From NCBI RefSeq assembly GCF_009730915.1, contig NC_052474.1, positions 9,025,501 through 9,089,500 of the forward strand: a DNA stretch of 64,000 nucleotides, given 5' to 3'. This DNA comes from Dioscorea cayenensis subsp. rotundata (taxonomy: Eukaryota; Streptophyta; Magnoliopsida; Dioscoreales; Dioscoreaceae). The notes below the pieces were generated by a model. The model ran no database searches. It was not told where the DNA came from and saw only the letters and a program-made list of their open reading frames with translations. The stretch's first letter is position 1, and every line of letters begins with the position of its first letter. The position numbers and the translations under genes are program-made. Below are positions 1 through 64,000 of the stretch, piece by piece.

Positions 1-1400
1 TATATCTATATGCTTGGTTCGTCCATGATGCGCAGAATTCTTTGTAATCTCAATGGTGGATCGATTATCACACCATATTTCAATTGTTTGACTTTGCTTC
101 ATCCCACAATCCTCCAGCATCCTCATCCACCATACACTTTGACAAGCTGCCGCCGTTGCAACTATATATTCGGCTTCGGTAGTTGAAAGAGTAGTGACAT
201 CTTGCTTTTTTGAACCCCATGGAATAGCACCTGATCCAAGATCAAATACCATACCAGATGTACTCCTTCTATCTTCAATCGATCCACCCCAATTGCTATC
301 TATAAATCCTTGCAGTTTACATTCATTGGTCTTAGTATACCAAATACCACAATTAACAGTTCCCACAATATATCTCAACAAATGCTTTGCAGCACCTAAA
401 TGCTGCTTTGTTGGCTTGCTAACAAACCTTGAAAGAACATTCTCAATGTACACAATGTCAGGATGAGAATGAGTCAAGTAAAGTAGCCTACCGATCAAAC
501 TCCTGTAGCTTCTAGAATCAGTGCTTCCTGAACCATCATCAGCTTGTAATTTTTCACCTATGATCATTGGTGTTATTGTAGCCTTGCATTGATTCATCTT
601 AAACAATTTGAGTGTTTCTTCAGCATATCTCCTCTGCACTATAAACACTCCATTCTCACGTTGTTTTACCTCCAATCCCAAGAAGTAGTTCAGAAGGCCC
701 AAATCTGACATCTCAAAAGCTTTTTGCATTTCAAGCTTGAATTCCTCCACCATTGTCTGAGAAGAGCTTAAGTACACAATGTCATCTACGTAAATGCAGA
801 CAAGTAACATGTGACCATCTCCATCTGAGTTTTTGTAAAGTGTATGCTCATTCAAGCTGCGCACAAAGCCATGATCTTGAAGATACCTATCAATCTTTGC
901 ATGCCAGGCTCTAGGTGCCTGTTTTAGGCCATATAGAGCCCTTTTAGCTTTAGCACCTTGGTTTCTTCTCCAATGCCTTCATAACCAGGTGGTTGTTCAA
1001 CATAGATTTCTTCTTGTATATCTCCATTCAAGAATGCAGATTTGACGTCAAAGTGATACACAACCCATCTCCACTGTGTAGCAAGGGCCAAGAGAAGTCT
1101 CATTATCTCCATTCTAGTGATTAGTGCATAAATCTCATCAAAATCGACACCTGCTTCTTGTGTATAACCCCTTGTAACCAAACAGGCCTTGTGTGTCTGA
1201 ATTCTCCCATCTGGATGATATTTTGTTTTAAATATCCACTTCAGTTTCACCACTTTCTTGTTTGGTGGAAGCTCCACCAAACCCATGTGTCATTGTGCTT
1301 GATAGTAGCCAGCTCTTCCTTCATTGCTTCCTTCCAAACTTTAGTTTTAGCTGCCTCTTCAAAAGTGATTGGATCAGCAATGATGAGAGCAAAAGTGTAG
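1..1400 (-). mobile_element. copia reverse transcriptase and RNase H region (fossil)
   Basis: The reverse transcriptase fingers and palm read W-I-F-K-T-K, then HFDVKSAFLNGDI near 1020-1060, and the catalytic YVDD near 785-800. RNase H follows, with STTEAEY near 165-190, and runs off the left edge of the window. The reading is interrupted; only the domain order and motifs are relied on here. Confidence 0.9.
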
Positions 1401-1719
1401 GTCTTGTAGATCTCCTTTATTGTTCTCATCTTCTTAACTGGAGATTCTTCTCCTGAAGTTTGCAATGAGTGTGACCTTGTTCCTGCATCTGCATCAATAG
1501 GAGGTACTTCATCATGCTCAATTGACTCAACCATTGGTAATTCTGATGGTGAACTTTCTTCTTCCACTTGACTGCACAAGTCTTCACTTGAATCTTCATA
1601 CATGATCAACCGGGTTCCTTCAGACTTATTGCTCCAATCCCAACCTGCACTCTCATTAAAGACTACATCCCTACTCACTATAGTTTTACATGTAGTAGGA
1701 TTATACAAACGATAGGCCT

Positions 1720-2959
1720 TAGAGTATAAACAATAACCTATGAATACACATCTTTCAGACCTTGTATCCAACTTTTGAAGTTTATGAGAGGGAATTAGAG
1801 AATAAGCAATGCAACCAAATACTCTTAAGTGACTTACAATGGGTTTAACTCCATGCCACGATTCATAAGGAGTCTTGTTCTTCACAGCTCTTGTAGGCGA
1901 GATGTTTAAGAGATACATCTGTCGTGTTTACAACTTCAGCCCATAGCTTATTTGGAAGGTTCCAGTGCTTCATCAAGGATCTAGCCATCTCCACAATAGT
2001 CCTATTCTTCATTTCAGAGACTCCATTTTGTTGTGGAGAATAAGGTGTGGTGAGTTGCCTAATGATCCCGTGCTTCTCACAAAATGAATTGAACTCATGG
2101 CTTGTAAATTCTCTTACCCTGTTGGTGCGCAAGACTTTAATTCTGTACCCTGACTGCATCTTTACTTCTTGTTTAAACTTCTGAAATACTTCAAAGACTT
2201 ATGAATTTTGTTTCAAGTAGTACACCCAACACATTCGACTATGGTCATAACAAGAGAAAATATCGACTGCCACTAAGAGATTTAGTCTGTAATAGTCCAC
2301 AGACGTCTGCGTGTACAAGCTGTAAGCGCGCATTGGCATTGCCGGTGTTCTTTCTATGAAATGGTCTTCTAACCTACTTCTCCATCACACATGTTTCACA
2401 CTGATGTAACACAGTAATATTCGGCAGTCCTAACACCATCCTTCTGTATTTTAGATCCTTTAAAGCACCAAAAATCAGGTGGCCATAACACAGGTGCCAC
2501 AATTTTGAGCTTTCCTTGACATTCATCGCCACATTGATCCTTCCCACCATGGACACATCTAAAGGAAACATGTTATTCTTGGTTTTGATTATACTGACCA
2601 GCTCATCTCCAGTATTGGCATTCCTGATGATGCAAGTGTCTTCAGTAAAGGTAACTGAGTATCCACTTACCAAGAGCTGACCAACACTCAATAGATTTTG
2701 TGCTAAACCCGGCACATACTGTACATTGTGCAGAAATTTTGTTTTGCCTCCAACTCCAACAAGTGCCACAGTTCCTTTTTCCTCAACTTGAATTTCTTTG
2801 TCGTCATTGAGTCGGACTGAAATCTTCTGAGACTCATCAAGGTTTTTGAACAACTCCTTGTTCTCGGACATGTGGTTAGAGCAAACCACTATCCACTAAC
2901 CACACCGAAGTGCACTGATTTTCTCCATCAAGTTGAGCCATGAAAAGATTGCTCAATTC
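1720..2959 (-). mobile_element. copia protease and integrase region (fossil)
   Basis: The protease motif (W-L-V-D-S-G) is at about 2885-2905. A pre-integrase zinc-binding domain (H/C pattern ending near CETCVMEK) lies around 2374-2480. The integrase core follows, with the conserved stretch TTPYSPQQNGVSE near 2030-2060 and copia-type C-terminal residues near 1700-1870. Gene order and motifs place it in Ty1/copia. The region is broken. Confidence 0.88.
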
Positions 2960-3854
2960 CTTCTCCTCTGCAACAAGAGTATTACCCTTCTCAGAGTTTT
3001 TATCTCTAAACCAACAGCCCACCTTCATGTGTCCAAATTTTTTGCACAAATGACATTGAATGTTGTCTTTAATTATAGCTTCTCTATTCACCATAGTTTT
3101 GTCTATTTTCAGTACCTTTGCCTCTTCCTCTTCCATGCGACCTTCCCATAGAGAAACCCCTCCCGCGACCTCTACAGGGTGCCTTTTCTTTGTCTTTAGC
3201 ACTTGATATTTCACCCCTGATATGAAGTGCTTTCTCTTCCTTCTCAACCTGGTCATCCGCTTGTCTTGCCAACCTAGCTTCATGAGCTAGTAAAGAACCG
3301 CTCACATCATCCATAGTAAGCTTCGTAAGGTCCTTGGACTCTTCAATGGCAGTGACCACATGGTTAAACTTGGGTTCTAAGCTCCATAGCAACTTTCCAA
3401 ACACCATAGCTTATGGAATGGTATCTCCTAAGCCTTTCATCTGATTTCCTAGTTCCAAAACCCTTGTAATGTAGCTTTGAACTCCTTCATTGCTCTTTAA
3501 TCTGGAATTTTCAAAATCTTGTCTCAATGTCTGAAGCTTGACTGCCACAACCTTAGGGTTCCCTTGAACCACCTTCTTCAAGATAGTTCACGCCTCATTT
3601 ACAGTGTTTGCAAAAGCAATACGGGCTAGAAGAGGCCGAGAGAGGGCTTGTTGTATAAAGAACAACACCTTGGCATCCTTCTTCTTGTTCTCTCTCACCT
3701 TTGCCTCATCTTCTTTCTTAGAGTATCCTTTCTCAACAAGATCCCAGAGTTATTGTGATCTGAACAAGGTTTTCATCATCAAGCACCAAAGATCATAATC
3801 TTCTCCATTGAAGATAGCTTGGTATAGCTCTGAGTTGCTGCCGTTCGTCACCAT
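2960..3854 (-). mobile_element. copia gag / nucleocapsid region (fossil)
   Basis: Translation from about 3854 begins MVTNGSNSELYQAIFNGEDY, a typical plant copia gag start shortly after the primer-binding site. A CCHC zinc knuckle (CHLCKKFGHMKVGC) lies near 3015-3065, after a basic R/G-rich stretch. It would have formed the element's particle core and RNA-binding domain. The region is broken in several places and not expected to work. Confidence 0.85.
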
Positions 3855-3887
3855 CTATTGCTGCCGAACCACAAGCTCTGAAACCAC

Positions 3888-4401
3888 TGTTGAAGATCAG
3901 CTAGTCTAATATAGCTGTAGAGTGAAAAATATCACTGATAAAATTAGGAAGAAGAGCAAGAGGTTTTTCAGTAGTTTTCTCTGCTGCTTAACATTTCATT
4001 AAAAAACTGGAAAAGTAGTAGATGAAGAGAGTACACCAACCTCTCTAATACAAAACACATACTTCTTCAAAAAATAATAATAACTTAATATCTTGGATAA
4101 AGTTCCAAGACACAGACAATCTCTGAGTACACTAGAGAGTTAATCTAGGATATATGAAACATACTTTGAAGCGACACAACACTACAGACTAATTAAACTT
4201 CTTCACCTATTGGTTAGTAGATCTTCTAGCTCATTCATTAGTTGTAAAGAGCATAGGATTTCCTCTCCACTACACTGGTTAACACACCAAGTGTGAGGTC
4301 AAAGTTCATTTTCCCATTTGACCTCCGCTGACCAATTCTCCTTCTTAGCAACTTCTTCAATCAACTTACAACACTACCTTGGGTCGAGTTCTGGTATAAC
4401 A
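3888..4401 (-). repeat. 5' LTR of the copia element
   Basis: This 514-bp segment is bounded by TGTT at 3888 and AACA at 4401, the usual short inverted ends of a plant copia LTR. It directly abuts the primer-binding site at about 3873-3887. The boundary is inferred from these ends and from the tRNA-complementary stretch, because the partner LTR is not in the window. Confidence 0.75.
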
Positions 4402-4639
4402 TAGTTGCGCATTCTAGCACAATCTATCCACCTTACCAACTAGCTTACTCCACAAATAATCAAGACCCTCTGACAGTGGGATCTCATCTTATAACAACTC
4501 AAACAGAATCTAGTGCATGCTTGAGACCACATGAAAGTTTGGCAAATGCTAATTAAACAAATAGAGATATCTTATTATATTGGGTAAAGTTGTATTTATC
4601 AAATTACAACTGTATAGACAACACTTTACACACCCCCAA
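4402..4639. other. unassigned sequence between the two retroelement remnants
   Basis: There is no convincing coding region. It lies directly outside the copia LTR and may be an eroded part of the gypsy remnant that continues to the right. Nothing specific was recognised. Confidence 0.4.
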
Positions 4640-5700
4640 CGCCATCAAAAGTTAAGTATGCACTATTTCGGTGCATTTGAGGTGGTCTAGAAAAATAAGT
4701 ATTTTTTCATACAAGCTTGTATTACCAAATGAAGCTCATATACACCCAGTGTTCCATGTTTGCTTTACTGAAGAAGTGTCATGGTTTACTACCTCAGAGT
4801 TTTGTGGTTCGCCTACACATATAGACAAACAGGGTTAGATCATTCAACCTGGTTATTTGCTACAATTTCAAACTCTTCTTTGGGGTAATCAAGCTACACC
4901 ACATGTGCTAGTTCAATAGGCAAGGTTATCAACAAGAGAATTCATGGGAGGATCTTCATAGCCTGCAAGCTCAATAACCACTCTTGGACCTTAAGGACAA
5001 GGTTATGTTGAATGGCCAAGGTAATGTTACATTCCTATGCAAGGTATTAATGAAGCAACCCCACGTGGACAATTCACAAGTTGCTCACAAGGAGGAACGT
5101 AGGGGTAAGTGTGATTAGCTAATGAAGGATGAACACCTGGACATGAATTATGTTAATGAAGGCTTGGTGGAGTGGGATTAGCGAATGACCAAAAAACACG
5201 TGGAAGAGTATTAATTATGTGGAGGAATTGTCCTGGGGTGCAAGAGCCAATCAAAGAATAGGAACAAAAAATGAGTGAGGCACATGAGTTCAAGGCGGAG
5301 GAGAGAGAATACTCTTTTTAAGGAATTAATTTGTGATGGTCTGAGCTAGGGGAGGCGTGAAAGAAATGAAAGCTAGACGCTTGGCTCGCCAAGGAGAAAG
5401 CTGAGGAAATATAGGGTTTCAGAAGAGAGTATGAAACTTTTTTATCTTCTTATTTTCTTGCTGCTTATTGAAGTTGATCTACTTAATTTGGCTGTGTAAT
5501 AAGGCATTGTAAGGAGCTTAGTCACTATCTTGCTTGTTGCTTTGGTTTCTCTGTGTTGGAACTTGTGAGATTTGTGTTTATCTTTATGAATTTAGCATTA
5601 TTATTGCTATTCTTAGATTATTGTTTACTTAGCAATAGCGAGTTCATCACAGCGTTTATTGCAAACAAATCTCAGGTAGGATGTTTAGCTCTCTCTAACA
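4640..5700 (+). mobile_element. Ty3/gypsy 3' remnant: integrase tail, chromodomain-like tail, 3' LTR
   Basis: A plus-strand reading near 4640-4780 matches the end of a gypsy integrase (YFGAFEVV, then YKLVLPNEAHIHPVFHV). Near 4890-5035 a second block resembles the chromodomain-like tail (VLVQ...LS...EF...LKDKV). A purine-rich stretch at about 5088-5109 could be the polypurine tract, and an LTR-like segment with TG...CA ends runs from about 5110 to 5700. Only the 3' part is present, with several breaks. The copia element lies immediately to its left, so the two are adjacent or nested. Confidence 0.7.
5110..5700 (+). repeat. probable 3' LTR of the gypsy remnant
   Basis: It starts TGTGATTAGC just after a purine-rich stretch and ends CTCTCTAACA, so both ends fit TG...CA. 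No second copy is available for comparison, so the limits are inferred. Confidence 0.4.
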
Positions 5701-5943
5701 TCATTTGCATGTGTTTGAATTTCTAGAGCTCATTTGCATGAAATCTATTTTATACATATATAATTTATATAAATAATATATCTTAATAAAAATTGAATAA
5801 ATCACAAATTTATTAAATATAATAATAATGGTTATAAATAAAATAAAATAATAATATACATGATAGATGATTAGAGCTAAGTACGAGAAGGCCATAATTT
5901 TCACCTGTGGTCAAGATGGGCAAAAGAGTAAACAATAGGTAAA
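5701..5943. other. AT-rich spacer
   Basis: Strongly AT-rich sequence between the gypsy remnant and the start of the MULE block. No gene or repeat structure was recognised. Confidence 0.5.
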
Positions 5944-6125
5944 GGGAAAATTACTGTTCACCCCTCGTAATTTTCAAAACTTCCCAAAAACCCCCTCCAA
6001 CTTTTTGCACACCCCGATGACACCTCCGTTATATTTTTACATTCCTTTTAACCCCTCGCCCGGTAAGTTGAAGTGGGTCCACGATATGAAATTCCTTTTT
6101 GCCCTTGCAAAAGGTGGGAAAAAAA
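5944..6125 (+). repeat. left long terminal repeat of the MULE, repeated at the head of every unit
   Basis: About 180 bp of C-rich, G-poor sequence ending near TTGCCCTTGCAAAAGG. Copies begin at 5944, 7917, 9864, 11819, 13772 and 15732. It is partly matched in inverted orientation by 21800-22000. Only the left type of end is repeated; no unit has its own right-hand end. Confidence 0.65.
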
Positions 6126-7916
6126 TGGCGCCCCAATCATAACTTTCTTTTATGCATAGTTTTTTTCAATGCCTCCCCGCTTGCTTTTTTTCTCAAACAA
6201 AGTTTAGAAGGCTCATATCTTGTTCTTCTTGTTCTTGTTCTTGTTCTTCTTCTTCTTCTTCTTCTTCTTCTTCTTCTTCTTTTTCTTCTTCTCATTTGGT
6301 GTATTCAATTTTAGCTCTTCCGATTAAATTATGGAGAGTTTTTTTGTGCTATTGCTAGATACAACGGGAGGGACGAGTGCTAATGTTCACTGACGACTTC
6401 TTGGGAATCAGTGTTAGCTGAAATATGTGAGCGATGGGGTCTCGATATTTCCCGTGTCAGGGTGAAGTTTATCACACCCGATGGACATAAAAACGGTATG
6501 TCTCATATAAAAACGAGGTTGACTTCCGCAGCATGTGTCACGTGCAGCTCCATCTTCAAATGTTCCGTTGTTGATCTTGTTGTTGAGACGGATGATGTGG
6601 CATCGTATCCTCATCGAAAACGAGTTCTTCGTCATGTAAGTTTCTTCTCGCTTTATGTTTATATAGTTGTAGAAGTTAATTATTGTTTATTATCCCCGCC
6701 ATCACTGTTACATTTTATCAAGTTTCCATTAACTTATTAACTTATTATTTAACTTTTTGTTTTAACGCTTTAAGATTTATGTTTATCGCTTTAAATATTT
6801 TGTGTCTCTGTTTAAATATTGATCGTGTTCGTTTAAACTAAAGTGTTGGCAGGAATTCAGAATCTGGCAGCGCTTCTGTTCCACATCATGGCGAGCCTGA
6901 GGGTGTGGCATGCCTTCCTTCCTCATCCGATCAAGCTGAAGTGTTGTCGTTGGATATTGGACAATGTTTTGAAGGCGTTGAACATTTCAGAGACGCACTT
7001 AGGAATTTTGCAATCAAAAGGAATTTTGACTTCAAATTACTGAAGAACGAGAAACACCGGGTGACTGTGGAAGGAAGCTTCGACTTCAAAAATGGCGTAT
7101 AAGGAAGCTATATTCCCCTCATACCGACAATGACGACGTCGATGGATGAAAATCGCGACTCGCGTATGCATCGCCTGTGACGAGAAGGCAACCTGGGTGT
7201 CCTGAGACGAAAGAGGATCGAGTCGTAAGCGTCCCGAGGTCCGCAAGTTGCGTTGTAGCCATTACCCAGCGTTTCGGTCACAATCGCAGATCGTGGAATG
7301 AATCATCGTTTCACTAGGCATTGTGTATATACTTCTTATTATTGTTTAAATATTGAACTTTTATATTTAAATATATCTCTTCACGCTTTTTAAATATTTT
7401 ATTCTCTGTTTAACTGTTATTTTTATCGTTTAAAATAAATTTGTATCCGCTTAAAATGTACAACGGGATGGTGCTGAAGCGTAATTAATACACGCTCGGT
7501 TCCCCAAGCGTTTCCACTCCCGTCGCACATAAAAATCGGAACATTACATTACACTCTATAAGAGATTATTAAGTAATAAGGATATTTTTAAGCGAGAAAA
7601 TATTAAGTATATTTTTTTGTTGTAATTACATTGATATTATTAAATAATAAGGATATTTTTAAGCAGAAAATATTAAATTTAAAGCAGAGAAACCTAAACT
7701 TAAACAGAGAAAACGAAAGTTAAAGGGCAAAAAGTTATCATTATACTGATTAAAATGAATGTTGATATTAGCAGATAATGAAAATGAAAAATGAAACGAG
7801 AACCCTACCCGAGTAATGTACCACTGCGGACTACAATATCATCCAACAAGAACAGAACCTCAAAACGAAACAGAATGAATTTAATTGAATTTAGATACAT
7901 GTACAGATTAATTAGA
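5944..7916 (+). repeat. MULE shell unit 1 of 6
   Basis: In order it has: terminal repeat; a (TTC)n/TTG tract at about 6222-6290; exon 1 from ATG 6331 to 6635; a GT-AG intron 6636-6852; exon 2 from 6853; a zinc-knuckle tail near 7239-7290; a noncoding tail. Exon 1 in its best frame reads like the N-terminal domain of plant MuDR transposases (CERWGLDIS, VKFITPDGHK). Exon 2 holds the MuDR DNA-binding domain (IGQCFEGVEHFRDALRNFAI, then KLLKNEKHRVTVEG). The WRI/RAS region, the DDE catalytic domain and the SWIM finger are absent: the sequence passes straight from the DNA-binding domain to the basic C-terminal tail. Several small frame disruptions are present. It cannot encode an active transposase. 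Confidence 0.85.
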
Positions 7917-9863
7917 GGGAAAATTACTGTTCACCCCTCGTAATTTTCAAAACTTCCCAAAAACCCCCTCCAACTTTTGCACACCCCGGACACCTCCGTT
8001 ATATTTTACATTCCTTTTAACCCCCCGCCGGTAAGTTGAAGTGGGTCCACGATATGAAATTCCTTTTTTGCCCTTGCAAAAGGTGGGGAAAATAGGCCCT
8101 AATCATAACTTTCTTTATGCATAGTTTTTCAATGCCTCACCTTGCTTTTTCTCAAACAAAGTTTAGAAGGCTCATATCTTGTTCTTCTTGTTCTTGTTCT
8201 TGTTCTTCTTCTTCTTCTTCTTCTTCTTCTTCTTCTTCTTTTTCTTCTTCTCATTTTGGTGTATTCAATTTTAGCTCTTCGATTAAATTATGGAGAGTTT
8301 TTGTGCTATTGCTAGATACAACGGGAGGGACGAGTGCTAATGTTCACGGCACGACTTCTTGGGAATCGAGTGTTAGTCGAAATATGTGAGCGATGGGGTC
8401 TCGATATTTCCGTGTCGGGGTGAAGTTTATCACACCCGATGGACATAAAAAGCGGTATGTCTCATATAAAAGCGAGGTTGACTTTCCAACAGCATGTGTC
8501 ACGTGCACTCCATCTTCAAATGTTCTGTTGTTGATCTTGTTGTTGAGACAGATGATGTGGCATCGTATCCTACTGAAAACGAGTTCTTCTCGTTGTAAGT
8601 TTCTTCTCGTTTATGTTTATATAGTTGTAGAAGTTAATTATTGTTTATTATCCACTCATCATACATTTATCAAGTTTCCATTAACTTATTAACTTATTAT
8701 TTAACTTTTTGTTTTTAACGTTTAAGATTTATGTTTATCGTTTAAATATTTTTGTGTCTCGTTTAAATATTGATCGTGTTCGTTTAAACTAAAGTGTTGG
8801 CAGGAATTCAGAATCTGGTAGCGCTTCTGTTCCACATCATGGCGAGCCTGAGGGTGTGGCATGCCTTCCTTCCTCATCCGATCAGTCGAAGTGTTGTCGT
8901 TGGATATTGGACAATGTTTTGAAGGCGTTGAACATTTCAGAGACGCACTTAGGAATTTTGCAATCAAAAGGAATTTTGACTTCAAATTCTAGAACGAGAA
9001 ACACCCCGAGTGACTCGTGGAAGGAAGCTTCGACTTCAAAAATGGGCGTATAAGGAAGCTATATTTCCCATATGCAGAAACGAGCAGGCCGATGGATGAA
9101 AATCGCGAATCGCGTTTACTGCATCAGTGACGAGAAAGGCAACCCTGGGTGTCCTAGGCGAAAGAGGATCGAGTCGTGGCGTCCGAGGTCCGCAGAGTTG
9201 CGTTGTAGCCATTGCCACGCTTCGTGTCACAATCGCAGATCGTGGAATGAATGCATGCCGACTAGGCATTGTGTATATACTTCTTATTATTGTTTAAATA
9301 TTGAACTTTATATTTAAATATATCTCTTACGTTTTAAATATTTTTATTCTCTGCTTAACTCGTTATTTTTTTATCGTTTAAAAATAAATTTGTATCCGCT
9401 TAAAAATGTACTAACGGGATGGTCTGTCAAGCGTGCACTAATACACGCTTTCGGTTCCCCAGCGTTTCCACTCCCGTCGCACATAAAAATCGGAACATTA
9501 CATTACACTCTATAAGAGATTATTAAGTAATAAGGATATTTTTAAACATGTAAAATATTAAGTATATTTTTGTTGTAATTACATTGATATTATTAAATAA
9601 TAAGGATATTTTAAACAGAAAATATTAAATTTAAACATGTAGAAACCTAAACTTAAACGGAGAAAACGAAAGTTAAAGGGCAAAAAGTTATCATTATCAC
9701 GCTAAAATGAATGTTGATATTAGCCGATAATGAAAATGAAAATGAAACAGAACCCTACCCGATAATGTACCTATGGACTACAATATCATCCAACAAGAAC
9801 AGAACCTCAAAACGAAACAGAATGAATTTAATTGAATTTAGATACATGTACAGATTAATTAGA
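7917..9863 (+). repeat. MULE shell unit 2 of 6
   Basis: Same architecture as unit 1: (TTC)n tract at about 8179-8252, exon 1 ATG at 8290, intron 8595-8803 with GTAAGT donor and CAG acceptor, exon 2 from 8804, zinc knuckle at about 9204-9244. The knuckle reads CSHCHASCHNRRSW, that is C-X2-C-X4-H-X4 followed by Trp where the last Cys is expected. It differs from unit 1 mostly by small changes at C-containing positions; long AT stretches are identical. Confidence 0.85.
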
Positions 9864-11818
9864 GGGAAAATTACTGTTCACCCCTCGTAATTTTCAAAAC
9901 TTCCCAAAAACCCCTCGACTTTTGCACACCCCGGACAGCCCTCCGTTATATTTTACATTCCTTTTAACCCTCACGAGAAGTTGAAGTGGGTCCCGATATG
10001 AAATTCTTTTTGCCCTTGCAAAAGGTGGGGAAAATGGCTTTCAATCAAAACTTTCTTTATGCATAGTTTTTCAATGCCTCCTGCTTGCTTTTTCTCAAAC
10101 AAAAGTTTAGAAGGCTCATATCTTGTTCTTCTTGTTCTTGTTCTTGTTCTTCTTCTTCTTCTTCTTCTTCTTCTTCTTTCTTTTTCTTCTTCTCATTTGG
10201 TGTATTCAATTTTAGCTCTTCCGATTAAATTATGGAGAGTTTTTGTGCTATTGCTAGATACAACGGGAGGGGACGAGTGCTAATGTTCACTGCAGCGACT
10301 TCTTGGGAATCAGTAGCTGATAAAATATGTGAGCGATGGGGTCTCGATATTTCCCGTGTCGAGGGTGAAGTTTATCACACCCGATGGACATAAAAGCAGT
10401 ATGTCTCATATAAAAAGCGAGGTTGACTTCCAGTAGCATGTGTCACGTGCACTCCATCTTCAAATGTTCCGTTGTTGATCTTGTTGTCGGGATGGATGAT
10501 GTGGCATCAGTATCCTACTTAAAAAGCGCAGTTCTTCTCGTTGTAAGTTTCTTCTCGTTTATGTTTATATAGTTGTAGAGTTAATTATTGTTTATTATCC
10601 ACACTCATCTGTTTACATTTTATCAAGTTTCCATTAACTTATTAACTTATTATTTAACTTTTTGTTTTTAACGTTTAAGATTTATGTTTATCGTTTAAAT
10701 ATTTTGTGTCTCGTTTAAATATTGATCGTGTTCGTTTAAACTAAAGTGTTGGCGGGAATTCGTAACTGCGCGGCTACATGCTCCACATCATGGCGAGCCC
10801 GAGGGTGTGGCATGCCTTCCTTCCTCATCCGATCAAGTCAAGTGTTGTCGCTGGATATTGAGACAATGTTTTGAAGGCGCTGAACATTTCAGAGACGCAC
10901 TTACGAATTTTGCAATCAAAAGGAATTTTGACTTCAAATTCCTGAAGAATGAAAAACACCAGGTGATCGTGGAAGGAAGCTCGACTTCAAAAATGGCGTA
11001 TAAGGAAGCTATATTCCCATACGACAATGACGCAGTCGATGGATGAAAATCGCGAATCTAGCGTTTGCGACCGCCCGCGACGAGAAGGCAACCTGGGTGT
11101 CCCTAGGGACGAAAGAGGATCGAGTCGTGAGCGTCCGAGGTCCGTGAAGTTGCGTTGTAGCCATTGCCACGCTTCAGGTCACAATCGCGGATCGTGGAAT
11201 GAATCATGTGCAGACTCAGGCATTGTGTATATACTTCTTATTATTGTTTAAATATTGAACTTTATATTTAAATATATCTCTTTACGCTTTTAAATATTTT
11301 TATTCTCTGCTTAATCTATTATTTTTATCGTTTAAAAATAAATTTGTATCCGCTTAAAATGTACAACGGGATGGTGCTGAAGCGTAATTAATACACGCCG
11401 GTTCCCCAGCGTTTCCACTCCCCGTCGCACATAAAAAAATCGAACATTACATTACACTCTATAAGAGATTATTAAGTAATAAGGATATTTTTAAACGAGA
11501 AAATATTAAGTATATTTTTGTTGTAATTACATTGATATTATTAAATAATAAGGATATTTTTAAAGCAGAAAATATTAAATTTAAACGAGAGAAACCTAAA
11601 CTTAAACAGAGAAAAGCGAAAGTTAAAGGGCGAAAAAGTTATCATTATCACAGTTAAAATGAATGTTGATATTAGCCGATAATGAAAATGAAAATGAAAC
11701 GAGAACCCTACCCGATAATGTACCTGCGGTACTAATATCATCCAACAAGAAACGGAACCTCAAAACGAAAGCAGTAATGAATTTAATTGAATTTAGATAC
11801 ATGTACAGATTAATTAGA
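9864..11818 (+). repeat. MULE shell unit 3 of 6
   Basis: Exon 1 ATG is at 10232 and the intron donor at 10543. At the acceptor (about 10754) the AG seen in the other units reads GCGG, so this copy's splice site is damaged or misread. Exon 2 preserves the DNA-binding domain (FRDALTNFAIKRNFDFKFLK). The zinc knuckle at about 11156-11196 is the clearest of the array (CSHCHASGHNRGSW) and again has Trp for the last Cys. The catalytic core is absent, as in the other units. Confidence 0.85.
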
Positions 11819-13771
11819 GGAAAATTCTCATTCACCCTCGTAATTTTCAAAACTTCCCAAAAATCCCCTCCAACTTTTGCACACCCCGGACGACCCTCAG
11901 CTATATTTTACATTCCTTTTTAACCCCTCACGGTAAGTTGAAGTGGGTCCACGATATGAAATTCCTTTTTGCCCCTTGCAAAAGGTGGGAAAAAAATAGC
12001 TCGATCATAACTTTCTTTTATGCATAGTTTTTCAATGCCTCACATCGCTTTTTCTCAAACAAAGTTTAGAAGGCTCATATCTTGTTCTTCTTGTTCTTGT
12101 TCTTGTTCTTGTTCTTCTTCTTCTTCTTCTTCTTCTTCTTCTTTTTTCTTCTTCTCATTTGGTGTATTCAATTTTAGCTCTTCCGATTAAATTATGGAGA
12201 GTTTTTGTGCTATTGCTAGATACTACGGGGAGGGACGAGTGCTAATGTTCACTGCTACGACTTCTTGGGAATCGGTGTTAGTGAAATATGTGAGCGATGG
12301 GGTCTCGATATTTCCGTGTCGAGGTGAAGTTTATCACACCCGATGGACATAAAAGCGGTATGTCTCATATAAAAGCGAGGTTGACTTCCAGCGCATGTGT
12401 CACGTGCACTCCATCTTCAAATGTTACGTTGTTGATCTTGTTGTTGAGGGCGGATGATGTGGCATCGTATCCCTCGAAAAGCGAGTTCTTCTCGTTGTAA
12501 GTTTCTTCTCGTTTATGTTTATATAGTTGTAGAAGTTAATTATTGTTTATTATCCCTGTCACTGTTTACATTTATCAAGTTTCCATTAACTTATTAACTT
12601 ATTATTTAACTTTTTGTTTTAACGTTTAAGATTTATGTTTATCGTTTAAATATTTTTGTGTCTCTGTTTAAATATTGATCGTGTTCGTTTAAACTAAAGT
12701 GTTGGCGAGGGAATTAGAATCCGGCAGCTTACATTCCACATCATGGCGAGCCCGAGGGTGTGGCATGCCTTCCTTCCTCATCCGATCAGTCGAAGTGTTG
12801 TCGTTGGATATTGGACAATGTTTTTGAAGGCGTTGAACATTTCGAGACGCACTTAGAATTTTTGCAATCAAAAGGAATTTTTGACTTCAAATTCTTGAAG
12901 AGCGAGAAACACCGGGTGATTGTGGAAGGAAGCTTCGACTTCAAAAATGGGCGTATAAGGAAGCTATATTCCCCTCATGCGACAGATGACGAGGCCGATG
13001 GATGAAAAATGCATGACTGCGTTTGCGATCACTTTGTGACGAGAAGGCAACACTGGGTGTCCTAGGCGAAAGAGGATCGAGTCGTGAGCGTCAGAGTCCG
13101 TGAAGTTGCGTTAGTAGCCATTGCCACGTTTCGAGTCACTGATCGCGGATCGTGGAATGAATGCATTCAGACTAGGCATTGTGTATATACTTCTTATTAT
13201 TGTTTAAATATTGAACTTTATATTTAAATATATCTCTTACGTTTTAAATATTTTATTCTCTCGCTTTAAGCATTATTTTTATCGTTTAAAAATAAATTTG
13301 TATCCGCTTAAAATGTACAACGGGATGGTCTTTGAGCGTAATTAATACACGCTCGGTTCCCCAGCGTTTCCACTCCGTCGCATGACAAAAAATCGGAACA
13401 TTACATTACACTCTATAAGAGATTATTAAGTAATAAGGATATTTTAAGCAGAAAATATTAAGTATATTTTTTTGTTGTAATTACATTGATATTATTAAAT
13501 AATAAGGATATTTTTAAAGCAAGAAAATATTAAATTTAAAGCAGAGAAACCTAAACTTAAAGCGAGAAAAGCGAAAGTTAAAAGAGCAAAAGTTATCATT
13601 ATCTGATTAAAATGAATGTTGATATTAGCCGATAATGAAAATGAAAATGAAACGAGAACCCTACCCGATAATGTACCCTACGGACTACAATATCATCCAA
13701 CAAGAACGAGAACCTCAAAAGCGAAGCAGAATGAATTTAATTGAATTTAGATACATATGCAGTTAATTAGA
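11819..13771 (+). repeat. MULE shell unit 4 of 6
   Basis: Exon 1 ATG at 12194, intron from 12497 to about 12710, exon 2 thereafter, zinc-knuckle region at about 13110-13155. The (TTC)n tract precedes the ATG as in the other units. The catalytic domain is missing, and small indels disrupt the reading frames. Confidence 0.84.
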
Positions 13772-15731
13772 GGGAAAAATTCATGTTTCACCCTCGTAAT
13801 TTTTCAAAACTTCCCAAAAAACCCCCTCCAACTTTTGCACACCGGATGACCCTCCGTTATATTTTTACATTCCTTTTTAACCCCCGCCGGTAAGTTGAAG
13901 TGGGTCCACGATATGAAATTCCTTTTTTGCCCTTGCAAAAGGTGGGGAAAAATGGCGCTCAATCATAACTTTCTTTATGCATAGTTTTTCAATGCCTCAC
14001 GCTTGCTTTTTCTCAAACAAAGTTTAGAAGGCTCATATCTTGTTCTTCTTGTTCTTGTTCTTGTTCTTCTTCTTCTTCTTCTTCTTCTTCTTCTTCTTCT
14101 TTTTCTTCTTCTCATTTGGTGTATTCAATTTTAGCTCTTCGATTAAATTATGGAGAGTTTTTGTGCTATTGCTAGATACTAGCGGGGAGGGGACGAGTGC
14201 TAATGTTCACTGGCGACTTCTTGGGAATCGATGTTAGCTGAAATATGTGAGCGATGGGGTCTCGATATTTCCCGTGTCGGTGAAGTTTATCACACCCGAT
14301 GGACATAAAAAGCAGTATGTCTCATATAAAAGCGAGGTTGACTTCCGGTAGCATGTGTCACGTGCACTCCATCTTCAAATGTTACATTGTTGATCTTGTT
14401 GTTGGGAGCGAGATGATGTGGCATCGTATCCTCACGAAAAGCGAGTTCTTCTCGTTGTAAGTTTCTTCTCGTTTATGTTTATATAGTTGTAGAAGTTAAT
14501 TATTGTTTATTATCCATCATCACTGTTTACATTTTATCAAGTTTCCATTAACTTATTAACTTATTATTTAACTTTTTTTGTTTTTAACGTTTAAGATTTA
14601 TGTTTATCGTTTAAATATTTTTGTGTCTCTGTTTAAATATTGATCGTGTTCGTTTAAACTAAAGTGTTGGCGAGGAATTGAATCTGCGGTAACCATTTCC
14701 ACATCATGGCGAGCTCGAGGGTGTGGCATGCCTTCCTTCCTCATCCGATCAAGTGAAGTGTTGTCGTTGGATATTGGACGATGTTTTGAAGGCGTTGAAC
14801 ATTTCGAGACGCACTTAGGAATTTTTGCAATCAAAAGAATTTTTGACTTCAAATTCTTGAAGAGCAGAAACAGGGTGATCTGTGGAAGGAAGCTTCGACT
14901 TCAAAAAAATGGCGTATAAGGAAGCTATATTCCCCATACGGACAATGACGAGGCGATGGATGAAAATCATGACTGCGTTTGCGACCACTTTGTGACGAGA
15001 AGAGCAACTCGGTGTCCTAGACGAAAGAGGATCGAGTCGTAGCGTCCGAGGTCCGCAAGTTGCGTTAGTAGCCATTGCCACGTTTCGAGTCATGTCGCGG
15101 ATCGTGGAATGAATCATTGCCGACTAGGCATTGTGTATATACTTCTTATTATTGTTTAAATATTGAACTTTATATTTAAATATATCTCTTACGTTTTAAA
15201 TATTTTTATTCTACGTTTAACTCATTATTTTTTTATCGTTTAAAAATAAATTTGTATCCGCTTAAAATGTACAGACGGGATGGTCTTTGAGCGTAATTAA
15301 TACACGCTCGGTTCCCCAGCGTTTCCACTCCCGTCGCAGCATAAAAATCGGAACATTACATTACACTCTATAAGAGATTATTAAGTAATAAGGATATTTT
15401 TAAGCGAGAAAATATTAAGTATATTTTTTTGTTGTAATTACATTGATATTATTAAATAATAAGGATATTTTTAAAGCAGAAAATATTAAATTTAAAGCAG
15501 AGAAACCTAAACTTAAAGCAGAGAAAAGCGAAAGTTAAAGAGGCGAAAAGTTATCATTATCACGATTAAAATGAATGTTGATATTAGCCGATAATGAAAA
15601 TGAAAATGAAACGAGAACCCTACCCGATAATGTACCCTGCGGACTACAATATCATCCAACAAGAAACGGAACCTCAAAAGCGAAGCAGAATGAATTTAAT
15701 TGAATTTAGATACATGTACAGATTAATTAGA
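13772..15731 (+). repeat. MULE shell unit 5 of 6
   Basis: Exon 1 ATG at 14150, intron 14457-14674 (GTAAGT...AG), exon 2 with the MuDR DNA-binding domain, zinc-knuckle region at about 15064-15107. The (TTC)n tract runs from about 14040 to 14112. Architecture and the missing catalytic core are the same as in unit 1. Confidence 0.84.
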
Positions 15732-17664
15732 GGGAAAATTACATTCATCCCCTCGTAATTTTTCAAAACTTCCCAAAAACCCCCTCAACTTTTGCACCCG
15801 ATGACCCTCCGTTATATTTTACATTCCTTTTTAACCCCCTAGCAGTAAGTTGAAGTGGGTCCACGATATGAAATTCCTTTTTTGCCCTTGCAAAGGTGGG
15901 GAAAAATGAGCGCAATCATAACTTTCTTTATGCATAGTTTTTCAATGCCTCACGCTTGCCTTTTTCTCAAACAAAGTTTAGAAGGCTCATATCTTGTTCT
16001 TCTTGTTCTTGTTCTTGTTCTTCTTCTTCTTCTTCTTCTTCTTCTTCTTCTTCTTTTTTCTTCTTCTCATTTGGTGTATTCGATTTTAGCTCTTCCGAGT
16101 TAAATTATGGAGAGTTTTTGTGCTATTGCTAGATACAACGGGGAGGACGAGTGCTAATGTTCCGCAGTGACTTCTTGGGAATCGGTGTTAGGCTGGGAAA
16201 TATGTGGCGATGGGGTCTCGATATTTCCGTGTCGGGTGAAGTTTATCACACTCGATGGACATAAAAGCAGTATGTCTCATATAAAAGCGAGGTTGACTTC
16301 AGTAGCATGTGTCACGTGCACTCCATCTTCAAATGTTCTGTTGTTGATCTTGTTGTTGAGACAGATGATGTGGCATCGTATCCTACTGAAAACGAGTTCT
16401 TCTCGTTGTAAGTTTCTTCTCGTTTATGTTTATATAGTTGTAGAAGTTAATTATTGTTTATTATCCCTGTCACTGTTTACATTTATCAAGTTTCCATTAA
16501 CTTATTAACTTATTATTTAACTTTTTGTTTTAACGTTTAAGATTTATGTTTATCGTTTAAATATTTTGTGTCTCTGTTTAAATATTGATCGTGTTCGTTT
16601 AAACTAAAAGTGTTGGCGAGGAATTGAGACTGGCGGTAACATTTCCACATCATGGCGAGCTCGAGGGTGTGGCATGCCTTCCTTCCTCATCCGATCAGTG
16701 AAGTGTTGTCGTTGGATATTGGACAGATGTTTTTGAAGGCGTTGAACATTTCGAGAGCGCACTTAGGAATTTTGCTGATCAAAAGGAATTTTTGACTTCA
16801 AATTCTTGAAGAGCGAGAAACACGGGTGATCTGTGGAAGGAAGCTTCGACTTCAAAAATGGCGTATAAGGAAGCTATATTCCCCATACAGGACAATGAGC
16901 GAGCCGATGGATGAAAATCGTGACTGCGTTTGCTGACACTTTGTGACGAAAGCGACACAGGGTGTCCTGAGGCGAAAGAGGATCGAGTCGTGGCGTCCAG
17001 AGGTCGCAGAGTTGCGTTGTAGCCATTGCTGCGTTCGGGTCATGATCGCGGATCGTGGAATGAATCATGTGCCCGACTAGGCATTGTGTATATACTTCTT
17101 ATTATTGTTTAAATATTGAACTTTATATTTAAATATATCTCTTACGTTTTAAATATTTTTATTCTCCGTTTAAGCTATTATTTTTATCGTTTAAAATAAA
17201 TTTTGTATCCGCTTAAAATGTACTGACGGGATGGTGCTTTGAAGCGTCAATTAATACACGCTCGGTTCCCCAGCGTTTCCACTCCCGTCGCACATAAAAA
17301 TCGGAACATTACATTACACTCTATAAGAGATTATTAAGTAATAAGGATATTTTAAACAGAAAATATTAAGTATATTTTGTTGTAATTACATTGATATTAT
17401 TAAATAATAAGGATATTTTTAAAGCAGAAAATATTAAATTTAAACAGAGAAACCTAAACTTAAACGAGAAAAGCGAAAGTTAAAAGGGCGAAAAGTTATC
17501 ATTATACGAGTTAAAATGAATGTTGATATTAGCCGATAATGAAAATGAAAATGAAAGCAGAACCCTACCCCGATAATGTACCTGCGGACTACAATATCAT
17601 CCAACGAAACGGAACCTCAAAAAGCGAAAGCAGAATGAATTTAATTGAATTTAGATACATGTAC
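15732..17664 (+). repeat. MULE shell unit 6 of 6 (last, slightly shorter)
   Basis: Exon 1 ATG at 16107, intron 16408-16620, exon 2 from 16621, zinc-knuckle region at about 17018-17060. The unit follows the shared pattern to GATACATGTACA at 17653-17664, then departs from the array into the 3' flank of the Ulp1-like gene instead of meeting another terminal repeat. This marks the array end. Confidence 0.84.
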
Positions 17665-17984
17665 ATTTACATTGACAAAAATTTGTCATGTTCTTACGAA
17701 AAATGAATTGAATTTAAAAGCTGGTTTACATTTGAAACTATTACACCTATCTGATGACTATGACCCGCTTACGTACTACTCCCCTCGGGTTCGTTTTACA
17801 GATGAAAAGCGGAGTTTAAACTAATTACATTGATATTTTACACAATGAACTATATACTTAAACACTTTGAAAGTGTATGTTAAACAATGAATCTGGATTA
17901 TTAAAGAAAGAATCGTGTATACTAAATATAGAAAAGAATGACTAAGAACCCGCTTGCGAAGACTCCTCTGGTGTGATGCAGCTG

Positions 17985-20900
17985 CCCTCCCCTCCCTAAG
18001 TATGCGGAAACATACCTTGTCGCGAGATAAGGGACGTCGGTCTGCAGTACCCGTAGCTTCTCACCGGTGAGTAACTCACTCGATAAACCGCATGAGCGTA
18101 GGCGGCTGCGATCGACACTTCCTTTTTACATCGTGGGGCTTCGATTAGTGCGTGAACAAGCGGGTACTTTCTGATCGCCGACTCGCCCAACTCCATGTCG
18201 TACTGAGATGTCGAATAGGTTCCACTGTCGAGATATACAAGTTCATATTAGAATGCCGATTATTTACTGAACACTATTACACAAACACAAATTATTAAAG
18301 CACTTACCATTTCTAGCAGCGTTTTTTATCGTATTCTTCGCTTTGGCATGAAGAATAATGCATGTATTCTTGTTTTTTCATTGTCGAGGGGCGACGACGA
18401 CATGGAAGTGGCCACTCATAATTGCTCGGGAGGATGAGCGATGTCCACTTCATGCAAGTTGCTGCAGCGGCATCTCCAATCATAGCCATCGTGGATTCGT
18501 ATGCGTCGTCGCCACGCTTTGACATGAACAAGGCCGATTGTGCGTGTGATGGGCGCGCCTCTTATAGCGATATGGCACTACGCTCGTCATCTTTTGCAAG
18601 ATACATACGAGTCGTCCATCACGTACGTCCGTGACCCGTCTCCTTCCCTCGAGCGGGTCGAATAGATTGGCCCGGGTGTGGTCGTGCGGCAGTCGTTCTT
18701 CCACTGACGCAGTCTCTGTGGTTGAGCGGAACAAAGACATGTAAACAATGTTGTAAGTATAAAATTAAAGCGTTAAAGTATAAACTTTAAATTCTATATT
18801 GAATGTTTTAAAGCAGTAGCGGTAATATTTAAAAGGGTATCACTTATAAGTTAAATGTTATCTAGAAATTTTTAAAGCGTTAACGCTCCTACTTAAATGG
18901 TAACTAAAAAGCAGTTTTAAACAATATCATAAAAACTTCAAACTTAATTTGTCCATAGGGCGTGTTGAGGAAGATCCTTATCAACTCACTCTCGTACTTA
19001 TTGAGGCGGGATTGGCCAACGTATTTTTTTTTCTTCGGAATGAAGACTTTCCCAAAGTTCTTCTACTTTTTATTGGCTTCCCTTTAATGGGGGCACGACG
19101 CAAGAGCATCAACAGGGAGACACTTCTTTACATGCTTCTTGTTCTTGTGGGATTGTGTGCGCCCGATGCGGCGCGGTCAACCGTTGGTTCCATCAGTAAT
19201 TCCACCGTTGAGGATAGACTCAACGACCTTCTCAACCGTGAGTTCCGCGGCAGCGACGATCGATGGGAGACACAGCGTTGTCCGGTTGTTCTTCTTCATG
19301 GATTGTGTCCATCTTTGATGCCTGCATTGTCAGCGCCAGGTTCCAGCGTATGCATGATGTCGTCAACAATGAGTCGACGATCTTTTTCCACGCGGCAAAC
19401 TTCGGCGCCATCTTCGATCTCCTCCACCGTGATGGGCATGTCATCAGCGTTAACAACATCGGTACCGATGGTGCTGCTGCGCGATGAGTGTCGCTATTAT
19501 TTCATCGTCGGCCCAGACGCGGGTGAAAGCGGAGGCATTATTGTTTTTCCTCTTTTTGCAAGCTTCTTGAATGAGGCCGTCTTTGAAGGGCCACCCGATG
19601 ATGTCCTCGTGCGTCGAACTCCGAGCGAGCGTATCAGTCCCGAGTGCTTCATTTGTTTGAAGGAAGGCGCGATCGATTGTGGCTGTGACCGGCCTTCCAA
19701 TGCCTCCACCCGAGCGACAATGCCGAGGGAACTCGATCATCAAAATCTGCAAGACTGCGTGAGAGTTGCGGTGACATCCTCGCTTAGTGCGGTGGACGCC
19801 GCACGTTCGGGGGCGACGGTCGGGGGAAGCACGGTCGAGGCGGGGGTGGGGAGGGCTTCTCGGCCTCGGCGAGATGCGTTTTGACTGGAAGCGAGGGAGA
19901 GCCGGCGTCCAGTAGCGCAGGAAGAGGTTGCCCTACTCATCTTGCCTTTGAGCAAGCGGTTCCGGGAGCAATAGCATCCGACCCAAAGCGGTTGGCTCTG
20001 AACAAATACTTCTTCATCAGGCATTCGCGGAACTCAGCTCGGGGAAACTAGCATGTGTAAAGCAAACAATCTTAGCGAAATTATTTAGTTTAAACAATTA
20101 AAACTATATTTACATATGTAACTCAGTATATTTAAAGCGTTATAACCTATTGTGTTAAACGATAAAACAAACAAAATTAAACATTAAACCAAAAGTTTAA
20201 GCGGTAGTTGAACAAAGTTAAGCGAGTAAGTTATAATTTTTAAAGCGATAGATGAATAAAGTTAAGCGGTAAATGACATGGTTAAGCGTTAACGTCTCGA
20301 GTTAAAACAAAAATATTTTTTTGAATTATTACCTCTTTTTCCTCCGAGAGATGACAAACTCGTCTACATAAATCACGCTTCCGGTGAAAGTATTTTCACC
20401 GTAGCAGCAGCATCCTTGGGATCTTGCAAAAACGGACTTTTCTTTCCGGTTCCCGGTCACTCAGTAAAACCCGGGATGTTAAGCGCTCACGCGTGCAACC
20501 CTTAACATACCCGGTGTTGGTCTTCTTCCCCGCAGCATCTAGATTGCACTCGGGTAGCGGCATTGTGGTATGTCCTCCATAAGCCACTTGCGTCGCTTGC
20601 GCCCGTGCGTAGCGCCCATTCGGTGTAGATCATCGACATAATCAGCGATCCGATTAGGAGCCAAAGCGGGGAGGTATTTGGGAAGAGGATTGTACCCGGG
20701 AGAGTACGCATCGTGATGGTTTGACAAAATTCTCCTCTTCTCCCCTACGTCGATCGAGTTCTTTGAAGAGTGCTCCCGATGGAGTCTCGCGTCTCTCGTA
20801 CGTCTTCGATAAATACCTCTCTGAGTGGCCGTGTTTTCTTCTTAAACACGATCGCCTCCCCATGCAGCGCAGGTAAGAACGATTGCCACATCTTGGTCGC

Positions 20901-21160
20901 GAAAGTCGGATGCTTTCCCCAGATCCCTGAATTTATTGGTGCGATTATCGTATCTACCCGCGAGAGAGTCGAAGGGCCAGCTCTTGGTATACTGACTTCC
21001 AGACTCGATGAAATCGTGTGAGCGGTGTCCTTCGGATGATCTCCGATGTCGAGGATCATGTGAACTTTCAATTCAGCCCACGGTCTCCACTCTGAGGGTG
21101 TCGAGTAGCATCGCCCGTTAACTAGATTGGCCGCCCAGTAATCACAAAGCTGCGACAATA
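17985..21160 (-). pseudogene. Ulp1-like (peptidase C48) gene of the MULE, decayed
   Basis: Minus-strand readings fit the Ulp1-type cysteine protease genes carried by some plant MULEs; such enzymes cleave SUMO-type conjugates. At about 18384-18418 a block GHFHVVVA resembles the catalytic HW(F/H)VVVVD stretch. At about 18010-18120 comes the C-terminal block, where a DC-A-Y-MRFIE pattern is followed by GEKLRVLQTDVPYL; the Cys codon itself is not clean. An 83-bp GT-AG intron (18225-18307) fits this strand. Upstream, 20745-21158 has an open frame with LCDYWAANLVNGRCYS and VDTIIAPINSG, after a splice acceptor near 21153. Many frame breaks separate the pieces, some possibly sequence errors. An acidic stretch (MPITVEEIEDGAEV) near 19400-19450 also belongs to this strand. 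Confidence 0.55.
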
Positions 21161-21799
21161 ATAGCGCATTGTTAAGCGGAAATGTAATTTGTTAAACGGT
21201 AAACACTCGGTTCTTAAACAACGATATCATTTTTAAGCGATGGCGTATACTATTAAGCGGAGATACGAAATAATTAAGCGGAGACGAACTAACCCTAAAG
21301 CGGTGAAAGCTCATTGTTTAAGCGGAGTCCTCGTTTTTACAAGCTATGCAACCATATCAAGCGAGCAGTAGCGTAGATTATAAACATTACACAAAAGCAC
21401 AACAATCGGAAAACCATTTCGATCAGTATACATGAGCGAAAATGTAAAACAAAACAAAAACCCTAGCGAGACATCTCCTGCGGACTAACAAAACCCCAGT
21501 AGATTAATCCCCACGAAAGCTTGATGTCTTCCAACAAAAACAAAATCACAAACCAAAACCGAAAAAAATGTCTCTTAGTATGGAATAGTTAACAAAAACC
21601 ATAATGAATACCTTAGGCGCAAAGTGACTGAAATCTAGAATACTTGCAGGACTTCTTCTTGAGGCAGCGTGGAAAGGGAAGAGTCTGGGGTGGGAAGAAA
21701 GAGGCGGAGAGCGAGTTGGTGAGTCAGCGAGTTGAGAGAAAGACAAGCAGTTTGTAATGCCTAAGAAAAACCCACCCACTTCTCTCACTACCACCGAAA

Positions 21800-22000
21800 A
21801 TGGGTGACGCTACGACTTCCGTCTGCAAGGGCATTTTAGTCCATAAAATTTTTAAATACACTCAGTTTAATGCCAAGTTACGTATTTTTGGGGTTTCAAA
21901 ATCGTGGAGTTGAAAAGGAAGGGGTTTTTGGGTATTCCGAAACTATGGGGGTTTGTTTGACAATTTGGCAAAGTTGTAGGGTTTTTTTTTGGCAATTTCC
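21800..22000 (-). repeat. right terminal repeat of the MULE block
   Basis: In reverse complement it begins GGAAATTGCC, contains CCCAAAAACCCCTTCC and reaches TGCCCTTGCA about 175 bp in, matching the layout of the left end at 5944-6125. It is more diverged from the left end than the unit copies are from one another. Confidence 0.55.
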
Positions 22001-22804
22001 ACTTGTTAAAATGAACTAAATTTTATTTACTTCATGATGTACCTTGTACGTACTTTTATCCTTGAACATAATTACATAACACTTCCATGTACAGTGGGCT
22101 GGATTTTGATGAATTAAAGTACACTTAATTCATCAAAAAGTTATATTTTGTTTTTATACTCTTTTTTGAGCCACCTCTGTATAAATGTGATTAGATCGCT
22201 CTCTTAAATTATGTCTTTTATTTTTTACTAATTAATTTGTCAAAAAATTAATAATAATTAAACTTTATTCTGCTCAAGGCAGGTTGGAACTCACTCATTA
22301 ACTCAAAGAAATTAAATATATGTTGAACACTACAGTGATAATTACAGCAACAATAATAATAACAGTTTCTATGATGAACTAGGAAGAAATTTTGGAGTTG
22401 CAAGACATTTAAAAAAAAACAATATATGGTTAATAAAATAGAAAAGATACAATATAAAACATTATATGATTAATCAGTCAAATCAGACAAACAAATAAAT
22501 AACAAGATAATAGTTCAAACTCATATTATTGTATAATAGTAAATGTAGGTAAGCTTAAATCTGAATCCTTGTTGCCAACTAAACTTTGTTATGTTAATTT
22601 GATTTTTTGTTTTTTAAATACATGAACAAGTCATGTGTCATGGTATATACATGCATGAAGCGTAATCATGAAACTACGCAGCACATGTATCCTCATCACT
22701 GCTGATGTTTGAGAGTTGAACTGCATTCTCAATGAAATACTAAATACTTTACATAGAGAACTTATACTAATAGACCTATAATAATTGGCATTAATTTGAC
22801 TTAT
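22001..22804. other. AT-rich intergenic DNA
   Basis: No coding region, RNA gene or repeat was recognised. Confidence 0.5.
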
Positions 22805-23002
22805 GACTAGTGGCGGACCTGGAAATTTGGTACAACCCAGGTTTAAATAAAAATCAATCTTCATAATAAACATACTGTGTCCCAACCACGTTTTCACCTT
22901 GGGCTTTCCTTTCCTTAATCCAGATTTAAACCTTATCTGATGGAGTTCTTCTAAGGTTTTCCGGCCGGCCAGCCCGGGCTGCCACCCATGTGGGTCCGCC
23001 TA
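22805..23002. mobile_element. small hAT-like MITE
   Basis: The ends TAGTGGCGGACC (from 22808) and, inverted, TAGGCGGACCC (ending 23002) form an imperfect terminal inverted repeat, with GGCCGGCC and GGGCTGCC palindromic stretches inside near the right end. The direct repeat TGACTTA flanks it (22797-22803 and 23003-23009; an eighth base differs), as expected for an 8-bp hAT target duplication. It has no coding capacity. Confidence 0.5.
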
Positions 23003-23514
23003 TGACTTAGCACCGTAAATTTTTTTTTTTTTATGACAAGAGAAATAAAAATGTGCAGTGATCTTTTTGGGCTTGGGCCAGTGCATGCAAATATTCTAAC
23101 TATTAACCCAACTTTAGGATTAGCATCAAGGTTTGAAGCCATATTTCTTATCCTCTTCCCCTAATTTTTTTGACATAAATCTCAACATGTTTTTGTTAGT
23201 TATACATTTTTAATAAGTATTATTTTTTTACTGTTTTCATTTTAAATTTTGACAGGCTTGAGGGTAAATCTCAATATGATTTTTATTTTAACCACATACC
23301 CTTAAAAAAAAAACATATAAACCAATCTCAAATCTAACATGTTTGAATATAACTATAAATTATATGTCAGAGTTATTAATGGGCATTTCACAAATTCCGA
23401 ATTAGACAAGGGCATATGTGCAATATATATGTATATGTATATATATACATAGAACCAAAGATTCTTATCTAACCTCTCTGAAGGGAAAAATTGGATTTTT
23501 AGGGCTGTATCACG

Positions 23515-26078
23515 ATGGTGTGCGACAAGTGTGAGTTCCCAATTCCCTTCTCTTCCGGCTTCGTTTCCTCCTAAAGTTGCAGTAATTCTTTGATTTCTTG
23601 CTCCATTGATCCATCTCTCATTGTATTGCAGGCCAGAAGAAGCTCTCAAAGGTGATCGTTCCCGATAAGTGGAAGGAGGGTGCCAGCAATACCACCGAAG
23701 GCGGTGGTCGCAAGATCAATGAGAACAAGCTCCTCTCCAAGAAGCAGAGGTTCTTTGTTTTTCATACTTCTTATTAGCTTTGTTTAATTCTGTGTTTTTT
23801 ATTTGTTGTTTGATTTGATTTGGGTGGTTATTGTGTTTTTGCCGGTTGTGCTAGGGTTCTTGTGATGATTTTTTTTATGGTGTCATTGTTTGCGTTGTTT
23901 TGCTCTTCATGATGAATTGACTGGCTTATTTGTTCTTACAGGTTGAAATTTAGTTAGAATTTCGAGTTGCACTATGATATAGGAAGATCTAGAAATCTAT
24001 GAACCCTAATTTATGGTAATTGTTTCATCAGAAAAGCATCTCGTGTAATGAAACATAGAAAAGGAATGGTTGTTGAGTGTTAAAAGGAACAATAATAAAA
24101 AACAATCCAATTAGATCCCCAAGAAAGTCTCAAAAGTTATTTTTTCCATAGATGACAACAACAACAACAATTTGTCCCAACTCTTTGGGGTTATCTACAT
24201 GAATCATTCCCTTCCATATTGGTCTATGAATCTATCAAAGGCCAGAGGACTTGATAAACCAAAGCACAGACATATTCTTGCGCAAAGTTTTGTGCAATAG
24301 TTTCTTGGTCCACCATTCCCTTTTCTACGACCTTCCACCTGGATAGCCTCACTTGAAGAAAATTTAAGATTGTAAATTATATGAAAGTTTATATTATTCA
24401 ATTAAATCTTCGTGTACTTCTTACTAAAAACCCTTCTGAAAGACAGGTTTGATAAAATTTGTGAAAGATCGCTTGAGGCCATTATGCTGTTTGTTTGTTC
24501 TGCTTGTTTCACCTCATGCACTTAAAATAGGGTTTGAGGATAGAAATCAACTCATGTTTTTTAAGTGATGATTTAATAAGTTTGTATGTGATGTACTGGT
24601 ATGCATATCGACATCTATGTTACTAATTACGCCTTATTAATATGCTTGGCCATAAGTTTAAGATGGCCTCTGTGTAATGGGCATAAAAGGATCTAACCAG
24701 GGCCTGAATCACTTTCTATTTGTTAAACTCCCCATGCTAGCAAGCTGTTTCATGATTTCATATCCACCTTCTTAAACCCTTGGTGCCTTTTTATTAGCAT
24801 AGGACTGTGTGGGGCTCTAGTAAGTTGTGGGCTTTCCTTGGTGGCATTAGTTGTTAGTACAAACTGCTAATCACTAATGTGACCTATACTTGGTCAATGG
24901 GATGTGGGCATATATTTGGATTGCGTATTGGCATATATTTTGTACCCAAAGAGGAATCAGTTTGGGTCCGTTTTTTGTATCACATCACTAATACCCTGGA
25001 ATTTGACATGCTACCAGTTCCCCAAGCCAACCCTATATTAGATCACCCCATCCACTCACATATTTCTTTTGATGGTTAAATAGGCATCATTATTAAAACT
25101 TGATGATGATACCATCAGTTTAAAGCCTTGAACTTCTGTTATAACAAGCGTTATAATGAAAAATTATATAAACATAGTAGTTGCTGTCAATAAGTTTTGT
25201 TTACAAAATGCACCATCACATGGTTGTCAAAGGAGCATACCCTTATATCTAAAGCTGTGGGTTTATGTTTTGATATTCAAAGTTACAACTAATTTCTAAT
25301 GCAGGGTTTGGTTTAAAAATTATTTATGGTTATACCCACCACATAAAATATATAGTACACCCAAATATGAACCTTGCCTGAAGGATGACCCTTGGGCAAA
25401 AACAGGGATGGCATATTTCAGTGAAATGGGTTTTTGTTTGAACTCTAAATACTCTATTGAGTCAAGATATGATATTATAGGAGCCCTTTTCATTCCCACC
25501 TTGAGATCAGAATGTTTCTTTCCGTGACATACATGATTAAATTGGCACCTTCCTTTCTTTCCATGACTGAAGTTCCATTTTGCTGGTCTTACATGCCCTG
25601 TTTGCTTATTTTGCAGATGGACGCCTTATGGAAATACTAAATGCATAATTTGCAAGCAGCAAGTCCACCAAGATGCCAAATACTGCCATACGTGTGCATA
25701 CTCAAAAGGCAAGAAACTCGATGCCTGATTTCTATTACTATTTTGAATAACTGTTGCCTGAAATCTATAATGTTTGTTTATCTGTTGTCATGCTTTAAAC
25801 TAGTGCCTTTTTTTCTGTTACATGCTTCCAAATCATATTCTTCTTTATTTGTGTCATGCCAACCACTATGCCATTCAATTCTCATGGATAACTGGCATTC
25901 CTGAGATGACAAAATTGGTTCATAAGAAACCAACAGACTAACAGCAAGAAAATGCAAACAAAATTTTGATATTCCTGATTTACTTATGCGCTCTTTACCC
26001 TGATTATATACAGGGGTCTGTGCCATGTGTGGGAAGCAGGTTATTGACACGAAGTTCTACAAGCAAAGCAATGTATGA
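23515..26078 (+). CDS. CRIPT: CRIPT homologue (cysteine-rich zinc-binding protein)
   Basis: Four coding exons, 23515-23530, 23632-23749, 25617-25708 and 26014-26078, join in frame to 96 aa. The protein starts MVCDKCQKKLSKVIVPDKWK and ends DTKFYKQSNV, close to the roughly 100-aa family. Four CXXC pairs (CDKC, CIIC, CHTC, CAMC) form the zinc-binding core. In animals CRIPT was first described as a PDZ-binding protein and was later seen in the minor (U12) spliceosome; a splicing role in plants is an inference. Introns 1 and 2 are GT-AG; intron 3 (25709-26013) needs a GC donor. Intron 2 is long (23750-25616) and carries a LINE remnant. The start is fixed by the conserved N-terminus. No frame errors. 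Confidence 0.95.
24130..24390 (-). mobile_element. RTE-type LINE 3' end, in CRIPT intron 2
   Basis: On the minus strand the sequence ends in a (TTG)n run (read as CAA repeats at about 24145-24175 on the plus strand), preceded by GATTCATGTAGATAACCCC. This is the usual 3' tail of plant RTE-clade LINEs, where the motif commonly reads GATTCATGTAGCCGACCCC. The coding remnant upstream of the tail is too degraded to assign domains. It is short, truncated and inactive. Confidence 0.55.
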
Positions 26079-26809
26079 TATAAATGGCGGCAGTCAATAT
26101 GCTTCACATTCTCAGAATTGCTTTGATCTGTGAATTGGAAGTTTGCTGCAGATGTAAAACAAAATCACTCACCTTTACTGGTGAACTCCTTCTGTGTCAA
26201 CATTGGTTATTTTAAAAAACAGGCATGCTTTTGACTTTTTTAATGTGATTGTTACCAGGGGGAACAATATTACTAATTCGTCCTAATCACTTGCAATGTA
26301 AATGAGGACTATTCACTGTTTTTAGTAATAACCGTATGCCAATTTCTACTGAAGATGTAAATGAGTTCTCAGTTAATCTTTGAATTGGTACTCCAAAAGA
26401 CTCTGCGTATAAATATCAATTCAGTGGCATATAATCTTCTTGTGTTGAAATTTTAACTAATAATAATCTAGTAAAAGATTTTTTTTTTTCTCTTAAATCT
26501 TAGTAGGATAAATGGATAATTATATATATATATATATTTTTTTTTTGAACCATATATTATATAGAATCATAGATAGACAAACAGAGAACCCACCAATGGC
26601 AAATTGGTAAAATAATCCTTACAACCTCTTCAAACATCAACCAAACTACCTGTCAATCAAAAGCTAATACAAGAACTCCTCTCAAAAGTCAAAAGTATCA
26701 ACCAGAATGCTGTTGCTGCTGCCCTCTCTTCTTCCCTAAACTTCCTAACAACCAGAATGCTCTTCCCTTCTCCAACCCAACTAACATTATCACTAACACT
26801 AACACCATC
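26079..26809. other. intergenic region between CRIPT and the PPR gene
   Basis: It includes the CRIPT 3' end, a T-rich stretch and a (TA)n run at about 26520-26536. It becomes pyrimidine-rich just before the PPR start. No gene was recognised. Confidence 0.5.
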
Positions 26810-28734
26810 ATGCTCCTCCGTCCCATCATCATCTTTCTCCGTCCACTTCCTCGTCTCTCCCAAACCACATCATCATCATTACACTCGTTCACCTCCAACT
26901 CCAATGTCTACCCCGACGACCCTGATCCTGATCCTGATCCTGATCCTCCTCTTGCCCCCGACCTCTTCCCTTCCCCTTACCACCGCTCCGGCTCTTACAC
27001 TCAGGGTGATGCCACCTACCTCTCCCTCGCTCTCTCCGCCTCCGACCCCACCTCCGTCCACCGTCTCCTCTCCCGCATGCGTCTCCACCCTCACCGTCCC
27101 TTCCCTGAACGCCTCTTCTTCCCTCTTTTTCCGCATCTTCTCTCGTTTCAACCTACCCTCTCGACGCCCTCCACCTGTTCGATGAAATGCATCCCTCCTT
27201 CAACTGTCCCCCACCGTTCGCTCCCTCAACTCCACCCTCTCCGCCCTCCTCTCCTCCCCTTCCTCCCTCCCTCTCGCCCTCCCTTCTACTCTCGCGCCCT
27301 CCGCTCCCTACCCCTCTATCTCCCCCAATCTCCTCACCTCCAACCTCCTCCTCAAAGCCCTCTCCCATTCCCCTTCCTCCCTCGACCGCGCCATCCACCT
27401 CTTTCGCTCCCTCCCCTCCCGCGACGCCTACTCGTATTCCACCCTCATCGACGCCCTCTCCCGCTTTGACCGCCTCAATGAAGCCTTCTCCCTCCTCGAC
27501 GAGATGCAGCTCGACGGCGTCCCCCCCACTTCAATCACCTTCAACTCCCTTCTCCGCTCCCTCTGCCGCTCCGGCGACCTTTCCCGCGCCTCTAAACTCA
27601 CCCGCTACATGCTCCTCAAAGGCTGCCCTCCCACCACCGCCACCTACAACACCCTCATTCACTCCCTCTGCCTCCACGGCAACCTCGACGCCGCTCTCTC
27701 CCTCCTCCACCGCATGCACCGCGACGCCTGCCAACCCAACGAGATTACCTACGGCGCCATCATCGACGGCCTCGTCAAGCTCCGCCGCCCCTCTGACGCT
27801 CGCAGCATCGTCATCGACATGGACGCGCGAGGTGTTCGACCAAATGCCTTCATTTACTCCGCGCTCATCACCGGCTTTTTCCGCTGCGGAGATCCAGATG
27901 CTGCCATCGAAACTTGGACGGCCATGGTCGAGCGCGGCGTCAAGCCCAACACCGTCGTCTTCTCCGCTTTCATCGACGGCCTCTGCCGGCATGGCAAAGC
28001 CGACGAGGCGGAGCATCTTCTCTCTAAGATGACCGCGGAGGACTGCACCCCAAGCGTCTTCACCTATACTTCCCTCATGCGGGGCCACTTCGAGTCAGGG
28101 AACATCCAACGAGCGCTCGCCACGTGGAAAGACATGATTCGCCAGGGTTGCGAGCCCTAACGCTGTTAGTTACTGCACACTGATCCACGGTCTCTGTGAG
28201 GGCGGGAGACTGGATGAGGGTATGATGGCCTGGAGGAACATGTTAGCTAAAGGGTGTTCCGCTGACGTGGTGGCTTACGGTGCGATGATCAGAGGGCTTT
28301 GCTTGGGCGGGCGATTGGATGATGGTGTGAGACTGTTTAATGATATGTTGGCCCGCGAGGAACCGGAACCGGACGCGGTCATTTACAACATACTATTTGA
28401 CGGGTTACTGAAAGACGGTAAATTAACACAAGCGATGGATCTACTGAGAAGCATGTTGAACAAAGGGTGTGATCCAGATGAAGTGACTTGCAATACATTT
28501 TTGAGGGAGTTTGGAGGGGATGATAAGAAGGTGAGGGAGTTCATGGAAGGGTTGGTGGTGAGGTTGAGTAAGCGGGAAAGGGTCGAGGGGGCGGCCGGCA
28601 TCGTCGGAGTTATGTTAGCGAAGAATGTCGCGCCGGAGCCGGGGACTTGGGCTATGGTCTTGGGAGGAGTTTGCAATGGGAGGAGAGTGAGGAGACTGAT
28701 TGATAAGTGTTGGATTGATATTGTGGGAACTTGA
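26810..28734 (+). CDS. EMB1025: P-class pentatricopeptide repeat protein, EMB1025-like, with frame disruptions
   Basis: An intronless gene of about 641 codons carrying ten or so 35-residue PPR motifs (for example ITFNSLLRSLCRSGDLSRAS, then ATYNTLIHSLCLHGNLDAAL). The C-terminus, GTWAMVLGG...IDKCW, resembles Arabidopsis EMB1025 (At4g20090), an embryo-essential PPR of about the same length. Such proteins bind organellar RNA; the N-terminus is short and basic, fitting an organelle signal, but the target is not certain. Codon third positions are overwhelmingly C. The frame is broken in about four places: two near 27120-27160, one in a C-run at 27208-27212 and one extra C near 28158. Because other essential genes here show the same homopolymer indels, sequence error is likelier than a true pseudogene. 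Confidence 0.85.
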
Positions 28735-29221
28735 TTAATTCTTTTTACTATTTATGTATGCTTGTACATTGATTAATATCTTTTTTGAGGCATTACTTAT
28801 AACAAGCATGTGAATTACTCATATCATTCATTCCAATAATATATATATATAATAGGGCAAACCAAATTCAAGGGCATTTTCCAGTGCTGTTAGATTTACA
28901 TCTAACAGTTATTTTTATTTCAAGTATATTTTTAAATATTATCTATACAACAAATAAGTAATCTGCATAGTTAAACTATACACAAGTAATAGCCGTTCGA
29001 CAATAATCTCATAGTCATCATTAACCATCTGTAAAAAATAGTAATATGCAGTTGGTATTTACCCCCTACATATATATATATTTATACTAATAAAGAGAAT
29101 TTATAAAAAAAAAAAGTACAATAATAATTAAGTATACATATTTATTGAAAGCAGAAACAAGAGCAAGCAAGAGAGTGTATACAAAATTTGAATGAATTGA
29201 ATCCCACTCTCAAATATGTCA
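28735..29221. other. 3' intergenic region between the PPR and R3-MYB genes
   Basis: AT-rich, with a (TA)n run near 28839-28852 and an A-run near 29107. The two genes are convergent, so this holds both 3' ends. Nothing else was recognised. Confidence 0.5.
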
Positions 29222-29634
29222 CTAATTTGTTGAACACCTGGACTTCCAATATCTCTCAATCTCTTCAGCAGTTCTTCCTGGGATTCTGCCAGCAATCAGA
29301 GACCACCTGAAAAAGCAAAGTGAAAACAAGAAACCAAAAACAAATCAAGAAATAAAAAAAAATTAGACATCAAGGACTCTGAGTAATATATCATTCAAAC
29401 CTGTCACCAAGTAAATTATACATTCTTATGATGAGAGACTCTTCTTCCTCTGAGAACTCATCATCCTGGAATTTAGGACTCTGCTTCTCTGTTACAAAGC
29501 CATTCATTCATTAAAATTAGTGTCAAAACAAAGACAAAAAGTGAATGAAAGAGAAGCAGACAGTGCAAAGGAAGGAAACACATACTTGATGTATCCTCAG
29601 ATGTATTATCAGATGAGTGATGGGAATCAGACAT
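29222..29634 (-). CDS. R3-type single-repeat MYB (CAPRICE/TRIPTYCHON family)
   Basis: Three exons on the minus strand, 29586-29634, 29401-29488 and 29222-29306, join in frame to 73 aa, the normal size for CPC/TRY/ETC proteins. The MYB R3 repeat covers most of the protein: [20 protein letters not shown], then [20 protein letters not shown], then YWKSRCSTN. Family members lack an activation domain and compete with R2R3-MYBs for bHLH partners, repressing trichome or promoting root-hair fate. The bHLH-binding signature [D/E]L-x2-[R/K]-x3-L-x6-L-x3-R is kept except that its first acidic residue is Ser ([20 protein letters not shown]). Splice sites are GT-AG. No frame errors. The start is the only ATG giving the family N-terminus. 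Confidence 0.93.
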
Positions 29635-31189
29635 CTTAAATTGAGATAATGTTGTAGGTGTGGAGGAATGAGTGTGTGGAATTTGGGGGCATTTAAGAAG
29701 AGCCTTTGGAGTTAGATACAAAGAGAAGAGGAAGAAAGGAATGGATGGTGAGCCAAGGAAGACTGGTAGTTGATGCAGGAGAGAGCTTGTTGAGTTTGAG
29801 AGGTGGTTGGATAGAATATTATGACAACTACTTCACTATTAATTTGATAACAGCTAGATTAAGAAAATAATTAATAGGGCCAAGGACAGGTAATAATATT
29901 TCTCTACCACCCTAAAAACTTGGTATTAGCAAGAAATTTATTTTTATTATTTTTTTAAATATATATTTTGTGATTAGTTTTTTTTTATAAAAATATTAAT
30001 ATTAATTATATTTATTATCTAAAAGAATAAAAATTTAATTTAAAAATATTTAGTTTTTCACTAACATTAATTGTGCAATTAAATTTGGAGGGCCCTCTTC
30101 ACCAGTGAACATGGTTCAAATTTTAATTCATGTAAAAATGAGATATTATTTACAAACTTCATAACTGTACATACTCTATGATGTGACATGTTTACATTTC
30201 ATTAATTTTTTTTCAATTAAAAGTGTTTTTTTATTTTGACACTTATATTCTTTTCAATTCACTAAGAAAAAGCCTTTTTTAAAAAATTTTTTAAATTTTT
30301 TTATTATTATTTTTAAATAAAATGGATAAAAAACTGTTTTATTAAAACATGTTTGCTTATTTTCACACTTGTCACGTCTTTTGGCATAATTTATTGTTTT
30401 GTTTTATTTAAAACAAAATTTTATTATGATTATTGATCTGTTTGGTTTAAAACAATAATTCATTAACCCCACATTTTTCATCCCCACCAAACAAAACAAA
30501 CACTTGACGGATGATTTATTGTTTTTTTTTGTAATGCTTGTGGAATTATCGTTTGGTTTCGCTGTCTTTCACTATCGTAGTGCACTAAAAATAATCAAAG
30601 TTTCTATCTTTAGGGGTCTAGAATGAAAAAGGCCTAGGGTGTGGACTTGGGTTTAGTCTAGATACCCTAATACCTTGTTGAGTTATTTTTACACAAGAAA
30701 TTTGATAATCTTCATTTAAAAAAAGTAAAAGAAACCCCGGGAGATATTTATTTATGAATAATTATTTAGGTTTTGTTTTGTTTTGTTTGATTATTATTAT
30801 TATTGTAGATAGGCTTAAGGTTGAGCACAAGCTGACGTGTTATATAATTATGAAATTTAAATATTGCAACTAGTAAATAATATATGAATTTTTCAAAAAT
30901 GTTGGTGCTTAAATAATTTAAAAATAAGGAAAAAGGAAAGAAATAAAATAAATAAATAAATAAACAAATCTCTTCATTCTAAAAAAATTTCCTCACTGAA
31001 AATTTAGCACACCTTCATAAAAGTGAAGTGGCTGAAAATGCTATTATACATTATACAACCAAGAGTCCATTGAGAGGAAAAGAAACATGAACTAGTGTTG
31101 CTTATTTCTTTGTAAGTAGCAGTCCTTCACTCTCATTAATATACAATACAACAAAAACAGATTCAAGCAAGAGACACACATGGAATTAC
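29635..31189. other. AT-rich intergenic DNA
   Basis: It holds the R3-MYB promoter side and the 3' side of the RNI-like gene. Many A/T runs occur (for example 29940-30060 and 30190-30440). No gene, tRNA or defined transposon was recognised. Confidence 0.5.
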
Positions 31190-34100
31190 TTAATCTGCTT
31201 CAGTTCTGCAAGAACTTGTTAGCTTGAGAAGCAAGGCGACGGACTTCGCATCATCACTACTCATCAACCACTCCCGCCATGCCCGTCGCTTGTGCTGTCT
31301 TGCACTTTTAGCTCTTTTGCGAGCCAACCGAGCATCCCTCTCAAGGAAAGCAAGCCTGAATCTCTCTGCTATGTGTAGTTCAGGTGAGCTGTTTGAATCA
31401 GATGGTACCAAGGCTGGCCTTCTTGGAGCAACTGACACTGCCCATGCCTGAGGATCGATGTCCTCGATGATAGAATGATCCAGTGTTACTGAGGCTAATG
31501 CTTCGTCGGGCACTTGTACTCTCCGAATGCCAATTGGTGATGGTTGTGGATTGACTATAATGCGAGGGCATTCGGTAGACAAGCACATAATAGAATCTTC
31601 ATCAATCCTGGGCTGCAAATGGTAAGAAGAAAGAATTACATCTTGCTAATGCTCTCTGAAAACAAACAATACCTCTCTTTCACAAACAATAATCTTTGCT
31701 TTGTTTATGACTTTCATTCAATAAAAGAATATAAAGCCAAGAAGAAGATAACATGACTGATATATCAGAATCAAGAGCACACCAATGGACATGATGATAC
31801 TTTTTTTTTTTTTTGGTTCAGAGTTGAAGCAGGTAATTAATCAAAATATTTGCATAATATAACTGCAAAACAGATATGATGATCACATGCTAGACCATTG
31901 TTGGATATTTACGCAACCATTGCTTCAACCAAATCCAATCCTTATTAACCACAAAGATTTTATACTGGATGGTAACAAAATGTAACCCGGAAGAAGAAAA
32001 GGTTGCCTACCTCTATCCAAATTTGATTATTCGACAAGTGTAGAATTATTGAATAAAAACTGGGGGATAGACTCCTTTTGTGTTTTGAAATACAGTTTGA
32101 CTCATCTCCTCCTAAGGGTTGTAGCCTTGAAGGGGTAAGTGTTGCAAGTATGGCAAGGCATGAATAAAGGATGACATATAATGGCAAAAAGATCATTTCA
32201 CAGAGTCTAATTCAATATATATTGACAGAGGCCAAATTGGGATGATTAGTCCAATCAGTTTGCTATGATCAACAAGCTAAACTAATTTAGAATGGCACTG
32301 ATAACAAAACAAAACCGCTCAAAGTGACAATTACTTCTATGGAATTTCTTGATGTCCATCTGAGAGGACTGAAACTGATCGTTTATCTAAAGATACAAAT
32401 TGCACTAAAGAAGCCTCTTCAAATAATTTTGTATATCTAATAAGATAGGTCATGCGTAAGGAAGTCTATGCATCCAAAAGAAAAAAGTTTTGAAGTTCAA
32501 GGGTTCAAGAGTTCAAGTAATAAGAAAAGACATTTCGTACCCAAACAAGCCAACGGAGTGACTGTGCACCATTTCCTATGTCTATGCTATCCAGTTCTTC
32601 CCAACATTCTTCTTCCACATCATTTAATTTGGGTTTCAAGATGCTTATGCTTCTTCTTGCAGTAGAGTCACTTCTCGGGCATCCTCTGCAATCATTGCAT
32701 TTAACCTCAGTTCATATCCTGTTATTAAATTTGACACCTAGTTAAAACAAAAGGCATTCCTTTCGCTGAAAGAAATAAATTATGATGGAAAGTAGGAATT
32801 GAAAATAAAGAACTTGAGAAACACCATTTAATGCAAGCCAGAACTATTTTGGATATTGATCTATGCAACTGACTGTGCCTATGTCAATCAGGCTACTATA
32901 CACACATAAACACATGGATATAAGTGGATCTGCTTATCCACAATAGCAAAAACATGGTAATCACTTGATGTCTTTTGTCAAGACCAGGCTGGCATTACAA
33001 TCATGTACATGCTGCCTTAGAACTAATAAAGATAGACAAAAGGTTCTCCTAATTCTGAAATAAGGTGCCCTTGGCTTTGAACTTGGCAAGTCTGAATTTA
33101 TCATGGCCTTCCTCAAGTTAGTAATCAAGAAGGTTAAGAAGATAACATCGCCATCATATTCTCTCCGAAATTCAAATAACTAAATTTCTAAACTAACAAT
33201 TAATACAAATGACAAGTATAATAAGATAAAGCAACTGCAGATATCAAAGGAGCATACCCGCATCTCAAAATCTCCAAAGAACGGCATTGACATGTGAGGG
33301 CAGACACACCTGCAGTAGTAATACACTCACAGCGGCTGCAGAAAGGAGAACAAATTGACCACACAATTTAGATGGCACAATGAAAATTACACAGAGAATC
33401 AGATATAGCACTCAACGTGTTAATGACCTTCCATTTAGCAAAAGAATTCAATATCATGTTTATGTTAGCAGTGCGCTTTAGATGAAAGGAGGGACAACTA
33501 AGTACTTTAGGACAATTAAGTCTACATAAAAGATCAACTGCTAATATTGCATGTGAAGAGACGAAAATGAGTTAGAAATTAAGATAGGATCACAACAAGA
33601 TTCAACATCAAGTCCTTTACTTTTCTTCCACATTTAGGATGACCTTCTTTGGTGAATGCTCGTAAACATGGTAGGGTCTAGATTGGTGGAACCATAATAG
33701 TAGTAAGCATTATATTGGGATGCTATTTGCACACAAAGTTTTATCAAAATAACTTGCCAAATGAAATATAACCATCCAAATCACGTTGAACTGTGATGTT
33801 GTGAATGCCTTAGAAAATAATAAAGACCATTATTTATTTAAGAAGTCCACTTCCTAAAGCTATTTGATACATATAATATGGTTACACCACGTGCATCAAT
33901 CCCGAATTCAGGTTGATATGGCCAAAAAGGCAAATGAGATACAAAGGGCTGTGATTTATTAATGTCATTGAATTATCTGCTCAGGGTTAAGCCAAGCTGC
34001 GGCATTCCTATAAAAGTATAGTGTTTGCCATCAAGAATAAAAGACGATGCAACTATCTCATCAAGTAAAAAATCAATTTATTAGAATCGCAAAATCACAA

Positions 34101-36207
34101 AAGAAATTGACAAACTCATGCTAAACTTGAGAAAATTTTAAGCCCTATGCATACCTTATATCAACAGACTTCAGATAAGGACACTCCTCTGCTACTTTGG
34201 CCAGGCCAAAATCAGTGACATCTGACCCAGAGACATCCAGAAGATCCCATGAAATGTCAGCTAGAGCTATAAGGACATCATCATTCAACAATCTTCTTCG
34301 CCTTTGCAATAGCTACAAAGTGCTAACTGCAAAGCAATTGAAAAAGTTTAGTTGTCAAGAGTTGTGCAAGTTAAACAGAAATGCGAAACACACTGCAGAG
34401 ACTGCAACATCTATAATACCTTTTGTACCATAAAGGAAGTGTAGTGGTTGACTGTAAGAAGTTGGTGTGTGTTGTACAGAGGAAGATGAGGGACTCTAAA
34501 AGGGCCACAAATAAGATGTGAATTACACATGAGTACTGATCTCATCAAAAGAGTAACAAAATGTGCAGAAGGGAGTGACAGGAGTGCTGGATTCAATAAG
34601 ACTATCTACAATTAGGAGATAGAGCGACAATCTTATGCGACAAACAAAGTGGATGCTAATGACACCCAGATAACCACAGATTCTAAAGAGAATGCAACAA
34701 GAACCAACTTCTCAAGGAATAAGTTTGACAGATTCCGCTAGGACTGGCTTCAGTACAACTTAGACAAGTTTAGTTGTTTTGAACAAGAAAGCAGTACAAT
34801 GCAGAGTCTACCATCTGAAAACTATAGCTTAAGATGAGATTAACATGCTTGTATTAGGTACACTTCCTTCCATGATTTAGGGTCAACCAAACATATCGTC
34901 CTACAATATTGATCCCTATTAAAAAAGATCTCTTTTACATCCCACATCTTCCCCAGCCTCTCCAGTAACCAGCAATGAAATGAACGCGCCTTTTTCAAAG
35001 AATTATTATCATTATGAATAATAAACACAGGACACATATTCAGATGAGGCTTCAAGGTTATGTATGAAGGAAAACAACATGGAAGGAAGAAGCATATATA
35101 TAAATATGTGTTCTTAGTTTTTATTTGCTCATAACTTATGGGCAGAACTACTATCCACAAAAATGTAAAATTGGGTTCAAATTGGATGTTGGTTGTAGAA
35201 CCATTCATAGAAAACAAAGAGTTAAAACGTCAAATGATAGAATTTAAATTCATAACCAACATTATACCTTGATCTCAGGTGGGAATCCTGCAGCAATCTC
35301 TGTTAAATCCCCGATAATATCCTCTAAATGTTGGCCAATGATTCCAAGGCATAAGCTGAGTAATCTCCGAGGCCTGGCTTTTTTGGCAGGTAGAGCTGAA
35401 ATATGACAAGCTTAGGAAGTTCAAACACTGAAAAGAAAAAGAACAACAAAAATAAAACAGAGCCACTCAATTAAGCATAGTCTTACCACCCAATGCCATA
35501 TTTACAGCTATAGCAATGTGCACTAACTATCCAGAGGTGTACAAGGCATTACAAATGCATGAGCTTCTATATGCATTCTGAGAAGTTCATGGGTGAACAC
35601 ATGGGAAAAATCCTAACTTTGCTGCTGGCAAAGATATGAGCAAAAGAAATCCAGTAGGGGGCAATTGCCTTTACATCACAGAATCATTACGTGGTTTATC
35701 AGTTAATACCATGCACTTCATGGTTGCCCATAGTGCACCGCTCATTTAAATTTAGCCCTAAAACCAACTGCAGCTGAAATGCATGCATGAACAATTACAA
35801 ACAATTAAAAAGTAGCATGATCGCCTTTTGAACCTCTCCAATTATTCATAGTTTTACTTTCTTACAAGCATGACAGATCTGAACATACAAACAAATCAGC
35901 ATATATAAAGAAAAGAAAAATCTTATTCAGCAAAGAGTTCTATAATTCAACAACAGCAAATTCAATGATCATTGAGCAGCCAAGATGAAACCTTGCAATA
36001 ATCTAGCCGAAAAACATCAATTAAAAAAAACATTCCGATTAAAAAAACCATAAATTACATGCTGAAACGGAATCACAACCAATCCAAACAATTGATGAGG
36101 AACAAACTGTAAGAATTGGCGGGCGTGACGAATTTAGGCCGTGAATCGAGCTGAAGATTCTTCAACGCTGACACTGCTTCGACGACGGGCGTTTCGGCCT
36201 TTTCCAT
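31190..36207 (-). CDS. RNI-like / leucine-rich-repeat protein
   Basis: Six coding exons, 36108-36207, 35268-35395, 34155-34312, 33258-33335, 32541-32685 and 31190-31612, join in frame to 343 aa starting MEKAETPVVEAVSALKNL. The middle has LRR-type strands: LLNDDVLIALADISWDLLDV, then VTDFGLAKVAEECPYLKSVD, then CITTAGVSALTCQCRSLEIL. This matches the ribonuclease-inhibitor-like fold of F-box/LRR and RAD7-type proteins, but no F-box was seen. The C-terminal third is non-LRR: LRWLVWPRIDEDSI, then ECPRIIVNPQPSP, and a basic tail (ARLARKRAKSARQHKRRAWR) that may be a nuclear signal. Function is unknown. It is divergent from CCT5 across about 700 bp. All introns are GT-AG and no frame errors were found. 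Confidence 0.85.
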
Positions 36208-36908
36208 CTGGCGAAAGGGGCATTAGGGAAAGAGGGAAGCCGAAGTGGAAACGAAGAAGAGAGATTGAGGAGAAGCCAACACCGAAATATCAAAATTAAA
36301 TATTGTTTGCATATATACCATTTTAATTATTAATTAATTTTAAAAAAATAAATTTATTTTATTTTACATTTTAGTATTTACTAGTATTTACCACTCCATT
36401 ATTTGCAGAGTATTTGTCCATTTTATTTTTATTTTTATTTTTTTGAAATATTAGATATTATTTTTTAAAATTTATTTAATGTAGATCTAAGATTTTTTTA
36501 ATATATTATACTTAAATATATTTTTTTAAATACATTTTAAATTAAGATAATGTTATATATATATTTGATAAATAAAAAAATAAATTTTTTAAATCCATCT
36601 GATTTAGTTAAAATAAAAAAAAACGAAGGAGTATTTACACCAAATTAACTATTAAAAAAATAGAAACGCAATCAGCCGTGCGAACTGTATCGGGATCCAC
36701 AACTAGTTTGATGAAATAAACTAGATCTCGAGGCAAAATGAACGGCAGATGTAACATCACAGCAGGTGATCATCTCCACTGCTTGCTTTCAAACCTCGAT
36801 CGTTCTCGAAAGAGAGCCCTTCACTTCCCCTTCTCCGCCGCCGCCGCATCTCTGTAGATCTCTTTCACTCTCTCCATTCTCTGGGGAAGCGGAGGAGAAG
36901 CAGCAGCC
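36208..36908. promoter_or_regulatory. shared divergent upstream region of the RNI-like gene and CCT5
   Basis: About 700 bp separate two divergent start codons. The middle (36300-36650) is very AT-rich and the flanks are more GC-rich with pyrimidine stretches, as expected for 5' leaders. It is a candidate bidirectional promoter by position only; no specific motif was recognised. Confidence 0.45.
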
Positions 36909-39900
36909 ATGGCGTTGGCCTTCGATGAGTATGGCAGGCCCTTCATCATCCTCAAGGAGCAGGAGCAGAAGTCCCGCCTCCGTGGCCTCGATGCGCAGAA
37001 GGCTAACATCTCCGCCGGACGCGCCGTCGCTCGGATCCTACGCACTTCTCTAGGCCCTAAGGGCATGGACAAGATGCTTCAGAGCCCCGATGGCGATGTT
37101 GTCATCAGTAATGCTTATTTTCTTGTCTCATTCATTGTGGTACTCTTCTACTAGGGTTTGGATCCATTTGCTGATTCGAGATTTTTTAAACAACTGTAGC
37201 GAATGATGGAGCGACGATACTGGAACAAATGGACGTGGACAACCAGATCGCGAAGCTGATGGTGGAGTTGTCCCGAAGCCAAGACTATGAGATTGGTGAT
37301 GGCACCACTGGCGTCGTTGTGATGGCTGGCGCATTGCTGGAGCAGGCTGAGAAGTTGCTGGAGCGTGGGATTCATCCAATTAGGGTTGCTGAAGGGTATG
37401 AGGTGGCGTCCAGGATCGCTGTAGATCATTTGGAGCGGATCGCGCACAAGTTTGATTTCAGTGAGGCGAATATTGAGCCTCTAGTGCAGACTTGCATGAC
37501 TACACTGTCTTCAAAGATGTGAGATCAAGATCTACATTTTTTTCATATGCTTCTTGCTTCTAAATGTTGGCTTTTTCAACTTTGCTTATGCTGTAATTAT
37601 CTAATGCATGAAAGTTGAGCAGTGAGCGGGAAAGATGAAGATTTGGTTCTTTTTCTGTTGGTTTTGAAATCCATATAACACCACTTGCCTAGTTATTGTG
37701 TTATTATTATTATTATTATTGTTTTGGCAGGTTCGATTTTTCACCATCCCTAATTTACAAATTATTGGATTTACATGTGGATAAGATTAGAGCTTGTAAT
37801 CCGCAGCGTATTTTTTTACTTAAGTTTTTAGAATGGCATAGTCTTATTTTTGGCCAGTTCTTAGTGACTTTATTGTCATCTAGTTTGCTACTCCAGGGAG
37901 TAACTGATCAAGGCTGTGATGCAGAGTTAACCGTTGCAAGCGCGCTTTGGCTGAGATTGCTGTTAAAGCTGTTCTAGCTGTTGCGGATTTAGAGAGGAAG
38001 GATGTGAATTTGGACTTGATAAAAGGTAGAAGGGAAGGTGGGAGGAAAATTGGAAGACACAGAACTTATCTATGGAATTGTTGTCGACAAGGATATGAGC
38101 CATCCACAAATGCCAAAAAGAATTGAAGATGCTAAAATAGCTATCTTGACTTGCCCATTTGAGCCACCCAAACCAAAGACAAAACATAAGGTTGACATTG
38201 ATACTGTGGAGAAGTTCCAGACATTACGTGAACAGGAACAAAAGTACTTTGATGACATGGTCCAGAAGTGCAAGGTGATTAGCTATTTTATACATGCCCA
38301 TTCCTATTTTACTTTTTTGTTTTGGTTCTGAACTTGAAATCCAGTTGGATTTTCATTTTATTAATGCATGTGGTGTCTCTACTTTCTCACTGGATATATA
38401 ACTCTTGCTTGCTAAAGCGAAGGATTTTCTTAGGCAAGATAAAAGACAAAATGGAAGTAAGGAAATCTAATCAGATAACATCACCTTTTTGAAGTTATAA
38501 TTATAATGCATTGTCTTCTTATGATGTTGACTAGTGAAAAATAGGTGATAGGAATGGGAACATCAAGCCAATGTAAGGTGTTACCTTAAATCTTTTTGTA
38601 AAAAAAGCTCTGAAGTTGGAATCCTATATTATCCATAAATGTTTCACTGATTCAGGTTACATCTTTCTTGTAATATAGTTTCTCTTCAAGTGTTTTCATT
38701 TGTAAACCTTGAATATATACCTAAAAACCAATTGCTTAGGTTTTAGCTATTGAAATTTTTTTGTCCAGTTTGTGATTGATTTTTCATTGGAATCAGAAAC
38801 ATTTTTAGTGGAGAAGGATGTTATAATGCCATCATATCTCTTTCATCTTCATATAACAGTTGAAACAGAATTGACTAGTTATACAACTGCTTTGTTTGGA
38901 TACTATGTATAATGCCCCTTTTATTTCACTCAGTAGGTTAGGCTTATTTTATTGTTCTTTTTGCCTTTCTATTTCAAACCTTCTAGGATGTTGGTGCGAC
39001 CCTAGTTATCTGCCAATGGGGATTTGACGATGAAGCTAATCATTTGCTGATGCATCGGAATCTACCTGCTGTTAGATGGGTTGGTGGTGTGGAACTGGAA
39101 TTGATTGCAATAGCAACAGGTATTTTTTCTTTGTCATTTTTAATCTCTCCTGCTTTAAATAGTTATATGTTTTCCGGAGCTACACTTTTGGGTTTCTTCT
39201 CTCATTTATGGGTTAAATGCATCTGCAGGTGGAAGGATTGTTCCAAGGTTCCAAGAACTAACCCCTGAAAAGCTGGGGAGGGTATGCTTCTTTGCAAGTC
39301 ATTTGCATGCAATTAGTTTTGGTTGATCCATTTTTATTTCCGCTATTTCGGGCACTTGTGTTAGTTTCTTTTGCCACCATATGTCAGTAAACTTAAGCGG
39401 GGTCTAACCACATATCAATTAATTAACAAGAGGTGTACTAGTCGGTCTGGCATTTTTTTGTCAATGAAAGCAACATGAGTCGGTAACATTGTAGTCAAGA
39501 ATGCTTGCAATGTAGATTGTCTTGAATGTAGATATGGCTCCTACAAGTTTTTTTAATTTTTCTTGATCTTTCTGGTTATTAGAACAAGATTTTTCCTAAA
39601 AAGCTTGGCTTTGTTGAAAATTGTTTGGTGAAACTGATTGCAGCTATATGAATTTCTTCTGCTTAGTTTGTATTTTTGTTTGTTATGATCTGATTTTTAT
39701 TTATTTATTTATTTACTTATTTGTACAATTAGGCTGGTCTGGTCAGAGAAAAATCTTTTGGAACTACAAAAGATAGAATGCTATACATTGAGCAATGTGC
39801 AAACTCAAAGGCTGTTACAATATTCATTCGTGGTGGTATGTGACTATTGCTCCTATCTCCATCCTAATTTTTTTGAAATGTGGTTATGAGAGAGTTTATA

Positions 39901-41108
39901 TTCCTTGCTAGCTTATTTTTCATAGTTGCTTCCTTGTAATGATAATTCATAGGACTTTGATCTTTAATGAATTTTTTCTTTAGTTTATAATGCTATAATG
40001 TATTAAATCTTCATATCCTTTCTTCACCTACGATAATTGAACTGCAATGTAGTTTTGATGCATTGTCATATGAGGCTGCCAGTACACCAACATAGGCAGC
40101 ATAAGTGTCGCTCTTGATTTCTCCTTACAAACATTTTGGTTGTAGAAGATAATCAATTGTATGTGGAAAATATGTTCTCACCTATATCAAGTAGAAAGTA
40201 TTCTTCTTCTTCTTTTATCTTGTTTGCATTATGAAAGTATCATCTGACGAGTGCATTGGCAGGAAACAAAATGATGATCGAGGAAACCAAGCGTAGCCTC
40301 CATGATGCTCTATGTGTGGCAAGAAATTTAATCCGTAACAATTCGATTGTTTATGGTGGTGGATCTGCTGAGATATCTTGTTCAATTGCCGTTGAAGCTG
40401 CAGCTGATAGATATCCTGGTGTTGAGCAGGTCAGTGGGTTTTGTATATTTCAGACTATTCATTAAACATTGGCAGCTCATGGTTTATTTATTGTTCTTTT
40501 TTCAGTATGCGATTAGGTCCTTTGCTGATGCACTAGATTCAATTCCATTGGCTCTGGCTGAGAATAGTGGCCTTCAGCCTATTGACACATTGACAGCCGT
40601 AAAGTCTCAGCAAGTTAAGGTACCATATAAATACAATTTTTTCTTTATAAAATGTGTTTTTATTCTATATGGACTAGTGCTCGTTGAGATGCTCATTGCT
40701 TTCCACTGTAACCTACAAACTTGACATTGTATACAACATGTGCTGAACATTAACTTCAAGATTGTCATCTTGTTGAATATCAGTTAAGACCTGGATGACA
40801 TATGATTATTAGATGACATCATCATGTAAAACGACACTTTTGTGTCTACATCTTCATCTTCATGCGTGGTTACATTGTTTGCACTGATTTCAGTGTTGTC
40901 AATATGCTTATCTATAATTTGATTTATGGACTTGCAGGAGAACAATCCATACTGTGGCATTGATTGCAATGATGTCGGAACAACTGACATGCAAGAGCAG
41001 AATGTGTTTGAGACATTGATTGGAAAGCAGCAGCAAATTCTGCTGGCAACACAGGTTGTCAAAATGATTTTGAAGATTGATGATGTGATTGCCCCATCAG
41101 AGTACTGA
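36909..41108 (+). CDS. CCT5: T-complex protein 1 subunit epsilon (CCT5)
   Basis: An ATP-driven cytosolic chaperonin subunit that folds tubulin, actin and other proteins within the eight-subunit TRiC ring. Nine exons: 36909-37107, 37200-37518, 37925-38274, 38987-39119, 39229-39281, 39733-39835, 40263-40429, 40506-40619 and 40938-41108. They give 535 aa, the length of plant CCT5, once one surplus G in exon 3 (38025-38026) is discounted. Group II chaperonin motifs are clear: [44 protein letters not shown], and the C-terminus [16 protein letters not shown]. The start [14 protein letters not shown] is the family N-terminus. All introns are GT-AG. The extra base is probably an assembly error because the rest of the gene is intact. 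Confidence 0.97.
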
Positions 41109-42063
41109 TAAGGTCTTTTGACTTCCACATGGGTGTCCTAGTTCTAGTGTGTAATGCTGTTGATCAGAAGAGCGGCCATTCTGTATTTGCTGTTCATTGG
41201 TTGGGGTTTTACCTGCCTTTTTTTCTTTGGGTATTAGGTGTGCTGTTTGCTGTCAGACTAACTTTATTTGCATTTTAAACTATTTTATTCTCCTAATCAT
41301 GGTTCTGCAGGTGGATTTTGAATGGCTTTTTCCCATTAAGGCAAATGCGTTAGTGAAAAGGTGATAATTGCCGCCAGTTTACATAAGAAATCGTAAATTC
41401 AGGTGGATATCTGAAAGGGTGCAGAAACCGCATCAAACTATGCAAAAGCAATGTGTTTACTTTTAACTCATAGCCAACACCAAAGAAAAGAAAAACAATG
41501 TGATGTTATTTTCATCAATATAGTCATAAAAAAATCCCTTATAGGGGAGCTCAGAAAATTTATGGTCACTATTTTTTAATTTTTACCCTATATTGATTAA
41601 ATTATATAAACATAACATTACAAGATATGATTTTATAAAGATAAAGCTTGGCAACTGCAGGGTAAATCAGAAGAAACAATGATGTGGACAAAGATAAGCT
41701 GTTGCCTCTTCTTACAGACATTTGCGAAATAATGTCAAGGAAAAACCAAAATTCAAGAGACAAATTATAAATAAATGTAAGAACTATTTTAAAAAGGTTC
41801 ATCTGAAAAGATTCTTCCAGTCTCAATAAGAGTGAGTGCAATCTTCGGACAAAGAGCATACATTGGCATGTCACCAACGCAATGGTGAGAATCAAAATTT
41901 TCTTTTGTAAACTCATTCTACTGCGTAGAGTACAAGAAAATAACAAACTTGAAACCTTTTGATAAAAAAGGCCGTTATTTATTCTGATTGCCATTTTATT
42001 TCCATTTTATTTCTTGGCAGTGAGAAAGAACCACGTTGCTTTCTGGTTGTAGATGTTTGTAAC
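41109..42063. other. convergent 3' region between CCT5 and aconitase
   Basis: It holds the 3' untranslated ends of both genes. A polyadenylation-type AT-rich stretch lies near 41500-41640. No further gene was recognised. Confidence 0.5.
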
Positions 42064-45000
42064 TTAACGCTGTGAACTGATCAGATTACGGATGACAAAT
42101 GGAAGAATGCCACCATGGTTGAAGTATGCCAATTCCATCTGCAAAAGGTCAGTCCAATATCATTACAAGAAGCATTCTATGGTTGATGATGGTCGGTTAT
42201 TAGGCTCCTATTAGAGAGAGAGTACAAGATGATCAACCAGACTTCATACTCATTTCTTCTGGGCATGCAAAATCCATACCACTTTAGTTAGTTAACAGCA
42301 ATACTGACAAACATGTTAAGTTTCCAAGAACAGCAAATTTGTCAGTCATGCTAACTGAACACTGTAGACCCACAATTGAGAGGAGATATTTTGCTAACAG
42401 GTAGATGACATTGACAAACAGAAAATATCAAAGCAAAAGAATGGTTATCAAACTTTGAAGTTCTGTTGATTGTCTCTGTGGAGCATCAGCTGTTCGGACA
42501 TTAAAAAGAAAGCTAGTAAACTAAGACATTTCCACTGTTAATGGCAGGTGGCCAAATGTGGACAATAAAGGGTTGGCAAGAACCAACAGAGAACTATATG
42601 CAGTAATTCACAAAATGATCATGGCAAGTAACCTTAGTCTTCTATCAAGTAGAAGAAAGTGTCTAGCAACCTACATTCAGGCTGATCCCTACATTTCATG
42701 ATTATATCTACAAAGCACCATAAATTCTCTGAGGATGTATCAGTTTAGATGTGGTACAATGTTTTCAAATTATTTGTATTCATGTTGAAGAAACAAAAAT
42801 AGTACCTTGTCATACAATGGCATCAAGCAAAATATGTGCAAGGAACCATGCTTTCACTATATTCTCATTCATCATTGAATGCTTTGCCAAGGGTAAGCAA
42901 TATAAGTAATTACTTGAGAAATTTCTGTCACTTGCAGTGGTGAACATTGCCAGGAAGGCAACTTCCCAACAGCAATTGAGCAATACCCCCCTAGCCAAGA
43001 TCACATACAATGGGGTTGAAACTTGAAACTCTTTGGCACCTGAATTGATGTTTTTGTGCAATTTTCCTTTTGAGACTATTCTATCCTTCCTAAGATAATT
43101 TATAAACTTGGACCTATTTTCAATAATGATAAGGCAGAAAATTGGAGGGTTACTTGAAGTCGTTGAACAAAATGCAAATGTGAGACTAAAGATATCAGAG
43201 AGTCATTAGTTGCTGGTGATAAACAACATTTTTGATTGATAATTTAATCTAGATCTGCAAACAGAAAAACAGTACGCAGTCATTATTCTATATGCTTTCG
43301 CAATGTAAGTACAGATAATTTCTTACCTCAGTATCGAAACGAAGGGTGCATTTGAAAGATTTTCCGGTGTCTGTAACAACAGTAACATCTTGGCCTCGTC
43401 TTATTTCCTTGATATTGCTTGGGAGGTCTATTGTGTATCGCTCATTGCCAGTAAGACCAAGTGAATCAGCATCCTCCCCAGCCTTGAAACATAAGGGGAT
43501 TATGCCCATTCCTACTAAATTACTACGATGAATTCTCTCGAAGCTTTTAGCAATGACTGCTTTAACTCCCTAAATTGAGAAGGTATGATAAAAAGGAAAA
43601 GATGAGGAAGAGACATAGGTGAGAATAAATAAAGACACTGCATGGCCATGTGTGAAGTACGCACAAGCAACATCGGACCCTTAGCAGCCCAATCACGAGA
43701 GCTTCCACTTCCATACTCTGCTCCAGCCAAAACAATGGTGTCATGGCCCTCGGTCTTGTACCTCTGCACATCATATTTGACAATTGTTCACAAATCAGAT
43801 GAGGTATACAGGTAGAGATTAAGGATTTCAATAGGGTTAGCAATACTACAAGATCTCAAAAAAATCAATCTCAAATATGAATGGCCAACGCTTACTAAAT
43901 TTATCTGCTGTAGATCAAGAAAAATTTTATAAAATTCATTTTGATATATATTTTGAGCCACAGATTTCATATCAAGTAATTTGAGTTGTATATTCAGCCC
44001 AAACTAACTTAAGAAACAGAAATTTGAACCTTGAATTTCAGAAGTTCAGATTATTTAAGCTGTAGATTCTTATCAGAAGTTCAGAGCATTTCAACCATAG
44101 ATTCTTAAACCATAAATCAAACATATCAGGCAGGAAAATAAAAGTTGTTTACTTTCATCTTACATCTTCATTATTTTATTTTATCTTATAATAATCAGGC
44201 ATTCATAATTTCTTTCTTGCTAGTTGACTGCCATGGCAAAGAGTGTCAGACTATAGAAATAGGGCACAAAACACATGCTCAATATGGGTTTAGTGAAATT
44301 TCACCAATTGGGTTAACCAAATTTACCATTGCAGCATCAAACACGTATAGTTTATCTCCCGTAGGAATATGAATAGTCTTTGGCCCGACTTCTCCATTTA
44401 AAAGCTTATTGACCAGCCGAATGTTAGCAAAGGTTCCTCTTGCCATAACTTCATCATTGCCACGACGACTTCCATATGAATTGAAGTCTTTCCTGTCCAC
44501 ACCACGTTCCATTAGGTATTTGGCAGCTGGGCTGTCCTTGTGTATACTTCCTGCTGGTGAAATGTGGTCTGTGGTAATGCTGTCACCAAAGTTTAATAAA
44601 CAATAAGCATTTTTCACACCATGGGGGCCAGGTGGCACCATGGTCATGCTTTTAAAATATGGAGGTTCATGAATATAGGTAGATGTTGGGTCCCATGAAT
44701 AGAGAGTGGAGGCTGGAACAGCTAGCTGGTTCCATATTGGATTGCCTTCTGTAATAGCCTGATAAGTGCTCTTGAACATATCAGGTAACACACTTGATTG
44801 AACAACCTATAAAATAAAAATTCCCATTAAAAGATGAAGAATATTGATCAGACAGAAACTTGATTTTATGTATATTTTGATTAAACACTATTTGTTCAAC
44901 CACAACCAGCATATATCATATCTCTCAAAAGCAAAAAGTGGAAATTCATTGGGGATTTACTTAGAAAGCTTATAAATGAAAGCAGAAAGCATATATCATA

Positions 45001-48000
45001 CAGAAAATGGGAGCGGCCAAAATAAATCAGAAGTTTCAAAGTACTAACACCACCAGATAGAAAAAACTTATAAAAATGTGAGAAGATAACTGGTGTTTCA
45101 TTTCTGTCATTGAAGCATACCTCTGCAATTTCTTCATTTGATGGCCATATATCCTTGAAGAAGACACTCTTCCCATTCTTTCCTATACCAATTGGTTCCT
45201 TGTCAAAATCAATGTCAACCTGAAACAGACATATAACAAGAGCAAAGGTTTAGCTTTACTTAATTTTCAAGTCTAGCCTGACTTGAACCCAATATTTACA
45301 GTGCCAGACTTACAGGATGCAAGCGATTAACAGCCTACCCATCCCATTAACTGACTTTTTTAATTTAACCAAAAAATATTATATGCTTCCCCCCAACTGA
45401 TTTAATTGCCCACTTGGTAATACATCTTGATCTCCAGAAGCTCATAGCATATAGTATTATTCTAAATATTACCATGAATTTAACCATGACAACCACTTTT
45501 AGCAACGTGGATGAAAATTAGATGTTAGGAATATCAGCTTACAGTGCCAGCAAGAGCATATGCCACCACAAGTGGAGGTGAAGCAAGATAATTAGCCCTA
45601 GTAAAAGGATGCACTCTGCCCTCAAAGTTCCGGTTTCCAGAAAGCACAGCAGCAGCAACAATGTCTATGATAAATAAAAACCATCAGCTCATAAGAGAAC
45701 TAAACAGGAAAGGCTCATTCTGCAAAGAGTAAGAAGTACCATTCTCTGAAATTGCAACTGCAACAGACTCATCAAGATCTCCAGAGTTCCCAATACATGT
45801 AGTGCAGCCGTATCCAACAACATGAAAACCTTGTTGATTCAAGTACTTCTGAAGCCCACTGCAAATAATAATGTCTTCAATTATAAGAATCTAGTGATCC
45901 CAAAGCTCCTAATTGACAAGGCATTTTGGGTATACAGATCAGAACGGAAGAAACTATGATTTCAAATTTTCATTCAAGAAAATCTAAACAATATCGGCCA
46001 AAGTCAGCTTTGGTTTTTTGTTTTTTTTTAAAAAAAGAAAATAATAAAGAACTGGAAATTCAGAAACTAATTGGTTTTCATGCATTAATTTGATTAATGT
46101 CTGAAAAACCAATATTCAGTGTGAAAATAAAAGAGTATATAGTTATCTGTAATTCAGTTGTTATAATTAGACTTGTCAGCATTCCAATAATGGTAATGAA
46201 TGTGTAATTTGTTTTGAACTGGCAAATCAAGCTTTACTTCAATGATCTTGTGATAATTTCATCCCAGACAATAAAGCTCGTAATTAAATTGAGCATATTT
46301 TAATTAAATTAGATTTTCTTATGCTAATTAATCATAAATTATGATGTAAACATTCTACTTTGACTAGTAAGTTCACAATCTTGGCAATTGATGCGTAAGA
46401 TTACTAGATTAGTTTTGATGGAGCTAGGCTAATGGTGATTTCATCCATTTAAAGGCAGCCAATATTTAATTGACTCAATATATGCACATATATATACTCA
46501 TGAGCAAGAGTTTCCTATGAAATTACCAAGGCCCTTTTGAGCCCTCAAGCACAGTCTAGCTCCTTCAGTAAGCAGTTAGCACATACACGCTGAAAATCAT
46601 AAAACATAAATACTTTTACCTCTTAAGAAGGTATTTGGTAACAACTCCGGATCCTGGGGCAAGACTTGTTTTAATCCATGGCTTGACCTAATCATAGGTA
46701 ACATGATTAGCCAAAGAATGGAAATTTGGGGATAAGAAACATGATATTCAAATAAAACCACACCTAAATGTTATACACGGATTATCAAACTTAAGCAACA
46801 CAAGAGAATTTAAGTACTAGGCCAACCTCAAGACCTAACTCACAAGCCTTCTTTGCCACAAGGCCAGCACCAAGCACGACACTAGGATTTGAGGTATTGG
46901 TGCAGCTTGTTATGGCTGCTATCACCACACTACCATGCTTGAGCTCCATGAGGCTGCCCATGAAAGTTGAACTTAACAACTTTTTCTTTGTGATTCCTTT
47001 GGTATTGCAAAACCCTGGAATAGCATGTTCAATTGATCAGCAATTATTACATATAAAGTGATTGCATATTGACAAAATTATAGAAATTTAGAAAAACACA
47101 TTAGATGGTTCAACAACTACCAAAAACTAAACAATTTGATCTAGTTTTGTGCAATAATTAGATACTAGAACTCCTTAAGACGTGCAATAAAAGTTTAATT
47201 GTCAACCTCACGTTTCAAATGATCTTTTCCGGACTTGACTACATGTTAGAGGAATATACAAAGATATCATGGAATAAAAAGCAGCAGCTAAACATATTCC
47301 AATTGAAAAGAGTTAACAGGGTTATTTCATAGAGAAAAGTAATATTAAATTAATGAGCTGAAAGAGTTCACGAACTAATCTGCGGCTATGGAAGACTCTT
47401 AATGGAGACATAAACTGAGTTCCTAATGCACCTTGAATCCAACTTTACTGTCCAAACAAGAGTGCCAGTCTGCCTGCATGTCCTTGAGCAATACTCGGTC
47501 ATGAGGCCTGCAAAAAACCCGAAAAGCATTTAGGCATTAAAGTAATCAAATGACCAAAAAAAGGTGCTGAAGCATAAATAGTGAGTGCTGTGGATGGGTT
47601 AATAGATTTAAGCAAATCTTTTTTACCTCTTTGGACCTGAAACACAAGGGCTCAACTTCTGCAAGGTTCAATTCCAGGTATGACTGAATAAACCCCTTTC
47701 GTTCAGGGGCTAGATTTAAACAATAAAAAGTGGCACATCATGCATCATCTTGTCCATATACTTGCCTCAAAAGAACAAAAAAAATTCCATGCTCACCTCA
47801 TTGTAATCAACAAACATCTTGTTAGCTCGCAGATATGACTCTATCATTGATACCTATTGAACAGAAGAAACAGTCAATTGACAAACAAGGCATCCTCAAC
47901 AGAAAATGCCATTATAGAGAAAGAAGAGAGTTGTTTCAATGGAAATGAAGAATAGATACATTGATCAGTTCCTACTCACTGTTTCATCACTTCGTCCTGT

Positions 48001-51000
48001 CAACTTGAGATATTGCAAGGTGACGTGATCCACTGGAAAGAAACCCATAGTTGCTCCATACTCAGGTGACATATTAGCGATTGTTGCCCGATCAGCCAAT
48101 GATAATTGACCCATGCCCTCACCTGTGTGAAAGTGAGAAAATATAACAACTATAAATTAAAAAGGGACGGCACTGGTTCCATCAATTAAAATAGCAACAG
48201 AAACAAATTACCATAAAATTCAACAAACTTCCCAACCACACCATGCTTCCTCAACATTTGAGTCACAGTCAAAACTAAATCAGTTGCTGTCACACCATTC
48301 TTCAGTTTTCCAGACAATTTGAAACCAACCACACCAGGCAAGACCATGCTCATAGGCTGTCAAGTATACACAATGAGGCAACCTTGGGCTTGTAAAAAAG
48401 GTTAGAATAATGACAAAATATACCTCAACTAATATTACAGGATGAAGACAAGATAGCAAAATAACTCGTTTGATATCTCCTAAAATGCTTTATAGTTCAT
48501 ACTACCTGGCCAAGCATTGCAGCTTCTGCTTCAATCCCTCCGACACCCCACCCAGCAACTCCTAAACCATCAATCATAGTTGTGTGAGAATCAGTTCCGA
48601 CCACACTATCAGGATACAGTATGCCATCAGTGTTGAATACAACTCGGCCAAGGTATTCAAGATTAACCTGAATTCAGCCATATACCTTAGAATAAATTTA
48701 AATAATATTGCAAACTGTATATAATGCCACAAACAGAATCCTACAAGTCTATGCCAACTAAAAAGGATAGGAAGCCTTCAAACAGTTAGCCTGGTACCTG
48801 GTGAACAATACCAGAACCTGGAGGAACAACAAGCATATTACGGAAAGCAGTAGACCCCCATTTAAGGAAACTGAATCTCTCTTTATTCCTTCGAAATTCA
48901 AGTTCCATGTTAGCCTGCACAGCATTTTCAGATCTTGCCAAATCTACTTGCACTGAGTGGTCAATAACAAGATCTACAGGAACCTGCATGAAACCAAAAA
49001 AGAGTATATAAAAATAAAATATGATGACACTAGAATTTTCTTACGAATTTTGAAAAATCTTCTCGTGCCAAGGATTTTAAATACAACAACATGGTAACCC
49101 GTATCAACTTTGAATGTCAGACAAAGAAATGCCTATCAGGGACCGATGATTTAATCCAGTGGGGATGCATGGGATGCATGGAACATAAAAATACCCCAGA
49201 TGTCTCAGCTTTTCACTGTAAAACTCTAATGCCTTCCTAGAATCTTCAAAAGCACCAATAACTAAACCGCTAGAAATAACTCATGATGTAAACAATGAAT
49301 AGGCATAAAGCATTTGATCAACTCGTTAGAATACGGAAATAGGTACATACCAACGGATTGATCTTATTAGAATCACTTCCTAACTTGTTTATGGCATCAC
49401 GCATACAAGCAAGGTCAACAACAGCTGGCACACCAGTAAAGTCCTTGCAAAAAAAGGAAAATTAACATAGGAAGGGCATTATGAAAAGTATATATAAATA
49501 TACTATATATACAGGAGGATTGTAAGCATACCTGAAGAAGAACACGAGCTGGTTTGAAGGGGATCTCCACTAGCTTGGGAGAAGTATTCTCCCAATCAAT
49601 GATCCTCTCAATATCATCCTTGGTAACTTGAAAGTTATCACAATTACGAATAGCTGACTCAAGCAAAATCCGGATAGAATATGGTAGCTTATCTGTTATG
49701 CAAGAAAGTGACATTCCATCAAAAAGTCTCATTTTCGGAGGTTAAAATGGCCACAGTCTTTGCTTACGAAAAACACAACCACTTCAGTGCGTATGAGATA
49801 GATGATAAGAGAGTGAAAGATGTGTACCTTTATCTAAATGAAGTCAAATTGAATAGATAACAACTCAACAAACTGAAGGTAAAAATGACAGCCTACCCCA
49901 CTCAGCTGAACCTAGATAATAAAATGTTTATGCTAGAGTGATGGATAACATCATCAAATGTCCCAATATTCAACATTGCAGCGTGAGGACTTGTGGAACA
50001 CAACCACAAAAACACACGGCAATGTATAGATGACAACTCAAACAAATTGACGAAATGTACCAATAATCAACAATGCAGCCTTCCATTACTAAGAAACAAC
50101 TTAATGTTCAACCAACAGGTATTCATGCTTGCCACTTGAGGATGCAGCATTAAACTTGTCAATTATTCCCAAACAGAAGACATTTAACAATAACTTCTGT
50201 AGAAAAGCCAGGAATTTTTCCTTCAAAAGTTGAAAACTTTCAATACCAAATAATACTTCTAAGTTGCATGAACAAGAAAAATCAAACCTATCCTTGGATC
50301 ATTAAGCGCAGGTAAGCTGTAGTATTTCCCATACTCGCCACCATCAGGCCTTGGAAGGCTAGTCAAAAAATCCTTAAAAGGATTCTCATTAGCTGGATGA
50401 CAACATAGAATGGTCAGTATGACATGATATCAAAATGACTTACATTTAAGCAGTCAAATCATCTTGACCTTTATTCCAAAGCATAAATTTAAAAACAAAA
50501 TCACAAACAAATAAGAAGATAGGTGAGATCATTTTTCTTACGCCAGACAATTATAATATCAGTCATAAAAAAAATTAATAAATTTTTCAACTAAATAACA
50601 TAAAAACAAAATCTTGCTTACAGAGCTTGTAGTGGAGAAGAAATGATATCTATGTGATGCCAATTAAACATTGCAGAGCAATCAACAAGCATTCTATGGA
50701 AAATTGGCAGTTTGATCATTTCAACAGGACATCTCCAGAAATATTCTAAAGAAACTAAAACCAACTCAAAAAAGAGATCCACTCCCCAACTAAGATTGCA
50801 GCTAAGATTACATCTAATTAGCTATAGACCAAATTAAGCAGCATCCTCCAATAGCTATGGACCAAAAAAGTACCTCCAAATAATTGGAACAAACATCCCC
50901 ATCCCCATCCCCATCCCTCACAACAACCCAACAAAAAATCATAAAAAAAGCAAAAAGATAATTATTCAGAATCAAAGAACCCATACCAATAGTGGTGGCC

Positions 51001-51002
51001 AT
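42064..51002 (-). CDS. ACO: aconitate hydratase (aconitase)
   Basis: Interconverts citrate and isocitrate through a [4Fe-4S] cluster, in mitochondria (TCA cycle) and cytosol (glyoxylate cycle). Twenty exons, from 50987-51002 and 50288-50392 down to 43327-43569 and 42064-42138, give about 905 aa; plant aconitases are about 900 without a presequence. Seen in order: [55 protein letters not shown], the cluster cysteines in [11 protein letters not shown] and [11 protein letters not shown], then [14 protein letters not shown], and the active-site stretch [17 protein letters not shown]. The last exon ends [20 protein letters not shown]. Three 1-base insertions disrupt the frame: exon 12 (A-run at 46981-46985, and at 46946-46947) and exon 10 (47645-47646). 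They are probably sequence errors. The start at 51002 (MATTIANENPF) matches the mature family N-terminus. Confidence 0.96.
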
Positions 51003-51187
51003 TCTCCTCTCGAACTGCTTTATCACAGTCACAGAACTTCTTATACCAGCCCTGAGCCTGATCGGAGACCTCGAAGAAGATCTGGAGAAGCTGACAGAGC
51101 AAGGGAGAAGAGGGGAAGGAGCTAGGGTTGGGGAAAAGGAGGGGAGAAGTGGAGGCGAGAAGAAGAGGTTACAAGGGCTTTATACAT
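51003..51187 (-). other. possible mitochondrial presequence upstream of the aconitase ATG
   Basis: Directly upstream of ATG 51002 the same frame stays open for about 57 codons and reads Ser/Arg-rich (SFSRSSSRSPIRLRAGIRSS, then VTVIKQFERR), like a mitochondrial targeting peptide. It has no ATG in that frame. An ATG at 51187 opens another frame (MYKALVTSSSRLHFSPPF), so a single-base indel between them would join the two. Arabidopsis ACO2/ACO3 have such an extension starting MYLTA. This may instead be plain 5' leader. Confidence 0.4.
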
Positions 51188-51309
51188 GGAGTTGATGATA
51201 TGGTGTTGAAGTGCTAAAACTGAAAGGGCTATCTGGTGATGACGATGACGTCTGCCGGTGGGGCCCGCTTCTAATAATTTGACGATGAACAAAGCGTGCC
51301 GTTTTGAAG

Positions 51310-51335
51310 CTCTCTCTCTCTCTCTCTCTCTCTCT
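51310..51335. repeat. (CT)n microsatellite upstream of aconitase
   Basis: A perfect dinucleotide run, read as (GA)n on the aconitase strand, about 310 bp upstream of its ATG. GA tracts are common near plant transcription starts; a regulatory role is only suggested. Confidence 0.8.
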
Positions 51336-51375
51336 AGACTGCTAGTTGCTTTCAGTTAGCCGTTCCATGAGCCCA

Positions 51376-51386
51376 TTTCCCGCCGG
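51376..51386. promoter_or_regulatory. E2F-like site between aconitase and primase
   Basis: The sequence ATTTCCCGCCGG matches the plant E2F consensus TTTSSCGC. It lies about 1.4 kb from the primase start and nearer aconitase, so its relevance is uncertain compared with the two sites close to primase. Confidence 0.35.
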
Positions 51387-51479
51387 TCTTAAATCTTAAT
51401 CAATGAAAAAGCCGTGTGAAATCTCACCTTTTTTAAAAACACACACGCAATAAAAAAATCAGTTTTATTAAATAATAAT

Positions 51480-52440
51480 AATAATATATATATATATATA
51501 TGTATAAACAGTTTTTGTGTTGAACATATACGATAATTATAATTTTCCACCGCAGCAACATTGAAATAAGTGGTTTGTTCATATTACTCCCATTAAAACA
51601 ATATAAAAAAATTATTTTATCAAAAAAAATAATAAATGATTATCACCTCTGCCAAATAGATATGGTAACATATTAACAATTAAGTGGTTTATTGGTAACT
51701 AAGTTCAATAATTCATAAATGACGAAAATTTAAATAATGAATGAGGATGTATTTTTTTAGATTAAGTCGTGATTATATACAAGTAGTCCCAGCACCATGT
51801 GTGTATGACTATCCTGTGTGGCTCACCTTAAAAAAAACAAGAGATTGTTGCATGAAACCTTATTATTTCTTTCTCCGATATTAAATATTAAAACTATTAT
51901 TTGAAACTAGGACAGTGTTCTTCTCCAGCTTAATATGATGCATTGTAATGGAAAGTTAGAAATTTGCGCTATTTCACAGAAGAACCAAATTGAAGACAAG
52001 GAAACGAAATACTACTAATACTAACAATTTTGAAAGATAAACAGCGAAGAACAATTATGAAATATAAACAGGGAAGAAGGACAGTCACAATAAAATTTAA
52101 AAGAATGCAATGAAGGTATAAAAAAATAAGCAAAAATATTTAGTGACCTGTCTTACCTGCAAAAGAATCAAGAAGAAAACCAGTCACAAAACATTTGGTC
52201 ATGAGAAAATAATACCAAACTGGAGATGCATGAGAGTTTCTGTGATTAAGCTTGAACACATATCAAGCTTTATTTATAGAGTTTTTTTAATTGGCATTTA
52301 AAAATGATTTGAAATTTGATTGTTGAGATTTTTATAAACGGTCTAAATTAGATCTCTCATCATTATTAAAAATCCAAATTTAGAATGTTCTTTTTATATC
52401 CACCGTCCAATCAGGGTCATGGATGGACGGTTAGGATTTA
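51480..52440. other. AT-rich intergenic DNA between aconitase and primase
   Basis: It contains (AAT)n/(AT)n runs at about 51471-51505. No coding region was recognised. Confidence 0.5.
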
Positions 52441-52475
52441 GTTTGCTAGTTGTTACTTTTTATATGATTGATAAA

Positions 52476-52513
52476 TTTTTCCCGCCAAAAAAACTATTTT
52501 TGTTTTTCCCGCC
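52476..52513 (+). promoter_or_regulatory. paired E2F sites in the primase promoter
   Basis: Two copies of TTTCCCGCC, at 52478-52486 and 52505-52513, lie 27 bp apart in the same orientation. Each is embedded in a T-run and followed by AA. They sit just before a TATA box (TATAAAA at 52520-52526). TTTCCCGCC is a canonical plant E2F/DP site controlling S-phase genes, which fits the downstream DNA primase. Confidence 0.75.
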
Positions 52514-52519
52514 AAGCTG

Positions 52520-52526
52520 TATAAAA
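52520..52526 (+). promoter_or_regulatory. TATA box of the primase gene
   Basis: TATAAAA lies 7 bp after the second E2F site. Transcription would begin about 30 bp further on, near 52550, upstream of a 5'-leader intron (52585-52836, GT-AG) that ends 10 bp before the ATG. Confidence 0.55.
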
Positions 52527-52846
52527 CGCGGATGATTCCACCCAAAAGTCTTCGCCGATCTTTGCTATCTTCTCTCCTATTCAGGTATGATGTTCTGATC
52601 TTCGATCTTATTGCAATCCTAGGGTTCTGTTTGATGTTTCTTGTTGTTGGAAATCATCTCCTTGTCTTCGGATTAGCGACCCTAGGGTTTCCGTAACAGT
52701 GGTTTTGTCCCCCATTTGTATTTATTTATGGTGGATTTCGTGCGAGGTTTTTGGATTTTTATAGATTATTTCAGGAGTGAAATCAAGGTAGTGTCTTTGT
52801 ATTGGTTTTTGATTTCTTTGATTATTGTATTTGCAGGCTTGATATC

Positions 52847-55800
52847 ATGTCGAACGAAGAGATATTGGATGGAGGTGATCGCATGCAAATTGATGGGCGT
52901 GATTCAGAGCTTCAAAGATCTAGCAAAAGTCCCACAAGGCTTTAATGTTGATTATCTCAAAGTTTATTATGGTATTCTTATTTGGTGGCCTTTATTTGGT
53001 TGTGAGTTTGTTGTGATTTTCTTTGCTTTGTTTGTTTGTTTGTTGTTGTGCATGGTTTTTGGTGTGTAGATTGAAAAATCCTCTTATTTAACAGCATTGA
53101 TTTTTGTGCCTTTTTATGTTAGGATTTTTGTTTACTATTATTAGTGTTATTTGGAGTACTAACAAACGAGGGGACACTGTTTTAGACAACTAGGGATGGC
53201 TATACTTCCTGAATTAACACATGTTTTTTTATTGGAAATTTGATTGTTATCCTCCATCATTATTCATTGCAACTTCTTTTGAACTTTAAACTAAATGCGC
53301 TTTGGGGCTTAAGCACTTTCAGGAAATTCATTCTTTGTATAGATGTCAGAAATCATACATTAAGATAGTACCCATTTAGTGAGTTTGATAAGGGTTTAGA
53401 ATTTTGTTAATAATTTGGGAAATAAAATGTCTTTTCAATGGTACAAACTTCTTTAGAAAACTTTTTGTGGGAGTGATACTGACAGATGATTCAATCATTA
53501 GCATGTTGAATGTGGAAGGGTTATGGTTTTTTAGATTAGAACACTGACCTTAATTTATCTTCTTGATTTTTCCTTAATTAGCTCATCTGGTTTTACTTGA
53601 TGCTGGCTTGTGCTACGTGTATGACTGTGATATTACATGTTCCATTATTCTTAACGTGACCTTTTATTTGTTTGTTTCTGCTGCTGGATCTCACAGTATG
53701 TTTCTTTATCTTAACTTTATTTGTTCAACTTTCTATATACTCATGCAGAAAATTGCTTTTATGCAGGAAAGCTGTTCCCATATGGTGATATTTTTAAATG
53801 GATGTCCTATGGAAATGGTTTGCGAACTTACAAAAAATAGTATCAAATAAACAATTGCTATGATCTCTTCATATTTATCTTTTTTTCACATTTTTTTTTT
53901 AAACCATTTCTCACAGCTGGGAAACATCCTGCATGTGATCCCTCTTACTTTGGCCGGAGGGAGTTCTCTTTTAGCCTTGGAAATGACACATATTGCCGCT
54001 ATCAGTCATTCGATAGTGTGACAGAATTTGAGAATTCTATCAAGAAAAATTGTCCTTTCAAAATTGATATTGGTCCTGTTTACAGAGTAAATGTATGATT
54101 CATATATTTACAAATTGTTTTCATTTTCTCAAGTTTGTAATTGTTCTAAATATGTTTTTTCAATCTTTTTTATTTTAAGTTTTATTTTAGTCTATATGTT
54201 ATGTACAGCCTGCAAAAAGATTTGCATATGCTCAAAGTGGCAGTGATGGTTTTACACCTGTTGAAAGGGAACTTGTTTTTGATGTTGTAAGCACAGGCTT
54301 TGGTTCATGGTTCATCCATTTTATCACTGCATGTTTTTTTCTCCAACAACTTCACCAACCAATTGATGTGCATATGTTTTTAACAGGATATATCAGATTA
54401 TGATGATGTCCGGCACTGCTGTTCTGGAGCTGATGTCTGCACAAATTGCTGGCCATTAATGACCATTGCTATTAAAGTGATTGATACTACTCTCAGAGGT
54501 TGATCATTTTACATTATATCTGTTTATACTTGATAAAATGATTGCAAACTTTTACATATATTTTGAAGCTTAAAAAGTGTTTTGTTTTAATATTTTCCCC
54601 TGTCTCATGAGGTCCCCGATTAATGATTGGTTGAAACATACACATATTTCAATTTTCTTGATTACAATTGTTTGAATCTACAGATGATTTTGGTTTCAAT
54701 CACATATTATGGGTATTTAGTGGCCGTCGTGGGGTACATTGTTGGGTATGTGATGGCAGAGCAAGAAGGTAGTGCAGACTCTTGTTAATTTATATTACTA
54801 TTAGGAATGAGGTCATGACGCTCATATTGGCATTTCTCCTTAGGCTTAACAATGATGAGAGGGCATCAATCGCTAAATACTTCCATGTATATAAGGTGAC
54901 ATTCTCTCTTTAGATGGCTTATGTTGCATCAAATCCCTTTTATGAATTATTTTCTGATTTACTGATTTTTATGCGTGTGCGCGTGGGCGCGCGTGCGCGT
55001 GTTCTGTCTTCAGCGTGGTGAGAGTGGTTTTAAGAAAGTTTCTTTAACTGGATCTGTTCTTCATCCTTTTCTAGCGTAAGATTCCCTTCCAAATTTAAAT
55101 AATGCAAATTCTTCTGTTTACCTGTATTTCATGGAAGTCCCCTTCCCTGGTTCTGGCACTGTACAGTGTACACATACACACATATACACTCTATACCCTA
55201 AACCCCGAACCCCTACCCTAAAATATATATATATTTAATTATATGAACAGTGCAGAACCAGGCAAGTTCAGTGTGTATTTTTCATGTTCATCACAGTAAA
55301 TATATTATGCAGAAGATCATATACAGATGTTTTACGGATACATTTTGAGGAGAAATTGCTTTGCAATCAAAACCTGTTGTCATCAGAAGATAGATATGAG
55401 AAGATTCTTGAGCTTGTCTCAAATAAATGTAAGCAGTTTTACTGTATTTGTTGAAATATATTATTCTTTTGTTCCTTCTGTTTTAGAAAGACCATGTTTT
55501 CCCCCAATTTTGATGCCTTTTTTTGTCTGTTCAGCAATTACTGATGAGCTGCATGACAAGTGGCAAGGACATAGGAGATCTTCCAATACTGAAGAAGATC
55601 TTAATATTACTAGATGGGAGCAATTAAAGCATGTATTGCAGTCAGGAAAACAGAAGGTATGGATCTAAAAATCATGGATTTTCTGGTCTGATGTGTGATG
55701 CAATTTGCTTTTCAATCCTTTTGTTCTGTTAATCTTTTGCCAAAACCACTTCTTTTGGAGACATGACGTTATTATGTCATAAATGAGCAGTAAAATAAAT

Positions 55801-57326
55801 GTTCTGTACATACATACACCTACTGAATTTTGATGGATGTGGGATAGAGTTAACCTCTTGCATTTCAACCTTGTGCCATGGACAGGGTCTCAGAAGGTGT
55901 GTAGAAGAGATTGTTTTCTTATATACATATCCAAGACTTGACATGGAGGTTTGGAGCAATTTTTTTTTTATTCGAAACATGTGAATGCATGATCAATGTG
56001 TTAATTATCTTGATGATATTTCTTTTCATATGCAGGTTTCAAAACACATGAACCATTTGCTTAAATCCCCATTCTGTGTTCATCCAAAAACAGGTTGCCT
56101 TTTGTATTATATGAAACAAGGATTGATTTTTATGCCATGATCGTGATTCCCCTTTTTTTTTATATATATATAGTTTTTTTATAGTTTTTGTTGATCTTAA
56201 GCTGTGCCTTGGCCTATGTGTTTTAATTATGCACATTGTTTTTATTGTCAGGTCGTGTATGTGTTCCTATTGATCCTGCGCACTGTGATGAATTTGATCC
56301 TACAACTGTTCCAACCCTTTCCACAGTAAATTCTGATCATCTGTACTGCTCATTTTTTTAACCATGTTTGCTTACATTCATTTATTTCTGTTTGAGCAAT
56401 ATATTGTTATATTTTGACATGAAAAGGAGGTTGTTTGTGTATGAGATAAATTGATTTAATTTTGTCCTTTGCAAAATTATGCCTAATAACATGACATTTG
56501 CAGCTGTTAGAAGAGCTGAACATGCGTGGAGATAATTCGGAGTCTTTAAATGGTAAGCTATTGAACTATCAAGTCTTGATTGCTAAAATAGTTTATGTGT
56601 TCCAAGTTCAAAAAATTGGGACTGATATTTACTTACATTAGCTGCACCACTGTGGATTCTAGATCATAGTAGCTTGATGGAATTCACATTTTGGAATTGT
56701 TTGTAATTGTTGGGTCTTTTATATATATATATATATATATATTTCATGATCATATTGATATTTTCTCTTTTCTTACTGACACCAGAGCTTGAAAGTACTT
56801 CACTTGGACAATACATTACGATGTTTAGATCTTGCTTCTTGGAGCCACTATTAAAATCATGCAAGGTACATGATTCTGTCATGCAATTCTGGATATTGGA
56901 ACTCATCTAAGGTCCTGAAACCCTGCTTTTTTAATCTGCCCTGCTTTTTTAATCTGTAAACATCAGCCAGACCTCCAAATCTTTGGGTTTTCCCTCTACA
57001 ATTATATTATTTAGAGCTTCATGTCAGTTAAATTACTTCAAAATTTTTAGTTATAATAGAGTTTTTGCCCATGAACTATTTTGTGAAAATTTAAGTTCAG
57101 TCATATTCACACCCTTATCTTGTACGTAACAACACTTAAACATTGTTTCATGTTGTTTAATACCATTGTCATATGCTTTTATAAATATTGTTTGATTAAG
57201 AAGTTACTCTATTTCCTATGGATTTAGCACTAATAAAAGTTGTGGCTATTCTGCCTGCTGCAGGAAGAGATGGAGAATGCATATAATGCAAATCTTCAAC
57301 AGTCTAGGAATTCCTTCAGTTGGTGA
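52847..57326 (+). CDS. PRIM1: DNA primase small (catalytic) subunit
   Basis: Makes the RNA primers for DNA polymerase alpha at replication forks in the nucleus. Sixteen exons, first 52847-52971, then 53767-53817, 53917-54092, ending 56786-56865 and 57264-57326, give 454 aa after discounting one surplus A in an A-run (52914-52916). Seen: [20 protein letters not shown] near the N-terminus, YFGRREFSF, the catalytic acidic motif [16 protein letters not shown], a zinc-binding stretch ([14 protein letters not shown]), [13 protein letters not shown], and a C-terminus [13 protein letters not shown] typical of plant primases. All introns are GT-AG. The ATG follows a 5'-leader intron, and two E2F sites precede the gene. 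The extra base is most likely an assembly error. Confidence 0.96.
55144..55266. repeat. hairpin-forming inverted repeat in a primase intron
   Basis: The arms CCCTGGTTCTGGCACTGTAC (from about 55145) and, inverted, GCCTGGTTCTGCACTGTTC (about 55245-55264) enclose about 80 bp with CA-repeats and telomere-like CCCTAAA units. The length and structure fit a small MITE. No clear target duplication was seen. Confidence 0.45.
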
Positions 57327-59008
57327 AATGGGTGAACACATATCATATCTTTCTATTCTCATCACTGAACAAAAAGTTTTTTTCTAATCCCTGGTATTCC
57401 TTTTTATAATATTTTTGATATGTAAATTCTGTTCTAGTAGTTGTTAATTTGATCTCCCCAGTTTATACAAAGTTGCCTTTCTTTAGCCATCCATCGGTGG
57501 GATGATGTGAATATGAATTTCACATTGAATTCATTTTGCATCTTTTCGGAAACCACTAATGTTAGTTTGGTGGTTTTTTTTTGCCTATGATGTTTGCAAG
57601 AATTTGCCCTAGAACTTTTTATTTCTAGCTCTTAATCAAATTTGATGCTTAATTTTAGCTCAGTTAAACTGGAATATTGCTACCAAAGCTTTGAAGCTCA
57701 TTATGATTGAAAAATTAGTTTGCTTTTATACATAAATATTACTTCTAAATTTTCCTTAATGTATTTTGTTGTTCAAGATTTCCTTGGTTTACCTCACAAG
57801 TAGCTAATGAAAAACTCTCCCTTTTTTGTTTCATTTATTTGAGTGATGTGGATAGTGCTTGAAAATATCATTTTGAATATAAGATAAATACAATGGTGCA
57901 CAAGCGAAGCAAAAAAAATGAGCGGAGAAGCTTGAGCTATTGGTGATACGAGGATCAGTTAGTTTTCTTGGTGTTTGCACAGTTAATGTGTTTATTTATT
58001 TGATAATTATTTACCAATTTTATGGTAGGTTTGCAAGTTTTTTACCACTTTTTCAGTTTGGTTCTTGGATAAATCATTCACCAATCTTAGGTATGCATGT
58101 TTTCACCACTCCTCAAAGTGGTTCTTAGCGTCTATTTTGAAAAATATAGACATGCAAAACTATTGCAGGCTGGGCGTAGATATTGGGCCACTTTTATTTG
58201 TAGCTCTCGATCATATTTTATTTTATTTTTTATAAAATACATAAATTATTAATATATTAAATTAACACAGTTTTTAAAAAAATTTGATAAATTACGGATT
58301 CATTAAGAAGAAACAAGAGAAAAAATAAAAAACAAAAAAGCACACAACAATAATAAAACCCGAGTCACCAGAAGTGAAAGATGGGTAGAAATAAAAAAGA
58401 ATTAAATATTGAAATAGAGAGAAGGAAGCAGAAGATCATCTGAGAGATAAATAAAAAGCAAGTCACCATAATTTAAAAAGATGCAATTGGAGAGCCACCA
58501 AGAAAGAAAACAACTGGCTCGCTAGTGGTTGCTTTTTACAGTCTACGCACCTATTGGTATTCATCTGATCTTATTTTACTTGTGTATGTTTTAGAATCTT
58601 TTATAAGAATTTTTTTTTTTAAAAAAAAATGTTCTATGGATCTAGAGATTTACTTGGGTTAAAAAATAAAAAAATAAAAAAATAAAAATATCCTTTTTAA
58701 TTCATAAATAAATTGATAATTTTTTCAATGTTAAAATAATCCCTTCTTGCCAAAATCCCACAAGAGCCAGAAGGTCTATAATAAGTAATAACGTCCATCC
58801 CAGTCCCAGCGGTCAAAAATCAAAATACCTTATCCTGAACCCAATCCAATAATCCCTACCATCCACCTCTCATTGCCCTCCCTAACATTCTCATCACCCT
58901 AATCCATCCATCCATCCATCATCTCTCTCTCACTCTGAACGCTCTGAACTAGAGAGAGAAAAAAAAAGAGAGAGAAGAAGAGAGAAAGAGAAAGAGAAAC
59001 CAGCAGCA
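57327..59008. other. intergenic region between primase and ATPC
   Basis: AT-rich, with A-runs at 58610-58690. The last 150 bp are C/T-rich, then purine-rich (GA-type repeats at about 58950-59000), forming the ATPC 5' leader. No other gene was recognised. Confidence 0.5.
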
Positions 59009-60238
59009 ATGTCTTCTTCCCATTTAGCAATGTGGACGTCTCCCAAACCCTCCCTCCTCCCCGATCTCGACTCCCTCTCCTCCTGCCCTCGCTCCCCCTT
59101 CCTCCGCTCCGCCCCCAACCCTTTCCATTCCCCTTCCCGTCCCTCCACCGCCATTCACTGTGGCCTGCGTGAGCTCCGCGATCGCATCGACTCCGTCAAG
59201 AACACCCAAAAGATCACTGAGGCCATGAAGCTTGTCGCCGCCGCCAAGGTCCGTCGTGCCCAGGAAGCCGTCGTCAGTGGCCGCCCCTTTCTCCGAAACC
59301 CTCGTCGAAGTACTCTACAACATCAACGAGCAGCTCCAGACTGACGATATCGATGTCCCTCTTACCAAGGTCCGCCCCGTCAAGAAGATCGCTCTTGTTG
59401 TCGTCACCGGCGATCGTGGCCTTTGTGGTGGTTTCAACAACGCCATCATCAAGAAGGCTGAATCCCGCATCGCAGAGCTCAAAACTCTCGGCCTTGACTA
59501 CACCATCATCAGCGTCGGCAAGAAGGGCAACGCCTACTTCATTCGCCGCCCTTACATCCCCCGTCGACCGATTCATCGAGGGTGGTTCTCTTCCCACCAC
59601 CAAGGATGCCCAGGCCATCGCCGATGACGTCTTCTCCCTGTTCGTCAGCGAGGAGGTCGACAAGGTGATTGCTTTCTGCCGTCTCTTCTATAAATCCAAT
59701 CTAATCCCTAATAAAATCAAAGAGCATTAATTCAAATTGATTGATGAATGGGAATGGGATTGCACGCAGGTGGAGCTCCTCTACACCAAGTTCGTCTCTT
59801 TGGTGAAATCCGACCCGGTGATCCACACGCTGCTGCCGCTGTCCCCCAAGGGAGAGATCTGCGACATCAATGGCGTGTGTGTGGACGCAGCCGAGGACGA
59901 GCTCTTCCGCCTCACCACAAAAAGAAGGAAAGCTGACAGTGGAGCGAGAGACAGTCCGCACCCCAACCCCAGCCTTCTCCCCAATCCTCCAGTTCGAGCA
60001 GGACCCCGTCCAGATCCTTGACGCTCTCCTCCCTCTCTACCTCAACTCCCAGATCCTCCGTGCCCTCCAGGAGTCCCTGGCCAGTGAGCTCGCTGCCCGG
60101 ATGAGCGCCATGAGCAACGCCTCCGACAACGCCGTGGAACTCAGGCGTTCCCTTTCTATAGTGTACAATCGTCAGCGGCAGGCCAAGATCACTGGAGAGA
60201 TCTTGGAGATCGTCGCCGGCGCCGATGCCCTCAGTTAA
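59009..60238 (+). CDS. ATPC1: ATP synthase gamma chain, chloroplastic
   Basis: Central rotor shaft of the thylakoid CF1-CFo ATP synthase, encoded in the nucleus and imported. Two exons, 59009-59664 and 59770-60238, with one short intron, give 373 aa, the length of Arabidopsis ATPC1, once three surplus bases are discounted (T-run near 59286-59288, C-run 59558-59562, A-run 59919-59923). The first 50 or so residues are Ser/Pro-rich, like a transit peptide. The mature part starts near [32 protein letters not shown] is the conserved coupling region. [16 protein letters not shown] holds the two cysteines of the thioredoxin-controlled disulphide found only in chloroplast-type gamma. The C-terminal helix ends [18 protein letters not shown]. 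The coding sequence is C/G-rich. Confidence 0.96.
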
Positions 60239-60349
60239 TCTGGTTCGTCTTCAACCCTAAACCTAAACCTAAACCTCTCTGTCTCTCTTCTCTCTTGCCT
60301 TCGGTTCTTCATTTTGGGCGTTCTCTTCCATCAATCAATCAAAGTCTCT

Positions 60350-60384
<35 letters not shown>

Positions 60385-61902
60385 TTTTGTCTTGGATGAT
60401 GCTTGATTTAATTCCCCATTATATCTATGCATGCTTATAGAATTATTATAAATCAATTATATATATATATATATATATGTTTGTATATGTGACACTTGGC
60501 CAGGTGCCATGTGATGATGATGTTCATGAGCAAACAATAACATTCGTGAATAGTTGAATTCTCTCATTCTGCTTGTCTTTGTTAACTTATAGTAATACTA
60601 AGGTGATAGTCAGCTTGTGACATCTCTGTATGTACATATATATATATATATATATTTGTTTTGGTCATGGCCTCTGTTTTGCACATTTGGAATTGTGTTA
60701 TATATTTATATGCAGGTGTCAATGAGGTTTTGTCTATTTAGTCTAGTTATAAAAATTGAATTGATCCATTTTTCAATCCGATCCAGGGGCATATAAAGTA
60801 CAGGTAAATGAATTTTTTAAAAATTCAATAATTTTTTTATGAGCTTGTTTTTTTATAAATATATGTTTTTATAAAAAAATTTTTATTTTTAAAAAAATAT
60901 TTTTTTAAAAATTTTAGTTATTTATTTATAATTATGAGCGAGATAGAACGAGTGGGATGGATGGTTTATGAATTAAAAAAAAAAAATGGGTGGAGCGGAG
61001 CGGGGCGGGAATGATTGAGGTGTCCCCACTTCCATCCCCCAACCCATTGTCATCTCTAGTTATAAATATGAAAGCTAATATGATCAGGTCTAATGCCCAG
61101 TATTAAACATGTTATTCAATTTGTGCACTACCATGTTTCCATGATACAGTGTTGTTGTGTATTTGTTTATTATTATTATTGTTTATTTAATTTTTGAGAA
61201 AAAGTTGTTATGATGTTTTTCCTTTCATTTGAGGTGAGAGCCAAATGTTTATGTTAAAAAAACTCCATTCTGCTGAGAGAAAGCTGTTTAATAAAATAGA
61301 GTTAAGAGTAGATATAGATATCCTCGTCATATTAATCACGGTGATAACTATTAATAAATAATTGAATTCTTTTCTCTATTAAAAACTTTATAATGATAAG
61401 GGAAACTAAGGGTCCTGCTCGTTTTGAATTTTTTATTTTTAATGTTTAATATTTGTTTTTTATTCTACAGAATATTTTTTATTTTTTCCTGTTCCAGTTT
61501 TATAGGAAAACATTAATTTTTTTATCATAAAAATAAATGTGTTTGTTACCGAAAACCTATATAATAATTAAGACATAATAAATATTTACTTTAAATTAAA
61601 TATACAAATTAATTTTTTAAATTATAAATTAATTTACTTACAAAGGTTTGCTGAGGATATGAACACACAAAGCTTTTTTTAATGTGGGTACATGTGCAAT
61701 TATTTATGTCTTGATATATACTTAGAATGAATCCTCTTAAGAATTGTCTTAGTTATACTCTGCTCAGTGAATAAAATAAAATCAAATAAAATTAATATAG
61801 TTTGCTCAAAGAAACTCTGAAAATAAAGAAACGCTATGATTGCTTTAAAAATAGAGGAATTCAAATATATAATCTTAATCATATTTAGAATCTTTAACCC
61901 CC
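60239..61902. other. AT-rich intergenic DNA after ATPC
   Basis: It starts with the ATPC 3' end, including a short run of AACCTA telomere-like units (60256-60275). Microsatellites follow. No gene was recognised. Confidence 0.5.
60351..60384. repeat. (TTA)n microsatellite
   Basis: A run of about eleven TTA/ATT units in the ATPC 3' region. Nearby (AT)n runs lie at about 60458-60478 and 60638-60656. Confidence 0.85.
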
Positions 61903-62650
61903 TGTTTGGTTCAGAGGGGAGGGGAGGAGGGGTGAGGGGAGTGAGGGAGGAGTATGGAGGGTTTGAGAAAATATTGTGTTTGGTTACTGGAGGGTGTGGA
62001 GGAGTAGTTTATTTTTGTTTAGTTGAAAAGAGGAGTGGGGAGAGAGAGAAAGAGTGTAATGTGTATTTGATTATTTTGTCCTGCACTAATAAAATAGGTA
62101 ATAATATATATAATAATCAATTGTAGAATAATAATAATAACACAATATATAATATATGATAAACATTATAAAAACACACACAATAATTAGGGAAAAAAAT
62201 ATTTATTCGATTATGAGGAGTCATAACATCTTGATTATAATTGACAAAATATTGGTTAAAATGTGAACACTCGATGATCATTCAAACATACTCTATTTTT
62301 TGTCATATTTTTTCATAAACTTAAAAAAATGGTGAAAAGCATATCTTGGAAAGCATACACTATTTTTCATATTTAACAAAAATATGCTCATGATAAACAT
62401 ATTCACAACCTCAAACAAACAATCACTAGGATACTGATAGGAATTCTACGTATAGGTGAAGAGGCATTAATGGTATTTTTGCAGTTATTTAAAAAAATTA
62501 AAAACATCCACTCCCCAAAAGACCCCAATTTGGGGAGTGGATTATAGTGAGGAGGGTGCCTCACCCTCCTCACTCCCTCTCACCCCCTTCACTCCCACCA
62601 ACCAACACCCACACCCCCAACACCCCTCACCCCTCCTCCCTCCCCCAACA
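61903..62650. mobile_element. possible MITE with G-rich and C-rich inverted arms
   Basis: The left arm (about 61903-62050) is G-rich and starts CCCTGTTTGGTT. The right arm (about 62550-62650) is C-rich. The 18-mer GGGAGGAGGGGTGAGGGG occurs in the left arm and, inverted, in the right. The AT-rich middle has no coding capacity. The layout resembles a non-autonomous DNA element, perhaps PIF/Harbinger, but no target duplication could be fixed. Confidence 0.4.
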
Positions 62651-62876
62651 CCACTTTCTCTCATAAATGTGATTTACCCGTTTTTTTTTTTTAAAAAAAA
62701 AACCTTTGATCTATTTTTCCTTTTTAATGATGAGAAAAATAAGAAAAGTAAAATTCAATTGTGAAAGTTAGGAAAAAAATAAATGATTAAAGCTTAAATA
62801 TGGGAAGAAAATCAAACAAAGATAATAAATTTTTGTTATCCCTTAAGAGGGGACAATTTTTTTTATATATGAGCTA

Positions 62877-63298
62877 TAGGGGTGTAATCGATCGAGCTCA
62901 AGCTCGACTGAAAATTTGGTATTCGATACTTGGCTCGAGCTAGACTGAGTATTCATTTTATAGCTCGAGCTCGACTCGGTACACAAATCGAGCTACTCGA
63001 GCTCGCTCGATCAAGCTCGAAAAGCTAAAAATGACCATAAACATTATACTCGAGCTCGAACTCGACTCGAGCTCGAAATTTTTCCCCTTAAGTTTTGTCA
63101 AATAAATCTAATATTATATATATACATACATGCTCGATTAGGCTCGCGAGCATTTGAGCCAAGTATCATAATGCTCGAATTCGGTTCACTCGACTATTCG
63201 AGCTCGAGCTTGGGTCGACTGTGACCGTACCGAGTTCAAGTTTTTGCCGAGTCGAGCCCGAGTAACTTGCGAGTAGAGGTGTATCATTTACACCCCTA
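62877..63298. mobile_element. hAT-type MITE, 422 bp, with exact 8-bp target duplication
   Basis: It begins TAGGGGTGTAA and ends with the exact inverted complement TTACACCCCTA. It is flanked by the perfect 8-bp direct repeat ATGAGCTA (62869-62876 and 63299-63306), the duplication size of hAT transposons. The interior is packed with GAGCTC/CTCGAG palindromes (for example CGAGCTCGAACTCGACTCGA). It has no coding capacity. Preserved ends and duplication suggest a fairly recent insertion. Confidence 0.85.
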
Positions 63299-63306
63299 AT
63301 GAGCTA

Positions 63307-64000
63307 CATATAAAGAATCACATCCTTTGGTTAAAAACTTTATAATGTTAGGAGAATATTTTTAAATTCAACTATAACGATTATATAAAAAAAGTAAAAA
63401 TAATTTAGAGCAAAAAAATATTCATAAATGTTATATATTCGCTCACTTAATTATATATTGGGTAAAAAATACACTTATGCTTTTATTATATATTCCACAA
63501 AAATTATATTGAAAAAGTGCACATAAACACATACGTGCTTTCACCTTTAAGAGCATGAAGTTGAAGGAAAATTAATGAAAAATCTTAAATATAAGGAAAT
63601 TATTTTAAAAATTGACGACTTCAATGAATTTATTTTCATGAAGCTATGTTTTGATTTAACTAATGACTGTTAAATTGCAACATAATTAAGCTAGTCAGTA
63701 TGGAGTAAATTATAACCATGATTTCGAATTTTAAATTTATAAAAAAATTTCAGGAAAAAGAAAATAAATAAAAAGAATATGAACGTTTTAATGTAATCAT
63801 TATTAAATCACGGATTTCCTTAAAAAGCAATAAAAGAGGGTGTTATACGCAAAAGTCTCACTTAATTATATATCGCGCAAACCCTTGACCGACGTTTCCC
63901 AACCCTCTCTTCTCCATCTCCATCTCCATCTCCCTCTCCAACTCCACCTGCAATTCCCGATCGTCATCGTCATCTAGATAATTTTTTCATCTCCAGTGAT
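63307..64000. other. right-end intergenic DNA, possibly leading into another gene
   Basis: AT-rich to about 63880, then abruptly C/T-rich with TCTCCA repeats (63910-63945) and GATCGTCATCGTCATC. That change resembles the 5' leaders of the other genes here, so a plus-strand gene may start just beyond the window. No coding frame is visible. Confidence 0.35.

Follow-up and report, generated by a model that had tools for sequence, protein, structure and literature searches.

Six head-to-tail units of a MULE derivative with a phased TTAA-core motif and CHG-centred variation among copies

The array and its surroundings

The DNA analysed is a stretch of 64,000 nt, here called the window, and all coordinates are positions within it (Table 1). 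In the assembly, positions 5944-17669 (the array) carry six head-to-tail units of 1,938-1,973 bp, as delimited by self-BLAST and alignment, and positions 17670-22000 form the downstream segment. The remainder of the window contains a PPR gene, an aconitase exon, a gene for the chloroplast ATP synthase gamma chain and pieces of a Copia-type retrotransposon. The PPR gene has one frame change near 28138-28160, and one of its frames runs 324 aa through seven repeats. In the ATP synthase gamma gene, the pieces of which align closely with the solved chloroplast chain, a clear frame change is present near 59290; the frame breaks again between ~59565 and 59918, where an intron could be responsible. 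Since both of these genes are broken as well, the errors extend beyond the transposon. The tRNA and Rfam searches gave no matches, and no relative was confirmed among 12 pattern matches in viral contigs.

Table 1 Coordinates of the units, motif chains and neighbouring features in the 64,000-nt window
Feature	Position	Strand	Length	Details
Unit 1	5944-7916	+	1973 bp	alignment
Unit 2	7917-9863	+	1947 bp	alignment; PF03108 2.6e-7
Unit 3	9864-11817	+	1954 bp	alignment; PF03108 2.4e-8
Unit 4	11818-13770	+	1953 bp	alignment; PF03108 without match in three plus frames
Unit 5	13771-15731	+	1961 bp	alignment; PF03108 without match in three plus frames
Unit 6	15732-17669	+	1938 bp	alignment; PF03108 without match in three plus frames
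Unit 1, chain 1	6729-6833	+		6 sites, 20-21 bp apart; inside intron 1; same place in 6/6 units
Unit 1, chain 2	7346-7451	+		6 sites, 20-23 bp apart; in 6/6 units
Unit 1, chain 3	7640-7720	-		5 sites, 19-21 bp apart, TTAAACG orientation; 6/6 units with 4 or 5 sites
Downstream segment	17670-22000	- (inferred)		GC-rich exon-like stretches between motif-rich AT-rich stretches
Downstream chain	18765-18893	-		7 sites
Downstream chain	20132-20302	-		9 sites
Downstream chain	21172-21274	-		6 sites, exact rule
Copia-type retrotransposon pieces	927-3286	-		RVT_2, SH3, Pol_BBD, gag_pre-integrs; several frames
PPR gene, GC-rich	26573-28734			ten PPR_2 stretches matched, two overlapping frames
Aconitase exon	44282-44806	-		unbroken across 156 aligned residues
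Chloroplast ATP synthase gamma chain gene	58886-60250	+		broken frames

The units recur in self-BLAST at offsets of ~1.97, 3.92, 5.87, 7.83 and 9.79 kb with 90-92% identity, and their pairwise identity in the alignment, gaps counted, is 86.5-90.3%. The sequence TTAATTAGA lies directly before units 2-6, at 5/5 joints, and is absent before unit 1; a longer form, GATTAATTAGA, is found with at most one mismatch at four of the five. Unit 1 starts with GGGAAAATTACTG, and the sequence preceding it ends in AATAGGTAAA. At the other side, unit 6 passes straight into the downstream segment, with different sequence following TACATGTACA. The flanks of units 1 and 6 are single-copy within the window by BLAST, which at the setting used detects no further repeat in the window beyond the array. 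A preliminary description of this DNA had read six tandem copies here and suggested a self-comparison; the six-unit periodicity of the self-BLAST offsets, the unit alignment and the recurrence of TTAATTAGA bear out that reading. A noisy long-read assembly may multiply or collapse units, and the many apparent indel errors in the window leave a small chance that the copy number is such an artefact. The unrepeated outer flanks and the TTAATTAGA joints speak against it, and neither fixes the copy number.

The start of the unit is a putative MULE end. A 300 x 600 base comparison for an inverted partner of this terminus scored 48, relative to a mean of 33 and a maximum of 55 in 200 shuffles, and a scan of the window outside the array gave a top minus-strand score of 44, near 22.0 kb, and no inverted partner. 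A search for a target-site duplication, which in MULEs measures 8-11 bp, gave none at 17669 or 22000: ATAGGTAAA, which stands before unit 1, occurs once in the window, and its 10-mer, with one mismatch allowed, is present elsewhere but not at these two positions. Since neither an inverted partner nor a target-site duplication was found, the label TIR rests on resemblance, and the MULE terminal repeat earlier assigned to each unit is unproven. The second end of the element may be lost or degenerate. A candidate right subterminal homology between the 3' end of the unit and 21438-21592 was rejected: the two have CTGCGGACTA in common, but their score of 59 compares with a shuffle maximum of 66.

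Coding content and the phased motif

Unit 1 is arranged as the terminus, a leader containing a TCT microsatellite, an ATG at 6331, exon 1, an intron (6636-6852, GTAAGT donor and TTGGCAG acceptor), a second exon and an AT-rich 3' part. The ATG exon is one that we take to resemble MULE transposases. The second exon holds the MuDR DNA-binding domain at ~6950-7072, and a degenerate zinc knuckle begins near 7254. PF03108 (DBD_Tnp_Mut) is matched in unit 1 at 1e-11 and in two further units, three of the six in all (Table 1). The models for DDE (PF10551) and SWIM (PF04434) match none of the 18 plus-strand frame translations of the six units; as noise hides PF03108 in half of the units, this negative profile result is weak by itself. 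The spacing is the stronger argument for loss of the core: in unit 1, the PF03108 match ends ~180 nt before the first Cys of the knuckle, which leaves too little room for a catalytic core. The knuckle itself reads C-x2-C-x4-H-x4-W (CSHCHASGHNRRSW-like), with Trp at the position expected for the last Cys, and its profile match is a sub-threshold C2H2 at 0.015. The longest listed stop-to-stop frame in 5944-17669 is 118 aa, a length that may reflect noise. Because DDE and SWIM are not recognised, the unit is named a MULE derivative rather than a complete MULE.

These results agree with the one-ended, head-to-tail architecture without a recognisable catalytic core that had been described, and profiles for a catalytic domain, run against the plus frames of the units, gave nothing to contradict the proposed absence of DDE and SWIM. 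The claim of spliced N-terminal exons with a MuDR domain stands for the splice signals of unit 1 and the domain in units 1-3, and found no match in units 4-6. The claimed C-terminal zinc knuckle is present as a knuckle-like stretch, but in degenerate form.

The noncoding parts of the units contain a TTAA-core motif in regular phase. A chain was defined as at least four TTAA cores spaced 19-23 bp apart, and the scan used the TTAA cores alone. Of the 21 chains in the window, none lies outside 5944-22000: every unit has three, which makes 18 for the array, and the downstream segment has the other three. The longest chain is 2 in each of 1-5943, 22001-43000 and 43001-64000. Among dinucleotide shuffles, 0/200 reach a chain length of 6 for the unit majority sequence and 0/200 reach 9 for the downstream segment. 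The heptamer CGTTTAA / TTAAACG shows the same confinement, with 30 occurrences in the array, 2 in the downstream segment and 0 in the rest of the window. With a looser pattern, unit 1 has nine forward and four reverse sites, all of the reverse ones in its 3' part; the array as a whole has 52 forward and 25 reverse, and the downstream segment 2 forward and 26 reverse. By analogy with known elements, the chains are most likely, in intact relatives, binding sites of an element-encoded protein. Where such phased arrays are restricted to a MULE, they mark candidate target sites of transposon-encoded regulators outside Arabidopsis.

Splice-like signals suggest that the downstream segment is to be read on the minus strand. 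BLAST detects no similarity between this segment and the units, a result expected for different parts of one element and equally for two elements, and its assignment to the same element therefore rests on the motif. On this basis, the adjoining 4.3 kb probably belong to the same element type. No Pfam match above the cut-off was obtained from 14 of the 18 minus-strand ORFs of at least 60 aa, one of the 10 plus-strand ORFs, the three minus-strand frames or four stitched pieces, and the best match below it is to DUF1431 at 0.025. Two candidate downstream genes, one of Ulp1 type (C48) and one for VANC (DUF1985), were rejected for want of a match in the minus-strand part of this set; the noisy frames weaken the search for VANC.

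Variation among the units

Across the six units, 483 of 2048 alignment columns are variable, and the variable columns are clustered. When triplets were compared among copies without a consensus, the CHG triplets (CAG, CTG, CCG, CGG) differed in 281/329 cases (85%), those with CG but not CHG in 443/821, other G/C triplets in 2840/7394 (38%) and A/T triplets in 712/3118 (23%). For unit 1, the comparison of CHG with other G/C triplets gives a Fisher p of 5.4e-15. The form of the changes is scrambled, the same site being read as CAG, CGAG and GCAG in different copies. Gaps occur in 102 of the 254 singleton columns (40%); transitions account for 89 of the 152 substitutions. Much of the remaining variation is in homopolymer length, and where the surrounding columns are clean only 27 of 432 columns vary, six of them by substitution. 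Relative to the majority, every unit carries 15.7-20.6 frame-breaking indels per kb, whereas the PPR frame mentioned above stays open for 324 aa. Invariant runs extend up to 50 columns, whereas in 1000 shuffles with randomly placed variable columns the longest run averages 24.7 and never exceeds 45. CAG/CTG depletion, with values of 0.78 for the array and 0.56 for the PPR region, fails to distinguish transposon from gene.

Methylation of native plant DNA disturbs nanopore base calling, as described in an excerpt of the relevant study (PMC7501810). The differences of 10-13% between units look mostly technical, with the character of uncorrected nanopore-type miscalls of methylated DNA, and we infer that the miscalling here takes a CHG-specific form. 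The assembly would then retain uncorrected long-read errors that are densest where the DNA is probably CHG-methylated, and the concentration of differences at CHG suggests methylation of the array in the tissue that was sequenced. If the variation is miscalled methylated DNA, it follows that the units are near-identical, young and silenced; the error pattern indicates that they are probably near-identical, young and CHG-methylated. In some plant assemblies, CHG methylation can leave its mark on base calling as apparent divergence between copies, and if this explanation of the noise holds, transposon ages and intactness taken from such assemblies are misleading.

Origin, fate and possible function

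The arrangement resembles that of the VANDAL elements of Arabidopsis. According to excerpts of the published descriptions, VANC proteins target short motifs repeated in tandem in noncoding VANDAL DNA, introns included (PMC5735166), and VANDALs have degenerate TIRs (PMC10398659). As far as these excerpts extend, the array matches them in its MULE-type transposase domain, in short motifs that recur within an intron and elsewhere in noncoding DNA (21 chains), in the lack of a clear TIR pair and in a probable second coding region. It differs in that its motif is TTTAAACG-like, whereas the excerpts give YAGTATTAY or AGTTGTCC/AGTTGTAC as VANC motifs, in that no VANC domain is recognised at the locus, and in that one segment is itself repeated six times. 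The VANC21 and VANC6 motifs are absent from 5944-22000 and occur as five single sites elsewhere in the window. Because these motifs are absent and DUF1985 was not found, the likeness to VANDAL is one of layout.

The explanation that we consider probable is that a VANDAL-like MULE with an internal deletion was recently amplified to six tandem copies, which are now a silenced by-product. It builds on what is seen directly: the assembled array, the recurring joint, the small distance left at the position of the core, the motif common to the array and its neighbour, and the CHG-centred variation. The unit would have retained one end, the N-terminal exons of the transposase and noncoding DNA with the ~21-bp-phased motif, while an internal deletion would have removed the DDE/SWIM core and the second end would have ceased to be recognisable. 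A rearrangement may then have fused the 3' side of the unit to its own terminus through a short filler, and copy number may subsequently have risen through unequal exchange or rolling-type copying. An array with this history would be expected to have no protein function of its own.

Autonomous MULEs give rise to deletion derivatives that lose the catalytic core, keep an end and subterminal DNA, and are usually dispersed and bounded by two TIRs. The array is like them in the loss of the core and the retained end, but it is one-ended and tandem. No head-to-tail array of a single deleted MULE appears among the literature matches listed (titles and abstract beginnings). The nearest MULE arrays found are the SaTar multimers of guayule and rice, which an excerpt describes as arrays of unrelated elements targeted to microsatellites (PMC5907723). 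To the extent of that excerpt, both cases involve non-autonomous MULEs in linear, un-nested arrays, whereas the array described here is built from a single 1.95-kb unit, repeated head to tail and joined by TTAATTAGA.

Besides amplification followed by silencing, the array could act in trans, its transcripts feeding small RNAs that silence the family. Such a source of silencing RNA is plausible, if a minor contender: tandem repeats are described, in an excerpt of PMC10398659, as siRNA sources and RdDM targets, and the CHG-centred differences are what a methylated array would be expected to give and do not conflict with small-RNA silencing, but no inverted repeat of at least 150 bp is present in 1-30000. 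Somewhat less likely, and the boldest reading, is that the array multiplies sites for a VANC-like protein and so recruits it or titrates it from intact copies. The confinement of the phased chains to this element within the window, with 18 in the array, is in line with such a sink, as are the shift of motif orientation with the inferred gene direction, the excerpted accounts of VANC targets as likewise tandem short motifs in noncoding VANDAL DNA (PMC5735166) and of degenerate TIRs (PMC10398659). On the other side are the missing DUF1985 on the downstream minus strand, where noise limits the search, the absence of the known VANC motifs from 5944-22000, and the CHG error pattern, which suggests a methylated rather than a hypomethylated array. 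A further step, doubtful at present, would be a sequence-specific anti-silencing system proper to a MULE that falls outside the VANDAL families known so far, with the 21-bp-phased TTTAAACG-like motif as its target and the array as landing site or sink. If the array were a sink of this new kind, regulatory DNA of a transposon would have been turned into an incipient satellite.

There is little to favour an old array, in which the 10-13% differences between units would be genuine and would reflect preferential mutation of methylated CHG sites. Methylated cytosines do mutate faster, but deamination yields transitions, as opposed to the indels and scrambled triplets observed, and the invariant runs exceed the longest obtained by shuffling. 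The weakest reading, which takes up a suggestion of the preliminary description, is a dominant-negative repressor made by transcription and translation of the units into a DNA-binding protein without catalysis; PF03108 in three units and the usable-looking splice sites of unit 1 would allow it, but it is unsupported and very unlikely given the short and possibly noise-limited longest frame, the degenerate knuckle and the likely CHG methylation, which points to silence and argues against a translated product.

As a separate observation on base composition, CG is not depleted here: the observed/expected ratio is 1.23 in the array and 1.24 in the downstream segment, compared with 0.28-0.88 in seven other regions. 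The high CG of 5944-22000 may be created in part by miscalls.
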